Below, in pieces: positions 1-64,000 of a DNA stretch of 64,000 nt (within the stretch, counting starts at the first letter, position 1; each line of letters starts with the position of its first letter). The notes beneath the pieces are model-generated. The model was not told where the DNA came from. It saw nothing but the letters and a program-made list of their open reading frames with translations, and searched no databases. The position numbers and the translations under genes were made by a program. Origin of the DNA: Chitinophagaceae bacterium (GTDB lineage: Bacteria > Bacteroidota > Bacteroidia > Chitinophagales > Chitinophagaceae). The DNA lies in contig CANJQU010000008.1 of the NCBI GenBank assembly GCA_947476485.1, forward strand, positions 1-64,000, written 5' to 3'.

Positions 1-766
1 AAACCAATAGCCATAACGTCTCTGCGCCCCTGCCTACCGGCAACTGGCGGTTAAACAAAAAACAGGATTGGGGTAAACAGCAAAACTGCCGACTGAACAC
101 GGGGCATGAGTGAGGCGCAAACGGGACATCGCTTAATACATAATCGGCTGCATATCAACACTTTGAAATTATCAAATACCCCATCTCTCTACATTTTTTA
201 TTTATCTGGAAATGGGGCATTGACGAATACCAACTTCCAACGGTCTCAACTTTTTCGTGACGATACAAACAATACGATCCGCGAAATCGATAACCGATGG
301 CAGTAAACAAAAATCAGGATTACCTAACCAACGTATACGTATTTCATGAAGATGCACAAGGTGAAAAAAGCGAAACAGTGTGATATTCTTGTGATATAAA
401 TGTGATATTTTTTTCGCTTAGATCATTGATTATCAACAAAAATCTGTGCAAACTTTTTTTTGGAGAAAATGTGATATTTGAATACCGTATAACAAAAAAT
501 TACAACACATGGTTACGTAGAGCCTGTCCTGAATCGTCTTAGACGGCACAAACAAAACACCCCTCAAGAAACTTTTTACTGAGGCAAGGGCAATTGAAAA
601 GTCGATAGTACTTCGAAAACTGCCTACCGGACTATCGGGTAGGGGGTAATAATATCCTGTAATGAGCTTCGAACCAGGAAATGTAAATAACCATTAATGT
701 CAACCAATAACTTTAACAACATGAAACATTTTCAAATTTGCACATCTGCACATTTTCAGATTAAAA
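1..766. other. Intergenic region with no convincing gene
   Basis: I see no reading frame here with convincing protein character; a 66-codon frame at 106-306 is low-complexity and lacks a recognisable family. The region is AT-rich around 370-480 and holds the TGTGATAT repeats listed separately. A short imperfect hairpin (CTACC...GGGTAG) lies near 629-647. The gene these signals serve may lie left of the window, because the nearest gene on the right is transcribed toward this region. Confidence 0.5.
379..411. promoter_or_regulatory. Three 11-nt-spaced TGTGATAT direct repeats
   Basis: The octamer TGTGATAT occurs at 379-386, 390-397 and 401-408, exactly 11 nt apart, so each copy faces the same side of the helix. 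A fourth copy at 470-477 is out of phase. Direct repeats with 11-nt spacing are typical of OmpR/PhoB-family response-regulator sites. The assignment is inference and the target gene is unknown. Confidence 0.4.
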
Positions 767-1351
767 TCACCTGAACTCCTCCACAAAGTACCCCCAGTTA
801 TCAGCGGTGATTTTGGCAGTCTCAGGGTCATCTGCGGCTATCATCTGGCACAGGCGAATGCCATAGGCATCATCTTCCGTGTCCAGGAAAAGGTGGGAGC
901 ATTCATGCACCAGCATCTGGAACTTGCTGTTTGCCGGTTGTTTGAACGGTCGGTATTGCGGAGCCGCTTTCCAGGCAGTTGCATTTAGCAATATCCTGAA
1001 ATTGCGGTTCTCGCCAGTGGTCATCGGGTTTTGCGCTTCGGCTAGGTTGGGTGGCAAGCCGGTTATTGATCGCATAGCATCGGCAAGTTCCTTTCCGCAG
1101 CGGCCGTCAAGCCGTGAGAACGAAACGGCTATCTGCTTCACGTTGATCATACCGGCAAGCGTGTTCAGCCTGGTCTGCAGCTCGGCCATCCATGCCTCGC
1201 TGTCATCGCCAAACCACCTCCTGCACGCTGTCTTGCCCATACCCTTACCTGTCTTGGCAGCAGCATTGCGCAGCGTACCCACGATCTCAGTCTGTAGCTG
1301 CTTCACTATCGCCAGTTCAGCAGGTACCAGGCCGGCATTGTAAAAACCCAT
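767..1351 (-). CDS. Aspzincin (M35-like) metallopeptidase domain protein
   Basis: This small protein of about 194 residues carries an HExxH zinc motif (HECSH) followed almost at once by DTEDDAYG, matching the aspzincin signature in which a D-T-x-D-x-x-Y-G segment supplies the third zinc ligand. The motif combination is typical of deuterolysin and peptidyl-Lys metalloendopeptidases (family M35), so I infer a zinc endopeptidase or a protein with that fold. No signal peptide or transmembrane segment is visible, which is unusual for a secreted protease family. I chose the ATG at 1351; a GTG at 1399 would add 16 poorly supported residues. It stands alone, divergent from the patatin-like gene. Substrate and cellular role are unknown. 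Confidence 0.65.
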   Translation of the reverse strand: MGFYNAGLVPAELAIVKQLQTEIVGTLRNAAAKTGKGMGKTACRRWFGDDSEAWMAELQTRLNTLAGMINVKQIAVSFSRLDGRCGKELADAMRSITGLPPNLAEAQNPMTTGENRNFRILLNATAWKAAPQYRPFKQPANSKFQMLVHECSHLFLDTEDDAYGIRLCQMIAADDPETAKITADNWGYFVEEFR

Positions 1352-1523
1352 TGTATACTTTTTATGCGCCCTTAACCAGGTGCATGGCAATTGTACCACT
1401 TATAATAATATGCCGCAAATTTTGCCCCGGTTCTTTTTCGTCCGGGCTTGTTATCAGTAACCCTGCAAAAAGAATCGGTGCATATACAGAAAACTTTGTA
1501 GCTTAACATCTAAACGCAATATT

Positions 1524-3761
1524 TTGATAAAACGCGCGCTCAGCGGCTTATACTACTTCCTGCCAGTCCAACTGGTGCTGCTGCACTTCCGTAAATACCA
1601 GGTGTTGCTCATCTTCTGGCTCATCCTGTTTCTTACGGTTACCGGCAATTTTGCTTCCCATTTTGGCGCCTCATCACTTTTCCTGGCGCCCGAGTACCTG
1701 GGCAATATCAGTTTTGTAAGCATGATGCTCCTGGGCTGCGCCATGTGCGTGTTCATCATGATGTGGCACATCACCACATTCATCATCCACAGCAAGCGCA
1801 TCCCCTACATGGGCGCTACAAGGCATGCATTCGTGGTCTACTGTTACAACAACTCCGTTATCCCCCTCTTCTTCCTCGACTTTTATTCAACCACCACCAT
1901 CCGCTACCAGCTTATAGATGAGCATGCCCCCATGAAGACGATCATCATGCTGCAACTGGGCTTCTACCTGGGCATGTGCGTCATTATCTTTATCTCATTC
2001 CTCTACTTCTTCAGGGTGAGCCGCGACTTTTTTAAAACCCTGCTTACCACCATCACCAACCCGTCGCGCATCCGTGAGCTTATACCATACGATTCACTCG
2101 ACTACGAATTAGACATACTTCCCTCCAGGTCATACGTTTCCGGGAGACTGAGAATAGAGAAGAATGCCGACCTGGAACCCTACCACCCCCGGGTGATGAA
2201 TACTGTGCTGCGCAGGCACCACCGCAACGTGATCTTCGCCACCATTATCGCCTACGTATTGCTGCTGCTCATGGGCATATTCATGGAGCGGCCACTGCTC
2301 AGGGTACCCGCAGGAGCCGGTTTCCTGCTCCTGTTCGCAATAATTATGGGTATTGTAGGTGCATTCAAGTATTTCATGAAAAGCTGGGAGGCCATCGGCT
2401 GGATCATATTCGTCGTGGTGCTCTCACTGATGGTCAAGATAAAACTGTTCGACCTCCGGAGCATCGCCTATGGCCTTAATTATCACAACCCGGAAAGCGA
2501 GCAGCCGGTATATGATTACAACCACCTGCAGTCCAGCTTCACACCGCAGCGCTATGCTGCAGATAAAAAGACAGAGGAGAACCGCCTCAATAAATGGAAG
2601 AGCCGGGTGAGCACAGATTCTGCTAAGCCCCCCCTGGTTGTTGTCACCGTAAGCGGTGGCGGCACCCGCTCTGCCTACTGGACCTTCCGCACCCTGCAAT
2701 ACATAGACAGCGCCAGCCACGGCCGGCTGTTCAAAAACACAGTGCTCATCACCGGCGCGTCCGGCGGCATGATCGGCGCCACCTACTGGCGCAGCATACA
2801 TGATGCGGCTCAGCAAGGAATTCTGAAAGACCCTTATGCTCCTGTCTACCAGGAAAATGTAGGCAAGGACCTGCTGAATGCCATCATATTTTCCTTTGCC
2901 AGCGTAGACCTCATATCCCCGTTCAACAAGATCAACATCGCAGGGTACTCCTATACCCGCGACAGGGGTTACGCTATGGAGCAGGAGCTGGTGCGGAATA
3001 CAAAGGGCTTGCTCGATAAGAACATTGGCTATTTCCGCCCCCGCGAGGCAGATGGCAGTATACCCATGCTCGTCATCAATGGCACCATTGTCAATGATGG
3101 CCGGCGGCTTATGATCTCCGGCCAGCCGCTTGGCTATCTCACCCAGCCGGAGTATTCATTGGCCAGCGCCACACCACCCATAGATGCTATAGACTTCGCT
3201 GAGTTTTTCCCCAACCAGGACCCATACAACATTCGTATTACCTCGGCCCTCCGTATGAACGCCACATTCCCATATGTGCTCCCTGTTGTGAAGCTCCCCA
3301 GCATACCTCGTATGAACATTATGGATGCAGGCCTCCGGGATAATTTTGGCGCCGACCTCGCCAATCGCTACCTGTTTGTGATGCGGGAATGGCTGCTGGA
3401 GAATACCAGCGAAACTATATTCCTCGATATCCGCGATACCCGCGAAAACGAAGTTACCACCCTCTCAGATCAGTCCCGGTCACTCGCCAAAATGGTTGCC
3501 GATCCTTTGTTTGTGATACAAAATAAGTGGGAAGCATTTCAGTCTTATTCGCAGGGGCTCTTCAAAGATTTTGCTCCTTACTATCTCAATGGAAAAATGC
3601 GGTTCGTCACGCTGCAGTATGTGCCCAAGAAGGCCGATAAGATTGCCGCGCTCAACTTTCATCTTACGCAGCAGGAGAAAGAGGATCTGTATCAATCCAT
3701 AAACGATCGGGGAAACCAGGCAGCAATAGATACTTTGGTTAACATATTAACGCGCCCCTGA
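1524..3761 (+). CDS. Membrane-anchored patatin-like phospholipase
   Basis: The 745-residue protein has an N-terminal half with several hydrophobic segments (roughly residues 15-45, 60-90, 140-165, 240-310), so it is probably an integral membrane protein. The C-terminal half has patatin hallmarks: a glycine-rich oxyanion segment (SGGGTRSA), a nucleophile elbow GASGG with Ser413, and the dyad segment DAGLRDNFG with Asp601. Patatin-like proteins are lipid acyl hydrolases using a Ser-Asp dyad; the membrane-fused architecture suggests action on membrane lipids, but the substrate cannot be read from sequence. Translation appears to start at a TTG, since the next in-frame ATG is about 65 codons in and would remove the first membrane segment. 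It is a single-gene unit convergent with the next gene. Confidence 0.8.
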   Translation: MIKRALSGLYYFLPVQLVLLHFRKYQVLLIFWLILFLTVTGNFASHFGASSLFLAPEYLGNISFVSMMLLGCAMCVFIMMWHITTFIIHSKRIPYMGATRHAFVVYCYNNSVIPLFFLDFYSTTTIRYQLIDEHAPMKTIIMLQLGFYLGMCVIIFISFLYFFRVSRDFFKTLLTTITNPSRIRELIPYDSLDYELDILPSRSYVSGRLRIEKNADLEPYHPRVMNTVLRRHHRNVIFATIIAYVLLLLMGIFMERPLLRVPAGAGFLLLFAIIMGIVGAFKYFMKSWEAIGWIIFVVVLSLMVKIKLFDLRSIAYGLNYHNPESEQPVYDYNHLQSSFTPQRYAADKKTEENRLNKWKSRVSTDSAKPPLVVVTVSGGGTRSAYWTFRTLQYIDSASHGRLFKNTVLITGASGGMIGATYWRSIHDAAQQGILKDPYAPVYQENVGKDLLNAIIFSFASVDLISPFNKINIAGYSYTRDRGYAMEQELVRNTKGLLDKNIGYFRPREADGSIPMLVINGTIVNDGRRLMISGQPLGYLTQPEYSLASATPPIDAIDFAEFFPNQDPYNIRITSALRMNATFPYVLPVVKLPSIPRMNIMDAGLRDNFGADLANRYLFVMREWLLENTSETIFLDIRDTRENEVTTLSDQSRSLAKMVADPLFVIQNKWEAFQSYSQGLFKDFAPYYLNGKMRFVTLQYVPKKADKIAALNFHLTQQEKEDLYQSINDRGNQAAIDTLVNILTRP

Positions 3762-3801
3762 TTCCAGGGTTGAGGACTTTCGTTTGAAAAGATCTTAGCC
3801 G

Positions 3802-4761
3802 CTATAGTTGTTTTGATAGTTCATTCCAGTCAGGTTGCACAGGTAGCCAATGGACCTTTTGTAACGCCTTTTTTATACTACGGTTGCTATAGAAGTTTCC
3901 CTTTTCCTGCATGAGCACCGGCATTTGTATCAGTTGGCTGTAGCACACAAGCTCCGTCCAACTGCGGTTTTTGAAGTGCTCAAAAAAAGAAGCCAGCAAT
4001 GGTCTCACTTCTTTCAGGTTCCAGTAGTGGGTGATGTATGGTGCCGCTGCCTTCACATTGCCCGCCTGCTGAAAGTAAACAGAGAATGCAAATTGCTCCA
4101 TTATATGCTTGGGGAAGTTAGGGTATTGGTTATCCGTAAACGCAAGTACTTCATCGAGCTGGTGGTTGTCCTTTGTGTTAAACCCCAGTACACCTGCATT
4201 CCACATCGCAAGATCATGAACAGGCGTGCCGTTCACTTTTTGCGAAACGTTCTTTCGTAAATAGGTATCAAGTTTCGCAAATATGCTGTTGCCACGTTCA
4301 CTAACCACACCCTCTCTTACATGCATAAACTGTCTGCCTGCGCTAATATCTTTGAACACCTGTGCCAGCCGCCCTGTAAATACGGCATCCGTATCTACAT
4401 ACAATATGTTACCATGCCTGTCTTTTACAAAATCTTTGAGCAATTCAATTTTTACACGATGTACAAAATCTATTTTTCCTTTCCATTGCTTTATAGTGGC
4501 CTCATCTATCTTACGGTAGTGCAGCGGCAGCGGACAATCCTTAAAAGAGCTGAACCATGCGGGATCGTCGGTGTATATCCATACTTCGGTATTGGCAAGA
4601 TCTTCCGGTTCACATTGGCGGCTCAGCGACAACAGCGCATATGCGCACTCCAGGAAAATAGCTTTATTTCCATAGCACTGAAAAACGATATAGTTACCCC
4701 CAAACCCACTTACATGTTTGCCGTTAGGTTGCCGGGGGCTTTCTCTTGTTACTTCACTCAT
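3802..4761 (-). CDS. Hypothetical GT-A-like glycosyltransferase
   Basis: This 319-residue soluble protein has a central ILYVDTDAVFTG segment; the DTD triplet in a hydrophobic strand context is typical of the metal/nucleotide-sugar site of GT-A-fold glycosyltransferases. The N-terminal YGNKAIFLECAYALLSL and a region ending YTDDPAWF resemble the nucleotide-binding half of that fold. No signal peptide or membrane segment is seen. It lies 68 nt downstream of hutH on the same strand, without functional linkage. The family is not firmly recognised; a sugar transferase acting on a cell-surface or storage glycan is an inference from the DxD motif only. Confidence 0.5.
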   Translation of the reverse strand: MSEVTRESPRQPNGKHVSGFGGNYIVFQCYGNKAIFLECAYALLSLSRQCEPEDLANTEVWIYTDDPAWFSSFKDCPLPLHYRKIDEATIKQWKGKIDFVHRVKIELLKDFVKDRHGNILYVDTDAVFTGRLAQVFKDISAGRQFMHVREGVVSERGNSIFAKLDTYLRKNVSQKVNGTPVHDLAMWNAGVLGFNTKDNHQLDEVLAFTDNQYPNFPKHIMEQFAFSVYFQQAGNVKAAAPYITHYWNLKEVRPLLASFFEHFKNRSWTELVCYSQLIQMPVLMQEKGNFYSNRSIKKALQKVHWLPVQPDWNELSKQL

Positions 4762-4829
4762 GTTCTTTTGAATCGCTCATTAAACCATTTATCTGTTCTT
4801 TCGGAAAAAGTTCAACCACCGGTTCCCCT

Positions 4830-6302
4830 TCACGCGACAGCTGTTACCGGGGCATCGAGAAACCGCTCTGCTGCCATCAGCTTATCATGCAGTATATCGT
4901 CTTCCGGCATAAATGATGCTACTTTCCTCAGGTTGGTCCAGATCTGTTCGATCGCAGCAGATGATTTATGCGGGCGCCTCAACTCCAGCGCCTGTGCTGC
5001 AGTAAGTAACTCTATAGCCAGTACACGCTGCACATTCTGCACCACGCGGCGCAGCTTGGTAGCTGCGTTTGCGCCCATGCTCACATGATCTTCCTGCCCG
5101 TTGCTGCTTACTATGCTGTCTACAGATGCAGGGGTACAAAATTGTTTGTTCTGGCTTACGATCGCTGCTGCCGTATACTGTGCGATCATAAAACCGCTGT
5201 TCAGGCCCGCATTAGGAGCCAGGAAAGGCGGCAGCCCACGCTGCCCACTTACCAGCAGGTAGGTTCTGCGCTCCGAGATGTTCCCGATCTCGGCCATCGC
5301 TATGGCCATAAAGTCGGCATGTAATGCCAGTGGCTGGCCATGAAAATTGCCGCCGCTCATTATCGCATCCTCATCATGGAATACGATTGGATTATCTGTT
5401 ACCGAATTGATCTCTGTCTCTACCACATTGGTCACAGTATCAGCCACATCATTGGTTGCGCCGTGTACCTGCGGCATACACCGGAAGGAATACGGATCCT
5501 GTACTTGTGATTTATGAAGGTGCTGTATCTCGCTACCTGACAGCAAATTCAATATTCTTTGCGCCGTGGCAATCTGACCTTTGTGTGGGCGCACACGGTG
5601 TATCGGATGTTTAAATGGTTCATCTTTCGCCATAAAGGCATCGGCCGACATGGCACCAATAGTATCTGCCCACTCCAGCAGTTTCTTCGATTGCATCAAC
5701 GACCAGGACATGTACGAACTCATGAACTGTGTCCCATTGAGCAGCGCGAGGCCTTCCTTTGCACCAAGGGCTATCGGTTCCAACCCTTCCGCTTTCAAAG
5801 CCTCCGCAGCAGGCATTTTCCCGCCCTTATACCTCACTTCTCCTTTCCCGAAAAGCGGCATACATAAATGTGCCAGCGGTGCCAGGTCGCCGGACGCACC
5901 AAGCGAACCCAGTTCATACACTACCGGCGATATTCCACGGTTATAAAAATCGGCCAGCCGCTGCACTATTTCCACCCTAACGCCACTGTATCCCTGGCTC
6001 AGACCGTGTACTTTCAGCAACAACATAAGGCGCACTATCTCTTCCGGCACCTCATCGCCCATTCCGCAGGCATGTGAGCACACCAGGTTTTCCTGCAGTT
6101 GCTCCAGCTCGTGGTCGCCGATACGCACATTGCACAGGGAGCCAAAACCTGTATTAATGCCATAGTGTGTCTTTCCGTCTTTCAACACATTTTCCAGGTA
6201 TGCACGGTTATGGGATATGCGGCCTTTGGCTGCATCAGAAAGTGTTATTTTATCTCGCCCTTTTATTAAATGGTCGATGGTTAAATGTTCCGGTAATTCC
6301 AT
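4830..6302 (-). CDS. hutH: Histidine ammonia-lyase
   Basis: Converts L-histidine to urocanate and ammonia, the first step of histidine degradation. The 490 residues match the usual length of the aromatic amino-acid lyase family. The Ala136-Ser137-Gly138 triplet in GSLGASGDLAPL forms the MIO electrophile, and the early TGFG motif is present. Residues Ser76-His77 (NLVCSHACG) are the pair usually found in histidine-specific enzymes; tyrosine and phenylalanine lyases carry other residues there, so histidine is the favoured substrate. No hutU, hutI or hutG homologue lies in the window, so the gene is separated from the rest of the pathway. It is fourth in a leftward run after the SurA-like, MerR and thioredoxin-like genes. 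Confidence 0.9.
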   Translation of the reverse strand: MELPEHLTIDHLIKGRDKITLSDAAKGRISHNRAYLENVLKDGKTHYGINTGFGSLCNVRIGDHELEQLQENLVCSHACGMGDEVPEEIVRLMLLLKVHGLSQGYSGVRVEIVQRLADFYNRGISPVVYELGSLGASGDLAPLAHLCMPLFGKGEVRYKGGKMPAAEALKAEGLEPIALGAKEGLALLNGTQFMSSYMSWSLMQSKKLLEWADTIGAMSADAFMAKDEPFKHPIHRVRPHKGQIATAQRILNLLSGSEIQHLHKSQVQDPYSFRCMPQVHGATNDVADTVTNVVETEINSVTDNPIVFHDEDAIMSGGNFHGQPLALHADFMAIAMAEIGNISERRTYLLVSGQRGLPPFLAPNAGLNSGFMIAQYTAAAIVSQNKQFCTPASVDSIVSSNGQEDHVSMGANAATKLRRVVQNVQRVLAIELLTAAQALELRRPHKSSAAIEQIWTNLRKVASFMPEDDILHDKLMAAERFLDAPVTAVA

Positions 6303-6390
6303 AACAGCTGTTGAGTGTAAATTAAATAAGAATGTCTAAAGTTTGCAGGTGTCCCGATCTGGTCTATAAGAAACAATTCAGGTTTCCCGG

Positions 6391-6909
6391 TCAAAAAGCG
6401 ATGATAGCAGAGAGATCGTCTTCTATACTTTTCCTCACCGTTTCGGTGATACGTCCTACTTCTTTTCCTTTTTTGAACACTATAATCGTTGGTACTTTCT
6501 CCACATCATACTGCCTGTCTTCCCTGCTCTTCGTTTTTTTGGCGCGGTCCGTTCCATAAAGTGATAGTTTCGCGAGCGGGAAATCTGCTTCCTTCAATAC
6601 TTTTGCCAACCTGGGTATCAGGTTCTGCGAGTCATCGCACCAGGTGCCCATGAAGACAACCAATGAATAGTCTTTCAGGTACGTTCTCAGAAAATCAACA
6701 GCACTTGCATATGGTTTGTAATCTTCAATGCCGCTTTTCATCCAACTAAAAGAAGCTTCATTGCTGAGATCATCCAGCGTGATCAGTCCGTTAAAAACAA
6801 CACCCCCATCAACAGTGTCTTTTGATACACTATATGTCTGGCTTTGCCCGATTGCATTAATACTTATGAGCAGCATTAAGGCAAAAAATATTTTCTTCAT
6901 CTTATTCAT
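6391..6909 (-). CDS. Exported thioredoxin-like protein lacking CxxC
   Basis: The 172-residue protein has a signal peptide ending near SINAIGQSQ and a thioredoxin-fold domain with the strand VVFMGTWCDDSQ followed by helix NLIPRLAKVL. The redox site is WCDDS, so only the first cysteine of the usual CxxC is kept, arguing against ordinary disulfide exchange and for a monothiol or binding role. The cis-Pro loop KVPTIIVF is intact. It follows the MerR-type gene after 28 nt, suggesting co-transcription. The family is thioredoxin-like (TlpA/TrxA superfamily); the partner is unknown. Confidence 0.7.
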   Translation of the reverse strand: MNKMKKIFFALMLLISINAIGQSQTYSVSKDTVDGGVVFNGLITLDDLSNEASFSWMKSGIEDYKPYASAVDFLRTYLKDYSLVVFMGTWCDDSQNLIPRLAKVLKEADFPLAKLSLYGTDRAKKTKSREDRQYDVEKVPTIIVFKKGKEVGRITETVRKSIEDDLSAIIAF

Positions 6910-6937
6910 TTGAGTAAACGCTGATAAATGAAACCAG

Positions 6938-7498
6938 CTAGCCGATCATTTGGTTCCTGATGATGAGTAGTTTGTTTCTCAATTGGAGCAGGGATTGCTT
7001 CAGGTCTATTGTCTCCACATCCATTTTGTTTTGCGCTTTCAGCTTTGCTTTTGCCCCTGTAAGGGTAAAACCACGCTCTTTCACCAGGTGATGAATGGCC
7101 CGCAGCTCACGTATCTGTTCGGGTGTAAAGAGCCTGTCACCTTTTCGAGTCGTCCGTACCTTCAGTTTAAATTCGTTGGTCCAGAAGCGTATATGGGATG
7201 TCTTCACTTTAAACAGTGCGGCCACCTCGCCTATAGAATAGTATTTTTTATCGCCGTCCCAGTCTTCGGGAATGATGGCCACTTTTTCGGGCTCAGCTAC
7301 TGTCGTTTGCGTTGCTGCAACCGGCGCTGGTTCACTCGCCAGTTGTGTGATCGTTTGTTGTGGTTCTGCCGGTGCTTCATCGTTCTGCGCTTCTTCTTTT
7401 TTTTCCTCCGGCTTTTTTTTAACGCGGCTCTTCCCTACGGCTTTTACCTGTTCAGGAATTATTTCTTCCCCAAATAGTGTTATAATACGCTCGCTCAT
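6938..7498 (-). CDS. MerR-family transcriptional regulator
   Basis: A 186-residue protein with a low-complexity Glu/Ala/Pro-rich N-terminal third and a MerR-type winged-helix domain in the C-terminal half: YYSIGEVAALFKVKTSHIRFW is followed by a wing and the segment FTPEQIRELRAIHHLV. There is no obvious metal- or drug-binding C-terminal domain; only a short helix follows. MerR-like proteins of this short type are widespread in Bacteroidota with mostly unknown targets. It sits between the SurA-like chaperone gene and the thioredoxin-like gene, separated from the former by a terminator. Confidence 0.8.
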   Translation of the reverse strand: MSERIITLFGEEIIPEQVKAVGKSRVKKKPEEKKEEAQNDEAPAEPQQTITQLASEPAPVAATQTTVAEPEKVAIIPEDWDGDKKYYSIGEVAALFKVKTSHIRFWTNEFKLKVRTTRKGDRLFTPEQIRELRAIHHLVKERGFTLTGAKAKLKAQNKMDVETIDLKQSLLQLRNKLLIIRNQMIG

Positions 7499-7550
7499 TA
7501 CTCCAAATTACAAAATTTATAATTAACCACTAAAAATCGATTTTCATTCT

Positions 7551-7585
7551 AAAAAAAAGAGGCTGTTCTCTCAAACAACCTCTTT
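7551..7585 (-). terminator. Rho-independent terminator after the SurA-like gene
   Basis: On the minus strand AAAGAGGTTGTT and AACAGCCTCTTT pair around a TGAGAG loop with one internal mismatch, and a run of eight T follows. It lies just beyond the stop codon at 7609. Confidence 0.8.
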
Positions 7586-7608
7586 CTAATAAAAAATGTT
7601 TTTACCGA

Positions 7609-9810
7609 TCAAAAGTTATCGACATTATATGTCGCTTCAGCCTTTTTAACAATAGCTTGCTGTATTACCTGGTTTGCACCATTCATCAACTGCATTTGCT
7701 GGTTATAACGCGCCTGGCCTAACATCTGCATCAGCATATTCTGATCTGTTGGCAATGGCGTTACGTTACGGTTGAGCACAGAGATAAAGTAAACACCACC
7801 CATTCCTTTAATACCCGGGGAAACAGCATTTAGCTGTAAACCGTTGTTAAAGGCATAACCGATCACTTTCGGCTCAAAACCCAGGTTCGGTATGTATCCG
7901 CCACCGGCCACCACAGAATCTGACTGCTGCACCTGCTGGCCCGATGCTGATGCAATTGCATCAAGTGAACCGGAATACTTTTTGGCTATCAGGTCTGCTT
8001 TCTTTTCCTCCCTTATTTTTTGTTCTATCTGCGGACGGTTAGCTGGGCTAAGTGGCACCAGGCCTTTATCAGCAATAGAAATAAGTTTTGCAACAACATA
8101 GCGCTGCTGGCCTAACTGGAAGACGGCTGAGATATCGCCCACTTTGTGGCCAAACATCCACCTCACAACTTCACGCGATGGGCCGAGGCCTGTGATGGTG
8201 AAATTAGTAACTTTTACGTTGTCGCCTATACGCTTGTCATAACTCTGTTTTTTCACTGCTGCGTCAAAAAGTTCAGGTGTTGTATTTCTGCCGGCAAATT
8301 CATTTGCTTTTGCATAGATCGCATTTACCGTGCTGTCGCTTGGGGCCAGGTTCTTAACGATCGTTGCGGTCTGAACAGCAGGCGCTATGCCTGTTTGTTC
8401 CATTATCTCAATATAATAGTATCCTGCAAAGTTGTCGTTGGAAACTTTTACAGTTTTTGTTTCGCCGGTTTTACCTTCGAAAATGAAATCACCAAATTCC
8501 TTTGGAACTCCCGGCCTTTGGATCAACGTCACTGTGCTTTCTCCGCCCTTGTCTTTGCTACCGTCATCCACAGAGTACTTCTGAACAACTGAGTCAAACT
8601 TCACACCGGCTTTCAGCTCTGCGATCGCGCTATCTAATTTCATTTTAGCCGCACTGTCGGTAGCAATATCATTTCCTTGTGCTTTTGTAAGTACCAGTAT
8701 GTGCCTGTTCTTTACAGAATCCGGAAGCGTTTTCTTGTCCACGATTTTTGTCATCTTATAACCGCCGTTCTCGAAGTATGGTCCATAGACGCTGCCTGCC
8801 GGAGCTTCCATTATTGAATCTGCATAACGTGAAGTAAATGTCTTTTTATTAAGGTAGGCTTCAGTATATGCATTAGCATCATCGGTCTTACCGTTTACAA
8901 AGTTCTTGTTATCTTTTTCTTTAGCGGCTACAAAGTCATTTTTCAGTTCGGCGAGTGCAGTAAGTACACGTGCTGTATCAGCAGAAGAAGGATTGATCTC
9001 AAATGATACATACTCAATAGAACGTGTTGGTTCGTCTGCATGAAACATAGCGGCATGCTTGCCCATAAAGTCCTTGATATCTTCATCACTTACTTTCACA
9101 TCATTGTCTGCTATTACAGAGAACGGCACCTTTACATATTTGATAGCAGCCATTGCGCCCTGGTCGGAAGCTGTGTGCTTAGAAACAAAAAAAGGAACGT
9201 TGACCGTGTTAGACAACATGATCCGGTATTTGTTGATCCTGCTTCTACGGGTTACGTATTTTTTTACAGTTTCCCACTGCTCTCTGTATTTTCCCTGGGG
9301 ATCTACTTTCTGCGCCTGTTCGGTTATCTCTTTTTCAAATTGTTTAATAATTGTGGCATCAAACTGGTGTGTTTCCCTGTTAATAAATATAGGCTGCCCT
9401 TCGAGTGTAAAGTTTGCGATCATCGGATCCACATTCGGTCCGTAGATCATTTCTTTCCGCTCATCTTCCGATGTTTGTATACCCAGTTTATCACATTCTT
9501 CACCGATCACCACTTCTTCTATAATGCTTTGTACAGCCTGCTCATCGATCTGTGCGCGGCCGGCATCATCAAGGGAATGTACCTTATTATACATCATCGA
9601 AAGCGTTTCGTATTCTTTGATGCGGGCGCTATATTCCTTAGGATCTATCTTAACGCCGTTTATTTTCATTACATCGGAATCACGGCCTCCAAAAAAACTG
9701 CCGAATGAGCCGTTGCGAGCATCCGATATGATAAAGCCTACGAGCGCGATCGCTATCACTGCGCCGGCGATCTTTCCATATTTATTTCTAATCGTTTGAA
9801 TTACAGACAT
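7609..9810 (-). CDS. SurA/PpiD-type peptidyl-prolyl isomerase chaperone
   Basis: The 733-residue protein begins with a cytoplasmic stub and one transmembrane helix (IAGAVIAIALVGFIISDA), then a SurA_N-like helical chaperone region and a parvulin domain around residues 345-455 (NRHILVLT ... KYSVDDGSKDKGGE ... KEFGDFIF). This is the architecture of PpiD, an inner-membrane-anchored periplasmic folding factor for outer-membrane and exported proteins. A second, degenerate parvulin-like segment may lie further on. The start gives a good membrane anchor and lies 33 nt from a likely promoter at 9843-9873. A terminator follows, so it is probably a single-gene transcript. Confidence 0.85.
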   Translation of the reverse strand: MSVIQTIRNKYGKIAGAVIAIALVGFIISDARNGSFGSFFGGRDSDVMKINGVKIDPKEYSARIKEYETLSMMYNKVHSLDDAGRAQIDEQAVQSIIEEVVIGEECDKLGIQTSEDERKEMIYGPNVDPMIANFTLEGQPIFINRETHQFDATIIKQFEKEITEQAQKVDPQGKYREQWETVKKYVTRRSRINKYRIMLSNTVNVPFFVSKHTASDQGAMAAIKYVKVPFSVIADNDVKVSDEDIKDFMGKHAAMFHADEPTRSIEYVSFEINPSSADTARVLTALAELKNDFVAAKEKDNKNFVNGKTDDANAYTEAYLNKKTFTSRYADSIMEAPAGSVYGPYFENGGYKMTKIVDKKTLPDSVKNRHILVLTKAQGNDIATDSAAKMKLDSAIAELKAGVKFDSVVQKYSVDDGSKDKGGESTVTLIQRPGVPKEFGDFIFEGKTGETKTVKVSNDNFAGYYYIEIMEQTGIAPAVQTATIVKNLAPSDSTVNAIYAKANEFAGRNTTPELFDAAVKKQSYDKRIGDNVKVTNFTITGLGPSREVVRWMFGHKVGDISAVFQLGQQRYVVAKLISIADKGLVPLSPANRPQIEQKIREEKKADLIAKKYSGSLDAIASASGQQVQQSDSVVAGGGYIPNLGFEPKVIGYAFNNGLQLNAVSPGIKGMGGVYFISVLNRNVTPLPTDQNMLMQMLGQARYNQQMQLMNGANQVIQQAIVKKAEATYNVDNF

Positions 9811-9842
9811 TGCAGGTTTGTGTTATTTTTTATAAAGGACGG

Positions 9843-9873
9843 CAAATTTATGCGAAAAATAGATTTTGCACAA
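9843..9873 (-). promoter_or_regulatory. Bacteroidota-type promoter for the SurA/PpiD-like gene
   Basis: On the minus strand TTG (9871-9873) is followed after 20 nt by TAAATTTG (9843-9850), a full match to the TAnnTTTG -7 element of the Bacteroidota primary sigma factor. Start of transcription is expected about 26 nt before the ATG. Confidence 0.55.
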
Positions 9874-10437
9874 GTTATTCCCATATTTCCGGCATTTATT
9901 TTTAAAAAAAAACTTTATCCGCTACTTTTTCATAGATATTGGTTTCCTCGCCTTGAGCCAACCAATCGGCTGGTGTTCTATTGTGGCATGAAGTTTTTAC
10001 ATGTATATTCGGTTTCCGTATTTTCCAAAAATTAGTAGATTTTGGGTGTGGATAAGTATGGGTTATTGTCTGTAGAAAAGTTTGGTTTGCTTGATAACTA
10101 ATTAAAGGACAAGCGTTTCTTCAGGTTATCCTTTATTTTCCTGGCTTCTCCACACTCATCTACGATATTAAGGTTCGCATTTTTACCAACAGCAGTTTGA
10201 ATTAACAATTCCCAATATTACTGTTAGTTCATTGCTACCACTGCTTTTTTTGTGTTAATAATAAAACAGTAAGGTGTGAATAAACCAAAACCTTCTAATT
10301 TGCAATAGGAATAACTTTTTTTATTCCCCATACCCCCACTCCTAATAATAGTAGTTAGATTCTTTAAAAATTTTAAACTATTATTAATAGGTGTGTGAGT
10401 ATCTTGGATTTGAATTAACGAAACCCAATAAACGATC
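9874..10437. other. Intergenic region with possible gene remnant
   Basis: No intact gene is convincing. On the minus strand, 10098-10196 is open with protein-like composition (it ends in KDNLKKRLSFN), but the same frame carries two stop codons at about 10216-10226 separating it from an open stretch at 10224-10340. This could be a decayed small gene. The 300 bases before nadA must also hold its promoter, which I could not place confidently. Confidence 0.3.
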
Positions 10438-11442
10438 ATGCAGGAGTTAAAGTTAGCTGAACTGGAACAGAAAGGTTTTCTGGATATTGATATAGACCCG
10501 ACTTTGGATCTGTTCGAAGAGATAGACCGGTTAAAAAAGGCAAAGAATGCTGTGATATTAGCGCATTATTACCAGGAACCTGATATACAGGATGTAGCAG
10601 ATTTTATTGGTGACAGCCTGGGATTGGCTCAGCAAGCGGCTAGGACAGAAGCCGATATTATTGTATTTGCAGGTGTGCATTTTATGGCAGAGACCGCCAA
10701 AATACTCAATCCAAATAAAAAGGTGCTTCTGCCGGATCTGAAAGCTGGGTGTTCACTAAGCGATAGTTGTCCGCCCGAGCTGTTTAGTGCGTTTAAAGAG
10801 AAGCACCCCGATCATCTTGTTATTTCCTATATCAACTGTTCTGCAGGTATTAAAGCATTGAGTGATATTATCTGTACTTCATCCAACGCGCAATTGATAG
10901 TGGAAAGTCTGCCAAAGGATCAGCAGATCATTTTTGCACCGGATAAGAATCTTGGTGGTTACATTAACAGGAAGTCCGGTAGAAATATGGTTTTGTGGAA
11001 TGGTGCGTGTATGGTGCATGAGATATTTTCGCTGGAGAAGATAACAAAGCTTAAGCAAAGACATCCAGAGGCGAAACTGATCGCTCATCCGGAATGTGAG
11101 GAAGCGGTGTTACGTATTGCAGATTTTATAGGATCAACGACACAGTTGCTGAAGTTTACTGAGACAGATGATGCTACAATGTTTATTGTTGCCACCGAGA
11201 CAGGCATACTACATAGTATGCAACAGAATTCAAGGAATAAGACATTTATTGCTGCGCCTCCAGATAATGCTTGTGCGTGCAACAATTGCCCGCATATGAA
11301 ATTAAATACGCTGGAAAAGTTATATCTGTGTATGAAATACGAGCAACCCGAGATATTAATGGAAGAAGAGCTCAGGTTGGCAGCTAAAAAACCAATTGAA
11401 AGGATGCTGGCACTTAGTAAGCAATTGGGCCTTGGTGGATAG
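10438..11442 (+). CDS. nadA: Quinolinate synthase
   Basis: NadA condenses iminoaspartate with dihydroxyacetone phosphate to quinolinate in de novo NAD synthesis, using an oxygen-sensitive [4Fe-4S] cluster. The 334 residues fit the family. Conserved features include [23 protein letters not shown], split here as VILAHYYQ and DFIGDSLGL, the cluster-region cysteines in [11 protein letters not shown] and [16 protein letters not shown], and the C-terminal [11 protein letters not shown]. The partner genes nadB and nadC are not in the window. It is monocistronic in appearance, with a new promoter region before the next gene. Confidence 0.93.
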
Positions 11443-11496
11443 ACTAACAGTTGATTAACTATATAATTGAAAAAATTCACCCGCAGTGGGTTAAAT

Positions 11497-11528
11497 TTTG
11501 GTAATATTGCTTATTATTTATACCTTGA
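11497..11528 (+). promoter_or_regulatory. Probable promoter of the PA-domain T9SS protein
   Basis: TTTG (11497-11500) is followed after 20 nt by TACCTTGA (11521-11528), a six-of-eight fit to the -7 consensus TAnnTTTG. It ends 23 nt before the chosen ATG at 11552. Confidence 0.4.
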
Positions 11529-11551
11529 CTCCAAATTTAAAAAAAACGTTT

Positions 11552-13540
11552 ATGAAGCAGATCAACTTTTTTAGGAAACTTTTTGTTACCGCCCTGGTTG
11601 TAGGTGTCGCTGGTTATGCCAGTGCGCAGATACACCCGTTGGCATTCGGGAGCTATACCCTTGGCACCGCAGCTACGCAGCCAAACTGGTATGCGGATTA
11701 TGTCGGATTGCGTTTTGAAGTAGTTACACCTCTGGCTGCTGCCGGTGATAAGGCGTACACAGTTTCTAATGACGGAACAGGTGCTACAACTGAATGGGGT
11801 GGTATTATTACTACACCTATTGTTAACCAGCCTATAGTAATGCCTCAGCCTGGTGATAGCCTTGTGAATACTATTATTACTGTGTCTATGACCGGGAAGA
11901 TCGGGTTTGTATATCGCGGTGGTGGCGTTGAGTTTGGCGCTAAGGCCCTTGCTTGCCAGAATGCTGGAGCTATTGCTTGTGTTATCGTTAACAACATACC
12001 AGGTGGTCCTGTCGGTATGGGTGCCGGCGCTTCTGGTTCTTCAGTTACAATACCAACTTTTATGATCTCAAAAGCAGACGGAGACCTCTTGGATTCTTTC
12101 TACAATGCAGGGATCATTCCTACGCTTACAATTACTACCTGGGGCCAGGGCAACCACGCCGACCTTGGTTTCGTTCCAAACGGAGCCGCAATGTGGCATG
12201 CGAATGCTGTTCCTGCATCACAGTTGGGTGCTACAGGCAACCCAACACCTTACAACATGCTTGATGGTGCATTTATTGCGAACTATGGTTCAAGTACTAT
12301 TACCGGTGTAAAACTTAAGTCTACTACGACTTTCACACCAACAGGCGGTAGCGCCGGTGCACCTCATTCTTCTCAGGTGGATCTTGCTTCATTCCCGTCA
12401 GTTGACTCAATCTGGGCGCTGTTCAACACAACGGAATATTCATTGAGTGCAGGTGTAACCGGTACAGTTAAAACGCACTATGTAATAGAATCTGACTCAA
12501 TTGACCAGTTCCCTGCAGATAATACGCTTGATGTTACGGTTGATGTTTCTGACAATGTATTTTCTAAGAGCCGCTATGACTTTGTTAACGATCAGCCGAT
12601 CAGGACTATTTATACATCCTTTGGCGGTGGTGTTGAGTTTCTTTGGGGCCCTATGTATTATGTTGCAAATTCTGGTTTCTCTGTTTCCAATGTAAAGTTC
12701 TCTTTAGCTATCAACAGCACGACGATCTCTACTCCTTTGCCATCTGATGTAAATGTTTTTGTGTTTAAATGGACAGACGGTGTTGGCGGTGATGCAGATA
12801 GCATAGTTGCTAATGGCGAGTTATACCTTGTTGGGTCAGGTACAAAGCATGTGGATGGTATTAATGATACATCAGGCGCTTTACTGGTGCAGACGATCTA
12901 CGCTGACACTAACGGTAACAATGTTGGCCCTAACATGGTGCTCGATGGAAGCAGCTGGTACTATGTAGCAATTGATGTTCCTTCTGCTACCTTCCTGGCT
13001 TGTGATGGTGTTCAGGATCCTTACCCACGTGTTTATGGCCGTTATCACGCAAACATGGGTGGTTCTGGTAATCATCTGCTTGATTATTCAAGTATTGAAT
13101 TTACCGGTTCTAAAGTGTCTTTAGATTCTTTCGAAGGTTCTGGTAATGCTCCCGTTCCGGCGTTTTCTACTGCCTATATTAATTCTGTTGACTCCTTTGT
13201 ATACAGCAATATGAAAGGCCTGATCCCATCAGTATCTATGCAGATAATGTCAACAACTTCAAATCCTGTTGCTTATGGTAAGCCGCTGGCGAATGTTTCT
13301 TTGTTCCCTAACCCGGCGAAAGATCAGTTGAATGTAACTGCAGCATTCGATAAGAATGAGAAAACTGTTAGTTATGAGATCATCGATGGTCTTGCCCGTT
13401 TCGTTAGCAAAGACACACACTACAATGTGCAGAATGATTCTTATACGATCAACACTTCAAAACTGGCGCCAGGTAACTACTACCTTATCATCAATGCTGA
13501 AGGCAGAGCAATGACCAGGAGATTTACTGTTGTTAAGTAA
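11552..13540 (+). CDS. Secreted PA-domain protein with T9SS type A sorting signal
   Basis: A 662-residue secreted protein. The chosen ATG gives a clean signal peptide (MKQINFFRKLF ... GYASAQ); the frame opens 18 codons earlier but that would bury the signal. A protease-associated (PA) domain spans about residues 110-186 (KALACQNAGAIACVIVNN, then a Gly-rich turn and IPTFMISKADGDLL). The C-terminal 90 residues (LFPNPAKDQLNV ... LAPGNYYLII ... RRFTVVK) form a type A T9SS sorting domain, so the protein is exported by the type IX system and probably attached to the cell surface. No peptidase catalytic domain is seen, so the PA domain may act in binding. The ligand is unknown. Confidence 0.85.
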   Translation: MKQINFFRKLFVTALVVGVAGYASAQIHPLAFGSYTLGTAATQPNWYADYVGLRFEVVTPLAAAGDKAYTVSNDGTGATTEWGGIITTPIVNQPIVMPQPGDSLVNTIITVSMTGKIGFVYRGGGVEFGAKALACQNAGAIACVIVNNIPGGPVGMGAGASGSSVTIPTFMISKADGDLLDSFYNAGIIPTLTITTWGQGNHADLGFVPNGAAMWHANAVPASQLGATGNPTPYNMLDGAFIANYGSSTITGVKLKSTTTFTPTGGSAGAPHSSQVDLASFPSVDSIWALFNTTEYSLSAGVTGTVKTHYVIESDSIDQFPADNTLDVTVDVSDNVFSKSRYDFVNDQPIRTIYTSFGGGVEFLWGPMYYVANSGFSVSNVKFSLAINSTTISTPLPSDVNVFVFKWTDGVGGDADSIVANGELYLVGSGTKHVDGINDTSGALLVQTIYADTNGNNVGPNMVLDGSSWYYVAIDVPSATFLACDGVQDPYPRVYGRYHANMGGSGNHLLDYSSIEFTGSKVSLDSFEGSGNAPVPAFSTAYINSVDSFVYSNMKGLIPSVSMQIMSTTSNPVAYGKPLANVSLFPNPAKDQLNVTAAFDKNEKTVSYEIIDGLARFVSKDTHYNVQNDSYTINTSKLAPGNYYLIINAEGRAMTRRFTVVK

Positions 13541-13565
13541 ATAATTTATATATATATTGTTTTAT

Positions 13566-13601
13566 AAGGGCTGTCTCATTCGAGGCGGCCCTTATTGTTT
13601 T
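13566..13601 (+). terminator. Rho-independent terminator
   Basis: AAGGGCTGTCTC (13566-13577) pairs with GAGGCGGCCCTT (13582-13593) across an ATTC loop, using two G-U pairs, followed by a T-rich tail. It ends the PA-domain gene. Confidence 0.8.
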
Positions 13602-14078
13602 AAGTATTAGTAGCAAATTGAGTTCGATTTATAACCACTTTACTAATTGCGATTTATAGGTTATATAGCCAGGAATTTTTGGAATTTGACCCTGTTTTTT
13701 GCATTATTCCCTTCCGGTGTTATTTGTTTGATGTGTCAGTTAGTTTTTGCTCTGTTGATATGAGCTGAGAGTAGTAGGTTCTTAGACGTTTTGGAGCTTA
13801 TTGATTTGTTGGTTTTGACAGCTTTTAATTGGGCATACTAAATTCGCTTAGCCGACTTTGTAGTTCTAGTAGCCTTAGTTGGGAGGAACATGATATTTTT
13901 GTAGTTCATTCTTTTCGAGAATAGGAAATGTTCCATTTGCACGCCTCCGTAATGGTAAATGAATGGATGAATTGCTTCCGGAAGGGAGCAAGAGATTTCA
14001 TTAACTGAAGAATGGAAATATTAAAATGGACTCTTAACCCGGATATCCAGTTTGTAGCGTAAGATTGCCTGTTAGGGT
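13602..14078. other. Intergenic region with nothing recognisable
   Basis: About 480 bases between two gene 3' ends. I find no open frame with protein character, no RNA gene and no strong promoter motif. Confidence 0.5.
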
Positions 14079-14723
14079 TTAGGGGAATTTGTAGCCAATG
14101 CCCAGATCAAAGCCGATTACCTTATTGGCATTTCCCGGGATAAAGTGGAAAGATTGACTGACCTGTATTTTGGTATTTACCTCGAAAGTGACACCTTGAG
14201 TAAATAGAATGGTAATGTACTTTGTGTCTGTCTGGCCACCGGAAATGTTTTGCCTTACATCCATACCATTATAGGTTGGTTGACTGTTGTTGGTGATGCA
14301 CATACCTCCCTGTATACCTGCGCCGCAATATGGATGTAACCTGTTTTTTTCAGGCAGAAAATAATACTGTATTGTTACAGGTAGCGAAATATTACTTTGG
14401 TGATTGGACGTTTTATCAGGGAACAATTTAAGGCTTTGATCCTGTTGGGTATTGTAACATAATCCGGCTTCTGCTTTGAAATGAGGATTCAAACACTTTC
14501 TTAAAACAAGGGATTTGCTATTCCCATACCGGATCTTGGTCTGTTTGTTTGTTGAATTAAATAGAACCTCTTTTCCCGTTTGAATGCCAATTGTTGTTTT
14601 ATACTCCTTTTTCTTGCTGGTTTGTTTTATTTTATTTTGGGCAAAAACGCTAAAGGATGCTATCGTAAGGTATGACAGCAACAGTGAGCAGGATAATATT
14701 TTATTTGGCATTTGCATCCTCAT
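14079..14723 (-). CDS. Exported outer-membrane beta-barrel-like protein
   Basis: A 214-residue protein with a signal peptide ending in SVFAQ and alternating hydrophobic strands typical of small outer-membrane barrels (for example IQYYFLPEKNRLHPYCGAGIQ). The final residues GIGYKF end in an aromatic amino acid, common for C-terminal barrel strands. It belongs to the broad porin-family/OmpW-like grouping; no specific function can be read. A second ATG four codons in would also work. It is divergent from mnmG, with the parS-type sites in the shared upstream region. Confidence 0.6.
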   Translation of the reverse strand: MRMQMPNKILSCSLLLSYLTIASFSVFAQNKIKQTSKKKEYKTTIGIQTGKEVLFNSTNKQTKIRYGNSKSLVLRKCLNPHFKAEAGLCYNTQQDQSLKLFPDKTSNHQSNISLPVTIQYYFLPEKNRLHPYCGAGIQGGMCITNNSQPTYNGMDVRQNISGGQTDTKYITILFTQGVTFEVNTKIQVSQSFHFIPGNANKVIGFDLGIGYKFP

Positions 14724-14774
14724 ACAAAATAACGCAATATTTTATAGATTATTGTTAAAGTTCGGAAATTATTT

Positions 14775-14790
14775 TGTTCCACGTGGAACA
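14775..14790. promoter_or_regulatory. parS-type ParB binding site 1
   Basis: TGTTCCACGTGGAACA is a perfect 16-bp palindrome; the flanks extend symmetry to 22 bp (14772-14793). It fits the chromosomal parS consensus TGTTTCACGTGAAACA with the common C/G variant. Its place beside mnmG matches the origin-proximal location of parS in many bacteria. Confidence 0.8.
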
Positions 14791-14849
14791 AAAGGGGTGG
14801 ATTAGTTTATAGTTGGTGCGATTGCTCTGTGTATTTATCATGGGTACTT

Positions 14850-14865
14850 TGTTCCACGTGGAACA
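14850..14865. promoter_or_regulatory. parS-type ParB binding site 2
   Basis: A second copy of TGTTCCACGTGGAACA, exactly 75 bp from the first (centre to centre), in the intergenic region upstream of mnmG. Confidence 0.8.
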
Positions 14866-14945
14866 AGTTTTGTACATGAAAGGAGTTTTCTATAGACATG
14901 CGAGCCACGCTCCAAATCTTCCTTTCTTTCTTTACCTTTGCAGCT

Positions 14946-16814
14946 ATGTTTCCTGAATATGATGTGATCGTAGTGGGAGCCGGGCATGCTGGTTGTGAGG
15001 CCGCTGCTGCTGCTGCCAATATGGGGTGTAAAGTACTGTTGGTTACGATGAATATGCAGACCATTGCTCAGATGAGCTGCAATCCGGCTATGGGTGGTAT
15101 TGCAAAGGGCCAGATCGTAAGGGAGATTGATGCGCTTGGAGGCTATAGCGGAATTGTCAGCGACAAAAGTACAATTCAGTTTCGTATGCTGAATAAGTCT
15201 AAGGGGCCGGGCATGTGGAGTCCCAGGAGCCAGAACGACCGGATGTTGTTTGCCACAACATGGCGGGAGATGCTGGAACAAACACCAAATGTAGATTTCT
15301 GGCAGGATATGGTGAATGGCTTAATTGTTTCACGTGGAACAATTACGGGTGTTGTTACCGGAATGGGACAGGAAATAAAGGGCAAATGCGTTGTTTTGAC
15401 CAATGGAACGTTCCTGAACGGCGTAATTCATATAGGGGAAAAGCAATTTGGCGGTGGCAGGATAGGGGAGAAAGGAGCAACCGGTATTACGGAACAGCTC
15501 GTGGAAATGGGGTTTGAGAGTGCCCGTCTTAAGACAGGTACACCTCCCCGAATAGACGGCAGAAGCCTGGATTATACCAAAATGGAAATGCAGGATGGCG
15601 ATGAAGAGGTTGTGGGCTTCTCATATCTTCCTATCGAGCGGGTAAAACCAAAAGCCCAGCGTTGCTGTTGGGTTACTTACACCAGCCCGGAAGTTCATGA
15701 TATACTGAGAACTGGTTTTGAGCAATCACCAATGTATCAAGGCCGCATAAAGGGTAGCGGACCACGATATTGCCCCAGTATAGAGGATAAAATAAGCCGA
15801 TTTGCCGAAAGGGACCGTCACCAGCTCTTCGTAGAGCCGGAAGGATGGAACACCGTGGAGATATATGTGAATGGTTTCAGCACTTCCTTGCCTGAAGATG
15901 TGCAGTATAAAGCGCTGAAAATGGTACCCGGCTTCGAGAATTGCAAGTTTTTCAGGCCAGGATATGCAATAGAATACGATTATTTCCCGCCAACGCAGTT
16001 AAAATTCACCCTGGAGACCAAGCTGATCCGGAATTTGTTCTTTGCCGGGCAGATAAACGGTACTACCGGATATGAGGAAGCCGCCTGCCAGGGACTGATG
16101 GCCGGGATAAATGCAGCCCGTAACGCAAAAGACCAGGAGCCGGTGGTGTTGCAAAGAAGCGATGCGTATATAGGAGTGCTTATAGATGACCTTATTAATA
16201 AAGGAACAGACGAACCCTACCGCATGTTTACCAGTCGTGCAGAATTCCGCACTTTGCTGCGACAGGACAATGCCGATTTCCGGCTAACCCAGGTTGGCCA
16301 TGATATAGGACTCGCATCCGATGAGCGTCTCCGACTGATGAAGGATAAAAAGGAACAGGTAAGCCGGATAAAAAGGATTCTTGCCGGTTTTTCTATTGAT
16401 CAGGAAATGGCGGCTAAATTGCTGGAAAATAACAATGACTCTCCGCTGACTGAAAAAACCAGGGCAATAAAGCTATTATTGCGCCCCGGAATAGGTATAA
16501 AAGATATGATCGCTGCCATCCCAGGCCTGGGAGAAGCTATTGGCGAGGCAGATCCGCTGGTGCTGGAGCAGGCCGAGATACAGGTGAAGTATGATATCTA
16601 CATTGAAAAGGAGCAGGAATTGGTAACAAAGATGTCGGCACTGGAGGGATTAATGATCCCGGAAACCTTTAATTATGAGAAACTCACGTCCATGTCAACG
16701 GAAGCACGCCAAAAACTGAACAAAATTAAACCCCGCACTTTGGGTCAGGCAAGCCGCATCAGCGGAGTAAACCCAAGTGATGTGCAGATATTGATGGTGT
16801 ACATGGGGAGATAA
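14946..16814 (+). CDS. mnmG: tRNA uridine 5-carboxymethylaminomethyl modification enzyme
   Basis: MnmG (GidA) is the FAD-dependent partner of MnmE that installs the 5-carboxymethylaminomethyl group on wobble U34 of certain tRNAs. The 622 residues match the family. The Rossmann motif VIVVGAGHAGCEAA is at the N terminus, followed by MSCNPAMGGIAKG and, later, GQINGTTGYEEAACQGL; the C-terminal SRISGVNPSDVQILMVYM is the MnmE-interacting end. I place the start at 14946, directly before the FAD motif, not the upstream in-frame ATG. TACCTTTG at 14933-14940 resembles a -7 element so close to this ATG that the mRNA could be nearly leaderless. A parS-type site lies inside the gene. Confidence 0.95.
   Translation: MFPEYDVIVVGAGHAGCEAAAAAANMGCKVLLVTMNMQTIAQMSCNPAMGGIAKGQIVREIDALGGYSGIVSDKSTIQFRMLNKSKGPGMWSPRSQNDRMLFATTWREMLEQTPNVDFWQDMVNGLIVSRGTITGVVTGMGQEIKGKCVVLTNGTFLNGVIHIGEKQFGGGRIGEKGATGITEQLVEMGFESARLKTGTPPRIDGRSLDYTKMEMQDGDEEVVGFSYLPIERVKPKAQRCCWVTYTSPEVHDILRTGFEQSPMYQGRIKGSGPRYCPSIEDKISRFAERDRHQLFVEPEGWNTVEIYVNGFSTSLPEDVQYKALKMVPGFENCKFFRPGYAIEYDYFPPTQLKFTLETKLIRNLFFAGQINGTTGYEEAACQGLMAGINAARNAKDQEPVVLQRSDAYIGVLIDDLINKGTDEPYRMFTSRAEFRTLLRQDNADFRLTQVGHDIGLASDERLRLMKDKKEQVSRIKRILAGFSIDQEMAAKLLENNNDSPLTEKTRAIKLLLRPGIGIKDMIAAIPGLGEAIGEADPLVLEQAEIQVKYDIYIEKEQELVTKMSALEGLMIPETFNYEKLTSMSTEARQKLNKIKPRTLGQASRISGVNPSDVQILMVYMGR
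15326..15341. promoter_or_regulatory. parS-type ParB binding site 3, inside mnmG
   Basis: TGTTTCACGTGGAACA at codons 128-132 of mnmG is a one-base asymmetric variant of the two upstream sites and fits the parS consensus. Intragenic parS sites are common because ParB spreads irrespective of coding. Confidence 0.75.
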
Positions 16815-16896
16815 ACCAGCAGCTACTTGTAACAGGAGAACTAGGTATTTAGCTTATACATCTGATTTAAACTTAGGTATTCTATTCAGGCAAAAC

Positions 16897-17388
16897 ATGA
16901 GCGAAGTAATAGGGGAAAGCCCTTTTAAAGGTTTGGGTTTGGAGGCAGCTATTCTGCACTACTGCAAATACCAGGAACGCTGCCACATGGAGGTGCGTAA
17001 CAAGCTCTATGAACTAGGTTTCACTACACCTGAGGTGGAGCGGCAGCTTGCCGGCCTTATAGAAACAGGCGTATTAAACGAAGAGCGTTTTGCCCGTGCC
17101 TTCGCCGGTGGTAAATTCAGAATGAAGCAATGGGGCCGGGAAAAGATAAAACAACAACTAAAATTGCGTAAAATCTCTGATTATTGTATCAAAAAGGCCA
17201 TGACAGAGATTCCGCCCGATGATTACGAAAACACATTAAATAAATTGGCATTCAAGAAGACTGCCGAAATAAAAGGGGACAGAAGTATGCTATCAAAAAA
17301 AGGGAAACTATACCGCTACCTGGCGCAAAAAGGATACGAAAGAGACCTGATAATGGATGTAATAAAAATTTGCCTGGAAACTGATTAA
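16897..17388 (+). CDS. recX: Regulatory protein RecX
   Basis: RecX modulates RecA filament growth. The 163-residue all-helical protein shows the three-helix repeat layout of the family: AAILHYCKYQERCHMEVRNKL, written here as its parts CKYQERCHMEVRNKL, then LIETGVLNEERFARAFAGGKFRMKQWG, with the core motif NEERFARAF, and REKIKQQLKLRKIS. It lies 82 nt after mnmG on the same strand. recA is not in the window, so regulation of this copy is not evident. Confidence 0.85.
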   Translation: MSEVIGESPFKGLGLEAAILHYCKYQERCHMEVRNKLYELGFTTPEVERQLAGLIETGVLNEERFARAFAGGKFRMKQWGREKIKQQLKLRKISDYCIKKAMTEIPPDDYENTLNKLAFKKTAEIKGDRSMLSKKGKLYRYLAQKGYERDLIMDVIKICLETD

Positions 17389-17435
17389 ATAAAATAATTT
17401 ATACTTAACTTTGGTTAACTAACCGTTAGTAACAT

Positions 17436-17822
17436 ATGGTACAACAAGTGACAGAAGGCGTAAGCGTCATCGTAGAAACTTCTTACCAGCCCGCACAATC
17501 TAACCCGCTGAACTACGAACATTTGTTCGCATACCGCATTACTATTGAGAACTTATCGAGCCACCCTGTGAAGCTCATAAGCCGCCACTGGCATATCTTA
17601 GACAGCAATGGAACCCATCGCGAAGTGGAAGGTGATGGTGTTGTTGGTCAGCAACCCGTTATTCAGCCTGGCAACAGCTACCAATACACATCCGGCGTGA
17701 ATCTTCATAGCGAAATAGGCAAGATGTATGGTACCTATATGATGGAAAATCTTGTGAACAGAAGAAAAGTCATCGTTAATATTCCTGAATTCCATATGGT
17801 GGTGCCCGCAAAGATGAATTGA
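17436..17822 (+). CDS. apaG: ApaG domain protein
   Basis: A 128-residue ApaG-fold (fibronectin-III-like) protein; the family was linked to Co2+ and Mg2+ efflux in enterobacteria, but its biochemical role is unsettled. Diagnostic segments are YRITIENLS, RHWHILDSNG, VEGDGVVGQQPVIQPG and YTSGVNLHSEIGKMYGTY. A perfect TAACTTTG -7 element lies at 17406-17413, 23 nt before the ATG, implying its own promoter although it follows recX closely. Confidence 0.9.
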   Translation: MVQQVTEGVSVIVETSYQPAQSNPLNYEHLFAYRITIENLSSHPVKLISRHWHILDSNGTHREVEGDGVVGQQPVIQPGNSYQYTSGVNLHSEIGKMYGTYMMENLVNRRKVIVNIPEFHMVVPAKMN

Positions 17823-17956
17823 TCAGGTTACCAATCCAGGCAATTGGCTTTCGATAGCTTCTGAAACGTACCTGTTAGTAGCCCAATTAGGCCTGTTTAT
17901 TTCCTTCCAAAGGCATACTGACTAAATTTACGTTTGGGACTACAAGCTGCATAAAA

Positions 17957-18322
17957 ATGACACAAAATCATCCCAACATAACAATCGCCACAAAATGGTT
18001 TGAAGCCTTCAATGAGCACAACCTGGAAAAACTGCTGGCGTTATACCACGATGAGGCACAGCATTACAGCCCCAAACTAAAGATACGGAAGCCCGAAACA
18101 AACGGTATGGTTAGCGGCAAACTCGCACTCAGAGCCTGGTGGCAAGATGCTTTTGACAGATTGCCTACGCTAAGCTATACACCCAGTACCCTTACCGCAA
18201 ATGAAGCCCGTATTTTTATGGAATACACCCGCAAAGTAGACGGTGAACCAGATATGCTGGTAGCAGAGGTATTGGAAATCAAGGATGGAATAATAGTGGC
18301 ATCAAGGGTTTATCATGGGTAG
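17957..18322 (+). CDS. SnoaL/NTF2-like protein
   Basis: A 121-residue protein with the cone-shaped NTF2-like pattern: helix ATKWFEAFNEHNLEKLLALYHDEAQHYSP, recognised by WFEAFNEHN and LLALYHDEA, then strands ending with DGIIVASRVYHG. Such proteins include polyketide cyclases, isomerases and many orphans. No partner gene clarifies the substrate. Cytoplasmic. Confidence 0.7.
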   Translation: MTQNHPNITIATKWFEAFNEHNLEKLLALYHDEAQHYSPKLKIRKPETNGMVSGKLALRAWWQDAFDRLPTLSYTPSTLTANEARIFMEYTRKVDGEPDMLVAEVLEIKDGIIVASRVYHG

Positions 18323-18410
18323 ATCGACTAAGCATGCCCTCTATACATCACAGAATATCAATACCCACAGATTGTTAGAAAGTTGAAATATATTCTCCAG
18401 CGAAGCCCAT

Positions 18411-20237
18411 TTAGGTGTTTGGGGTCAACACCAGCGCATTTATCTCTGTCTGTTTCTGCTTGAGCAGCACGTTCAGATCCTTCCATGTTTTCACCTGCTT
18501 GGCTACTTTGGTGAGGGTGCCCAGTGAAGCAATGTGTTCATCTACCAATGCAATAGTGGACGCTAATACCTGTTGTGAGAAATAAGAGACCCCTGCTCTT
18601 TTCCGTTCCTCCAGCATTGCGTCATCTAGCGAGGCTACAAGAACATTTATCTGTTTCTGAAAACCCTGTGCATGGCCTTGCGCTTGCTTCAGGGTTACAA
18701 CTATTTTTCCATGTAGCTCTAGGTTCTTTTCTTTGGGGCCTGTTTTGCGTTTTAGTATTTCAGGTAGTAGTTGTTCGGTATGAGCTATAAGGTCCATAAA
18801 AGAAAACACCCTGCCCAGGTGCGATGCCTGTGCCTTGCGGCGGCTCTGTACCAGTAGCTCTTCGAGCTCGTCTTCTTCATGTTCTGATTCGGCAAAGTCG
18901 GCTACCCGCCGGTCGGTGATCACATTTTCTATGCTCAGCTTACTGCGCAATACTAAGCCGTCAATACTGGTACATCGACTCAGCGCCACATACACCTGCC
19001 CGGGTGCAAACGACTGATTCAGGTCTACAACAGCTTTCTGCAAGGTAAGCCCCTGGCTCTTGTGTACAGTTATAGCCCATGCCAGCCTTATGGGATACTG
19101 TGTAAAACTACCCGATTCTTCCTCTTCTATCTCTCCTTTCTGCGGGTTCAGCGTATAGCGCATATTCTTCCAGGTCTCCAGCTCCAGCAGCAGCGGCTCA
19201 TTTTCTTCCTCCCCGGGAAACGTGATCCAAATACCCGCAGCATCAATGGTTTTTATCTTCGCAATTTTGCCGTTGTAATAACGCCTCGGTGTTTGCAGGT
19301 CGTTCTTTACAAACATGATCTGTGCGCCCTCCTTTAGTTGCAGCACCTCCTCAGTAGGCAGGTTCTTTGGATTGAACTCATTCTTAATGGTGCCTGTGAA
19401 ATTGTGCACCGGCGTTGGCAACTGCTCCAGAGATTGCTGGTTCACGGTATCTGCTATGCGGTTGTGCGTAGAGAGTATAATGTAACCCGCATCTTTTTGC
19501 GGCATTGGATCGAAGCGTTCATTCAGGGTCGCAATATCCTGTGGGGTCACATTACCATTACGGATGCGGTTGAGGATGTCTATAAAGCCTTGTTCCTTCT
19601 GCCGGTAAATTTTCTTCAACTCTATGTATAAAGTCGGGTGCTGTTGCAGCACTTTAGAATCAAAGAAATACGGGCTGTCATAAAACTGTTTCAATATTTC
19701 CCAGTCCTGTTCCGGCGCTACCGGTGGCAACTGAAACAGATCGCCGATGAACACCATCTGCACACCACCAAAGGGTGCGTGCCAGTTTTTACGCACATGC
19801 CGCAACACCAGGTCCATACTGTCCAGAAGGTCGCAGCGCACCATACTTACCTCGTCTATGATCAGCAGGTCCAGTCGGCGAAGCAGCTTTAGCTTGGTTT
19901 CGCGTAGTCGCAGATTAGCCAGCAGCGAATGCTTGTCTTGTGTACCCTCACCCTGCCGCCCAAAGCCCCCTGCACTGCCGGGTACAAATGGCCCGAAAGG
20001 CAATTGCAAAAAAGAGTGTATTGTTTCACCACCGGCATTGATAGCAGCTACACCCGTGGGTGCTACTATAGCACACTGCTTGCTGGTCTGTGTCTTAATA
20101 TATTTTAAGAAAGTGGTTTTACCTGTACCGGCCTTTCCCGTAAGGAAAAGATTTTCCTCTGTGTCCCTTACAAAGGCCACTGCTTTCTGGAAAATGGAAT
20201 TCGATGTATCCAGTGTATCGGAGATAGTTTCGGGCAT
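18411..20237 (-). CDS. PIF1-like superfamily 1B DNA helicase
   Basis: The 608-residue protein has a Walker A GKAGTGKTTFLKYI, a motif Ia APTGVAAINAGGETIHSFL, a Walker B IDEVSMVRCDLLDSMD, and the C-terminal helicase motifs around HKSQGLTLQKAVVDL and VYVALSRC. This combination is characteristic of PIF1/RecD-type 5'-3' helicases. The last 130 residues form a predicted helical tail, with a segment KRKTGPKEKNLELHGKI that may be a linker to an accessory domain. PIF1-like enzymes unwind G-quadruplexes and remodel forks; the exact role here is inferred. It is on the opposite strand to the preceding gene and followed upstream by a palindromic repeat. Confidence 0.85.
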   Translation of the reverse strand: MPETISDTLDTSNSIFQKAVAFVRDTEENLFLTGKAGTGKTTFLKYIKTQTSKQCAIVAPTGVAAINAGGETIHSFLQLPFGPFVPGSAGGFGRQGEGTQDKHSLLANLRLRETKLKLLRRLDLLIIDEVSMVRCDLLDSMDLVLRHVRKNWHAPFGGVQMVFIGDLFQLPPVAPEQDWEILKQFYDSPYFFDSKVLQQHPTLYIELKKIYRQKEQGFIDILNRIRNGNVTPQDIATLNERFDPMPQKDAGYIILSTHNRIADTVNQQSLEQLPTPVHNFTGTIKNEFNPKNLPTEEVLQLKEGAQIMFVKNDLQTPRRYYNGKIAKIKTIDAAGIWITFPGEEENEPLLLELETWKNMRYTLNPQKGEIEEEESGSFTQYPIRLAWAITVHKSQGLTLQKAVVDLNQSFAPGQVYVALSRCTSIDGLVLRSKLSIENVITDRRVADFAESEHEEDELEELLVQSRRKAQASHLGRVFSFMDLIAHTEQLLPEILKRKTGPKEKNLELHGKIVVTLKQAQGHAQGFQKQINVLVASLDDAMLEERKRAGVSYFSQQVLASTIALVDEHIASLGTLTKVAKQVKTWKDLNVLLKQKQTEINALVLTPNT

Positions 20238-20319
20238 TGCTTAAAAATACGAAATACAGTTTGACCGCTAAGGCGCGGAGCCGCAAAGTTCGGGGAAATG
20301 AACCAAAAAAATGTGTGTT

Positions 20320-20347
20320 GTAGAGACGCTATGCATGGGGTCTCTAC
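20320..20347. repeat. Palindromic repeat of the GTAGAGAC...GTCTCTAC type, copy 1
   Basis: GTAGAGAC (20320-20327) pairs with GTCTCTAC (20340-20347). A second copy with a longer stem is at 25938-25965. Just before it is a GC-rich stretch (CGCTAAGGCGCGGAGCCGC near 20265-20284) resembling other interspersed Bacteroidota repeats. Seems to be an intergenic dispersed element that may fold in RNA. Confidence 0.6.
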
Positions 20348-20367
20348 TCCCGGACTTCGCGCTAAAA

Positions 20368-22011
20368 TCATTTCTTCCTCACTCTTCTCAGATCTATTAT
20401 ATTCATGGGGTTACTCCGAAAGCCGGTAACATTATTGGGAGTAAAATGATACAACCGGTCATAGTAAAGCGGCACCACGGGTGCAAAGCTCATCGCCAGG
20501 CTGTCCATTTTTCGGTATACTGACCACCGGGCTGTATCCGGCAGGTTCAGGCTCTCATCATACCATTTGTCAAATGTGGGATTATTGAATCGTGTATAAT
20601 TTGGCGGCGCAGGAAAACGACTGTTGAAAACAACCAGGTACGTTTCTGCGTCCGGATAATCTGCCAGCCACTGTGCCCTGAAAAACACAGCTTGCGATTT
20701 GCTCATTTGCTGCTTAAGTATATTAGGTTGTATCAGGTCAATGCTCACGGTTATGCCCACTTCCTGCAGCTCGCTGGCAACAAAGTTTACAATATCTTCA
20801 AAGTTATTGGGGCAGAGTATTTTTATCGGCTTCAGTCCTTTGCCATTAGGGTAGCCTGCCGCTGCCAGTAACTTCAGCGCTTTTGCGGGATCATAGTGAT
20901 AACCATACGTTGCATTTGGATCATAGCCCGGCATGCCTGCAGGAATAAAGCCCTCAGTAGCAGGTATCTCCATGCCGTTCTTAAAATAGGTAACGATCTT
21001 ATGCCGGTCTATAGCATAGTTGATCGCCTGCCGCACCAACGGGTTGCGTGTGGGTTCATCCTTCATCACATTGCTGGTCGTATCCGTCAGGAAGCCGATA
21101 TATTCCGTATTCAGATAAGTGCTTTTATCCAGGTGGAATTTGTCTTGAAACTCTTTCTTAAGATTACCGTCCTTCGAGATCAGGAGATCTTTAAAAGAGC
21201 CGTCCACACCATTTACAAAATCCACCTTGCCTTGCCGGAACAGAAGGAACTCTGTCGCCTTGCTATCCACAAACGAAAGCTGCACGGCTGCCAGGTATGG
21301 AAGCGATGCCCCGGTGCTATCCTTTTCCCAGTAATGTTCGTTGCGCAAGAGGTTCATCGCATTTCCCTCATCCCAGTAGCTGAAGGAGAACGGACCTGTT
21401 CCACAGGGATGGTTGCGGAAGTCCTTACCCCAGTGTTCTGCCACCTCATGTGGCACCACGCTGCAATAAGACATGCTCAGTATTTCGGGCAGTGGCCGGA
21501 AGGGTGCGAGAAGGTTTATCTGCAATGTTGTATCATCAACCGCTACAAAAGGATTCGCTTCTGCTACTTTGCCATTAAAGATCCATGCGCCGGATGATGC
21601 CGTTTTTGCGTCTATAATGCGCTTGAAACTATATACCACATCATGCGCAGTCATCTTTCTTCCCTTCCCGCCATCAAAAAGCGCATTGTCGTGGAAATAA
21701 ATATCATCCCTTAGATGGAATGTATAGACGAGGCCGCTTTCATTCACCTCCCATCTTTTTGCCAGCGAAGGAACAGTAAATAAATGCTCATCAGTCTCCA
21801 CGAGCGTGTTATATACCATGTGGTCCACCCACATCATATTCAGGTCTTTGGCGAATGCCGGGTCCAGCGACTCCAGGTAGCCGGAAGAAATATTTAAATG
21901 AAAAACGTTTTTAGAATCGGTTGGAATGGTGCGGCTGCAACTGGCAATAAATAAATACACCAGCCAGCTCAATGAGAAATAAAGGGCTTTGTTTAATTTC
22001 ATTTTCTTCAC
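20368..22011 (-). CDS. Peptide/nickel ABC transporter substrate-binding lipoprotein
   Basis: The 547-residue protein has a lipobox signal (LFIASCS), so it is a lipoprotein, and the family-5 solute-binding fold of DppA/OppA: WEVNESGLVYTFHLRDDIYFHD, recognised by the VYTFHLRDDIYFHD part, AHDVVYSFKRI, and NPLVRQAINYAID. Such proteins bind peptides or similar solutes for an ABC importer, but no permease or ATPase gene is adjacent. Only 33 nt separate it from the divergent pdxJ, so the two share a compact regulatory region. The first two ATGs (codons 1 and 4) are both possible. Confidence 0.85.
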   Translation of the reverse strand: MKKMKLNKALYFSLSWLVYLFIASCSRTIPTDSKNVFHLNISSGYLESLDPAFAKDLNMMWVDHMVYNTLVETDEHLFTVPSLAKRWEVNESGLVYTFHLRDDIYFHDNALFDGGKGRKMTAHDVVYSFKRIIDAKTASSGAWIFNGKVAEANPFVAVDDTTLQINLLAPFRPLPEILSMSYCSVVPHEVAEHWGKDFRNHPCGTGPFSFSYWDEGNAMNLLRNEHYWEKDSTGASLPYLAAVQLSFVDSKATEFLLFRQGKVDFVNGVDGSFKDLLISKDGNLKKEFQDKFHLDKSTYLNTEYIGFLTDTTSNVMKDEPTRNPLVRQAINYAIDRHKIVTYFKNGMEIPATEGFIPAGMPGYDPNATYGYHYDPAKALKLLAAAGYPNGKGLKPIKILCPNNFEDIVNFVASELQEVGITVSIDLIQPNILKQQMSKSQAVFFRAQWLADYPDAETYLVVFNSRFPAPPNYTRFNNPTFDKWYDESLNLPDTARWSVYRKMDSLAMSFAPVVPLYYDRLYHFTPNNVTGFRSNPMNIIDLRRVRKK

Positions 22012-22044
22012 CTTTGCAAATTATAATAAACAAAGGATATTAGT

Positions 22045-22767
22045 ATGCCCACCAAGCTTTCTGTAAACATAAACAAGATAGCCACACTTCGAAACAGCCG
22101 TGGTGGCAACAACCCCGATGTGGTAAAGGCTGCCATTGACTGCCAGCACTTTGGCGCAGACGGCATAACTGTGCACCCCCGGCCAGATGAGCGGCACATC
22201 AGGTATAACGATGTACGCGAGATTAGTAAGATCATAACTACAGAGTTCAATATAGAAGGCAACCCTACTGAAGATAAATTTGTGAACCTGGTACTGGAAG
22301 TTAAACCGGCGCAGGTGACATTGGTGCCTGATAGCCCCGGTCAGCTCACCTCTAACCACGGCTGGGATACGATAAAGGAGAAAGCATACCTGCAGCGTAT
22401 CATCGGTGTATTTAAGAATGCTGGTATCCGGGTGTCGATATTCATAGATCCGGTGGAGCGCATGGCCGCTGCTGCTGCTGATACCGGCGCGGACCGTGTT
22501 GAGCTATATACCGAGGACTATGCAAAAAACTACCCCAAAGGCAAAGACGCAGCAATCGCGGCTTATATAAAAGCCGCAACCGTCGCAGCGCAAAGCGGCC
22601 TCGGCCTGAATGCGGGCCACGACCTGGACCGCGAGAACCTTCACTTCTTTAAGCAGTCAATCCCGAACCTGCTCGAAGTATCCATCGGTCATGCGCTGAT
22701 ATCAGATGCACTGTACTACGGATTGGAAAATGTGATACAGCTATATAAGCGTACATTGGCAGATTAA
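22045..22767 (+). CDS. pdxJ: Pyridoxine 5'-phosphate synthase
   Basis: PdxJ condenses 3-hydroxy-1-aminoacetone phosphate with 1-deoxy-xylulose 5-phosphate to form pyridoxine 5'-phosphate, the last step of the DXP-dependent vitamin B6 pathway. The 240-residue TIM-barrel shows LSVNINKIATLRNSRGG, HPRPDERHI, EFNIEGNP, LVPDSPGQLTSNHGW, SIFIDP, and the C-terminal GLGLNAGHDL and EVSIGHALISDAL. An AAAGG ribosome-binding-like stretch lies before the ATG. It is divergent from the solute-binding lipoprotein gene. Confidence 0.95.
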   Translation: MPTKLSVNINKIATLRNSRGGNNPDVVKAAIDCQHFGADGITVHPRPDERHIRYNDVREISKIITTEFNIEGNPTEDKFVNLVLEVKPAQVTLVPDSPGQLTSNHGWDTIKEKAYLQRIIGVFKNAGIRVSIFIDPVERMAAAAADTGADRVELYTEDYAKNYPKGKDAAIAAYIKAATVAAQSGLGLNAGHDLDRENLHFFKQSIPNLLEVSIGHALISDALYYGLENVIQLYKRTLAD

Positions 22768-22801
22768 AATAAATCATAACTTTACTCAAACAGGGGAGCG
22801 T

Positions 22802-24184
22802 ATGATTAGAAGATCGTTATTTGCTTTTTTATTGCTCACTCTATTTACCATCAATAGTAACGCGCAACGCTTCTTGGGCGTTGCTACCTGCAATTTCAAC
22901 AGGACCAGCAGCATGTACCTGAATCCGGCTAACCTGGTGGACGATGGCCAGATGTTCTGCGTGCATCTTATGTCATTCAACATAAGGGTTGACAACAACC
23001 TCGGCACGTCTGGAATTGCGAGTATCTCCAGGGGGCTGAACAACAGTAACAGCGACTCTACAGACAGATCGACCAGCATCTTTACGAATTCAGGTAAAAA
23101 GAACTTCAGCATGATATTGCCAGAGCTGACAGTGCATGGTCCAGGCATTGCTGTCAGCATTGGCCCTAAACACAGCGTTGCCGTTACCACAGGCATCAGG
23201 GTTATGAATCAGTTCAACAATTTCGATCAGTCGCTTTACAATACCATCACCAATACCGCAGGGGTAACCAGCCAGAACTACAGCTTTATCAGCCGGAAAT
23301 TTAACTGGACAGCCCATATGTGGAATGAGATCGCGCTTTCTTATGCTGGTGTCGTATTAGATAATGGCGGCAATCAATTGAAAGTGGGCGTAACGTTGCG
23401 ACGTCTCGGCGGTGTTGGCTATATCAGCCTTAAAGGAAATAATTTCGATGTCAACTATTTTTCCGACGCCGATTCTTTTTATGCGTCGCATTCCGACCTT
23501 GAATTTGCAAGTAATGTAATTAATGACAGCACAGCTGTATTTAATGGCATCAACGCTTCAAACCTATTTAGTAAATTCTTTGGTGCCACGGCGGGCACAG
23601 GTATAGGCGGAGATATAGGGGTGGTTTATAAACGAGAGCAGGAGCATGACCTCGTTTTTTCTGCGGCTGTAACTGATCTGGGGGCAATAAAATACACAAG
23701 AAAAAAAAGCGCCATCATTAATATCAAAGGCAATGGTTCCATCACCGGCGATGGACTGTCTGATAATTCCGGCGATGCAACGGCATTCGAAAATTATATG
23801 AAGCAGCAGGGCTTCAGCATAGATACTTCTTCTGCAGCAGCAAAAGTACATATGCCAACAACGTTGATCATAGGCGCGGACTACCAGGTGAATGAACGTT
23901 TTTACGTAAATGCCCTTTTTATCAGCAACCTTGCAAACCGCCAGAATTTCGGAAACTCATATTATAACCAGATTACACTTACCCCTCGTTACGATACCCG
24001 TCTGCTCAGCGTTGCCTTGCCAATCACCTACAGTGCGCTGGCTCATGATATGAAGCTGGGAGTTGGCATTCGGTTTAGCGGCTTTTTTATTGGCAGCGAT
24101 GATATGCTGGCGCTCTTCAGCAACCATCAGTATGGCGCAGGCGTTTACCTGGGCGGATTTGTGCCGATCAAAGCCAGGGGTTAG
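22802..24184 (+). CDS. Exported barrel-like protein, DUF5723 type (paralogue 1)
   Basis: A 460-residue protein with a signal peptide (ending NSNAQ) and a pattern of beta strands and the motif SSMYLNPANLVDD near the start, typical of the Bacteroidota family labelled DUF5723, probable outer-membrane barrels. It is a close relative of the next gene: both share LNPA near residue 40, NQFNNFDQSLYNTITN, AHMWNEIALSYAGVVLD, NRQNFGNSYYNQ and RYDTRLLSVALPITYS. The role is unknown. A GGGGAG Shine-Dalgarno-like sequence precedes the start. Confidence 0.75.
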   Translation: MIRRSLFAFLLLTLFTINSNAQRFLGVATCNFNRTSSMYLNPANLVDDGQMFCVHLMSFNIRVDNNLGTSGIASISRGLNNSNSDSTDRSTSIFTNSGKKNFSMILPELTVHGPGIAVSIGPKHSVAVTTGIRVMNQFNNFDQSLYNTITNTAGVTSQNYSFISRKFNWTAHMWNEIALSYAGVVLDNGGNQLKVGVTLRRLGGVGYISLKGNNFDVNYFSDADSFYASHSDLEFASNVINDSTAVFNGINASNLFSKFFGATAGTGIGGDIGVVYKREQEHDLVFSAAVTDLGAIKYTRKKSAIINIKGNGSITGDGLSDNSGDATAFENYMKQQGFSIDTSSAAAKVHMPTTLIIGADYQVNERFYVNALFISNLANRQNFGNSYYNQITLTPRYDTRLLSVALPITYSALAHDMKLGVGIRFSGFFIGSDDMLALFSNHQYGAGVYLGGFVPIKARG

Positions 24185-24304
24185 TGCATAAGTCGAAAAT
24201 AGCGTAGGCAATTGTCGTTAAACCCCAAGTATTTTCGGCCAACTATAACATTTTTAGAACTTTATTATTACTTTAGTGCACACATTTTTAAACAAGTAAT
24301 ACAC

Positions 24305-25909
24305 ATGAGGAAGGTTTACTATAGGATGCCGGTTGTTGCAGGGCTGCTTTCAATGCTCTCCATGAACGCGTTTGCACAGTTCAATTTCGGAACTGCTACA
24401 GGTAACTGGAGCGGAACACAGGGGCTGTACCTCAACCCGGCCATCATTGCCGACAGCCGCGAACGTTTCACTATTGACATCATTTCTGCAAACGCAGGTG
24501 TTGACAATAATCTTGGCTCACTCAACAACAAAGGCGGAATAATTGGTGCGCTCAACGATGGTTCTACTGATAAAATGTTCACCTATAACGGTAGCAGCAC
24601 TTTCAGCGTAATGGCGCCCTATGCCAGGGTAAATGGCCCGGGTTGTATGATCAGCATCAACCACAGGCACAGCATCGCATTGACCACTGCTGTACGCGGA
24701 ATGAACCAGTTCAATAACTTCGACCGTTCATTATACGAAACAATAACCAACCCGGCCTACCTGCCGTCAGGTGATGCAACCTACACCTCGCATAACTACA
24801 ACTATACAGCGCACATGTGGAGCGAGCTTGGTGCTTCATATGCGGGTGTGATACTTGACGCGCCGCATCATGAGATCCGCGTTGGGGCTACGCTCCGTTA
24901 CCTCGGCGGCATCGGATACGTCGGCCTCAAGGGGCAGAATCTTAATGTTCAGTACCGCAACGGTAACGACACGGTTTATGCCTACAACTCTGATATACAG
25001 TATGCAAGCAATATCTCCAGTGCAAAGGGTGCGCTCTTTAATGGTTTTGCAAACAATAACCTGTTCACACAGTTCTTTGGTACAAAAGCCGGTGGTGGCC
25101 TTGGCGCCGATTTCGGCATCGTATACGATTACATTGATGGAACACGTGATGTATACGAGATGGATGGCATGACGGACCTGGTAGACCGCTCGGCAAACAT
25201 ATACAGACTGCGCATGTCTGCTTCCGTTTTAGACCTCGGTGCAATCACTTATAAGTCAAACAACAACTCTAACCTGGAGGCCAGCGGCAATGGTTATCTG
25301 ACCGGCGCCGGCTTATCAAACAGCGCAGGTAACTTCAGCGATTTCAAAAACTATATCACTGCACAGGGTTTCGATGGTGACAGCACTCACAAAAATACAA
25401 GAGTGGGTATGCCTACCCGTATGCTGTTTAGCGTTGACTACAATGCTTATAAGCATTTTTACATTAACACGGCCTGTGTGATAAACATTGCCAACCGCCA
25501 GAATTTCGGTAACTCTTATTATAACCAGGTAACTGTAACACCGCGCTATGATACACGCCTTATCAGTGTTGGTTTACCGATCACATATAGCCTGCTTAGC
25601 AATAGCATGAAGATGGGTGTAGGTTTCCGCGTATCAGGTTTCTTTGTAGGCAGTGATGATCTGCTCGGACTATTTGCCAGCCAACAGTATGGATTTAACG
25701 CCTATGTGGGTGGTTTTGTTCCTTTCTATAAATTAAGGCGTCACGATCGTGATGGCGACCGCATCTCAGACTGCAGGGATCATTGTCCTGATGAGCCGGG
25801 CGATATGGAAAGCAACGGTTGTCCATTTGGCAAAGACCATGCTGCTAAAGAGAAGAAAGAAGCAAAAGAGCAAACTGAGAAAAAAGAGAAAAAGTGGGAC
25901 GACGATTAA
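24305..25909 (+). CDS. DUF5723-type barrel with C-terminal TSP3-like tail (paralogue 2)
   Basis: A 534-residue paralogue of the preceding gene. I use the ATG at 24305, which starts a proper signal peptide (MRKVYYRMPVVAG ... NAFAQ); the frame runs 31 codons further upstream without support. It differs by a unique C-terminal tail: RHDRDGDRISDCRDHCPDEPG is a thrombospondin type 3/OmpA-linker calcium-binding-like motif (key residues DRDGD and CRDHCPDEPG), followed by a Lys/Glu-rich end. This suggests an extracellular or periplasmic calcium-bound segment absent in paralogue 1. The two genes probably arose by tandem duplication. Confidence 0.75.
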   Translation: MRKVYYRMPVVAGLLSMLSMNAFAQFNFGTATGNWSGTQGLYLNPAIIADSRERFTIDIISANAGVDNNLGSLNNKGGIIGALNDGSTDKMFTYNGSSTFSVMAPYARVNGPGCMISINHRHSIALTTAVRGMNQFNNFDRSLYETITNPAYLPSGDATYTSHNYNYTAHMWSELGASYAGVILDAPHHEIRVGATLRYLGGIGYVGLKGQNLNVQYRNGNDTVYAYNSDIQYASNISSAKGALFNGFANNNLFTQFFGTKAGGGLGADFGIVYDYIDGTRDVYEMDGMTDLVDRSANIYRLRMSASVLDLGAITYKSNNNSNLEASGNGYLTGAGLSNSAGNFSDFKNYITAQGFDGDSTHKNTRVGMPTRMLFSVDYNAYKHFYINTACVINIANRQNFGNSYYNQVTVTPRYDTRLISVGLPITYSLLSNSMKMGVGFRVSGFFVGSDDLLGLFASQQYGFNAYVGGFVPFYKLRRHDRDGDRISDCRDHCPDEPGDMESNGCPFGKDHAAKEKKEAKEQTEKKEKKWDDD

Positions 25910-26251
25910 TTTACTGAGCACCAACTATACAAAATTCGTAGAGACGCCATTCACGGCGTCTCTACTTGTTTAATGCCGTTCAGACGACAAAGTAATACCT
26001 GCTTATAAGTATCCCCTGTTTTTTAAGCGGGGGTTGGATAGACCAAAAAGATACGGTTTTAGCCTAAATACGCTTATTGTAATTTTAAAGTCCGTTTGGC
26101 ATAAGAACATTATGCAAACAGTTGGTTTGTATTGGTAATTATCAAAAGCAGACTTAAGAAACTAGTATTTTCTCCGAGGTCCGGGACCAGTAATTAAGTG
26201 TACGAACAGCAGGTAGCCTTATCGCGCCGCTCTTTTTTACACCCGTTTGTC
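25910..26251. other. Intergenic region between convergent genes
   Basis: Besides the palindromic repeat at 25938-25965 it holds a weak CCCC...GGGG hairpin around 26010-26030, which may stop transcription. No gene is seen. Confidence 0.5.
25938..25965. repeat. Palindromic repeat GTAGAGACGCC...GGCGTCTCTAC, copy 2
   Basis: A perfect 11-bp inverted repeat (25938-25948 and 25955-25965) with a six-base ATTCAC loop. It lies 29 nt after the DUF5723 paralogue 2 stop and may serve as a terminator, but its sequence matches the copy at 20320, so it is also a dispersed repeat. Confidence 0.7.
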
Positions 26252-27640
26252 TTACAAGGATTGCAAAAAAGCGATAACAGCTTTCCGGTCGGCCTTAGAC
26301 AACTGCGAGAACTGGTCACGGCTGTTTTGAGCCTCGCCGCCATGCCATAGTATAGCTTCCTGTATGGTACGCGCACGACCATCGTGCAGGTAATAGGGGG
26401 TCCCGTTCGTTTGCTCAAACATCCCGATACCCCAAAGTGGTGGTGTCCTCCATTCTGCGCCATTGGCAAGATAGTCCGGACGGTTATCCGATAGCCCCGC
26501 TCCAAGGTCATGCACCAGCATATCCGTATAAGGATGTATGCGCTGGTTGCTCAAAGCTGGCAGGTTAACATCTACGCCGGTATACATCGTGGGCCTGTGG
26601 CAGGTAGTGCAGTTGATCTGCTTAAATAATTTTTCTCCGTGTTTTACTTGCTCATCGGTCACGTTTCTGCGGGCAGGCACAGCAAGTGAACGCACATAGA
26701 ATATCACCGCATCAACCATTGTGTCGGCAAGATCCGTATTCACCGTGTCTGGCACATGCCTCATCTGGTCCTGTCCCCATATGCTCTTTTTAGGCTGTAT
26801 ATAGCTGGTAAGGCCCATATCCTGCTGGAAAGCTGTGGCTACCTGCAGATGGAGAGTGGATGTATTTGCCTTGAGGCCGAAACGGCCCAGTTCCGTTTTT
26901 TGTGTAAAGGGGTTAAAAACATAGTTAGCATGTCCCTTTATCCCATCGCCGTTTGCATCGTTCGGATCAGCGAAGCCAAGGATGGTTGATTCAGGTATCA
27001 ATTCCAACAGTCCAAGACCAAATACCGGTGGTCCCAGGCGCGGTGAGGTCATATACCCCGATGGTAGTGGCAGGTATGGATCAGACAGCATGTAAGATGG
27101 CTCGTGCAACACCGCCGTCTCTCCGTCAGGAAAAGTAAATGGCCGGTCAGTATATGAAACATCTACATGTACTTCCGGCTTCACTCCAAACAACCCTACG
27201 TTTTGCAACTGCCCCCCAAAACCCGGCGCTTCATTCGGTCCGCCGTGCGCGTCTGTTCCAGGTATACTGATGCGCATAAGCAGTGATGAGCCCAGCTGTC
27301 CGAATGACGGCAACCCAAATCCATCATGATGGTGGCAGTTCGCACACGACACATTATTGAAAATAGGACCCAAACCGCCGAAACGGGGTGCTGGCGCTGC
27401 CACGAACGATTGCTCGAACAATGCATCACCGAGCTCATGTATGCGCTCATCGTGCTCACTCAGCCCCGGAATAGCCGAGCCAAACGAGCCCGCGCTTATA
27501 TCAAAAAAAGTAGCAGCCCCCCCTGAAAGGCGCGGATCAAACCTGCTATCGTCATCGATCGCTGCTGTATTTGCTTTTCTGCACATTACAGTACCGCTCA
27601 CTATCAGCACACAGCTCACTATCACATATACTTTCTTCAT
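26252..27640 (-). CDS. Di-haem c-type oxidoreductase (DHOR/DUF1111 type)
   Basis: A 462-residue exported protein with two haem c motifs: CANCH at about residue 98 and CTTCH at about residue 355. The spacing and the surrounding EAPGFGGQLQNVGLFGVKPEV segment fit the di-haem oxidoreductase family related to cytochrome c peroxidase and once called thiol oxidoreductase. Export: a hydrophobic N terminus (VIVSCVLIVSGTVMC) that may end in a lipobox Cys. It is the last gene of a leftward locus with imelysin, a Rieske protein and a porin, 61 nt after imelysin. In other bacteria this pairing with imelysin suggests a role in iron uptake or redox handling, which is an inference. Confidence 0.85.
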   Translation of the reverse strand: MKKVYVIVSCVLIVSGTVMCRKANTAAIDDDSRFDPRLSGGAATFFDISAGSFGSAIPGLSEHDERIHELGDALFEQSFVAAPAPRFGGLGPIFNNVSCANCHHHDGFGLPSFGQLGSSLLMRISIPGTDAHGGPNEAPGFGGQLQNVGLFGVKPEVHVDVSYTDRPFTFPDGETAVLHEPSYMLSDPYLPLPSGYMTSPRLGPPVFGLGLLELIPESTILGFADPNDANGDGIKGHANYVFNPFTQKTELGRFGLKANTSTLHLQVATAFQQDMGLTSYIQPKKSIWGQDQMRHVPDTVNTDLADTMVDAVIFYVRSLAVPARRNVTDEQVKHGEKLFKQINCTTCHRPTMYTGVDVNLPALSNQRIHPYTDMLVHDLGAGLSDNRPDYLANGAEWRTPPLWGIGMFEQTNGTPYYLHDGRARTIQEAILWHGGEAQNSRDQFSQLSKADRKAVIAFLQSL

Positions 27641-27701
27641 TGCAATCTTTTTAATCTCCTAAACTAACAGGCAAAAATACTGTATATTTTAGGATAATAG
27701 T

Positions 27702-28766
27702 TTAATCTTTCACATAAGTGATGATAAATGTCTTCAGGTCACCGTCAAGTGTTTCCTCGAGATTGGTGATAGCGGTCATTGCTGTCTGCAATTGCGTGCG
27801 CTGTGTATACAATGCGCTTTCAAAGCTCACGGTCACATTACCAAGTGCTGCAATAGCAGCAGCAAACTGTGTCTTTATTTTATTGTCCAGCGAAAGGTTT
27901 TTCTGAGACACTAAATTGCTCAGGCTGCTGCCGTTGGCGCCGTTTACTGTACACAAATACACATTTTGCGCACCCTTTATGTTGTTGGTAAAGTCGGTCA
28001 TAGAGTTATGAGAGAACGGAGATTCTGTTTTGGTGGAATCCATCAACTGAAACGGTTCCAGCATTTTTCCTTCTCCTACTTCTCCGCATATTTCAGCCAT
28101 GCCGGCTGCAAGCGCCAGTAAAGCATCTTTCTTGGTGGTATAACGGGTACTGCCGGTACCCGCAGTAAGGAACTGTACCTGGAAATTACCGCCGCTTGCT
28201 ACCCAGCTCAAATTAAGAGCGGTACAATTGTTTAATACATCCTGCGCAAGTGCAACCATATATTGATGTTGTCTGCTGGAGATGTCTTCAACAGCTACGT
28301 TGCCGTCTTTGCCCCACAAAATGTATTCAAGTGGATGGAACCCACGGAGCGATTGACTTAAAGCAGCCACAGTACCCACGCTGAAAGAGCTGCTGTTGGC
28401 GATAAATGAATCAAGTTGAAGGTAGTCTACAGGCCAAGTATCCATATTCGGATCATAGTTGTCATCTTCGACCGGGCCTATAAGGAAACCCTCACAATTT
28501 TCCCAGCAGGCGCGTGTTTCCCGCCATGCTGTCCGCGCCGCAGATAAATTAGCCCCGTTTGGTGTCGTGTTGAATGTGTTTACTGCATTGTTAAGCGCTG
28601 TTGCCTTATCCTGTAGTGCCTGGTATTGTGGCAGCACAACTTTTGCTACGAAATCATTGATGACCTGGGTTTCGGTGACCGTTGTTGTGTTGTTATTATT
28701 ATTTGGCCTGTGGCAGCTAAGCGCCAACATACAGCCTGCGAAAGGGAATAGAAGCAGCTTTTTCAT
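27702..28766 (-). CDS. Imelysin-family protein
   Basis: A 354-residue lipoprotein-like protein (signal ending ALSCHRPN). The helix-bundle fold is supported by the GxHxxE motif in LRGFHPLEYILWGKDG, a hallmark of the imelysin/EfeO-like family, which acts in iron or haem handling at the cell envelope. The C-terminal half repeats the same type of four-helix bundle. Its ATG overlaps the stop codon of the Rieske gene (ATGA), pointing to translational coupling. Co-occurrence with a di-haem oxidoreductase supports iron-redox function. Confidence 0.85.
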   Translation of the reverse strand: MKKLLLFPFAGCMLALSCHRPNNNNNTTTVTETQVINDFVAKVVLPQYQALQDKATALNNAVNTFNTTPNGANLSAARTAWRETRACWENCEGFLIGPVEDDNYDPNMDTWPVDYLQLDSFIANSSSFSVGTVAALSQSLRGFHPLEYILWGKDGNVAVEDISSRQHQYMVALAQDVLNNCTALNLSWVASGGNFQVQFLTAGTGSTRYTTKKDALLALAAGMAEICGEVGEGKMLEPFQLMDSTKTESPFSHNSMTDFTNNIKGAQNVYLCTVNGANGSSLSNLVSQKNLSLDNKIKTQFAAAIAALGNVTVSFESALYTQRTQLQTAMTAITNLEETLDGDLKTFIITYVKD

Positions 28767-29200
28767 GAGTTATTTTTTAGATGAATGATTAAATGACCAT
28801 CTGTTACACTAGTTGTCAATTGCATCATGTCTGCTTCCGCAGGCCCCTTTTTTACATGTCCTTCGTGATCAAACTGGCTGCCGTGTAATGCACAGTAGTA
28901 ATTCTTACCGGTCCGGGTAAGAGGCTGGCCTGCATGGCTGCATTTCATTACCAGTGTTTTATAAGTGCCGTCGGGGTATTTTTGTATCGCAAGATCATAG
29001 TCGTAATCGCTTACCCTTACAAGTTTATAATCGCCTTTTTCGAATTCGGTGAGCGCTATGCTTACCACATCATTTTTCGATGACGTTTTTACTACACTCA
29101 ATGATGTATTGCAGGATTCAAGTAAAGTGCTCATTATGAAACCTGAGCTGAGTGCGATGCAAACGCCGCACGAACCTTTTATAAAATCTTTCCGGTTCAT
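28763..29200 (-). CDS. Exported Rieske [2Fe-2S] protein
   Basis: A 145-residue protein whose C-terminal half has the Rieske cluster motif: KCSHAG (Cys-x-His) and YYCALHGSQF (Cys-x-x-His), with a KKGPA loop after it. The N terminus has a hydrophobic segment and LLESC, so it is probably an envelope-anchored lipoprotein; the preceding RK pair hints at Tat export, which Rieske proteins often use. No cytochrome b partner is nearby, so it is not part of a bc1 complex; electrons probably pass to or from the neighbouring di-haem protein. Overlaps the next gene by four bases. Confidence 0.85.
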   Translation of the reverse strand: MNRKDFIKGSCGVCIALSSGFIMSTLLESCNTSLSVVKTSSKNDVVSIALTEFEKGDYKLVRVSDYDYDLAIQKYPDGTYKTLVMKCSHAGQPLTRTGKNYYCALHGSQFDHEGHVKKGPAEADMMQLTTSVTDGHLIIHLKNNS

Positions 29201-29202
29201 AT

Positions 29203-30492
29203 TTAAAATGAATAACCTACTCCTATATTCAGGAAAGTATTGTTGTTCTTATATGGCAATGCATTGGGGTTTGGGTTGATGACCAGGCCTGGATTCTGAT
29301 TGCCGGTGCTCATTAAGCGCACATCAGCTTTGATAACAACGTGCGGGATTGGGAAGTAACCAATTCCGGCAACTACGTGAGACTGCTTCAATGTACCATC
29401 GATCACGCCATTAATAGGTGTTTTCGCATTCAGATCCAGCATTTCATAACGGGCAAATACGTTTAATTGCTTGTTTTTCCATTTATTGCTTTTTGCCCTT
29501 TCCAGCAAGTTGTAGCCTAGCTCGGCGTATGCGCCATATATTTGCGATGGCGTGTTATTGTCGTAAGCAAGGTTGATATGATCCGCGCCGGGTATAGATA
29601 CATTACAGCCAAGTGCCTTGAATGAAATCCCGTTATTATTATATTGTACATCAGCCTCGGCCAGGTATAATGGCGTACCAAATATTCCGGACTCTAATTG
29701 CAGGCTGTCTGCTGCCCTTGGATTTAGTATTGTTGTACCTCCCGCATAACCAGAAAGCTGAAATTTCCAGTTGCCTGCAAAGTACTGTATAGCTGCTGTA
29801 ACTGCCAGGTTGTTGGCTCCCGCATGCTGCCCTTCGGCCTTTCCGCCTTCAAAACCCGAGCCATGCTCAAATGCAGCATTGTTCAATCCATTGGCTATGG
29901 CAACACTGTAGGTTAATGGCAAAGCTGTAGTTTGGCCGTAGAAGGCTATACCTAGCTCGCGCCACGTGGAAGGAATGACCGTTTGCTCTACCATTGGCCT
30001 TTCAACACCATTGAAGTTGATCGGCATGTGATTTTCATTTACAATGCCGATACGGGGCAGAAATAAGCCTGCAACAATATATTGACGTGGATTCAGACTA
30101 AACTTAAGGTATGCCTGCTCCATTGCTATTTCACCGGTCAGACCGCCCCCCTCAACCTTGGCGCCTTCTACTTCGAGCTCCGATAAAAAGGCGATGTGCC
30201 TTGTAAACTGGTGACCAATAAAAAGCACGGCCCGTTTCAGTTCAACTGTAGATTGCCTGGTATTGAAATCCCGTTGATAGGTTAGCTCGCCGTACCCCGA
30301 AATAACTGTTTTTGCATGAGTAGCGCCATAGGAATTCATCGAATCTTCCCCGGTGCTGGCTATTAATTGCTGTGCAGGCGTTTGAGCAACAGCATGTTTA
30401 TTTTGAGCCCGTGACGCATAGGTTGCAAATAGAGATACAAATAGTAAGAAGATCGCCTTGTTCATATACATCCCCTGAATAATGGGATGCAA
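29203..30492 (-). CDS. Outer-membrane porin-like protein
   Basis: A 429-residue protein with signal peptide (VSLFATYASRAQ) and amphipathic beta strands to the C-terminal FLNIGVGYSF, which ends in Phe as expected for barrel insertion. It resembles porins of the O/P-type phosphate-selective group (segments GYGELTYQRDF and FIGHQFTRHIAFLSELEVEG). It is the first large gene of the iron-redox-like locus and ends two bases before the Rieske gene, so the operon is tight. Confidence 0.75.
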   Translation of the reverse strand: MHPIIQGMYMNKAIFLLFVSLFATYASRAQNKHAVAQTPAQQLIASTGEDSMNSYGATHAKTVISGYGELTYQRDFNTRQSTVELKRAVLFIGHQFTRHIAFLSELEVEGAKVEGGGLTGEIAMEQAYLKFSLNPRQYIVAGLFLPRIGIVNENHMPINFNGVERPMVEQTVIPSTWRELGIAFYGQTTALPLTYSVAIANGLNNAAFEHGSGFEGGKAEGQHAGANNLAVTAAIQYFAGNWKFQLSGYAGGTTILNPRAADSLQLESGIFGTPLYLAEADVQYNNNGISFKALGCNVSIPGADHINLAYDNNTPSQIYGAYAELGYNLLERAKSNKWKNKQLNVFARYEMLDLNAKTPINGVIDGTLKQSHVVAGIGYFPIPHVVIKADVRLMSTGNQNPGLVINPNPNALPYKNNNTFLNIGVGYSF

Positions 30493-30567
30493 AGTAACAT
30501 TACTTGAAGGTGAAACATTTATAGATGTGTGAAATTTTTTTCCAGGGAATAAGCGCTCCGGGAATAT

Positions 30568-30657
30568 TTAAAAGAAAATAATTTTTATAGAGCCAACCAG
30601 AATGACAACAACTATAATACCCACCAGTATATAGGTAGTTGTATCGCTATCGTTCAT
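30568..30657 (-). CDS. 29-residue single-pass membrane peptide
   Basis: This short frame encodes MNDSDTTTYILVG... with an uninterrupted Ile/Val-rich membrane helix (residues 9-24) and a KIIFF end: N-terminal acidic, C-terminal Lys, so an N-out/C-in single span is likely. A good Bacteroidota promoter ends 32 nt before the ATG, and 75 nt separate its stop from the porin gene start, so it could head the porin-Rieske-imelysin-DHOR operon. Small peptides of this kind can bind and stabilise membrane complexes, but the function is unknown. Too short for composition statistics, hence moderate confidence. Confidence 0.5.
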   Translation of the reverse strand: MNDSDTTTYILVGIIVVVILVGSIKIIFF

Positions 30658-31081
30658 TAATTTATATACTGCCCGCAATTTCACACACCGAAAGTAACGC
30701 AAATGTCCAATTCTACAAATATAATGCTGATAATTAATGAATTACGCTGTTTTATGAATTTTATGTGGAAAATTAATTATAGAAATTATACTGGTTTTAG
30801 GCCAGCGTATACAACATGTATTTCCACTTCTTCAATTCTTTGCGGGCTTTGTATTGCCTGCTTTTCTGCGAAAAAGGCTCACCTTGACGTTACAACAAGT
30901 TTGCCGATCCAAAAAAATATTTTGTTAATTGCTTGTGAATAAGAAAAACTTTTCCAACTTGCACTCAGTTAGCAAACGGTTAACAATTGGATTAACAAAA
31001 AAACAGACAAACGTTAACCAAAATTGAACAACCAAATAACTAGCAATTAACAACCCCTAATTAAATAGAAAAACATTGAGT
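30658..31081. other. Intergenic region between divergent genes
   Basis: Holds the minus-strand promoter at 30689-30719 and about 360 bases upstream of the giant repeat protein. Around 30970-31030 the motif GGTTAAC/GTTAACC recurs, perhaps an operator. A 79-codon plus-strand frame at 30703 has no protein-like features. Confidence 0.4.
30689..30719 (-). promoter_or_regulatory. Bacteroidota promoter for the small peptide/porin operon
   Basis: On the minus strand TTTG (30716-30719), exactly 19 nt, then TACTTTCG (30689-30696), seven of eight to TAnnTTTG. Transcription should begin near 30682, giving a roughly 25-nt leader before the 29-codon frame. Confidence 0.6.
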
Positions 31082-34000
31082 ATGAAAAACTTTACAAACT
31101 TAGTTCCGACTAGCTTTACAGCATCAGAAACGAAAGCATGCACGGTCGCTCATTTATCTGCACACTCAGCAGTATCAGCCACTGCAATTTCCAACAAAAC
31201 ATATGCAGGTGTAAAGACTTTTAAAGGTCTTTATGTTGTTATGTTATCAGTTGCATTTACTTTGTTGCTTTCAAATAACCTGAAAGCACAAACGATCACA
31301 GTAGATGGCAACCCATCAGACTGGCCGGCTGTGTTGAGCAACGCATCAAACTTATTCAAAGCTCATGTACCGGATGTAATAAACAGTTCTTCCGACAATG
31401 TATGGGCGGGAGGATCGAAAGTTGATAATGCTGTATCAGGCTGGAGCTGGGGATACAGTAATACCAATGATAAGACAGACATGCGGAATACCGGTGTAGC
31501 GCTGGTAGGTCACAAACTATATGTATTTGCAGACATCTACGGTGCTAATGGTGATGCTTCTATAGGCTTCTGGATATTCAGGGGTGGAGCTGCGCCCTTA
31601 GCTGGTGGTTCTTTTTCTGGTGTACACCAGGATGGCGATCTGCTTATCTGTATGTTTTTTACCCATGGTCATAGTACGGCCACCCCTGCTGTATACAAAT
31701 GGTCTGCCGGATCGTTGGTGGCAGTTTCATTAGGATCAGGAGCAGCCGGATGCGCCACAAACTCGAGCACCCTTTCAGTACCAACAGGATGGTCTTACAG
31801 TCCAAAATCAGGGGATGCGGGCACATATCCGGCCACTTCCTTCTTTGAAGGATATGTAGACCTGGATTCAACCGGCACAACATTCACATCATGTTTTAAT
31901 TCTTACCTGGCCTTAACATGGCAATCTCAGTCTATGTCTTCATCAATGGCTGATCTCGCTTTCGGACAGCTTCCTGTTCTTCCTTCAGCGAGTATGGACA
32001 ACCGCACAGTTTGCAATGGCATGGCTGCAACTTTCAATGCCTATACCACAGGGGGAACTGCTCCTTACCAATATTCATGGAATGGCGCTAGTTATACAAG
32101 TAGCAATATACTGACTATCAGCCCGGCTACATCTTCAGCAACAGAGATCGTCATTGTAAAGGATGCAAACGGCTGTTTGTCTGTTCCTGATACTGCTCAG
32201 TTGACAGTAACCGCAACGCCTAATGTAAATGCAGTAGCAAACGTTAGTTATTGCAACGGAAACTCCGCGCCTGCTATCAATTTCAGCGGATCGGCGGCCG
32301 GTACCACTTTTAGTTGGTCAGGCAGCACCAATGTGGGTTTTGGCTCCACGGGCACAGGCAATATCGCCGCTTTTACAGCAGTGAATACTGGCACAACCAC
32401 ATTAACAGATCTGGTAACAGTGACACCTGCTACAGCCGGATGCAGCGGCACACCTACAACATTTAAGGTAACCGTAAATCCGTCAACTGCAGCCGGTACC
32501 TTTACCGGTACTGAAAGATACTGTGTAGGATCCTCAGTCACTTACACGGCTGCGATCAGCGGCGGAACCTGGACATCAAGCGCGACCGCTGTAGTAACAG
32601 TAAGTGCCACAGGTGTTGCAACAGGCATCGCCCAGGGAACTGCGAAAATTACATACACAGTAACCACCAGTTGCGGTACCGGGTATACAACAAAGGGGGT
32701 AACAGTAAACCCATTACCCTTTGCCGGTTCAATTAGCGGAACAACTACACTGTGTTCGGGAACAACGGTTACCCTTACCCGGGGTTTGTCTTCAGGTGAT
32801 GGTTCATGGAGTTCTTCTTCACCAGCTACTGCATCTGTCAACTCAAGTGGTGTTGTAAGCGGCGTTAATGCCGGCACTGCCACTATATCTTTTACCACAA
32901 CTAATAGCTGTGGCACTGCACGTTCTACCATTGTGGTTACGGTAAACCCACTTCCTGCAGCAGGTACTATCGCGGGCAATGCAAATATCTGTCCCGGATC
33001 GGTATCAACGCTCACTGATGCTGTTGAAGGCGGTGTATGGAGTTCTGGATCAACCGGCATTGCAACCATAAATACTATGGGTGTTGTAGCAGGTATCGCC
33101 CAGGGCACTGCCAATATATCATATACAGTTACAAATAGCTGCGGTACTGCAAGGGCTGTCAAAGTAGTAACAGTAAATGCTCTTCCTGCTGCCGGTACCA
33201 TAGCTGGTACTGCAAATGTGTGCGCAGGTTCAGTGACAACACTCTCTGATGCCGTTGAAGGCGGTGTATGGAGCTCAGGTGCCACCACCATTGCAACAGT
33301 AAATACTGCCGGTATTGTTACAGGTGTCGCTCAGGGCACAGCAACTATATCTTATACAAAAACGAACAGTTGCGGTTCTGCAAATGCTACCAGGATAGTA
33401 ACGGTAAATCCACTCCCTTCAGCAAGCACAATATCCGGTAGTGCAAATACTTGTGTGGGATCAGCTACTACGCTCACAGCTGTTGAAGGCGGTGTTTGGA
33501 GCTCAGGTGCCACCAGCATTGCTACGGTAAACGCTGTCGGTGTGGTAACAGGTATCGCCCAGGGAACTGCAACTATATCTTATACAATAACTAACAGTTG
33601 CGGTAGTGCCAATGCTACCAGGATGATAACCGTAAATCCACTACCTGTTGCGGGCGCCATAACAGGTCTTGCAAATGCATGTGCAGGGTCAGTAACGCCT
33701 TTGGCCAACGCCACAAGCGGGGGCGCATGGAGCACGGCATCAACCGATATCGCTACTATTAACGCTACCGGAGTTGTAACAGGTATTGCTGCCGGAACTA
33801 CTACAATAACTTATACGGTAACAAATAGCTGCGGTATGGCAAATGCAACGCAGCTTGTAACCATAAACCCATTGCCAAATGCTGGTGTCGTAACAGGTAT
33901 CGCAAGCGTATGTGAAGGTTCAACAACATTATTGAACAATGCCACAGTTGGCGGCGCATGGAGTTCCGCATCAGCTGCCACAGCAAGTGTTGATGGCACA

Positions 34001-37000
34001 GGCGTTGTAACAGGTATCGCTGCCGGCACTGTCATTATATCTTATACAGTTACGAATAGCTGCGGTGTTGCAACTAAAAACCAGGTAGTAACAGTAAATC
34101 CATTACCACTTGCCGGTTCAATAAACGGCACAACATCATTGTGTGCCGGTGCGATCGGTTCGTTGACCAACGCGGTAAGTGGCGGTGTATGGAGTGCTGC
34201 ATCAACAGATATGGCCACAGTAGATGCCACAGGAGTTGTAACAGGAATTGCGGCCGGCACAGCTACTATATCTTATACAGTAACCAATAGCTGCGGTGTA
34301 GCAAATGCAACCCAGGTAGTAATAGTAAATCCATTACCTGTTGCTGGTCCGATAAACGGCACAACATCAATGTGTGCAGGTGCAATAACTTCCTTGACTG
34401 ACGCGGTAAGCGGCGGTACATGGAGTTCGGCATCAACCGACATCGCAACCGTGGATGCTGCCGGAGTTGTAGCAGGAGTAGCTGCTGGCTCAACGACTAT
34501 ATCTTATACAGTAACCAATAGCTGCGGAGCGACAAATGCAACCGAGGTAGTGATCGTAAATCCGCTGCCTCCTGCCGCTGCCATAAACGGAACAGCTGCA
34601 TTATGTGCAGGTACCACAGATGTATTAAATACAGCAGTAAGTGGTGGCGTGTGGACTTCCGGGGCAACTGATATTGCCACTGTAGACGCGACAGGCGTGA
34701 TAACCGCTATGTCTGCCGGAACCGTTACCATATCTTATACAGTAACTAATAGCTGCGGTGTAACAAATGCTATCCAGGTAGTAACTGTAAACCCATTGCC
34801 ACCAGCCGGTGCAATAAATGGAACAGCTGCATTATGTGCAGGCACAACAAATGCCCTTGATGCTGCTTCAGCTGGCGGCGTATGGAGTTCTGAAGCTGCT
34901 GGTATCGCAAGTGTGGATGCCACAGGAGTAGTAACAGGCATATCTGCAGGAACAGTTACAATATCTTATACAGTAACCAATAGCTGCGGTGTGACAAATG
35001 CCACCCAGGTAGTAACAGTAAATCCATTACCAAACGCAGGTGCGATAACCGGGTCAGCGTCATTGTGTGCAGGTGCAACAATTACCCTTGCCAATGCCGC
35101 AGGCAGTGGAGCATTTAGTTCCGTATCTGCTGGCATAGCAAGTGTGGATGCCGCCGGAGTAGTAACAGGCATATCAGCCGGAACAGCTACAATATCTTAC
35201 ACAGCGACCAATAGCTGCGGTGTGGCACACGCTACTAAAGTGGTAACCGTTAATCCGTTGCCAAATGCTGGTGAAATTAACGGGACAACTGCATTGTGTG
35301 CAGGCGCAACGGCTGCCCTGGAAAATCTTACAAATGGTGGTGCATGGAGTTCAGTGTCGACAGGCATTGCAAGTGTAGATGCCACTGGAGTTGTGACCGG
35401 TATCTCCGCCGGAACTGCTACAATAACTTATACGGTAACTGACGGCTGCGGAGTTGCAAACGTTACCAGGGTGGTAACCGTAAATCCGTTACCAGTTGCC
35501 GGCATTATAGAAGGAGCGGCGCCAATATGTGCAGGTACAACAATTGCGCTGAATAATACCACGATGGGTGGCACATGGAGTTCGGCGGCAGCAACCGGCA
35601 TTGCAAGTGTAGATGCTTCCGGAGTTGTAACTGGTATCTCTGCCGGAACTGCTGCTATATCTTATACAGTAACTAATGGTTGCGGAGTAGCAAATACTAT
35701 CCGGGTAGTAACTATAAACCCGTTGCCCGCAGCTGGCACAATTAACGGTATGGCGCCAATATGTGCAGGCACAACTGTTGCGTTGAGCAACACTGTTGCA
35801 GGTGGTGTTTGGAGTTCAGCTCACACAGCTATAGCTTCCATCAGCGCCGCGGGTGTTGTAACAGGTTCAGCTGCTGGTACCGCCACTATTTCTTATACAG
35901 TAACAACAGGTTGTGGCAGTGCAGTTGCTGCAGGTGTCGTTACAATAAATCCACTTCCGGTTGCCGGCTCAATTACTGGCGTTGCCAATGTGTGCGCAGG
36001 ATCTGCGACAACACTTGCAGATGCAGCAACTGGTGGTGTGTGGAGTTCGGTATCAGCAGGCATTGCAACTGTAAACGCCTCGGGTGTTGTAACAGGTGTC
36101 ACTTCCGGAACCACCACTATATCTTATACGGTAACCAACGGTTGCGGTATCGCAAATACTACCCGTGTGGTAACTGTAAACCCGTTGCCTAATGCCGGCA
36201 CGATAAACGGTGCTGCAACAATATGTGAGGGCACAAACCGCTCATTGTCAAACATGACTCCGGGTGGTGCATGGACCTCGGGCACACCTGCCATCGCAAC
36301 AGTTAGCCCATCAGGTATTGTAACTGCTGTAGCAGCGGGTATCGCAACAATATCTTATACAGTTACCAATAGCTGGTGTTCAGCAAGTGCTGTTACTTCT
36401 ATCCCCGTTAATCCACGTCCATACGTAAGCCCGATAATTGGTTCTTCTCATGTTCGCTATGCTTCAGATACCACACTCACTGATTCTGTTGCAGGCGGTA
36501 CATGGAGTGCAAGCAACACATATGTAACTGTGACCGGCGGCCTGGTACGTGGCGTACATGCCGGTACTGCTACTATTTCCTACGCTGTTACCAATTCATG
36601 TGGCACAGCAGTAGCTACAAAATTAATGACCGTTGACAGCCCCCGCGTATATGTATCCGCTATTACCGGCGCCTCTTTCCTTACTTGTGCAGGCAGTACG
36701 TCGGCTTTCTGGAACGCAACTTCCGGCGGAACTTTCAGCATCGGAGCGGCAGACACCAGCGTGGCCAGAACAACTCCTGCCGGATTGGTTACAGGTGTTA
36801 GCGCCGGTACAGCAACACTCAGCTACACCTATATGGGCAGCACAGTGACCTCTGTATTGACGGTTTATCCTGTTCCTGCTGCCATAACAGGTTCTCACAC
36901 TGTTTGCAACGGCCGCCAGACTACTCTTGCTGATGTTACACCGGGAGGTGTTTGGACAAGTAGCATTCCATCGATCGCAACTATAGGTGCCGCTGAAGGT

Positions 37001-38272
37001 GTTGTTACAGCGGCTAATCCTGGTGTTGTGCCAATGTATTATACACTCGTGGCTCCCGCAGGATGCCGTGCTCAGTTTAACGTAACTGTGAACCCAAATC
37101 CTGCAACAATAGCTGGCCCTTCCAGTGTATGTATTGGTTCAGTAATAACATTAACGGATATCACTCCCGGGGGAACTTGGTGTGGCACCAATACGCATGC
37201 ATCGATAGACCTTACCGGGCATGTTACCGGCATCTCTGTAGGTGGCGTAGATTTTACTTACACATTGGGCACAGGCTGTTACAGCACCAAAATAATTGGC
37301 ATCAACAGCAACCCGACACCGATAAACGGAAAGGCTTCGGTTTGTACAGGTCTCGTAACTTTCCTTTCTGACGCAAGCACAACTGCAATGTCATGGACCA
37401 GTAGCACACCTGCCATCGCAACTATATCTGCATCAGGCGCGGTAACCGGTGTAACTGCTGGCACAACAACGATCACTTTCAAGGTAACTACTGGCTGCTA
37501 TACCACAACGGTAGTTACTGTAAATGCGCTGCCGTCAGTGACAGCGATACTTGGTGCATCATCAGTATCAGTTAGCGGCGGGCCCGTTACTTTGTCCGAC
37601 CTCACACCTGGCGGAGTATGGTCAAGCGATCGTACATCTACAATCACGGTTGGCAGTGCTACGGGTTTAATAACTGCCGTTGCTGCTACAGGAACCGCAA
37701 ACATCAAATACCTCGTTACCAATAGCTTTGGTTGCAGTGCTTTCGTAACAAGGCTTATTACGGCAACCGCTACCACAACAGCGCGCCAGAGCACATCAGG
37801 CAATTCTACTACTGTCGGTTCAACAATTGAGCTTGCAGCCGATCTTCAGGGTGGAGAGTGGACCAGCAGCGACAACAATATTGCAACAGTGGACGAAAAT
37901 GGAACGGTTACCGCTATAGCGGAAGGAAGTGTATCAATCACCCACACATCTACACTTGAAGATGGCCAGGTGTCTACCGAAGTAACAAATGTGATGATCA
38001 ATTCATTGCCAATGGAGGCAGACGTGATGCCAAACCCGAATAAGGGAAGTTTTGTAGTTAAAGGCACAACAGGCACAACTAATGACGCAACCATCCGCTT
38101 TGAGATAACGAACATGACTGGACAGATCGTGCACAGAGGTATCAGCATTGCTACAGGAGGAATTATCAATGAGCGGTTTAACCTCGATGATAAATTCCCA
38201 AGCGGCATGTATGTCCTCATTGTACATTGCAGCGACCAGCGTAAAACCTTCAATTTTGTTGTTGAAAAATAA
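31082..38272 (+). CDS. Giant Ig-like repeat adhesin with T9SS sorting domain
   Basis: A 2396-residue secreted protein. The first 46 residues are an unusually long polar stretch before the hydrophobic signal segment (about 47-65, cleavage near KAQ), a layout of extended signal peptides. Residues 70-300 form a beta-rich domain beginning VDGNPSDWPAV (CBM9/DOMON-like by pattern). Residues 300-465 look PKD-like. About 24 tandem Ig-like (BIG2-type) repeats of about 77 residues follow to about 2309, with a core of GTATISYTVTNSCG and two conserved Cys per unit, likely a disulfide. The last 87 residues are a type A T9SS domain (PNPNKGSFVVKG ... FPSGMYVLIV). I use ATG 31082; a TTG two codons upstream is weaker. 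Probably a cell-surface adhesin; the ligand is unknown. Confidence 0.85.
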   Translation: MKNFTNLVPTSFTASETKACTVAHLSAHSAVSATAISNKTYAGVKTFKGLYVVMLSVAFTLLLSNNLKAQTITVDGNPSDWPAVLSNASNLFKAHVPDVINSSSDNVWAGGSKVDNAVSGWSWGYSNTNDKTDMRNTGVALVGHKLYVFADIYGANGDASIGFWIFRGGAAPLAGGSFSGVHQDGDLLICMFFTHGHSTATPAVYKWSAGSLVAVSLGSGAAGCATNSSTLSVPTGWSYSPKSGDAGTYPATSFFEGYVDLDSTGTTFTSCFNSYLALTWQSQSMSSSMADLAFGQLPVLPSASMDNRTVCNGMAATFNAYTTGGTAPYQYSWNGASYTSSNILTISPATSSATEIVIVKDANGCLSVPDTAQLTVTATPNVNAVANVSYCNGNSAPAINFSGSAAGTTFSWSGSTNVGFGSTGTGNIAAFTAVNTGTTTLTDLVTVTPATAGCSGTPTTFKVTVNPSTAAGTFTGTERYCVGSSVTYTAAISGGTWTSSATAVVTVSATGVATGIAQGTAKITYTVTTSCGTGYTTKGVTVNPLPFAGSISGTTTLCSGTTVTLTRGLSSGDGSWSSSSPATASVNSSGVVSGVNAGTATISFTTTNSCGTARSTIVVTVNPLPAAGTIAGNANICPGSVSTLTDAVEGGVWSSGSTGIATINTMGVVAGIAQGTANISYTVTNSCGTARAVKVVTVNALPAAGTIAGTANVCAGSVTTLSDAVEGGVWSSGATTIATVNTAGIVTGVAQGTATISYTKTNSCGSANATRIVTVNPLPSASTISGSANTCVGSATTLTAVEGGVWSSGATSIATVNAVGVVTGIAQGTATISYTITNSCGSANATRMITVNPLPVAGAITGLANACAGSVTPLANATSGGAWSTASTDIATINATGVVTGIAAGTTTITYTVTNSCGMANATQLVTINPLPNAGVVTGIASVCEGSTTLLNNATVGGAWSSASAATASVDGTGVVTGIAAGTVIISYTVTNSCGVATKNQVVTVNPLPLAGSINGTTSLCAGAIGSLTNAVSGGVWSAASTDMATVDATGVVTGIAAGTATISYTVTNSCGVANATQVVIVNPLPVAGPINGTTSMCAGAITSLTDAVSGGTWSSASTDIATVDAAGVVAGVAAGSTTISYTVTNSCGATNATEVVIVNPLPPAAAINGTAALCAGTTDVLNTAVSGGVWTSGATDIATVDATGVITAMSAGTVTISYTVTNSCGVTNAIQVVTVNPLPPAGAINGTAALCAGTTNALDAASAGGVWSSEAAGIASVDATGVVTGISAGTVTISYTVTNSCGVTNATQVVTVNPLPNAGAITGSASLCAGATITLANAAGSGAFSSVSAGIASVDAAGVVTGISAGTATISYTATNSCGVAHATKVVTVNPLPNAGEINGTTALCAGATAALENLTNGGAWSSVSTGIASVDATGVVTGISAGTATITYTVTDGCGVANVTRVVTVNPLPVAGIIEGAAPICAGTTIALNNTTMGGTWSSAAATGIASVDASGVVTGISAGTAAISYTVTNGCGVANTIRVVTINPLPAAGTINGMAPICAGTTVALSNTVAGGVWSSAHTAIASISAAGVVTGSAAGTATISYTVTTGCGSAVAAGVVTINPLPVAGSITGVANVCAGSATTLADAATGGVWSSVSAGIATVNASGVVTGVTSGTTTISYTVTNGCGIANTTRVVTVNPLPNAGTINGAATICEGTNRSLSNMTPGGAWTSGTPAIATVSPSGIVTAVAAGIATISYTVTNSWCSASAVTSIPVNPRPYVSPIIGSSHVRYASDTTLTDSVAGGTWSASNTYVTVTGGLVRGVHAGTATISYAVTNSCGTAVATKLMTVDSPRVYVSAITGASFLTCAGSTSAFWNATSGGTFSIGAADTSVARTTPAGLVTGVSAGTATLSYTYMGSTVTSVLTVYPVPAAITGSHTVCNGRQTTLADVTPGGVWTSSIPSIATIGAAEGVVTAANPGVVPMYYTLVAPAGCRAQFNVTVNPNPATIAGPSSVCIGSVITLTDITPGGTWCGTNTHASIDLTGHVTGISVGGVDFTYTLGTGCYSTKIIGINSNPTPINGKASVCTGLVTFLSDASTTAMSWTSSTPAIATISASGAVTGVTAGTTTITFKVTTGCYTTTVVTVNALPSVTAILGASSVSVSGGPVTLSDLTPGGVWSSDRTSTITVGSATGLITAVAATGTANIKYLVTNSFGCSAFVTRLITATATTTARQSTSGNSTTVGSTIELAADLQGGEWTSSDNNIATVDENGTVTAIAEGSVSITHTSTLEDGQVSTEVTNVMINSLPMEADVMPNPNKGSFVVKGTTGTTNDATIRFEITNMTGQIVHRGISIATGGIINERFNLDDKFPSGMYVLIVHCSDQRKTFNFVVEK
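32476..38010 (+). repeat. About 24 tandem repeats of about 231 bp
   Basis: Counting the TISYTVTNSCG-type core gives about 24 units, roughly 77 codons each. Units 6-16 are the most alike; units 18-24 and the first two are divergent, as in arrays that grow from the middle. Complement-strand frames stay open through many units because of the codon bias. Confidence 0.85.
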
Positions 38273-38321
38273 GGTGGTACTCCAGGACTACACAATTAGT
38301 GGGCAACGCTAAGAGAAAGTA

Positions 38322-38361
38322 AAAACGGTAGGGGCTGAAAATTTTCAGCCCCTACCGTTTT
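38322..38361. terminator. 40-bp perfect palindromic bidirectional terminator
   Basis: The arms 38322-38341 and 38342-38361 are exact reverse complements, with an A-run on one side and T-run on the other. It sits between convergent genes (stop at 38272 and stop at 38380) and can serve both strands. Confidence 0.85.
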
Positions 38362-38379
38362 ATTGACTAATGTTATCCC

Positions 38380-41300
38380 TCACATATCATCTATCTCCAC
38401 TTCGGCATCATCCCGTATCAATTCATAGCGCCTGGCAAAATTGCACCAGTGACACGTTTCCTTACCACAGCCCCGGTCAAACTCATGGTTCATAATGCGG
38501 CTGTATGTGTCTTTTACCTGACCGCGAACGATCTCTTCATCCTGCGCAAAAACCGGCACTACGATCTGCTTATACTCGCCGCTCTTATTTTTCTGTACAA
38601 AGTCAAACATCCCCACAGTCACTTTCCAGCTTCTGTCTTCATAATTTTCGAGCAGCAATTTGTAAAAAACCATCTGGCGCCAGTAGTCGCCGCCAAGGGG
38701 CTCCTTTTCATTTGGTGGTGCAGTCATTGGCGTTGCCGATTTATCAGGGTCTCCGGTTTTATAATCGACCACCTTGCAGGTGTTACCCGTCATTTCTATC
38801 TTATCTATTTTGCCGGTCACCGGTACACCGTCAAGTATATAGCGCGGCACTTTAAATTCTATCTCCACATCCTTGGAGAAAGTGCTGACATAATGGTCGT
38901 AATACTCCGACAACAGCGTATGTCCCTGCTCCTTTCTCCGGTCAAACTGAACTGTGGTAAATGATGAGGCTTCCGCATATAGTGCCGAATTGAATGCGCC
39001 CAGCACATGATCCTTATCCGGGAACTCACCCTTCCGTTCTTTCATATCCCGGAACATACGCTCCAGCGCATAGTGAACCGCACTACCGAAAGCAAGCGCA
39101 TCGTTCTTCTGGAACGGAACTTTAAGTATGGTCTCGTAATAAAACGCGAGCGGGCAGTGCAGGAATTTCGACAAAGCGGTATAGCTCATGATGAATTGCT
39201 TCAGCACGCGCTCTATCCATTCTGCATTGGCCATTTTTATACGCACCTCAGGCACCGGCTGTAGCGCCCATTCCATATGCTTTACCAGGTCGTCACTGGA
39301 AACACGCTGTTGTTCCCGCTCCTCAATAGTGCTGATCTCATCTATAAATGCAGATGTTTCGAGCGTCTTACCCGCATTGTCATTCAAAGCATAAGAAACC
39401 TGGAGGTGCTTTTTTGCGCGTGTCAGGGCCACGTAAAACAATCTCCGCGCTACCTCTGTTTTATAGCTCTTTTCCGGGTCTTCATCGGTTGCAGTAATGG
39501 TATCTGGCATGCGGTATTCGTTCCCCCCACCCCGCTTCCCTTCCCAGAAATTCTTGGTGCAGCCTATCAGGAACACATACTCAAACTCATTCCCCTTGGC
39601 GCTGTGCGCTGTATAAAAGTGAACTCCGTTTTCATTCTGTATCACACGCTGCAGCGGCACCGGAATGTTTTCATCATTCATGCGGCTCACCATCTGCAGC
39701 AGCTCCACTGGTTTTATCTTTTGGTTGCGGCCATAAGTCTCCTTCACAAATTCAAAGAAGGTGTACAACGCCTGTATGTTCCACACATGGTCTGTGGTCC
39801 TTACCAGGTGGGCTACCATCCCGCTTTCGTGAACGATCTTTTCTATCAGCAATGGCAATGGCAGGCTCAGTTGGTGCCGCTCCCACTGGTCAAGGCAATG
39901 CCCCAGACGCTGCAAAGCCTTGGCAGACTTCAGGTCCAGCGATTCTATTAACAACGGGTTTGACAAAAGAAACCGCCATTTTATTGGTCCCTTCTCCTTC
40001 CGGTTAGCGCTGATGTAAAGCGAGAGCATCGCAATATCTGTTGGCTCTATACCGAAGTAGGGAGCATGCATCAATTCAAATAGTATCGCCTCGCCCTCAA
40101 ATGTTTTCTTACGTTCCTCATCCAGGTAGCGTAGCACATTCAGTATTTGTTCGGCGAGCGGCAGCTCCAGCACATTCACCGGTTTCTTTATGTTGTAGGG
40201 TATTCCCTTACGCTCCATCAGCGCAATGATGTTTTCAGCTTGTTTGTGCTGTGCGTAAAGTATAGCCACATCACTGAGTGGCTTTCCTTCTTTTTGCATT
40301 TGCTCTATCCGCATCACCAGGTCGGCCTCTTCCTGCAGCACATTGTTGTACACCTTAACAACAGGTGTCACATTCTCCTTACCATCCGCAAATCGCGGCG
40401 CCGACGAGATAATATTCTTATCCAGCGCCAGCTCGGCAAGCTGGTTGATGAGTCGCTTCTTGTTATTTTGTATTGCCGCCATCGCCTTGTCCAGTATGGC
40501 CTGCGAAGAGCGGTAGTTGTGCGGAAGCACTATTATCTTTATGTGCTCTTTGTATCGCTCATAGAACTCCACAATGTTACGTATCCTCGCCCCCTGGAAT
40601 TCATAGATGCTCTGGTCATCGTCACCCACCACGAAAATGTTCGGGTCGTCCCAGTAGGAGCAGAGATAATTAATTAGTTCATTCTGCGCTCCGTTCGTAT
40701 CCTGGAACTCATCAGCCAGTATGAACTGGTAACGCTCTTGGTAGCTTTGCAGCAAAGCCGGGTTATTGCTGAACGCATCCAGCACCCATAGTATCATATC
40801 ATTGAAGTCATACCTCCCGGTCTCCTTCATCATCGTCTCATACTTGTCAAACAGCAGTGCAGCAGCACGGGTAGCTTCCATCTTCCGGATCTCCTCATCC
40901 AGCAGCTTATCCTTCAGGTCGCCCTTTTTATAGCCCTTGCCATTCCTCTGGTAGATGTATTCCTCCCTGCCTGGCAGATCAGCAATGTATGCGTCGATCG
41001 ATGTAGATATGAACTCAGGCGTAAGATGTTCCCGCTTCATTACTTCAAAAAGCCGGTTTAGTTTTCCTGCGTCAAAGTATATGTTGCCGCTGAGCTTTCT
41101 TAGTGTATGACCCTGGGGCAGTTCTTCCAGCATTTTATAGAGCAGCTCTGTGCGCTCCAGGTCGCTTATAGGCTGCAGCGAACGTTGACTAAAATACTCG
41201 CTGTTGTTCTGTATGATGTTATTGCAAAATGCGTGGAAGGTATAAATGTTCACCTTATGAGCTGCCGGGCCGGTTATCTGTACCAGCCGGCGGCGCATCG

Positions 41301-41523
41301 AATTGGTCGCTTCATCTGTATAGGTAAGGCAGAGTATTTCGTGTGGTTGCACCTGCGCTTCGCTCAGCAGCAGGTTGGCTATGCGCATAGACAGTACTTC
41401 GGTTTTCCCCGTCCCCGGACCGGCTATAACCATCACTGCACCATATATGGTATCTACAGCTTCTTTCTGCCGGTCATTCAGGGTATTATATCGTTCGCGG
41501 AAAAGGTCTTCATTCGGGGTCAT
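38380..41523 (-). CDS. UvrD/Rep-type helicase fused to Fe-S PD-(D/E)XK nuclease
   Basis: A 1047-residue protein. The N-terminal two-thirds is a superfamily 1A helicase: VIAGPGTGKTEVLSMRIANL (Walker A), LADEFQDTNGAQNEL (Walker B), VVGDDDQSIYEFQGA, and later YTAHSAKGNEFEYVFLIG and FYVALTRAKKHL. The C-terminal third starts near LSKFLHCPLAFYYE and has a PD-(D/E)XK nuclease core with KVVDYKTGDPD. A first Cys in FLHCP and three more in CGKETCHWC form the four-Cys iron-sulfur staple seen in AddB/Cas4-like nucleases. Helicase-nuclease fusions act in double-strand break processing; this could be an AddAB-like or a stand-alone repair enzyme. It is the first gene of its own transcript. Confidence 0.85.
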   Translation of the reverse strand: MTPNEDLFRERYNTLNDRQKEAVDTIYGAVMVIAGPGTGKTEVLSMRIANLLLSEAQVQPHEILCLTYTDEATNSMRRRLVQITGPAAHKVNIYTFHAFCNNIIQNNSEYFSQRSLQPISDLERTELLYKMLEELPQGHTLRKLSGNIYFDAGKLNRLFEVMKREHLTPEFISTSIDAYIADLPGREEYIYQRNGKGYKKGDLKDKLLDEEIRKMEATRAAALLFDKYETMMKETGRYDFNDMILWVLDAFSNNPALLQSYQERYQFILADEFQDTNGAQNELINYLCSYWDDPNIFVVGDDDQSIYEFQGARIRNIVEFYERYKEHIKIIVLPHNYRSSQAILDKAMAAIQNNKKRLINQLAELALDKNIISSAPRFADGKENVTPVVKVYNNVLQEEADLVMRIEQMQKEGKPLSDVAILYAQHKQAENIIALMERKGIPYNIKKPVNVLELPLAEQILNVLRYLDEERKKTFEGEAILFELMHAPYFGIEPTDIAMLSLYISANRKEKGPIKWRFLLSNPLLIESLDLKSAKALQRLGHCLDQWERHQLSLPLPLLIEKIVHESGMVAHLVRTTDHVWNIQALYTFFEFVKETYGRNQKIKPVELLQMVSRMNDENIPVPLQRVIQNENGVHFYTAHSAKGNEFEYVFLIGCTKNFWEGKRGGGNEYRMPDTITATDEDPEKSYKTEVARRLFYVALTRAKKHLQVSYALNDNAGKTLETSAFIDEISTIEEREQQRVSSDDLVKHMEWALQPVPEVRIKMANAEWIERVLKQFIMSYTALSKFLHCPLAFYYETILKVPFQKNDALAFGSAVHYALERMFRDMKERKGEFPDKDHVLGAFNSALYAEASSFTTVQFDRRKEQGHTLLSEYYDHYVSTFSKDVEIEFKVPRYILDGVPVTGKIDKIEMTGNTCKVVDYKTGDPDKSATPMTAPPNEKEPLGGDYWRQMVFYKLLLENYEDRSWKVTVGMFDFVQKNKSGEYKQIVVPVFAQDEEIVRGQVKDTYSRIMNHEFDRGCGKETCHWCNFARRYELIRDDAEVEIDDM

Positions 41524-41594
41524 AATGGAATGAAGTTATGAAACCGATATGCAAAATTCAAATTTTGGATCTTGCGGCTGCCAGGCACTAAAGG

Positions 41595-42317
41595 CTACAA
41601 ACCGGTTTCCTTCAGCAGCTCATCTTCTTCTATCAGGCCATTGTGGCTCCAGATCAGTTTTCCGTCTTTGTAAAGTTCCAGGTACGGTATGCTGCTGATG
41701 CCTTTCTCCTTCATAAGTTGCTTATGATCATCGGCATTTACTTTTATCAGCGCCAGCTTGTCTTTCTTTTTCTCTGCTAAAGCTTCCAGCACAGGTAACA
41801 TCTTCTTGCACGGTTCACACCAAGTTGCGTTGTAGTCCACCAGCACATATTTAGTGCCAGCCGTCATCTTGTTAAGATCAGCAACAGTCATGCCATCCTG
41901 TTTTGCGGTGACGCTGCCGTTTTCTAATGGTTTTCCGGCGCTGTTCCATTTCATGATGCCGCCGTCCATATTGTATACTTCGGCAAACCCCATATCCTCC
42001 ATTTTGCCCGCGGCCTTTCCGCTGCGACCGCCAGATAGACAATACAGCATCACCGGCCTGGTCTTATCCAGCTTCGCTATTTGTTTTTCGAAGTCGTCGG
42101 AGTTATAATTGAGATTTACAGCATTCTTCAAATGTCCCTGTGCGTACTCCTCAGGTGTCCGCACATCTATGAGCTGTACATTGCCGGCAGATAATTTGTT
42201 GTCGAAATCATTTACGGAAATATTTTGTTTTATCGTCCCATGAGGACCTCCCGAGCTCTGGCAGGAAGCCATATTCACCAATGACGCAAGAAATACAATG
42301 AAGATCAGTTTTTTCAT
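41595..42317 (-). CDS. Rhodanese-thioredoxin fusion lipoprotein
   Basis: The 240-residue protein starts with a lipoprotein signal (FLASLVNMASCQ). The frame opens 19 codons upstream, but the ATG at 42317 overlaps the previous stop (ATGA) and gives the clean signal. A rhodanese domain comes first (DVRTPEEYAQGHL, active loop CLSGGRS), then a thioredoxin domain with WCEPCKKM. It thus could move sulfane sulfur or disulfides in the periplasm. It is the last gene of the sulfur-redox cluster; the fusion of the two activities is the notable feature. Confidence 0.85.
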   Translation of the reverse strand: MKKLIFIVFLASLVNMASCQSSGGPHGTIKQNISVNDFDNKLSAGNVQLIDVRTPEEYAQGHLKNAVNLNYNSDDFEKQIAKLDKTRPVMLYCLSGGRSGKAAGKMEDMGFAEVYNMDGGIMKWNSAGKPLENGSVTAKQDGMTVADLNKMTAGTKYVLVDYNATWCEPCKKMLPVLEALAEKKKDKLALIKVNADDHKQLMKEKGISSIPYLELYKDGKLIWSHNGLIEEDELLKETGL

Positions 42318-43996
42318 AAAGTTGTTGTTTGTAGCGTTTTGCTCAGTTCGGTTTCTCTGACACAGTCTGTCCAAAGCCTGTAACCACCCGAGAGATTCAA
42401 CACTTTGTCGTACCCGCTTTGTTTCAGTGTGCGTTGTGCAAGATAGCCTCTAAGACCCGCCTCGCAATAAATGTAAATATTTTTGTCCTTAGGTATTTCG
42501 TCCAGACGGCCTCGTAGGTCATCCACAGGTATGTTTATCGAGCTTTCAATATTCCCAGCCAGGAATTCCTCCCTGCTTCTCACATCCAGGATCAGGTCAT
42601 CGTCATTTAATTTTTCTAGTTCGTTCCAATAGAATACATTCAACCTTTTCTGTAAAATATTCTCCGCTACAAAGCCGGCCATATTAATAGGGTCTTTTGC
42701 AGATGAGTATGGTGGCGCATAGGCGTGTTCAAACTCAGCCAGGTCGTAGATACTTCCACCGCTCTTGATCACTGATGCGAGTATGTCTATTCGTTTATCT
42801 GCGCCTTCATATCCCGCTACCTGGCCGCCAAGCAACTTTCCTTCCGGCGAAAATGTGATCTGGATGACCATTTGCTCAGCACCCGGATAGTAGCCGGCAT
42901 GCGAGCCGCTGCGTGTAGTCGACACTATATGTTTTATGTCTGCGGCTTTAAGGTGCTTTGATGCAACACCTGTAGCGCCCACCGTCATGTCAAATACTTT
43001 TACAATAGCAGTGTTTATTGAACCGTTGTATTTCTGCACATTTCCCAACACAATATTATTGGCACAGATACGCCCCTGCTTATTTGCAGGTCCGGCCAGG
43101 TAGGTGATCATAGACCGGCCGGTGATCGGGTTATTGAATTCTATGGCGTCGCCTACTGCATAGATATCAGGGTCCGAGGTCTGTAGGTATTCATTTACAA
43201 AGATCCCTTTCGCTTCACCCAGCTTCAGACCGGCATTTACTGCAAGCCTTGTATCCGGTCTCACGCCAATAGACAGTATCACCACATCTGCATCAAGTAC
43301 CTCTCCGCTTTTCACCGATACCTTGAGTCCTTTATCGGTTCGTTCAAAGCCCGTTACGGCAGTATTCAGCAGCAGGTTCACACTCTTCGAGCGGATGTGC
43401 TGCTGTACCATGGCGGCTATCGGGTAGTCAACGGGTGCCATTACCTGGTTGCCCATTTCAATGATCGTCACATTCATGCCTACATTGCGCAGGTTCTCTG
43501 CCATCTCCAGGCCTATGAAACCGCCTCCTATCACAACCGCCTTTCCGCTTTTATGTTTGTCTACATAAGCTTTGATATAGTCGGTATCCGTAACATTTCT
43601 CAGTGTAAAGATCCCCTCGCTCTCGATCCCGGGCAGCGGTGGCCGCAAAGGCTCGGCGCCCGGGGATAATACCAGCTTATCATAGCGCTCACTATATACT
43701 TCCCCGCTCACGAGATTTTTTGCGCTTATTGTCTTCTTTGCCGGATCTATCGCAATGACTTCCGTCTTTATACGTACATCAATGTTGAACCGGCTGTTGA
43801 AAGAGGCTGCTGTTTGCACAAACAGCTTATCCCGCTCCTTGATCACATTGCCAATGTAGTATGGCAGTCCGCAGTTTGCGTAGGAAATGTAATCGCCCTT
43901 TTCAAAAATAATGATCTCGGCATGTTCATCCATTCTCCGGAGCCTTGCTGCGGTGCTTGCTCCGCCGGCAACGGCACCCACAATTATATATTTCAT
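42314..43996 (-). CDS. CoA-disulfide reductase with C-terminal rhodanese domain
   Basis: A 560-residue flavoprotein. The N-terminal 450 residues have the FAD motif IIVGAVAGGASTAARLRR, the redox-active Cys in SYANCGLPYY typical of CoA-disulfide reductases and NADH oxidases, a second dinucleotide motif VVIGGGFIGLEMAENL and the flavin-binding DIYAVGDAIEF. The C-terminal 100 residues are a rhodanese with the loop CEAGLRG. Fused enzymes (CoADR-RHD) reduce CoA persulfide or polysulfides. I start at 43996, immediately before the FAD motif. Next to thioredoxin and single rhodaneses, the arrangement supports sulfane-sulfur metabolism. Confidence 0.9.
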   Translation of the reverse strand: MKYIIVGAVAGGASTAARLRRMDEHAEIIIFEKGDYISYANCGLPYYIGNVIKERDKLFVQTAASFNSRFNIDVRIKTEVIAIDPAKKTISAKNLVSGEVYSERYDKLVLSPGAEPLRPPLPGIESEGIFTLRNVTDTDYIKAYVDKHKSGKAVVIGGGFIGLEMAENLRNVGMNVTIIEMGNQVMAPVDYPIAAMVQQHIRSKSVNLLLNTAVTGFERTDKGLKVSVKSGEVLDADVVILSIGVRPDTRLAVNAGLKLGEAKGIFVNEYLQTSDPDIYAVGDAIEFNNPITGRSMITYLAGPANKQGRICANNIVLGNVQKYNGSINTAIVKVFDMTVGATGVASKHLKAADIKHIVSTTRSGSHAGYYPGAEQMVIQITFSPEGKLLGGQVAGYEGADKRIDILASVIKSGGSIYDLAEFEHAYAPPYSSAKDPINMAGFVAENILQKRLNVFYWNELEKLNDDDLILDVRSREEFLAGNIESSINIPVDDLRGRLDEIPKDKNIYIYCEAGLRGYLAQRTLKQSGYDKVLNLSGGYRLWTDCVRETELSKTLQTTTL

Positions 43997-43997
43997 A

Positions 43998-44303
43998 TTA
44001 GATTTTGTGTTGATCAATGATGTTCTTCAGGTGATTGGCAGCAACAACTCCCGACTGGCGCCACAATACTTTTCCTGCTTTAAACAATATGAGCGTAGGC
44101 ACACCTGATATATTGTAAGAGCCGGCAAGAGTTGGATTTTTGTCTACATCTACTTTTATTATCGTCGCGTCTCCACCCACAGAATCCTTCAATTGCTTCA
44201 GTATCGGCGCCATCATTTTGCATGGCCCGCACCACTCCGCCGAAAAATCCACCAGTACCGGTTTCGTGTCGTTTATTACTTCTGAAAATGTTTTCGTTTC
44301 CAT
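43998..44303 (-). CDS. trxA: Thioredoxin
   Basis: A 101-residue cytoplasmic thioredoxin with the classic WCGPCK active site, the [20 protein letters not shown] core and cis-Pro76 (VPTLILF). It lies one base before the CoA-disulfide reductase start and six bases after the small Cys-rich membrane protein, so it is well inside the operon. It can reduce persulfides or disulfides formed by the neighbouring rhodaneses. Confidence 0.92.
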
Positions 44304-44308
44304 AACCT

Positions 44309-44566
44309 TTATTTTATCTCTTCATATTCTGCTTCTTCCTCGCCTGCAGCATGCGTATTACTTTTCCTCACCGGCGGCGCATAGCACCCCTGTGTGCCGC
44401 AACATCCGGTGTCCATAACTGCCTGGTACAGGAAGAAGATGCTGAACAGTCCCATGGCCCAGTCCTTGCTTTGAATTCCCATAACTATTAACATGATACC
44501 TATTCCCAACCGCATTATGCGCATCAGGTGCCAGTTCGTGAACAGGCGTTGTTTCAGATCGCTCAT
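44309..44566 (-). CDS. Small membrane protein with TGCCGTQGC motif
   Basis: An 85-residue protein with one or two hydrophobic segments ([12 protein letters not shown] and [14 protein letters not shown]) then [14 protein letters not shown], a Cys cluster that could bind metal or carry sulfur, and a charged tail. The layout resembles YgaP-type membrane proteins of rhodanese operons. It overlaps the preceding rhodanese gene by four bases (ATGA), so co-translation is likely. Family name not recognised. Confidence 0.65.
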
Positions 44567-44877
44567 TTCTCGAATTTTTTTAGATTATACCAGCTTCCGG
44601 CATTGTGAACTTCATTAAATCCATTTGCCTTCAGCATTGCCTTTGCCGAGCTGCTGCGCATGCCCGATGCGCAACAGGTGATCACCGGCTTGTCTTTCTT
44701 AAGTTTGGCCATTTGGCTGCCGAGTGCTTGCAACGGTATATTTACTGAACCCTTTATATGACCCGATGCATACTCTCCGCTTGTGCGCACATCCACTATT
44801 GTTGCACCGTTCGCTATCATCTCTCCCAGGTCCACTTTTGGACCCATACCGAATAATTTCTTGATTGTCTCAAACAT
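44563..44877 (-). CDS. Single-domain rhodanese
   Basis: A 104-residue rhodanese: TIVDVRTSGEYASGHIKGSVNIPL, read as DVRTSGEYASGHIKGSVNI, and active loop CASGMRS after a second Cys. Six-residue loops ending in Arg are typical of sulfurtransferases active on thiosulfate or persulfide. It is short enough to be cytoplasmic with no signal peptide. Three bases separate it from the preceding rhodanese gene. Confidence 0.9.
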   Translation of the reverse strand: MFETIKKLFGMGPKVDLGEMIANGATIVDVRTSGEYASGHIKGSVNIPLQALGSQMAKLKKDKPVITCCASGMRSSSAKAMLKANGFNEVHNAGSWYNLKKFEK

Positions 44878-44880
44878 TGC

Positions 44881-45168
44881 TTAGTTGTTTTTGTAATAGT
44901 TTACGTTTGTCCATGAGCCACCGTTGATACAGGGTATCCCGTTCTGGCTCAGGAATATGGTTGCCTGGCCGCTCCTGCCGCCTGAGGCGCAGCAAAGAAC
45001 AATAGGTCCCATTTTTTTCAGTTCGTCGAGATGCTGCGGAATTTCATTCAGCGGTATATTAATGCTGTTTGCTACATGCCCGCCCATGAATGCTTCACGG
45101 GATCTCACATCAATGATCTTTGTTTTATCCGACTTTAATAGCGCTGATATTTCTGACATTTCCTGCAA
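44881..45168 (-). CDS. Single-domain rhodanese
   Basis: A 95-residue rhodanese with DVRSREAFMGGHVANSINIPL and active loop CASGGRSG. It differs from the following rhodanese in the loop (SGG versus SGM), so the two could have distinct substrates or acceptors. The ATG at codon 4 is an alternative start. Starts four bases after the DUF6132-like gene. Confidence 0.9.
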   Translation of the reverse strand: MQEMSEISALLKSDKTKIIDVRSREAFMGGHVANSINIPLNEIPQHLDELKKMGPIVLCCASGGRSGQATIFLSQNGIPCINGGSWTNVNYYKNN

Positions 45169-45171
45169 TTT

Positions 45172-45387
45172 TTAGTTATTATCTGTTTGTTTGGGTTTCT
45201 CTCTCTTAAACATGCTGAAGAACAAGCTTCCCATCACCGCTCCATACAGCGAGCTGTTCAGCGGGCTGGAGGTTATGGTACAATTGCCGGATGCACACCC
45301 CACGAAATACCAATAACACCATCCGGCAATTGTACCGGTAACCAGTCCTGCTAATTCCAATCTGTATTTTAAGATCTTTGCTTTCAT
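45172..45387 (-). CDS. DUF6132-like small membrane protein
   Basis: A 71-residue protein with two hydrophobic segments and a conserved CASGNCTITSSP turn, the mark of the DUF6132 family found with rhodanese genes in Bacteroidota. I start at ATG 45387, codon 39 of the longer open frame, because the upstream part is unlikely to be translated. Two cysteines in the turn could take part in thiol chemistry at the membrane. Confidence 0.7.
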   Translation of the reverse strand: MKAKILKYRLELAGLVTGTIAGWCYWYFVGCASGNCTITSSPLNSSLYGAVMGSLFFSMFKREKPKQTDNN

Positions 45388-45522
45388 CCTTCGATCCGCT
45401 TTTATTCTTTTTCGTACACAAAATTCGCTGGTAAAATGCGCTCTTTGTGGAACATTTGTTGGATAGCGCAGCAATTTTCCAGAAGAAAACGTTAAATGCA
45501 AAACACATGCTGCCCCAACGCA

Positions 45523-45729
45523 TTATTCTTGTTTACCCCTGGTACTGATACCAAAAGGGAGATACAACGGACAGACGCCAATAAAACTGGTGAGGATAAA
45601 CACAACTGATAAAGCGAGTAAAATGATTGCCACAGTACCGCCAATAACATTAGTAAAATATAAAGCGATTACAATAATAGCGATCAGTATACGTATCATA
45701 CGATCAGCATTTCCGATGTTCTTTTTCAT
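45523..45729 (-). CDS. DUF2892-family membrane protein
   Basis: A 68-residue protein with an N-terminal NADRMIRILIAIIVIAL helix and a second membrane helix ending SFIGVCPLYLPFGIST, the family signature of DUF2892 (YgaP-like inner-membrane proteins). These proteins usually accompany rhodaneses. It begins the operon just after the Crp-type gene and is likely controlled by it. Confidence 0.85.
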   Translation of the reverse strand: MKKNIGNADRMIRILIAIIVIALYFTNVIGGTVAIILLALSVVFILTSFIGVCPLYLPFGISTRGKQE

Positions 45730-45797
45730 AAATTTTGGTTTTGATTTATGATGTAAAGGTCGGATGCCTTTTGCGCACGGTTTGGAACATATGTTCC

Positions 45798-46406
45798 CTA
45801 ACTCCCGATAAGTTCTATAACATTCCTTCCCAGTTTCAGGATGTTCTTAGACTCCATGGTGCGCAGCAGGCGGCTGATGGCTTCCCTGTGCGTATGCAGT
45901 TCATCGGCAATTTGCTGGTGAGTTATGTATAGTGCCTTTGTTCCTGCTGCGCGCGTGCGCTCCCGCAGGTAGTGCAGCACTTGTTTATCCATATTGCTGA
46001 ATGCAATAAGATCAATGACATCTATTAACTCTGCAAAGCGGCTGCCGTATGTGCTGTTCACATAGGTTTTCCATTCCGGATATTTAAACCAGTCTTCAAC
46101 TAGGTTTGCTGGTATCTGCAGTATCTCACTGTCTTCCTCAGCTATCGCTTTTACCATGCTTTTTTTATTTGCCTGGCAGCAATTTATTGCTAGGGCACAT
46201 GTCTGGCCGGGGTACAGGTGATACAGGAATATTTCTTTCTGTTCTCTTTCCCGAAGTATGCGCAGCACTCCTTTTTCTACAATAGGCACAAAGATCACTT
46301 CCGCGCCCGGCTCCATCAGTACCGTGTCCCGTGTTACGTGTTTTATTCTTCCGGATTTTTTGATGTCTTCCTGCAACCGTTTGTCGGTGAATAGAGACTG
46401 GACCAT
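45798..46406 (-). CDS. Crp/Fnr-family regulator
   Basis: A 202-residue regulator with an N-terminal cyclic-nucleotide-binding-like barrel and a C-terminal winged helix-turn-helix (ITHQQIADELHTHREAISRLL). The barrel carries TCALAINCC, three cysteines in nine residues, a plausible thiol sensor rather than a cAMP site. It sits upstream of the rhodanese/thioredoxin genes on the same strand and divergent from the inorganic-carbon island, so it may control both. That pairing is inference; no operator was identified. Confidence 0.88.
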   Translation of the reverse strand: MVQSLFTDKRLQEDIKKSGRIKHVTRDTVLMEPGAEVIFVPIVEKGVLRILREREQKEIFLYHLYPGQTCALAINCCQANKKSMVKAIAEEDSEILQIPANLVEDWFKYPEWKTYVNSTYGSRFAELIDVIDLIAFSNMDKQVLHYLRERTRAAGTKALYITHQQIADELHTHREAISRLLRTMESKNILKLGRNVIELIGS

Positions 46407-46651
46407 GTTTTAGAATTGCCCGGTTACCACAGACTACTCTGCGGGGCTGCTGTAAAGTTAGACTATTGGATACGAACAGTTTACAAACAACAGATGGAGA
46501 TTGTATTTAAGATCCGCGTATCAGAATACCCGGCAGTTTGATGTGGACTAACGAAAATGCCCTTTCTATCCGGGTGATTAGCCACGCGTTAACATTTTTT
46601 TATCTTGCATTGTTCTTCGCTATAATATTTTCGCCTTTCTTTGTGAAGCAA

Positions 46652-46969
46652 ATGCGCAAAACACTGGCCATATTATTTCTTATCATTTTCTCCCTTCAGA
46701 TTTTACCGCTGCAGGTGATAGGTAAGCTATTGAGTTCAGGACAGAATACAGAGGAGGTGCACGACGATGGAGGTCCTGAAGATGGTCCGGGTGCTAAGCT
46801 CGCTAAATTTGGCGACGATCTGATCAACTTGTACCACCACACTCCTGATCTTTTTGCCAGCAGGCAGTATTTTGACGTACAGGTCACTGCCTTCATCCAC
46901 ATGGCAGAATCCTTACCTTCCGTTCACATTGCCGAGATTCCCTCGCCCCCGCCCGATACTTTTATTTAA
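46652..46969 (+). CDS. Small exported or membrane-anchored protein A
   Basis: A 105-residue protein with a hydrophobic N terminus (LAILFLIIFSLQILPLQ), no clear lipobox, then an acidic Gly/Pro-rich stretch (VHDDGGPEDGPG) and NLYHHTPDLF, ending in SPPPDTFI. Several His residues could bind a metal. I start at ATG 46652 because the copy at 53307 starts at the same place and upstream residues are not conserved. The second copy is about 94 percent identical. It lies directly upstream of a SulP gene, as does the other copy, so a role with the transporter is suspected. No family recognised. Confidence 0.75.
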   Translation: MRKTLAILFLIIFSLQILPLQVIGKLLSSGQNTEEVHDDGGPEDGPGAKLAKFGDDLINLYHHTPDLFASRQYFDVQVTAFIHMAESLPSVHIAEIPSPPPDTFI

Positions 46970-47099
46970 TTGTCATCCGCCATTACCTGGTGTGTCTCCG
47001 TGTGCTATGCTCATGCTGTAGCCGCGTTATTTTTCTCAACTACATATTTTTTCTACCTGTTGCGCCTGGCTATGGCTGCAGCTATAAAGCATACATTTT

Positions 47100-48743
47100 A
47101 TGGAATCAAATGTTTTTTCAAAAAGGCATTTAAAAAAGGACTTCCTCGCAGGTCTTATCGTATTTCTTATTGCCCTGCCATTGTGCCTGGGCATTGCACA
47201 GGCCAGCCACGCACCGCTTTTTGCCGGCGTAGTTGCGGGCATTGTTGGCGGTATTGTCATTGGGTCACTTAGCGGATCACATCTTAGTGTATCGGGACCC
47301 GCAGCAGGCCTTACGGCGATTGTATTGGTAGCTATAAACGAAATGCAGGTCTTTGAAATATTCCTCTGCTCCGTCCTCATTGCCGGGGTCTTACAGATCA
47401 TTCTTGGCTATATGAAGTCGGGAGCTATTGCAAACTACATTCCTACCAGTGTGCTGGAAGGAATGCTCGCCGGCATAGGACTTACGATCATCATCAAACA
47501 GTTGCCTGATGCCGTTGGTTTTGCCCGCGACAAGGCCGCAGTAATGGTAGACGCCGAGGATGGCTTCTTTGAAAAAACTATTGAAACAGCAATGCATAAT
47601 ATACAACCTGGTGCGCTTATCATTTCCCTTACAGGGTTAGTATTGCTCATCTTGTGGCAGACAAAAGCATTCAAAAAAATACAGATCGTACCCGCTGGGC
47701 TCGTTGTGGTACTTATAGGGACATTATTGAATGAAATCTTCAAAAGCACAGCACCACAATTGGGCCTAGACAGCTCACACCTGGTGAAATTGCCAATAGC
47801 GGCTACTGCTGCCGATTTTTTCAAACAATTCTCTTTCCCCGATTTTAATGGTTTTAAATCAGTTAAGGTTTGGGAGACGGGCGTTGTAATTGCGGTCGTT
47901 GCATCGATAGAAACCCTGCTGTGTATCGAGGCAACAGATAAGCTTGACCCTCAAAAGCGCTACACACCTGCCGACAGGGAACTGAAGGCGCAGGGGGTGG
48001 GTAATATTGTAAGCAGCTTGCTTGGTGGGTTACCGATCACATCTGTGATAGTACGTTCATCTGCCAATGTTAATGCAGGTGCACAAACAAAACGCTCTGC
48101 TATAATCCATGGTATACTACTGCTGCTCTGTGCTGCAACAATACCTGCATTGCTTAATCTTATCCCGAAGGCGGCGCTGGCGGCTATTCTTTTATTCACA
48201 GGCTACAGGCTGTGCAGGCCGTCTGTTTTTAAACATATGTGGAAAGGCAAATGGACACAATTCATACCCTTTGTAGCTACAGTAATAGGCGTTGTCTCAC
48301 TTGATCTTTTAAAAGGTGTCGGTATCGGTCTTGTGCTCAGTATATTCTATACACTCAGGCAGAATATCCGTATCCCGTACTATTACGAGCGCACCACATC
48401 GGGCAACGGAGATGTAATAACGTTGGAGCTCGCCCAGGAAGTATCCTTTCTCAATAAAGCCAGCATAAAGGAGACGCTTAATAACCTGCCACCTAACAGC
48501 AAGATCATTATTGACGCCAGCAATACAGCCTATATAGACTATGATGTGCTGGAGCTGATCCGTGATTTCTATGGCAGCCGTGCGGTGGACAACAATATAA
48601 AATTATCGCTTGTCGGGTTCAAAGATACTTATGACCTCCCTGCGGATATGGTAGAAAAAAATGGCAAGGCGAACGAAAAGGACGTCAGGTCAAAAGGTAA
48701 TTATGAAAAATTGCTGGCGCAGCTAGTTCAGGGAATAAAGTAA
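47100..48743 (+). CDS. SulP-family anion transporter with STAS domain, copy A
   Basis: A 547-residue transporter with 10-12 hydrophobic segments, the SulP core signature near residues 20-75 (LPLCLGIAQASHAPLFAGV, then LSGSHLSVSGPAAGLTAIVL) and a C-terminal STAS domain (IIIDASNTAYIDYDVLELI). SulP proteins carry sulfate, bicarbonate or other anions; the DabA, DabB and carbonic anhydrase neighbours favour bicarbonate, probably with sodium or protons, while sulfate remains the alternative. It is about three-quarters identical to the copy at 53761. Ends 18 nt before dabA. Confidence 0.9.
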   Translation: MESNVFSKRHLKKDFLAGLIVFLIALPLCLGIAQASHAPLFAGVVAGIVGGIVIGSLSGSHLSVSGPAAGLTAIVLVAINEMQVFEIFLCSVLIAGVLQIILGYMKSGAIANYIPTSVLEGMLAGIGLTIIIKQLPDAVGFARDKAAVMVDAEDGFFEKTIETAMHNIQPGALIISLTGLVLLILWQTKAFKKIQIVPAGLVVVLIGTLLNEIFKSTAPQLGLDSSHLVKLPIAATAADFFKQFSFPDFNGFKSVKVWETGVVIAVVASIETLLCIEATDKLDPQKRYTPADRELKAQGVGNIVSSLLGGLPITSVIVRSSANVNAGAQTKRSAIIHGILLLLCAATIPALLNLIPKAALAAILLFTGYRLCRPSVFKHMWKGKWTQFIPFVATVIGVVSLDLLKGVGIGLVLSIFYTLRQNIRIPYYYERTTSGNGDVITLELAQEVSFLNKASIKETLNNLPPNSKIIIDASNTAYIDYDVLELIRDFYGSRAVDNNIKLSLVGFKDTYDLPADMVEKNGKANEKDVRSKGNYEKLLAQLVQGIK

Positions 48744-48761
48744 CCGATAAACACCGCAGTC

Positions 48762-51344
48762 ATGATCAGTACAGCAAGCACTGTCGACGAGACCAACGTT
48801 CATGCAGGGAAAGGTGAGCATGCCAGGCATCACTTTGATGTCAAGCATGTGCTCCATGAGATGAAGCATTACCTGCCTTCGCAGACCCCCATAAAAGATT
48901 TTATTCATCATAATTCATTGCATGCTTTCCAGCAAATGAAGTTCTTCGATGCCATTTTTAAGGCATCGAAGATATTTGGTTTCCAGGCCACACTGCCACT
49001 ACATGAATTCAGGCAACTGTATCAGGTGGGTCGTATTAAAAATGTTGTTCTCGAACGTGTTATCGCCGAAAGAAAGGGCACACAGCTTTTGGCTGAATGG
49101 AAAGAAAATCTGGTCATAAAAGAATATGACGACATTACTAAGCCACGTATAGGCTTACTACGTAATAACTGGAAAAGCGAACACCGTATAGACCTGGACG
49201 CGCTTGTGCACCCATTGCTGTATCGTGTTATATGCTCATACCTCGATCAGGGCATCGCCACCTGGCAGTTCCCGGTAACGAATTTGGGTTTTTTAGAGGC
49301 CATCAGATCACTCGAAAAAAATAGCTACACCAGCTTCTTTAAAACAAAAAGAGCAAAAAGTCTCTTACTTGAAGGGAACTGCACGATTCCTGGTCTCCTG
49401 AAAATAGTAGTTGGCAATGAGGATTACTATGAGCAATACCTCTACGACCAGCAGTTTAGTCATAAGGGCTGGTCGGGCATGGTATCTGTTGTAGAAGACT
49501 TCCCTGCAACATTGTACGATCAGAGAAAGGTATCTCTGAACGACTTCATTATTTTTGAATTACTGCTGGAGATTGATGCCCTCGACAAAGCATTGGGCAA
49601 ATGGCGACCGCTGGCGGAAGCAAAAAAAAGCAGGCCGGTGGATCTTTTCGCTGATGTCCAAACTACAGAATTGCATGAAGTGCTTACCCTCTGGCAGCAT
49701 GCATTTGAATGGAGTTATTATGACGAAGTGCTGGCCGGCCTGGCCTCCGGAAAACAAACATCCCAGCCTGTTACTGCAAAGACAAGCTTCCAGGCAATGT
49801 TCTGCATAGATGAGCGCGAATGCTCTTTCCGCAGGTATGTAGAGCAGTGCGCACCGGATGCCGAAACCTTTGGCACACCAGGATTCTTCGGTGTGGAATT
49901 TTACTTTCAGCCGGAGAACGGTAAGTTTTATGACAAGCTCTGTCCGGCTCCCGTTACCCCAAAGTACCTCATTAAGGAATCAGGCGTAAAAGGTGAAAAG
50001 AAACATGAACTGCTTTATACCAGCAAGACCCATACTTTACTGCCAGGCTTTTTGCTGTCATTCCTATTTGGTGCTTTATCGGCAGGCCGCTTATTCCTTA
50101 ACGTATTCCGACCTAAAATGAGCCCTGCTATTTCCAATGCTTTCGGGCATATGGACAGGCAGTCAACACTTACTATAGAGAATAAAGATATTGCTGACCG
50201 CGAGAATGATCTGCAAATAGGATTTACTATAGCAGAGATGGCGGCACGGGTAGAAGGTGTTTTAAGATCCATAAGCCTCATAAAAGACTTTGCGGCTGTG
50301 GTGTATGTAATAGCCCACGGGTCCAGCAGTGCCAATAATCCCCATCATGGCGCGCACGACTGTGGCGCATGTAGCGGTCGTCCCGGCTCTGTCAATGCCC
50401 GTGTGTTTGCGCATATGGCCAATCACTCCGGCGTTAGGGTACTTTTAAAGGAAAAAGGAATAGATATTCCTGCAGATACACAGTTTGTAGGTGCGCTCCA
50501 CGACACCGCTGGTGACGAGATAGAGTTTTACGATGAGCATGTGCTGAACGCGCAAAATCGCCGGGACCATGAGTTGCACCTGGTGGTGTTTGAAAAAGCC
50601 CTTGATCTGAACGCAAAGGAAAGATCGCGCAGGTTTGCATCGATCGATACAAAAGGCAACCTGAAGCAGGTCCGCAAAGCGATCAAGGACAGGTCTGTTT
50701 CCCTGTTTGAACCTCGCCCGGAATTAGGACATGGTACAAATGCACTCTGTATAGTAGGGGGCAGGCAGATGACGAAGAACATCTTCCTGGACCGACGGGC
50801 ATTCATGAACTCCTACAATTATAAAACAGACCCGGAGGGTACCATTCTGTCGAGGATCATGGCCCCATTGGGACCAGTATGCGGGGGCATCAATCTCGAA
50901 TATTACTTTTCAAGGGTCGACAATCATAAGTTGGGAGCAGGAACAAAGCTGCCGCATAATTTGATGGGGCTCCTTGGTGTGGCTAATGGCGCTGACGGCG
51001 ATCTGCTACCCGGCCTGCCGCTGCAGATGATCGAAGTGCATGACCCGGTGCGTCTGCTGCTCATAGTAGAACATTTCCCTGACGTGGTTTTAAAGACCGT
51101 ACAGGCCGTACCGGCAATGTATGAATGGTACATAAATGAATGGGTGCATCTCCTTGCCATTGATCCGCAGACACGTAAGTTCCATTATTTTAAAGAAGGT
51201 GTTTTCATAGAGTATGAACCGTTATTAAAAGCAGTGGGCACAGTAAACAATATGGTTGAGCTGGTGGAGTCTGCAAAGATCATGCAGACAAACCAGACGG
51301 TAGATGCAACGCTGGAGAACCTGCCTGTTCAGGTATTAAACTAA
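48762..51344 (+). CDS. dabA: DabA, inorganic carbon transporter subunit (DUF2309)
   Basis: An 860-residue soluble-type protein of the DUF2309 family, the DabA half of the DAB complex that accumulates bicarbonate by energy-coupled CO2 hydration. The four zinc-site residues line up with those known in the family: C348 and D350 in FCIDERECSF, H519 in VIAHGSSS, and C534 in HDCGACSG; the 2- and 15-residue spacings match. Motif ECSFRR follows the first pair. It sits between SulP-A and dabB in the order dabA-dabB. Nothing is missing or truncated, so activity is expected. Confidence 0.92.
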   Translation: MISTASTVDETNVHAGKGEHARHHFDVKHVLHEMKHYLPSQTPIKDFIHHNSLHAFQQMKFFDAIFKASKIFGFQATLPLHEFRQLYQVGRIKNVVLERVIAERKGTQLLAEWKENLVIKEYDDITKPRIGLLRNNWKSEHRIDLDALVHPLLYRVICSYLDQGIATWQFPVTNLGFLEAIRSLEKNSYTSFFKTKRAKSLLLEGNCTIPGLLKIVVGNEDYYEQYLYDQQFSHKGWSGMVSVVEDFPATLYDQRKVSLNDFIIFELLLEIDALDKALGKWRPLAEAKKSRPVDLFADVQTTELHEVLTLWQHAFEWSYYDEVLAGLASGKQTSQPVTAKTSFQAMFCIDERECSFRRYVEQCAPDAETFGTPGFFGVEFYFQPENGKFYDKLCPAPVTPKYLIKESGVKGEKKHELLYTSKTHTLLPGFLLSFLFGALSAGRLFLNVFRPKMSPAISNAFGHMDRQSTLTIENKDIADRENDLQIGFTIAEMAARVEGVLRSISLIKDFAAVVYVIAHGSSSANNPHHGAHDCGACSGRPGSVNARVFAHMANHSGVRVLLKEKGIDIPADTQFVGALHDTAGDEIEFYDEHVLNAQNRRDHELHLVVFEKALDLNAKERSRRFASIDTKGNLKQVRKAIKDRSVSLFEPRPELGHGTNALCIVGGRQMTKNIFLDRRAFMNSYNYKTDPEGTILSRIMAPLGPVCGGINLEYYFSRVDNHKLGAGTKLPHNLMGLLGVANGADGDLLPGLPLQMIEVHDPVRLLLIVEHFPDVVLKTVQAVPAMYEWYINEWVHLLAIDPQTRKFHYFKEGVFIEYEPLLKAVGTVNNMVELVESAKIMQTNQTVDATLENLPVQVLN

Positions 51345-51353
51345 CTACACAAT

Positions 51354-53225
51354 ATGTATCAAGTATTCTATCTCTATATATGGTTCCCTTTGCTGGCTTA
51401 TTTCATAAGCTTGTTTGTGCCGCGTACAAAAGAGAAAATAATATCGGGGCTTGCCATTGCCACAACTGGTATTCACCTGGTTTGTCTATCGATCTTTACC
51501 GCTTTCTGGGCCATAGACGGTGGGAAATCGTTAAACATAGACCATATACTGCTCTATGAAGGCGATGAATACCGCATAGCCATAGAATTTTACTTTGACA
51601 AGATCACAGCCGTTTTCGCTTGCATTGGTTCCCTGCTAACCTTCCTGGTAGCCGTTTACAGCAAATATTTCATTCATAGGGAAGGTGGGTTCAAACGGTT
51701 CTTTAATACCATCATTCTTTTCTTCTTCGCATACAATACACTCATATTCTCCGGCAATTTTGAAACATTGTTCGTAGGGTGGGAAATACTTGGTGTATGC
51801 ACCTTTCTGTTGGTATCGTTTTATCGTGAGCGCTACCTGCCCGTTAAGAACAGCATGAAAGTCATATCTGTATATCGCCTGGGCGATATTTGCCTGATGC
51901 TGGCTATGTGGATGAGCCACCACCTGCTGCATCGCAACATCTCTTTTCAGCAGCTCAACGATGGAGCAATGATTGGGGGTCTGGCGCAGACCCATTTTTG
52001 GGAGATCCTATTTATTTCATGTATGATATTGGTAGCGGCTGCAGTGAAGTCAGCTCAACTGCCGTTCTCTTCATGGCTGCCAAGAGCAATGGAAGGCCCT
52101 ACTACGTCAAGCGCTATCTTTTATGGTTCGCTATCCGTGCACATAGGTGTTTTTCTTTTATTACGCACTTACGGATACTGGGAGCACGTTGCTGCTTTCA
52201 AGGCGCTGGTCATTTTCACCGGCCTCTCAACAAGTATTGTTGCAATAAGTATTGCCAAGCTGCAATCTTCATTGAAGCCGCAGATCGCTTATTCCTCCAT
52301 CGCCCAGATCGGGCTTATGTTCATAGAGATCGCGCTTGGTTTTCATACGCTGGCGTTGTTCCATTTCGCAGGCAATGCCTGCCTGCGCACCTACCAGCTT
52401 TTGGTATCGCCGTCTGTACAGCATTACCTGATCCATGATATGTTTTTCAACTTCACCCCTAAGCCGCAGGTAAACAATGGACGTGCCTTTGCTAAGTTAA
52501 AAAACTCATTCTATTTGCTTTCGCTCAAAGAATGGAACCTTGATACGATGCAACACCGGTTTTTGTGGAGTCCTTTTAAGTGGATTGGAAGAAAGGTGGG
52601 CTTTCTTTCAGGCAAAGTGGCAACAGCAGCATTGATAGCGTTGTTCGCGTCTGGCATCTACTGTTATTATATGGAGACAACGATTCCCGTAGACGTTTTC
52701 AGTACTCTGCCCCTCGTTTTTTCGTTCATTGGGCTCATGCTCATCTTAAAGTCTTTCTCTGACAGGGGAGATGCAATGCATGCCTGGCTTTCAGTAGCTG
52801 GCGGGCAGTTGTTTATCGTCCTTGCGGTTGCACTGCATAATGAAGATTACAGCCATGGAGAGATACTGCTTTTACTCAGCGGCTCCCTGGTTTCGGCTGT
52901 CGTTGGATTCATCTGTCTGTATAAAGTACGGGTTATAGACCTTGATATAAGCCTCAGCAAGCATCACGGATATGTGTACGAGCAGCCAAAACTGGGATTG
53001 GTATTTCTCATATCCTGCCTGGGAATGATAGGTATACCTTTTACGCCGTCTTTTGTAGGTATCGATATTATGCTTACCAATATACATAAGCATGATGTGA
53101 TGTTGATCGTGTTCGTTTCCGTAGGGTTCTTATTTATGGAGCTGGCTATTCTCAGGATATATGCGCGCATATTTATGGGGCAGCATAAGAAGGCATTTCA
53201 TGCTATTGCTTCCAGGTCGGCATAA
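51354..53225 (+). CDS. dabB: DabB, NuoL-like membrane subunit
   Basis: A 623-residue membrane protein of the proton-conducting antiporter family related to NuoL/MrpA, with about 14 hydrophobic segments. It carries the core SAQLPFSSWLPRAMEGPTTSSA, listed by key residues KSAQLPFSSWLPRA and PTTSSA, a conserved Lys before the discontinuous helix, and later LQSSLKPQIAYSSIAQIGLM. In the DAB complex this subunit uses a cation gradient to drive CO2 hydration by DabA. Complex I subunits are absent nearby, so it is not NuoL itself. Starts nine bases after dabA. Confidence 0.9.
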   Translation: MYQVFYLYIWFPLLAYFISLFVPRTKEKIISGLAIATTGIHLVCLSIFTAFWAIDGGKSLNIDHILLYEGDEYRIAIEFYFDKITAVFACIGSLLTFLVAVYSKYFIHREGGFKRFFNTIILFFFAYNTLIFSGNFETLFVGWEILGVCTFLLVSFYRERYLPVKNSMKVISVYRLGDICLMLAMWMSHHLLHRNISFQQLNDGAMIGGLAQTHFWEILFISCMILVAAAVKSAQLPFSSWLPRAMEGPTTSSAIFYGSLSVHIGVFLLLRTYGYWEHVAAFKALVIFTGLSTSIVAISIAKLQSSLKPQIAYSSIAQIGLMFIEIALGFHTLALFHFAGNACLRTYQLLVSPSVQHYLIHDMFFNFTPKPQVNNGRAFAKLKNSFYLLSLKEWNLDTMQHRFLWSPFKWIGRKVGFLSGKVATAALIALFASGIYCYYMETTIPVDVFSTLPLVFSFIGLMLILKSFSDRGDAMHAWLSVAGGQLFIVLAVALHNEDYSHGEILLLLSGSLVSAVVGFICLYKVRVIDLDISLSKHHGYVYEQPKLGLVFLISCLGMIGIPFTPSFVGIDIMLTNIHKHDVMLIVFVSVGFLFMELAILRIYARIFMGQHKKAFHAIASRSA

Positions 53226-53306
53226 TATAGAGGTGCAACTGTTAACATATCTTTAGCCTGCCGTTTTTTTTAGCTATGGTATTTTCACCTTTCTTTGCCG
53301 AAGTAA

Positions 53307-53630
53307 ATGCGCAAACTACTGGCCATATTGTTTCTTATCATTTTCTCCTTTCAGATTCTTCCGCTGCAGGTGATAGGTAAGCTATTGAGTTCAGGCCAGA
53401 ATACCGAGGAGGTGCACAACGATGGAGGTCCCGAGGATGGTCCGGGTGCCAAGCTTGCTAAGTTTGGCGATGATCTGATCAACTTGTACCACCACACTCC
53501 TGATCTTTTTGCCAGCAGGCAATATTTTGATGTAAAGGTCACTGCCTTCATCCACATGGCAGATTCGTTACCTTCCGTTCACATTGCCGAGATCCCCTCG
53601 CCCCCACCCGATAGTTTCCGTTTCATTTAA
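53307..53630 (+). CDS. Small exported or membrane-anchored protein B
   Basis: A 107-residue near-copy of protein A: the hydrophobic N terminus, VHNDGGPEDGPG, NLYHHTPDLF and the SPPPDSFRFI tail are conserved. By eye there are about six substitutions plus a two-residue insertion, and third-position changes are mostly silent, so selection or gene conversion has kept it alike. It starts 81 nt after dabB and precedes SulP-B. The -7-like TTTCTTTG upstream (about 53296) is shared with copy A, suggesting each copy has its own promoter. Confidence 0.75.
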   Translation: MRKLLAILFLIIFSFQILPLQVIGKLLSSGQNTEEVHNDGGPEDGPGAKLAKFGDDLINLYHHTPDLFASRQYFDVKVTAFIHMADSLPSVHIAEIPSPPPDSFRFI

Positions 53631-53760
53631 TCGTCGCCCGCTATTACCTGGTGGTTCTCTGTGTGCTATGCTCATGCTATAAGCTTGCATATTTCCGACT
53701 CATCTATTTCATTTTCATGCTGTTGCCATGTTTATGGTACAGCTATAAATCACACATTTT

Positions 53761-55440
53761 ATGGAATCTGGTATTTTTTCAAAAAATAATTTAAAAAAGG
53801 ACTTCCTCGCAGGTCTTATTGTATTTCTTATTGCCCTGCCATTGTGCCTGGGTATAGCACAGGCTTGTCATGTGCCGCTTTTTGCTGGTGTAGTAGCGGG
53901 TATTGTTGGCGGCATTGTTATAGGGGCGCTTAGTGCATCCCATCTCAGCGTTTCGGGTCCGGCTGCCGGCCTTACAGCCATAGTGTTGGTGGCCGTAACA
54001 GAGCTGCCTGCTTTCGAAGTGTTTTTGTGCGCAGTTATTATTGCCGGGGTCATCCAGGTCATTATTGGTTACCTCAGGGCCGGCGCTATAGCCAATTATA
54101 TACCATCAAGTGTACTTGAGGGCATGCTGGCGGGTATTGGCCTTACCATCATCATCAAGCAGTTGCCGGATGCAGTGGGCTTTGCTAAGAACAAAGCTGC
54201 CGTAATGGTAGATGCTGATGATGGCTTTCTTATGAATACTATTACCACTGCCACACACAATATTCAGACGGGTGCAGTGGTTATTTCACTTGTTGGCCTC
54301 GTTTTGCTCGTCATTTGGCAGACCAAGGCTTTTAAAAAAGTACAGCTTATACCAGCTGGTTTGGTGGTGGTGCTGGTCGGAACCCTGCTCAATGCCATTT
54401 TCGCCGGATCTGCCCCTCAAATGGCCTTAGACAGTTCGCACCTGGTGATGTTGCCTATTCCCGCATCTTTCGGCGATTTCTTCAGGCAGTTTTCATTCCC
54501 TGACTTCAAAGGCTTTGCTTCACTGAAGGTTTGGGAAACAGGCATCGTCATTGCTGTCGTTGCCTCTATAGAAACCCTCCTCTGCATTGAGGCTACCGAT
54601 AAGCTGGACCCGATGAAAAGGTACACACCTGCCGACCGTGAGCTGAAAGCACAGGGTATCGGCAACATCATAAGCGGCTTTCTTGGCGGCTTGCCCATCA
54701 CCTCAGTTATCGTGCGTTCTTCTGCCAACGTTAATGCTGGCGCTAAGACAAAGCGCTCTGCTATTATTCATGGTGTGCTGCTGCTGCTCTGTGCGGCGTC
54801 AATACCAGCTTTGCTCAACCTGATACCAAAGGCAGCGCTTGCTGCAATACTTATATTTACCGGCTACAAACTCTGCAAACCAACGGTGTTCAAGCACATG
54901 TGGAAGGGTGGCTGGACTCAATTTGTCCCGTTTGTCGCCACGCTCGTAGGCGTTGTGTCGCTCGACCTGCTTAAAGGGGTGGGAATTGGCCTGCTGCTGA
55001 GTATTTTCTACATCCTTCGACAGAACATCCGCATCCCTTACTACTACCAGCGCAGCACTTTCAGCGAAGGGGACCTCATTAAGCTCAAATTGGCCCAGGA
55101 AGTTTCTTTCCTGAACAAAGCCAGTATCAAGGAAACACTCGAGAAGCTGCCACAAAACAGCAAAGTGATCATTGATGCCAGCCAAACGCAGTATATTGAC
55201 TTTGATATACTTGACATCATCAAGGAGTTTTATCACACACAAGCGAAAGAAAAACACATAGATTTATCGCTGGTGGGCTTTAAAAATGTGTATAAACTGC
55301 CGGCAACCATACCGGAGCGCGACATATTATCCGGTTTCCTCAACAAAAATGAAGTGCCTGTCCGTTCTTCGGGGGACCACAGAAAACTCCTTGCCCAATT
55401 AAAAAAACATCTAGGTAATAAAAATAAATCATCAGTATAA
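53761..55440 (+). CDS. SulP-family anion transporter with STAS domain, copy B
   Basis: A 559-residue SulP paralogue of copy A with the same core (LPLCLGIAQACHVPLFAGV, LSASHLSVSGPAAGL) and a STAS domain (VIIDASQTQYIDFDILDII). Differences cluster in the C-terminal 40 residues, where copy B has an extra DILSGFLNKNE stretch. Its stop codon overlaps the carbonic anhydrase start (TAATG), so the two are translationally coupled; this supports bicarbonate as cargo, since carbonic anhydrase would convert the imported ion to CO2 or back. Confidence 0.9.
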   Translation: MESGIFSKNNLKKDFLAGLIVFLIALPLCLGIAQACHVPLFAGVVAGIVGGIVIGALSASHLSVSGPAAGLTAIVLVAVTELPAFEVFLCAVIIAGVIQVIIGYLRAGAIANYIPSSVLEGMLAGIGLTIIIKQLPDAVGFAKNKAAVMVDADDGFLMNTITTATHNIQTGAVVISLVGLVLLVIWQTKAFKKVQLIPAGLVVVLVGTLLNAIFAGSAPQMALDSSHLVMLPIPASFGDFFRQFSFPDFKGFASLKVWETGIVIAVVASIETLLCIEATDKLDPMKRYTPADRELKAQGIGNIISGFLGGLPITSVIVRSSANVNAGAKTKRSAIIHGVLLLLCAASIPALLNLIPKAALAAILIFTGYKLCKPTVFKHMWKGGWTQFVPFVATLVGVVSLDLLKGVGIGLLLSIFYILRQNIRIPYYYQRSTFSEGDLIKLKLAQEVSFLNKASIKETLEKLPQNSKVIIDASQTQYIDFDILDIIKEFYHTQAKEKHIDLSLVGFKNVYKLPATIPERDILSGFLNKNEVPVRSSGDHRKLLAQLKKHLGNKNKSSV

Positions 55441-56069
55441 TGATAGACTATTCAGTAAAACCAAAAGCCGTAACGCCGGATGACGCGCTGCTCAGGCTTA
55501 AAGAAGGCAATTTCCGATTCATTAATAACATGCTGCAGCACAAAGATCTGCTTACCAGCGTAGACCAGACAAAGGACGGCCAAACCCCCTATGCAGCTAT
55601 ATTCAGTTGTATGGACTCCCGCACCTCTGCAGAGTTGGTCTTCGATCAGGGCGTTGGCGATATATTCAGCATACGTATTGCCGGTAATGTAATTACAGAT
55701 GGCGTGCTCGGCAGCCTGGAGTATGCCACCGCCGTTGCCGGCGCAAGTCTAATACTGGTAATGGGTCATACCAACTGCGGGGCTATAAAGGGTGCTTGCG
55801 ATCACGTGAAAGCCGGCCATCTCTCATCATTACTTGAGCGCATTGATCCGGCACTGGAGCGCGCAACGGCCCTCTTCCCCGATAAAGCCACAAGCGCAAA
55901 CAGTGATTTTGTAGCTGCTGTTACGAAGTTCAATATCGAACATGCTATGTCAGAAATATTGAACCGAAGCGACATGATACGGGATTTGATTGACAAGAAG
56001 AAAGTGGCAATAGCCCCTGCGGTTTACGATGTAGCCACCGGAAAAGTGAACTTTAATTCCTTCGATTAA
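55440..56069 (+). CDS. Beta-class carbonic anhydrase
   Basis: A 209-residue enzyme interconverting CO2 and bicarbonate. Zinc ligands are C57, H110 and C113, with the catalytic dyad D59-R61 in FSCMDSR, and HTNCGAIKGA. The GDIFSIRIAGN segment is standard for the class. The family lacks a signal peptide here, so it acts in the cytoplasm. Being cytoplasmic raises the question of how it coexists with DabA accumulation: a free cytoplasmic carbonic anhydrase can waste bicarbonate by leaking CO2, so it may serve supply of CO2-using enzymes or be regulated. Confidence 0.93.
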   Translation: MIDYSVKPKAVTPDDALLRLKEGNFRFINNMLQHKDLLTSVDQTKDGQTPYAAIFSCMDSRTSAELVFDQGVGDIFSIRIAGNVITDGVLGSLEYATAVAGASLILVMGHTNCGAIKGACDHVKAGHLSSLLERIDPALERATALFPDKATSANSDFVAAVTKFNIEHAMSEILNRSDMIRDLIDKKKVAIAPAVYDVATGKVNFNSFD

Positions 56070-56092
56070 GAAGTAACGTTACTAACAAAGCC

Positions 56093-56123
56093 ATAGGCTG
56101 TCCGTTTCGGGCAGCCTATTTTA
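56093..56123 (+). terminator. Rho-independent terminator of the carbon island
   Basis: ATAGGCTGTCC (56093-56103) pairs with GGGCAGCCTAT (56109-56119) with one G-U pair, loop GTTTC, then a T run. Confidence 0.85.
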
Positions 56124-56570
56124 ATATATCCCGGGCATAAACCGTCTCAGTTGACGAACTCTTTTCATCCGCACTCCAGCTACATATCCTAAGTCATCGA
56201 TGTAAACGCTCCTTTAACGGAGATTTATTAATGATATATTTAAGTCGCTTTTCACCAAAAAATTAGAAAGGCAAAACAATGACCTATATCATTTGGTAAC
56301 ATTAAATTAATACTGGGGTAATATTGGCGTAACACGATGGTAGTTTCTTTGCATCTAATTAGGCGCACGCGTTGGCAACATTTACTAAAGTGGGTATATA
56401 CTGCTCATTACTCTTTTCTTTAGCTGGGTTAGCCACGGCTCGATCCATTTTTTCCGTGGCAGATTTTAAACCCGGTGCACAGATGCAGTTAGTCGCTTGA
56501 CATGCTGCTACGGTTACGGCAAATGATTATTATTTCTAAAGATAGCTTAACTATATAAAAACAAAAGTCA
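56124..56570 (+). other. pst operon leader and control region
   Basis: Contains the tandem 11-nt units, a likely -7 element (TTTCTTTG, 56344-56351) and about 210 bases of leader, including a GCCACGG/CCGTGGC hairpin (56432-56460). No other gene is seen. Confidence 0.5.
56295..56338 (+). promoter_or_regulatory. Candidate PHO box of four 11-nt units
   Basis: Units: GGTAACATTAA, ATTAATACTGG, GGTAATATTGG, CGTAACACGAT, each 11 nt and contiguous. Three carry GTAAYA at the same offset. The array ends five bases before the -7-like element and replaces the -33 element, as PHO boxes do for PhoB. It precedes pstS. Confidence 0.5.
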
Positions 56571-57671
56571 ATGAAAATTTTAAAGTGTATAGCGTTTTCG
56601 GCCCTTGCCATCAGTGGAAGCATGTTCATGGCAAGCTGCGGCGGTTCAGGTAACGGGTCAAACGGCGACAACGTTTCAAACGCTGCTTCTGGCGATAACA
56701 ATAACATCCTGGGTGCAGGCAGCACATTCGATAACCCGCTCTTCTCGAAAATGTTCTCTGAGTACAATAAGATCAACGGCCTGAAGGTAAACTATCAGTC
56801 CATCGGTTCTGGCGGCGGCATCCAGCAGCTTACTGCAAAGACCGTTGATTTCGGCGCATCTGATGCCCCGCTCAATGGCAAACAGGACTCAGCTCTTTCT
56901 GGCCCGGCTATACATATCCCGGTTACCGCTGGCGCGGTTGTTGTGACCTACAATTTACCCGGCATAAAGGACACACTTTTGATGACACCCGACGTTTTAG
57001 CAAAGATTTTCCTTGGCAAGATCACCAAATGGAACGACCCTGCAATACAGGCGATCAACCAGGGCGTGAAGTTGCCGGCTACTGGTATTGTTGTATCTCA
57101 TCGCTCAGATGGTAGCGGTACCACTAACATCTTCACCACCTACCTTACTAAGGTAAATAAGGATTGGGAAGCTGGTCCGGGCAAAGGTTCCTCTGTTAAC
57201 TGGCCGGTTGGTCTGGGTGGAAAGGGTAACGAAGGTGTTGCCGGTTCCGTTAAACAAACTCCAGGCGGCATTGGTTACGTGGAATTGGCTTACGCTATAC
57301 AGAATGCAATGTCATTCGCTAAAATGCAGAACAAGGCAGGCAAATTCATCACGCCGAACATCGCCAGCGTTACTGCTGCTGCAAACATTGAAATACCTGC
57401 TGACGCAAAGGTATCCCTTACCAATACCGAAGCCGCCGACGGTTATCCGATCTCCGGCCTGTCATGGGTTATTATCTACAAAGAGCAGAAGTATGGAGAT
57501 CGCAATTCCGATAAGGTTACTAAAATGGTGAAACTGCTCCAGTGGATGGTGCATGAAGGCCAGCAATACAGCGCACCACTCAACTATGCTCCTCTTTCAG
57601 AAAAAGCAGTTAGCATAGCTGATGCCCAGTTGAAGTCGATCACCTTCGATGGCAAACCGGTATTGCAGTAA
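56571..57671 (+). CDS. pstS: Phosphate-binding lipoprotein PstS
   Basis: A 366-residue periplasmic receptor for phosphate import, membrane-anchored by the lipobox FMASC (Cys23). The binding pocket motifs are GAGSTFDNPLFSKMF, QSIGSGGGIQQL, DFGASDAPLN and SHRSDGSGTTNIFTTYL. It is the first gene of the pst operon, 19 nt before pstC. Expression should rise in low phosphate if the upstream box is a real PHO box. Confidence 0.95.
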   Translation: MKILKCIAFSALAISGSMFMASCGGSGNGSNGDNVSNAASGDNNNILGAGSTFDNPLFSKMFSEYNKINGLKVNYQSIGSGGGIQQLTAKTVDFGASDAPLNGKQDSALSGPAIHIPVTAGAVVVTYNLPGIKDTLLMTPDVLAKIFLGKITKWNDPAIQAINQGVKLPATGIVVSHRSDGSGTTNIFTTYLTKVNKDWEAGPGKGSSVNWPVGLGGKGNEGVAGSVKQTPGGIGYVELAYAIQNAMSFAKMQNKAGKFITPNIASVTAAANIEIPADAKVSLTNTEAADGYPISGLSWVIIYKEQKYGDRNSDKVTKMVKLLQWMVHEGQQYSAPLNYAPLSEKAVSIADAQLKSITFDGKPVLQ

Positions 57672-57689
57672 GATAGCAATTGCTTAATA

Positions 57690-58679
57690 ATGGAAGCGCA
57701 GAAAGATACTAATTTAGCTACCCGTCCGGAAGAGACATCCGGGCGGGTAGTTTCTATAAAAAAGCAGGGTACAGTGAGTAATACGAAACGGATAGATCGT
57801 TCATTTCGCCAGATCCGCGCCGAAAATGTTTTCAGGCGCACCCTGGTTATAGTGGCATTGTCTATGGTTGTATTGGTGCTCGGTATAATGCTCACGCTTA
57901 TCTGGCAGTCTACCTTATCTATCAGGTCCTCGGGAGTGGGTTATCTTTGGGGAAAGGTTTGGGATCCCGTTCGCGATATTTATGGCGCCTACCCCTATAT
58001 TCTCGGCACACTGCTTACTTCATTTCTCGCCCTTGTCATATCCATACCATTTTCATTTGCAGTTGGTGTCTTCCTTGGCGAGTACTACCCCAAAGGCTGG
58101 ATGTCAGACCTTCTGAAAAATACGGTTGAGCTTATTGCAGCAGTTCCTTCCGTCATCTACGGTTTCTGGGCGCTGGCAGTGCTGGTACCCATAGTCCGGG
58201 ATTTCGAAACAAAGATCGGTGTGGAACCAGTTGGTCTCGGCATCTTCTCCTCCTCGCTTATACTTGCGGTTATGGTTATTCCATATGCTGCATCACTGGG
58301 CCGGTCTATGATACAGATGGTGCCGGCCAACCTGAAAGAAGCCGCATACTCACTCGGCGCCACACGCTGGGAAGTGATCCGCTTCGTTATTTTTCCTTAC
58401 ACCAGGTCCGGTTTGTTCGCAGGTATACTTTTGTCACTGGGTCGCGCACTTGGCGAAACAATGGCTGTGACAATGGTCATCGGTAACACCAGCCTTATAC
58501 CCAAAAACATCTTTTCACCCGGCAATACCATGGCCAGCGTGATAGCCAATGAATTCACCGAAGCCGATCATCCTGTATATCTCTCGGCGCTTATAGAACT
58601 GGGCCTTGTATTATTCCTGGTTACCGTAGTCATTAATATGATCGGCAAAAAAATGATCAGCAGGTTCACAAACGACTAA
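57690..58679 (+). CDS. pstC: Phosphate ABC transporter permease PstC
   Basis: A 329-residue permease with six membrane segments and the ABC-permease EAA-type loop near EAAYSLGATRWEV, plus GRALGETMAVTMV. It forms a heterodimer with PstA in the inner membrane. The N-terminal 40 residues are an extra polar stretch (basic, TRPEETSGRVVSIKK) beyond the typical family length, of unknown use. Confidence 0.95.
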   Translation: MEAQKDTNLATRPEETSGRVVSIKKQGTVSNTKRIDRSFRQIRAENVFRRTLVIVALSMVVLVLGIMLTLIWQSTLSIRSSGVGYLWGKVWDPVRDIYGAYPYILGTLLTSFLALVISIPFSFAVGVFLGEYYPKGWMSDLLKNTVELIAAVPSVIYGFWALAVLVPIVRDFETKIGVEPVGLGIFSSSLILAVMVIPYAASLGRSMIQMVPANLKEAAYSLGATRWEVIRFVIFPYTRSGLFAGILLSLGRALGETMAVTMVIGNTSLIPKNIFSPGNTMASVIANEFTEADHPVYLSALIELGLVLFLVTVVINMIGKKMISRFTND

Positions 58680-58680
58680 T

Positions 58681-59526
58681 ATGACCAACCACGTAAAATA
58701 CCGGATAGGTAAGAGCGCAGCTTTCAAAGGGTTGACAATCGTTCTTGCATTCGCATGCGTGGTACCGCTTATTTTTATCCTGATTTATATCATCCAGGCA
58801 GGCATCACTAAGATCAACTGGCACTTTCTTACAAACCTTCCAAAACCGGTTGGCGAGACCGGTGGCGGCATCGCAAATGCGCTGGTCGGCAGTATGATCA
58901 TCATTTTGGTAGCCTCCGTTATAGCGATCCCCTTTGGAATATTATGCGGCATATATCTTAGCGAGAACCGCAAAAGCAGGCTCGCCTATTGGAGCCGGCT
59001 TTGTGTAGACATTCTGCAGGGCGTTCCCTCTATTGTTATCGGCATTGTGGCTTATTTCTGGCTCGTGAAGCCACTGGGCACTTTCTCTGCACTCTCCGGC
59101 AGTATTGCCTTAGCTATTATGATGCTGCCCATCATCATCCGTTCCACCGAAGAGACATTGAAACTCCTCCCCGACTCACTGCGCGAAGCCGGATTTGCGC
59201 TTGGTCTGCCGTTTCACAGGGTGGTGCTCAAGGTAATACTGCCTTGCGGTGTCAGTGGTATCCTTTCAGGTGTAATGCTTTCTGTCGCAAGGATAGCCGG
59301 CGAAACAGCGCCGCTTCTGTTTACAGCGTTCGGCAATCCTTATCTCTCCTGCAATATTTTAAAACCCATGCAGAGTTTACCGCTGCTTATATTTAACTAT
59401 GCTACCAGTCCTTATAATGACTGGCACGATCTTGCATGGGGTGCCTCCTGCATATTGCTTATCTGGGTGCTGGCATTGAACATTTTTACAAAAGTGATGA
59501 CAAGAAAATGGAAAGTACAATTGTAA
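58681..59526 (+). CDS. pstA: Phosphate ABC transporter permease PstA
   Basis: A 281-residue permease with six membrane segments. EAGFALGLPFHRV is the ABC-permease cytoplasmic loop, and RIAGETAPLLFTAFGN is the family signature at the next helix. It starts one base after the pstC stop and ends inside the pstB reading region, so expression is coupled. Confidence 0.95.
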   Translation: MTNHVKYRIGKSAAFKGLTIVLAFACVVPLIFILIYIIQAGITKINWHFLTNLPKPVGETGGGIANALVGSMIIILVASVIAIPFGILCGIYLSENRKSRLAYWSRLCVDILQGVPSIVIGIVAYFWLVKPLGTFSALSGSIALAIMMLPIIIRSTEETLKLLPDSLREAGFALGLPFHRVVLKVILPCGVSGILSGVMLSVARIAGETAPLLFTAFGNPYLSCNILKPMQSLPLLIFNYATSPYNDWHDLAWGASCILLIWVLALNIFTKVMTRKWKVQL

Positions 59527-60266
59527 AGTCTGTCGATTACAATGCTTATTTCGGGGAAAATCACGTCGTAAAAAATGTGAACATAGAGATACCCCGCAAT
59601 AATGTCATTGCTGTTATGGGGCCCTCCGGCTGTGGAAAAACTACTTTCCTGCGTGGCATCAACCGCATGCATGAGCTTATACCCGGCGCAACAGCCAGGG
59701 GTAAGATCATGCTCAACAATGAGGATGTAATGGAGATGCACCCCATCTTCGTGCGCCTCAAAATTGGTATGGTGTTCCAGCGCCCAAACCCATTCCCGAA
59801 CCTCAGCATTTATGACAATGTAATAGCAGGTTACAAGCTCAACGGTATCAAACTGCCAAAGGCAGATAAGGATAGGATCGTAGAGCATTCACTAACCCGC
59901 GTAGCCTTGTGGAAAGAAGTAAAGGACTCGCTGACCAAGAAGGGTTCTTTCCTCTCGGGTGGCCAGCAGCAACGCCTCTGTATTGCACGCGCAGTAGCTA
60001 TGGAGCCGGAGGTCCTCTTGTTCGATGAGCCTACTTCTGCCCTCGACCCTATATCTACGTCTACGGTCGAAGAGCTGTTCCACGAGCTGAAGAAAAATTA
60101 CACGCTCATCATCGTAACACACAATATGCAGCAGGCTGCCCGCGTTAGCGATAAAACGGCTTTCTTCTATATGGGCGAGTTGGTAGAGTACGATGTTACC
60201 AAGCAGATGTTCACAAACCCTAAGGATACGCGTACACAAAATTATATTACCGGCAGATTTAGCTGA
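59508..60266 (+). CDS. pstB: Phosphate ABC transporter ATPase PstB
   Basis: A 252-residue ATPase energising phosphate uptake. Walker A GPSGCGKTTFLRGINRM, Q-loop FQRPNPFPNLSIYDNV, signature LSGGQQQRLCIARA, Walker B VLLFDEPTSALDP and the His switch VTHNMQQAARVSD. I use ATG 59508, which overlaps the end of pstA by 19 bases; a longer frame from 59436 would add 24 unsupported residues. The next gene is phoU. Confidence 0.96.
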   Translation: MESTIVKSVDYNAYFGENHVVKNVNIEIPRNNVIAVMGPSGCGKTTFLRGINRMHELIPGATARGKIMLNNEDVMEMHPIFVRLKIGMVFQRPNPFPNLSIYDNVIAGYKLNGIKLPKADKDRIVEHSLTRVALWKEVKDSLTKKGSFLSGGQQQRLCIARAVAMEPEVLLFDEPTSALDPISTSTVEELFHELKKNYTLIIVTHNMQQAARVSDKTAFFYMGELVEYDVTKQMFTNPKDTRTQNYITGRFS

Positions 60267-60283
60267 TCCAAATTGATCAAAGT

Positions 60284-60949
60284 ATGACACAGTTAGAACA
60301 CGAGATACATGATATTAAAGCCGAGGTGCTGAGCATGTGGAACCTCGTAGAGTCCCAGGTGAAGAAAGCAAGGACCGCTATGTTCCATTTCGACCGGGAC
60401 CTTGCCCGCGAGATCGTGGTGAAGGAAAAGCGCGTGAATGCCTTTGAGTTGAAACTGGACCGCGATTGCGAAAATATCTTTGCACTTTATTGCCCGGTTG
60501 CTGTAGACCTCCGGTTTTTGCTTGCTGTACTTAAGATAAATAACAACCTTGAGCGCATCGGTGATATTGCCGAAGGAATTGCAAAGTATATTATTGAGTC
60601 GCATGGCGATTTCAACCATACGCTGTTCGAAGAAATAGAACTGGTAACAATGTTCGACGATGCTATAAGCATCCTCGCTGATACGCGCATAGCTTTTGAA
60701 AAGGAAGATACCATCCTTGCCCGCAGCATCTTCAAAAAAGACGAAGTGCTGGACAGGATAAATCTCGGTGCGATGCAAAAAACCGCAAATTGCATAAAGT
60801 CCGATATAAACCTGGTGAACGATGCGCTCTACGTCCTTTCTATTATCCGCAAGCTGGAACGTGTTGGAGACCAGTCAAAGAACATCGCCGAAGAGATAAT
60901 TTTCTACGTGGAGGCCAAGGTGCTCAAGCACAACGATGAAGCCAGTTAA
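60284..60949 (+). CDS. phoU: Phosphate signalling protein PhoU
   Basis: A 221-residue all-helical protein with two three-helix PhoU repeats: the first around RDLAREIVVKEKRVNAFELKLD and RFLLAVLKINNNLERIGDIAEGIAKY, the second around ARSIFKKDEVLDRINLG and IIRKLERVGDQSKNIAEEI, with the ExxxD metal-binding patterns ERIGD and ERVGD. It couples PstB activity to the PhoR-type sensor kinase. A terminator follows at 61010. Confidence 0.93.
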   Translation: MTQLEHEIHDIKAEVLSMWNLVESQVKKARTAMFHFDRDLAREIVVKEKRVNAFELKLDRDCENIFALYCPVAVDLRFLLAVLKINNNLERIGDIAEGIAKYIIESHGDFNHTLFEEIELVTMFDDAISILADTRIAFEKEDTILARSIFKKDEVLDRINLGAMQKTANCIKSDINLVNDALYVLSIIRKLERVGDQSKNIAEEIIFYVEAKVLKHNDEAS

Positions 60950-61009
60950 TACCAGAAGTTTATTGCGCCGGCAAGCATTGAGTGTGTAATGTTGGTGCTT
61001 TATTTTCAG

Positions 61010-61037
61010 ACTCCGGTTATGCCGGAGTTTTTTATTT
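61010..61037 (+). terminator. Rho-independent terminator after phoU
   Basis: ACTCCGG (61010-61016) pairs with CCGGAGT (61022-61028), a 7-bp stem with a TTATG loop, then TTTTTTATTTT. Confidence 0.85.
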
Positions 61038-61136
61038 TGATCTGTTCCGGCGCACGGCACGGTTATACTACTAATTATAAGTACGGCGTAAAACAACCCC
61101 GAAGAGGTTAACTATTCAGGTATAAGGAAAAGTAAT

Positions 61137-61167
61137 TTTGATAAATGCATGTATGTACATACATTTG
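61137..61167 (+). promoter_or_regulatory. Textbook promoter with overlapping palindromic operator
   Basis: TTTG (61137-61140), exactly 19 nt, TACATTTG (61160-61167) match the consensus exactly. The perfect palindrome ATGTATGTACATACAT (61149-61164) overlaps the spacer and -7 element, a position that would let a MarR-like or other dimeric repressor block initiation of the YceI gene. Confidence 0.75.
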
Positions 61168-61195
61168 TACCGTAATAAACAAAAGACCAAAAAAG

Positions 61196-61831
61196 ATGAA
61201 AAACACAAGAATGATATTTATCGCCTGTATGTTGTTAGTAACCGCTGCAAGCGCACAGAAGAAGACACCACCAGTAAAAAGCATGAAGGCTGAAACAACT
61301 GCACCGGCAAAGTGGAGTGTAGATGCAGCACATACCTCTATAAAGTTTACTGTAAAGCACCTTTCGGTATCAGAGGTAGAGGGCAGGTTCAAAACCTTTG
61401 ATGGTACAGTCGAAACAGTTGGAGCAGATTTCGTTGACGCAAAGGTGAATTTCACAGTAGATGTAACCAGTATCAGCACAGATAACGATATGCGCGACAA
61501 GCACCTGAAAAGTGACGACTTCTTCAATGCAGAAAAATATCCGAAGATGAACTTTACCAGCGTATCGTTCAAAAAGACGACCACAGGCAACTATGTCCTC
61601 GAAGGAGACCTTACCATCCGCGATGTGACGAAGAGAATGAAGTTCGCAGTTACTTATGGCGGCATCATATTGGATCCGTATGGCAATACAAAAGCAGGTT
61701 TTAAAGCGATCGGTAACATAAGCCGCAAAGCATACAACCTGAAATGGAATACACTCACAGAAGCAGGCGGAGTAGTAGTAGGTGATAAAGTTACCATATT
61801 GCTGAACCTGGAATTCTCAAAACAAAAGTAA
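61196..61831 (+). CDS. YceI-family lipid-binding protein
   Basis: A 211-residue exported protein: signal peptide ending AASAQ at the chosen ATG (the frame opens 17 codons earlier), a polar linker, and the YceI lipocalin-like barrel: WSVDAAHTSIKFTVKHL, VEGRFKTFDGTV, DKHLKSDDFFNAEKYP and GDLTIRDVTKRM. Family members bind isoprenoid-like lipids in the periplasm, sometimes under stress. Transcription begins from a strong promoter with an embedded palindrome, so tight control is likely. Confidence 0.9.
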   Translation: MKNTRMIFIACMLLVTAASAQKKTPPVKSMKAETTAPAKWSVDAAHTSIKFTVKHLSVSEVEGRFKTFDGTVETVGADFVDAKVNFTVDVTSISTDNDMRDKHLKSDDFFNAEKYPKMNFTSVSFKKTTTGNYVLEGDLTIRDVTKRMKFAVTYGGIILDPYGNTKAGFKAIGNISRKAYNLKWNTLTEAGGVVVGDKVTILLNLEFSKQK

Positions 61832-61865
61832 TAGAATGGAAGAGGGCTAATAGAATGGAAACTAC

Positions 61866-61896
61866 GAGGGTCGCTTATGGCACCCTCTTTTTTTTT
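61866..61896 (+). terminator. Terminator-like hairpin after the YceI gene
   Basis: GAGGGT (61866-61871) and ACCCTC (61882-61887) form a 6-bp stem, followed by nine T. The loop is large (10 nt). Confidence 0.7.
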
Positions 61897-61956
61897 ACCA
61901 GATACCGCATTTCATCTGCGTGATACCTATCCTTCACTAAACTACCTTTGCAGATC

Positions 61957-62250
61957 ATGGAAATTATCAACAACAAGAGGAACTTTCACTTCGAAGCTAA
62001 ACTGCCCGATGGTGAAGTCGCCACACTCGAATACCGCTGGCTGCGCGGCAGCATGGTGCTCATGCATACGCTGGTCCCAATATCTGCGCGGGGCAAGGGA
62101 GTTGGTGCTGTGCTCGTAAAATATGTGCTGGACCATATCAGGCAGCATGGCCTTAAGATGATTATTTACTGCCCTTTCGTTACAAAATACCTGGAGAAAA
62201 ACCCGGAGTACAAAGACCTTATCGACACATCAGTAACAATGAAAAAATAG
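61957..62250 (+). CDS. Small GNAT-type N-acetyltransferase-like protein
   Basis: A 97-residue protein of the YjdJ-like short GNAT family: the acetyl-CoA loop VPISARGKGVGAVLVKYVLDHI has the R/Q-x-x-G-x-G/A pattern in ARGKGVGA, and IIYCPFVTKYLEKNPEYKDL is the typical C-terminal end. The ATG at 61957 is chosen; a TTG three codons earlier is less likely. The TACCTTTG at 61943-61950 suggests a very short leader. Substrate unknown. Confidence 0.8.
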   Translation: MEIINNKRNFHFEAKLPDGEVATLEYRWLRGSMVLMHTLVPISARGKGVGAVLVKYVLDHIRQHGLKMIIYCPFVTKYLEKNPEYKDLIDTSVTMKK

Positions 62251-62313
62251 GAAGGCGTTAGTTTTCTATGGGGAAACTTTTAGGTTTTGACTTCTCACTT
62301 TTAACTTAGTGCA

Positions 62314-62556
62314 TCATTCCCACGGCTTCCTTTTTTCCTCCCGCTTGGCCAGCAGGTACAGCAGGAACATAACAATGCGCAGCACAACAAACAGAATGAC
62401 CACGATCGTCAGGTACATCTCCATCGAATCTTCGCTGATAAGATCCGTATGCTGCACATAAGTCACTCGCCACAATATCACCGCGCCTATCACCAATGCA
62501 AAAATGATGCAGTTAATAAGTATCCGCCCGTTAAAAAGTTCTTTGAGGTGTGACAT
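62314..62556 (-). CDS. Small two-helix membrane protein, unknown
   Basis: An 80-residue protein with two hydrophobic segments (residues 16-30 and 48-67) and a Lys/Arg-rich C-terminal end. The N-terminal HLKELFNGRILINCIIF may be amphipathic. No family recognised. It is on the opposite strand to the acetyltransferase gene and beside the XRE/S24 repressor gene; I see no functional link. Confidence 0.5.
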   Translation of the reverse strand: MSHLKELFNGRILINCIIFALVIGAVILWRVTYVQHTDLISEDSMEMYLTIVVILFVVLRIVMFLLYLLAKREEKRKPWE

Positions 62557-62637
62557 GGTAACGTGGTTGTACTAACGAAAGTAAAAATACTTATTAAAAG
62601 ACTTGATAACAAAGACACGCCTTATCAACCTATCAAC

Positions 62638-63450
62638 TTATCCCTTACTCCCCATCATCCGCTTCATCTCCAGCACATCCATTTCCAGGTCGGCCAGGCG
62701 GTGATACACTTCTGCGGGCTCGCTGAAGTCGCTGCTTATTTTCATGCGGCCATACCACACCTCTTTTATGTCTTCAGGATCTATCTCCAGCGTCGGGAAT
62801 TCATGCCTGTGGGCTATCGTATCAGATTTCAGATAGAGTTTACCACGCTCCTTCAGCCTGTTCACCACGCGCTTCACGGCCACGCCGCCTGTGTGCACCA
62901 CCACATACACCCTGTTATCGCGTATCTTATCCAGTTCATCTATCCATTCCCCTATTATGCGGTCGCCATGCAGCACATTCGGCGCCATAGATGGGCCGTC
63001 TACTTCAAACATCCTGTAGGTTGCATTATTCAGTCCCGGCAGCCGGAAGGTGGGCAGCGACTCCATAAACTCCACATCGCCATAGCCCGATAGGTAACCA
63101 GCCCGCGCCTTCACCGGCACATAAACTATGTTGTCGTTCCCGCTATTGTCTACGGTGATGATCTTAGGAATACTATTATACCCCAATAGCGGCTTTTGTT
63201 CAAACGCACCCTTTAGCATTATATCCTTTTCGCCCGACTTAATTATGTCCTCCATGTTTTTTGACAGCAGGTCGTCAAGTGGTATTCCAAAATACTTGGA
63301 AAATGTGAGTAGCGTATCCACATTTGGCTCACTAATTCCGGCTTCATAATTTGCAATGGTGGTCCGGCCTATATTCACGTCGGAGCTAAGCGCATCCTGC
63401 GTTTTGCCCGATTTTTTCCGTAGAAATTTAAGATTGGCTGCTAAGTACAT
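62638..63450 (-). CDS. XRE/S24 LexA-like repressor
   Basis: A 270-residue regulator: N-terminal helix-turn-helix (LRKKSGKTQDALSSDVNIGRTTIANYEAG, with core IGRTTIANYEAGISEPN) and a C-terminal S24 autoprotease domain, with the catalytic Ser in VDGPSMAPNVLHGDRI and Lys in VAVKRVV. The Ala-Gly in KARAGYLSG could be the self-cleavage site. This architecture is that of phage CI-like repressors that respond to DNA damage through RecA, but chromosomal regulators share it. It is divergent from the truncated gene at the right edge, the usual repressor/early-gene layout. Confidence 0.85.
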   Translation of the reverse strand: MYLAANLKFLRKKSGKTQDALSSDVNIGRTTIANYEAGISEPNVDTLLTFSKYFGIPLDDLLSKNMEDIIKSGEKDIMLKGAFEQKPLLGYNSIPKIITVDNSGNDNIVYVPVKARAGYLSGYGDVEFMESLPTFRLPGLNNATYRMFEVDGPSMAPNVLHGDRIIGEWIDELDKIRDNRVYVVVHTGGVAVKRVVNRLKERGKLYLKSDTIAHRHEFPTLEIDPEDIKEVWYGRMKISSDFSEPAEVYHRLADLEMDVLEMKRMMGSKG

Positions 63451-63776
63451 AACGCAAAGGTAAGATTATTTTTCCACAAAATTTGGATTTGTCAAATAAT
63501 TTGGAATATCTTTGTGTCGGAATTAATGCTTTAGTACTCTAAAAATACAAACAATCACCATCTATGCCAAATAAATTGTAAAACAGCCCCGGTGGAGTTA
63601 AAGGGTTAAAAAGTCAAAGAGGTAACATAGTGCACATTTTACTTCGGAACTATTAACGCTTTAACCCCACAACCCTATTACACGATCACCTTATTAACTC
63701 TATAACCAATTGACCCCTATAACTAATTAACCTCTTGACCAAGCAACTATCACTTAATCTTTTAAAAACAGAGTCT
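63451..63776. other. Divergent control region with operator-like repeats
   Basis: Holds ATTTGTCAAAT (63487-63497, an 11-bp palindrome), a plus-strand -7 element TATCTTTG (63507-63514) with TTTG 21 nt upstream, and at 63600-63745 recurring TTAACC/GGTTAA-like and TTGACC/GGTCAA motifs on both strands. The palindrome is a candidate site for the adjacent repressor. Confidence 0.45.
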
Positions 63777-64000
63777 ATGACAAACGAACAGAAAGCACAA
63801 GTAAGAGACGCCCTGCTGCGCTATGTGGGCAACTTCAGCAGCCAGACCATCGCCGCAGAAAGTCTGCAGGGCATTAGCGCATCTGCTATTTCACAAGTAA
63901 AAAACAATAACTGGGAGCTGCTCAGCGACCGCCTATGGCACACCATTGCCCGCCAGGTTGGTTTTTACTGTGGTGAGTGGTCACCAGCCGATACCGGTGC
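63777..64000 (+). CDS. Truncated MuB-like ATPase (partial, runs off the window)
   Basis: The first 74 codons are visible (MTNEQKAQVRDALLRYV...). The segment SLQGISASAISQVKNNNWELL resembles the N-terminal helix-turn-helix of MuB-type DNA-binding ATPases of Mu-like phages and related transposons in Bacteroidota, where such a start precedes an AAA domain; key residues are GISASAISQVKN. The ATPase part lies beyond 64000, so the identification is tentative. It is divergent from the XRE/S24 repressor, as expected for an early phage gene. Confidence 0.5.
   Translation, partial: MTNEQKAQVRDALLRYVGNFSSQTIAAESLQGISASAISQVKNNNWELLSDRLWHTIARQVGFYCGEWSPADTG

Follow-up and report, generated by a model that had tools for sequence, protein, structure and literature searches.

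The closest characterised relative of the system described here is DAB2 of Halothiobacillus neapolitanus, a pair consisting of a PF10070 protein and a NuoL-like membrane protein (DabA2-DabB2, PDB 9rd0) whose structural mechanism dates from 2026 (PMC13144422). In that work, Leu658 of DabA2 was reported to be strict in a survey of 150 homologues and was dispensable for activity in DAB2, the L658Q variant displaying no free carbonic anhydrase (CA) activity. A second point of reference is MpsAB of Staphylococcus: according to the relevant passages of PMC8567241, heterotrophs rely on such systems for growth in air, and MpsAB and CA are alternative DIC supplies that rarely occur together in one species. 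Operons in which ybcC (dabA) lies upstream of a nuoL homologue, with SulP genes as neighbours, were in print as COGNAT “clade C” already in 2017 (PMC5700660). As far as the passages concerned go, clade C very probably represents the same branch as the DabA analysed here and has the same gene arrangement; unlike the present locus, it is described in these passages without CA, a leader ORF, or catalytic and coupling residues.

The locus analysed here occupies positions 46652–56069 of the window, that is, the whole stretch of 64,000 nucleotides from a Chitinophagaceae draft genome, and comprises seven intact ORFs, all on the plus strand, in the order small1-sulP1-dabA-dabB-small2-sulP2-betaCA; the seven same-strand genes of the initial annotation are thus borne out by the ORF list and the Pfam identities. 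The gaps measure 18 bp between sulP1 and dabA, 9 bp between dabA and dabB, and 81 bp between dabB and small2; a 130-bp gap follows each of the small ORFs, and the sulP2 and CA ORFs overlap. A terminator-like hairpin of 12 pairs at 56093..56119 (plus strand), identified by a consensus scan only, lies 3' of the CA gene and is the longest of its kind in the scanned stretch, where the same scan found 14 terminator-like sites compared to 10.9 in shuffled sequences. The scan for sigma-70-like promoters was uninformative (13 sites vs 18.7 in shuffles), and no Rfam family reached the gathering score in positions 46000–56600. On the divergent strand, the operon is adjoined by a cluster of a Crp-like gene and rhodanese-like ORFs, the latter named by eye.

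DabA (48762..51344, 860 aa) matches PF10070 above the cut-off (Pfam DabA, 706 bits) and adjoins the gene for its NuoL-like membrane partner DabB (51354..53225, 623 aa; Proton_antipo_M, PF00361, 131 bits), the combination that defines the DabA/DabB family. Alignment to the solved DabA2 equates C348, D350, R352, H519, and C534 of the window DabA with C351, D353, R355, H524, and C539, respectively, so that the zinc ligands (C348, D350, H519, C534), which had been called intact, are indeed so; these ligands, together with the Asp-Arg dyad, are the same in DAB2 and are kept in 81/81 DabAs of this divergent, SulP/CA-linked branch. Intact zinc ligands do not, however, make an ordinary DAB, because coupling residues that are essential in DAB2 are missing; for the same reason, net CO2 hydration is not guaranteed. 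The finger Glu444, essential in DAB2, is present in none of the 81 branch members but in all 5 type-2 and all 9 plasmid DabAs; the corresponding stretch (window positions 422–452) holds no acidic residue in 71/81 branch DabAs and a single, differently placed one in the other 10. Position 658 is His throughout the branch (81/81; His657 in the window DabA) and Leu in the 14/14 others; in addition, the window protein has Pro for Ala376 and Glu for Ser356 of DAB2.

The membrane partner has diverged along with DabA. In the DabB proton path (DAB2 numbering), K310 and H339 are kept in 70/70 proteins and S256 in 65/70, and S316 is Ser in 39/70, whereas H260 is replaced by Tyr (68/70), H343 by Asn (65/70), and K347 by Arg (68/70). 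The window DabB, accordingly numbered Y257/N341/R345 at the three changed positions, also has Glu for Ile151 and carries the NuoL-type residues Glu144/Arg175/Asp178/Lys232. The branch DabBs are about 622 aa long, compared to 551 aa in DAB2, and dabA precedes dabB, the opposite of the arrangement in plasmid (n = 9) and type-2 (n = 5) pairs. Foldseek searches with the DabB model retrieved the NuoL/ND5 chains of complex I, only about 360–370 columns fitting tightly (2.4–2.7 Å, four rows) and longer alignments exceeding an rmsd of 16 Å; the alignment of D571 with NuoL Asp400 is very weak, and the structural fit does not decide this correspondence. With the DabA model, the best E-value was 0.95 in a library extending to 2026-04-08, from which 9rd0 is possibly absent, and the weak beta-CA matches are not evidence. 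Three features of the DAB2 type, namely, Glu444, Leu658, and the full set of DabB proton-path residues, are accordingly lacking, and, judged by these residues, the branch DabA/DabB is probably a differently coupled carbonic anhydrase. The branch departs from the DAB2 mechanism at an essential coupling residue and might represent another, naturally occurring way of energising CO2 hydration.

The combination of DAB, SulP, CA, and a small protein was initially considered unusual. Examination of the best 80 of 509 confirmed DabA relatives, mostly from Bacteroidota and mostly MAGs, all retrieved with a Bacteroidota query and annotated by mechanical gene calls, refutes this notion. Among the 59 of these 80 loci with room upstream, the run of same-strand genes with DabAB includes SulP in 47, CA in 42, and SulP, CA, and a small ORF in 39, the small-ORF label being a loose one that accepts a PP end or a profile score as low as 3 bits; this is the usual neighbourhood of the DabA branch. 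The dabB gene lies immediately 3' of dabA in 75/80 loci, and the CA slot is occupied by either of two beta-CA subtypes. In this set, the combination is a common module.

The SulP tree, built from a thinned set, requires at least 4 changes of the DAB-linked label, so DAB and SulP-CA have been repeatedly joined or parted. In this tree, sulP1 and sulP2, the only SulP matches in the genome, are sisters; their clade consists mostly of small-SulP-CA loci that lack DAB, and beside them stands a genome of the same genus with no match to DabA. By the evidence of these sequences, dabAB sits within a resident small-SulP-CA operon, the small-SulP part of which is duplicated. The two small ORFs are 93% identical over 300 nt; of 103 codons, 15 differ synonymously and 6 non-synonymously. 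For sulP1 and sulP2, the respective values are 238 and 125 of 547. The lower divergence of the small ORFs is tentatively read as gene conversion rather than RNA-level constraint.

Both SulPs (sulP1, 47100..48743, 547 aa; sulP2, 53761..55440, 559 aa) match PF00916 with 202 bits against a cut-off of 23.2, and their C-termini score just below the STAS cut-off of 22.6 (18.6 and 21.9 bits). They belong to the same family as the Na+/HCO3- transporter BicA (6ki1) but fall far below the cut-off of the BicA model (135.6 and 116 bits vs 880) and differ from it in TM8 and TM10. The best general model is “sulfate permease”, with 188 and 189.8 bits against a cut-off of 380. The TM8 Asp of BicA, which we take to be the Na+-binding residue, is Glu (Glu270) in the window SulPs, and one TM10 Gly is Arg; Glu in TM8 together with Arg in TM10 are presumably features of H+-coupled sulfate carriers. 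SulP-carbonic anhydrase fusions, reportedly described by Felce and Saier in 2004, show a similar SulP-CA coupling; here, the genes are separate and are accompanied by DabAB and the candidate leader ORF.

The beta-CA (55440..56069, 209 aa; Pro_CA, PF00484, 130 bits) contains the zinc motifs CxDSR (C57) and GHTNCG (from 109), conforming to the CxDxR/HxxC pattern of the family, and is predicted to be cytoplasmic, its N-terminus lacking a hydrophobic stretch by hydropathy. The concern, also raised initially, that a cytoplasmic CA would short-circuit a DIC transporter is an unsettled issue in the literature: their co-presence should leak, and a recent review terms it a conundrum, one of several suggested ways out being expression at different times (PMC10880623). 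Unlike the MpsAB case, as presented in the passages cited above, CA and DabAB share one operon here, and their presence in one run in 42/59 loci (best 80 of 509) makes the conundrum directly testable.

The reported absence of RuBisCO from the window extends to the entire draft genome (4.58 Mb, 99% complete), which yielded no match, and to the DabA-bearing relatives (0/10), so a carboxysome CO2-concentrating mechanism was rejected. The genome also lacks a PEPC match and encodes two biotin carboxylases. Support of heterotrophic carboxylation, proposed at the outset, remains plausible, and supply of CO2/HCO3- to heterotrophic carboxylases is the most likely role of the operon. In the model that we favour, with moderate confidence in the explanation as a whole, the seven genes would be a locally reassembled version of an inorganic-carbon operon that is widespread in Bacteroidota (leader ORF - SulP - beta-CA - DabA - DabB). 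DabA, a beta-CA-like zinc enzyme, would sit on DabB and convert CO2 to HCO3- at the expense of an ion gradient, by a coupling route unlike that of DAB2; SulP would be the inner-membrane carrier of an anion, with HCO3- the likeliest; the cytoplasmic CA would set the CO2/HCO3- balance; and all three would jointly feed biotin-dependent and other carboxylases in a presumably heterotrophic bacterium without RuBisCO. The products of the small ORFs would be leader peptides, either exported or anchored in the membrane, and would control the downstream genes, probably via slow translation of a C-terminal PP[NDE] motif. The more specific conjunction of a distinct, differently coupled Bacteroidota CO2-hydrating complex, built for cytoplasmic CA and SulP, under PP[NDE] nascent-chain leaders that sense the envelope or inorganic-carbon state is put forward only tentatively, being unlikely to hold in every part.

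The components could be connected differently. Conceivably, SulP carries sulfate or another anion, with CA and DabAB linked to it through anion/HCO3- exchange or pH control; the top rank of the “sulfate permease” model, albeit below its cut-off, the TM8 Glu and TM10 Arg, with their presumed link to H+-coupled sulfate carriers, and the divergently adjoining Crp-like and rhodanese-like (by eye) genes all point in this direction. CA and/or DabA are, however, found behind SulP in most of the loci compared, the best 80 of 509 DabA loci included, and inspection by eye, using sequence starts only, revealed nothing rhodanese-like in the 25 neighbour clusters that recur most often around the 80 loci; we regard sulfate or other cargo as rather unlikely. 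A still less probable arrangement is that DabAB of this branch works in reverse, dehydrating imported HCO3- and moving ions outward, or is uncoupled and acts as a plain CA. The restored beta-CA-type His, the missing finger Glu, and the NuoL-type ion pair are compatible with such activity, and ion export by these complexes was proposed by the COGNAT authors in 2017, in the passages concerned (PMC5700660); nevertheless, the failure of L658Q to confer free CA activity on DAB2 (PMC13144422) implies that one residue says little, and the DabB D571-NuoL Asp400 match comes from a very weak alignment. Energy or pH homeostasis, with DabB admitting protons, CO2 being converted to HCO3-, and SulP exporting the latter so that the cytoplasm is acidified under alkaline stress, would account for the co-occurrence of CA, DAB, and an anion carrier without RuBisCO; in a survey of autotrophs, however, DACs are reported to be missing from those whose pH optimum exceeds 8.3 (PMC10880623), and we consider this scenario quite improbable.

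Neither Pfam nor NCBIfam yields a match at E 0.01 for the small ORFs, small1 (46652..46969, 105 aa, with the inner ATG at 46652 as the start) and small2 (53307..53630, 107 aa), in agreement with the earlier description of the twins as unrecognised. Both small ORFs show a hydropathy peak within the first 45 residues and, about 70 residues beyond, end in SPPPD (codons 46943–46957 and 53598–53612) followed by three and five residues, respectively, and the stop. They resemble the arrest leaders uA_LPPP (PMC10987492), CutF/CruR (PMC9973294), and the RAPP family (PMC12992588), which are small exported uORFs with an N-terminal signal or TM segment, a long spacer, and a C-terminal proline motif, but carry no RAPP motif, their PP[NDE] lying just ahead of the stop codon. 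The features by which such leaders were defined, namely, an upstream small ORF of unassigned function, an N-terminal hydrophobic segment with a spacer of more than 30 aa, and a conserved C-terminus, are all present; the published definition names sec/yidC as the downstream genes (PMC10987492) and CutF/CruR precede metal-handling genes (PMC9973294), whereas the window ORFs precede SulP/CA/DAB. C-terminal PP[PNDE] occurs in 47/76 hydrophobic small ORFs heading SulP/CA/dabA vs 3/93 elsewhere, a comparison independent of the loose small-ORF label, although the rows share descent, so that the Fisher p of 4e-18 cannot be taken at face value. The residue after the last PP is N, E, or D in 38/42 small proteins.

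These properties make the small ORFs candidate arrest-peptide-type leaders, that is, translation-controlled switches; should they cause ribosomes to stall, inorganic-carbon and anion transport would join the processes under nascent-peptide control. A proline end alone is insufficient to stall ribosomes in CutF, the nearest analogue (PMC9973294), and uA_LPPP causes hardly any stalling of E. coli ribosomes in vivo (PMC10987492). Masking of the next start by mRNA structure, as in SecM, was not detected in 45 regions (gain 0.008 vs 0.006 shuffled, p 0.48). On a sub-question separate from those raised above, the small proteins might instead be structural or regulatory bitopic subunits whose periplasmic PP[NDE] tail binds SulP or another envelope partner, a serious possibility that nonetheless falls short of even likelihood. 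The linkage to SulP or CA, which speaks for the leader reading as well, is nearly fixed (one or the other lies further along the fetched stretch for 41/42 matches in 147 genomes of the family), the family alignment shows a conserved region directly behind the hydrophobic segment, and a motif at a free C-terminus also suits protein recognition. Against a subunit, the small ORF heads the run regardless of whether SulP or CA is next, much of the remaining sequence varies, and the same ORF type precedes a gene of 550–573 aa in 3 loci (the single one tested encodes an ABC transporter) and, by a weak match, an ABC-like gene with a similar start in one further genome. A leader ORF is slightly favoured over a transporter part. 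Against the leader reading, one small-ORF copy, on contig 185 of the same genome, is followed by neither SulP nor CA. In a phylum-wide search that scored up to 12 candidates per genome and hence gives a lower bound, the small-protein profile was found in at least 7/395 genomes, six of them, including this one, in the same family and the seventh a weak match with internal stops; an additional match, in genome G519, falls on the beginning of a 204-aa protein and does not represent a small ORF.

As the initial annotation held, the operon at 46652-56069 (+ strand) comprises seven genes on the same strand with short gaps, small1, sulP1, dabA, dabB, small2, sulP2 and a beta-carbonic anhydrase (CA) gene; DabA has intact zinc ligands, and the twin small protein is indeed unrecognised, neither ORF having a Pfam or NCBIfam match at E 0.01. 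The combination of genes had also been considered unusual, which is not the case. Searching named genomes with a four-row DabA alignment (A1) gave 509 confirmed relatives. The best 80 were used; their record titles mostly name Bacteroidota groups, two name Methylotenera or Methylophilaceae, and two read only uncultured bacterium. Upstream sequence of 4.5 kb or more was available for 59 of these 80 loci; their same-strand runs include SulP in 47, CA in 42, SulP, CA and a small ORF together in 39, and none of the three in 10. The positive counts are undercounts because contiguity <500 bp was required (the locus L072 scored as 'none' although SulP and CA genes adjoin). Of the gene orders, for which a search across other Bacteroidota had been proposed, small ORF-SulP-CA-dabA-dabB is the most frequent (20 loci), followed by small ORF-CA-SulP-dabA-dabB (9), among the same best 80 of 509. 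The neighbourhood of the window operon is ordinary for its kin. SulP neighbours of ybcC-first operons were already in print in 2017 (accessible text of PMC5700660), and a Schleiferia genome note, in its accessible part, connects anaplerotic carboxylation in Bacteroidota with CA and a putative bicarbonate transporter (PMC4148732). Two loci titled Methylotenera and Methylophilaceae (L103 and L123) carry SulP-CA-dabA-dabB with a window-branch DabA in proteobacterial bins, headed by an ORF without a PP end, and represent gene transfer or misbinning. In the related genome G140, dabA is broken into two ORFs (L051:8405-10958, minus strand), and a plasmid of the actinobacterium Mycolicibacterium aubagnense (L151) encodes an ordinary dabB-dabA pair with a CA gene second behind.

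Within the family (147 genomes, the window's own included), DabA matches at E 0.001 were found in 12 genomes, 11 above the cut-off; on inspection, six of these loci are of the window type, five of a second type with the order dabB-dabA and a divergent gene that is LysR-like by eye, and the last is a fragment scoring under the cut-off. The small protein is present in 39 of the 147 genomes, and in the fetched stretches 39 of its 42 matches have SulP behind them (in genome G097 with one ORF in between), two have CA alone and one has neither. With SulP or CA behind 41 of the 42, small-SulP-CA is a resident operon of this family and usually lacks DabAB. The remaining match is a third small-ORF copy in the window's own genome (L047:2453-2785, contig 185), which has a PPPEC end, lies behind a fumarase-like gene and is followed by a 273-aa ORF without a Pfam match at E 0.001; contig 185 contains neither SulP nor CA.

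Judged from sequence, the twin ORFs are leader-like, one of two non-ordinary features of the operon. A small ORF heads the SulP/CA run in 48 of the 51 loci with room upstream, and 41 of these 48 ORFs have PP at most 12 residues from the end. Where the N-terminal part of the small ORF is hydrophobic, a PP[PNDE] close to the C-terminus occurs in 47 of 76 ORFs before SulP, CA or dabA vs 3 of 93 others; where it is not, in 0 of 9 vs 1 of 113. The three exceptions, all with a hydrophobic N-terminus and a C-terminal PPPN (L112:19628-19909, L129:18899-19180 and L139:20081-20371, all on the minus strand), are each followed by a gene of 550-573 aa, which in L129 proved to encode an ABC transporter, and L112 has HlyD- and TolC-like neighbours by eye; in a further genome (L186), a weak profile match stands ahead of an ABC-like gene with a similar start. 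The residue behind the last PP is N in 18, E in 12, D in 8 and another in 4, and the distance from PP to stop is 2-3 residues in 36 of 42. In the window twins it is 4 and 6 residues (SPPPD-TFI-stop in small1, SPPPD-SFRFI-stop in small2), which makes tight spacing a tendency of the relatives and not of the window genome. Conservation in the CA-first group (13 rows) is highest in the last 10 columns (0.74, compared to 0.59 in the first third and 0.50 in the middle). Genome G519 has a tandem pair of small ORFs ahead of a single SulP-CA pair (L183:3963-4259 and 4347-4643, minus strand).

PPE is a strong stalling triplet. The accessible text of PMC5811046 lists PPP, D/PP/D and PPN as strong. The sequence features by which the accessible text of PMC10987492 recognises arrest leaders are present except for the kind of downstream gene. 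In the latter text, the proline-type leader uA_LPPP arrests B. subtilis ribosomes efficiently but has little effect in vivo on those of E. coli. CutF would be a functional analogue of the small ORFs; as far as the accessible text goes, its proline end on its own gave no stalling (PMC9973294). Predicted structures of 45 regions contained no mRNA-structure signal supporting a leader function, and the openly accessible literature yielded no report of such leaders ahead of SulP, CA or DAB genes.

The other non-ordinary feature is the apparent re-wiring of DabAB, which we compared to DAB2, the solved DabA2-DabB2 of Halothiobacillus neapolitanus, and to type-2 and plasmid-borne pairs (5 and 9 for DabA, 5 and 5 for DabB). 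The zinc site and the Asp-Arg pair are kept in all 81 aligned DabAs (the window and 80 ORFs >800 aa from the best 80 of 509 loci). Glu444 (DAB2 numbering) is found in 0 of these 81 vs 14 of 14 other DabAs, and the finger stretch lacks an acidic residue in 71, one being present in 10. The Ala376 position is Pro in 81/81 vs Ala in 14/14, Ser356 is Glu in 81/81 vs Ser in 12/14, and Leu658 is His in 81/81 vs Leu in 14/14. In 70 DabBs (the window and 69 from the same loci, >550 aa, shorter ones left out), Lys235 is kept and the Ile151 position is Glu throughout, and the His260, His343 and Lys347 positions are Tyr (68), Asn (65) and Arg (68). According to the accessible text of PMC13144422, E444A/Q abolishes and H260A, H343A and K347A impair DAB2 activity; Leu658, strictly conserved across 150 homologues, is dispensable in DAB2 and L658Q gives no free CA activity, so caution is due in reading much into the branch His. 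DabB Asp571, conserved in 68 of 70, aligns with NuoL Asp400, but this stretch alone scores about zero. A tree of 51 DabAs, 36 of them taken from the 81, sets this branch apart (100/100) on a long branch, with a tool warning of long-branch and composition effects. The AlphaFold model of DabB has a mean pLDDT of 85.1; that of DabA (77.5, parts of the active site at low confidence) places helix 426-449 at the expected position of the finger. The branch thus belongs to the PF10070 family, not to the DAB2 coupling type.

The window SulPs differ from BicA, with Glu for the TM8 Asp (Glu in the six rows compared) and Arg for the TM10 Gly (Arg in 41 of 41 rows), and neither reaches the BicA model cut-off. 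Such residues may mark H+-coupled sulfate carriers. Both zinc motifs are present in 53 of the 54 CAs encoded close to dabA in the same orientation (best 80 of 509); since only one exceeds the hydrophobicity threshold, they are probably cytoplasmic, which would raise here the conundrum of a cytoplasmic CA beside a DIC transporter, described in the accessible text of PMC10880623. CA and MpsAB seldom coexist within one species (accessible text of PMC8567241). The absence of RuBisCO, initially stated for the window, extends to the whole draft genome, which has no match to RuBisCO or PEP carboxylase; it has two biotin carboxylases, one DabA match, two SulP matches, both within the operon, and two beta-CA matches, one outside it. 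The operon is followed by a terminator-like hairpin 3' of CA, the number of such sites barely exceeding chance, and by phosphate transport genes (56571-58679, + strand; pstS, assigned by family match, and after it an ORF that looks permease-like by eye). A divergent cluster lies upstream (44309-46406, minus strand), in which a family match identifies a Crp-like regulator, and inspection by eye two rhodanese-like ORFs and small membrane ORFs.

The closest relatives of the window DabA are from Bacteroidota; in the DabA tree, the nearest is that of L075 (95/97), a locus likewise ordered small-SulP-dabA-dabB; neither a CA nor another small ORF could be recognised elsewhere on its contig. In a tree of 41 SulPs (52 DAB-linked ones thinned to 31), sulP1 and sulP2 are sisters (99/95). 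Within a clade of nine, whose other members are six DAB-free SulPs and the DAB-linked one of L075, they adjoin G097 (98/88), a genome of the same genus. G097 has no DabA match; its locus holds a small ORF followed by a methyltransferase-like ORF, SulP and CA. The small-SulP duplication is thus local, and dabAB was either acquired in the window lineage or lost in G097. The DAB-linked label changes at least four times on the thinned tree; DAB and SulP have thus been joined or separated repeatedly, an argument for their functional coupling. At the DNA level, small1 and small2 are 93% identical, and sulP1 and sulP2 71%; identity between the twin cassettes (46652-47200 vs 53307-53861) is highest in the small ORF and the first sulP codons, probably reflecting gene conversion.
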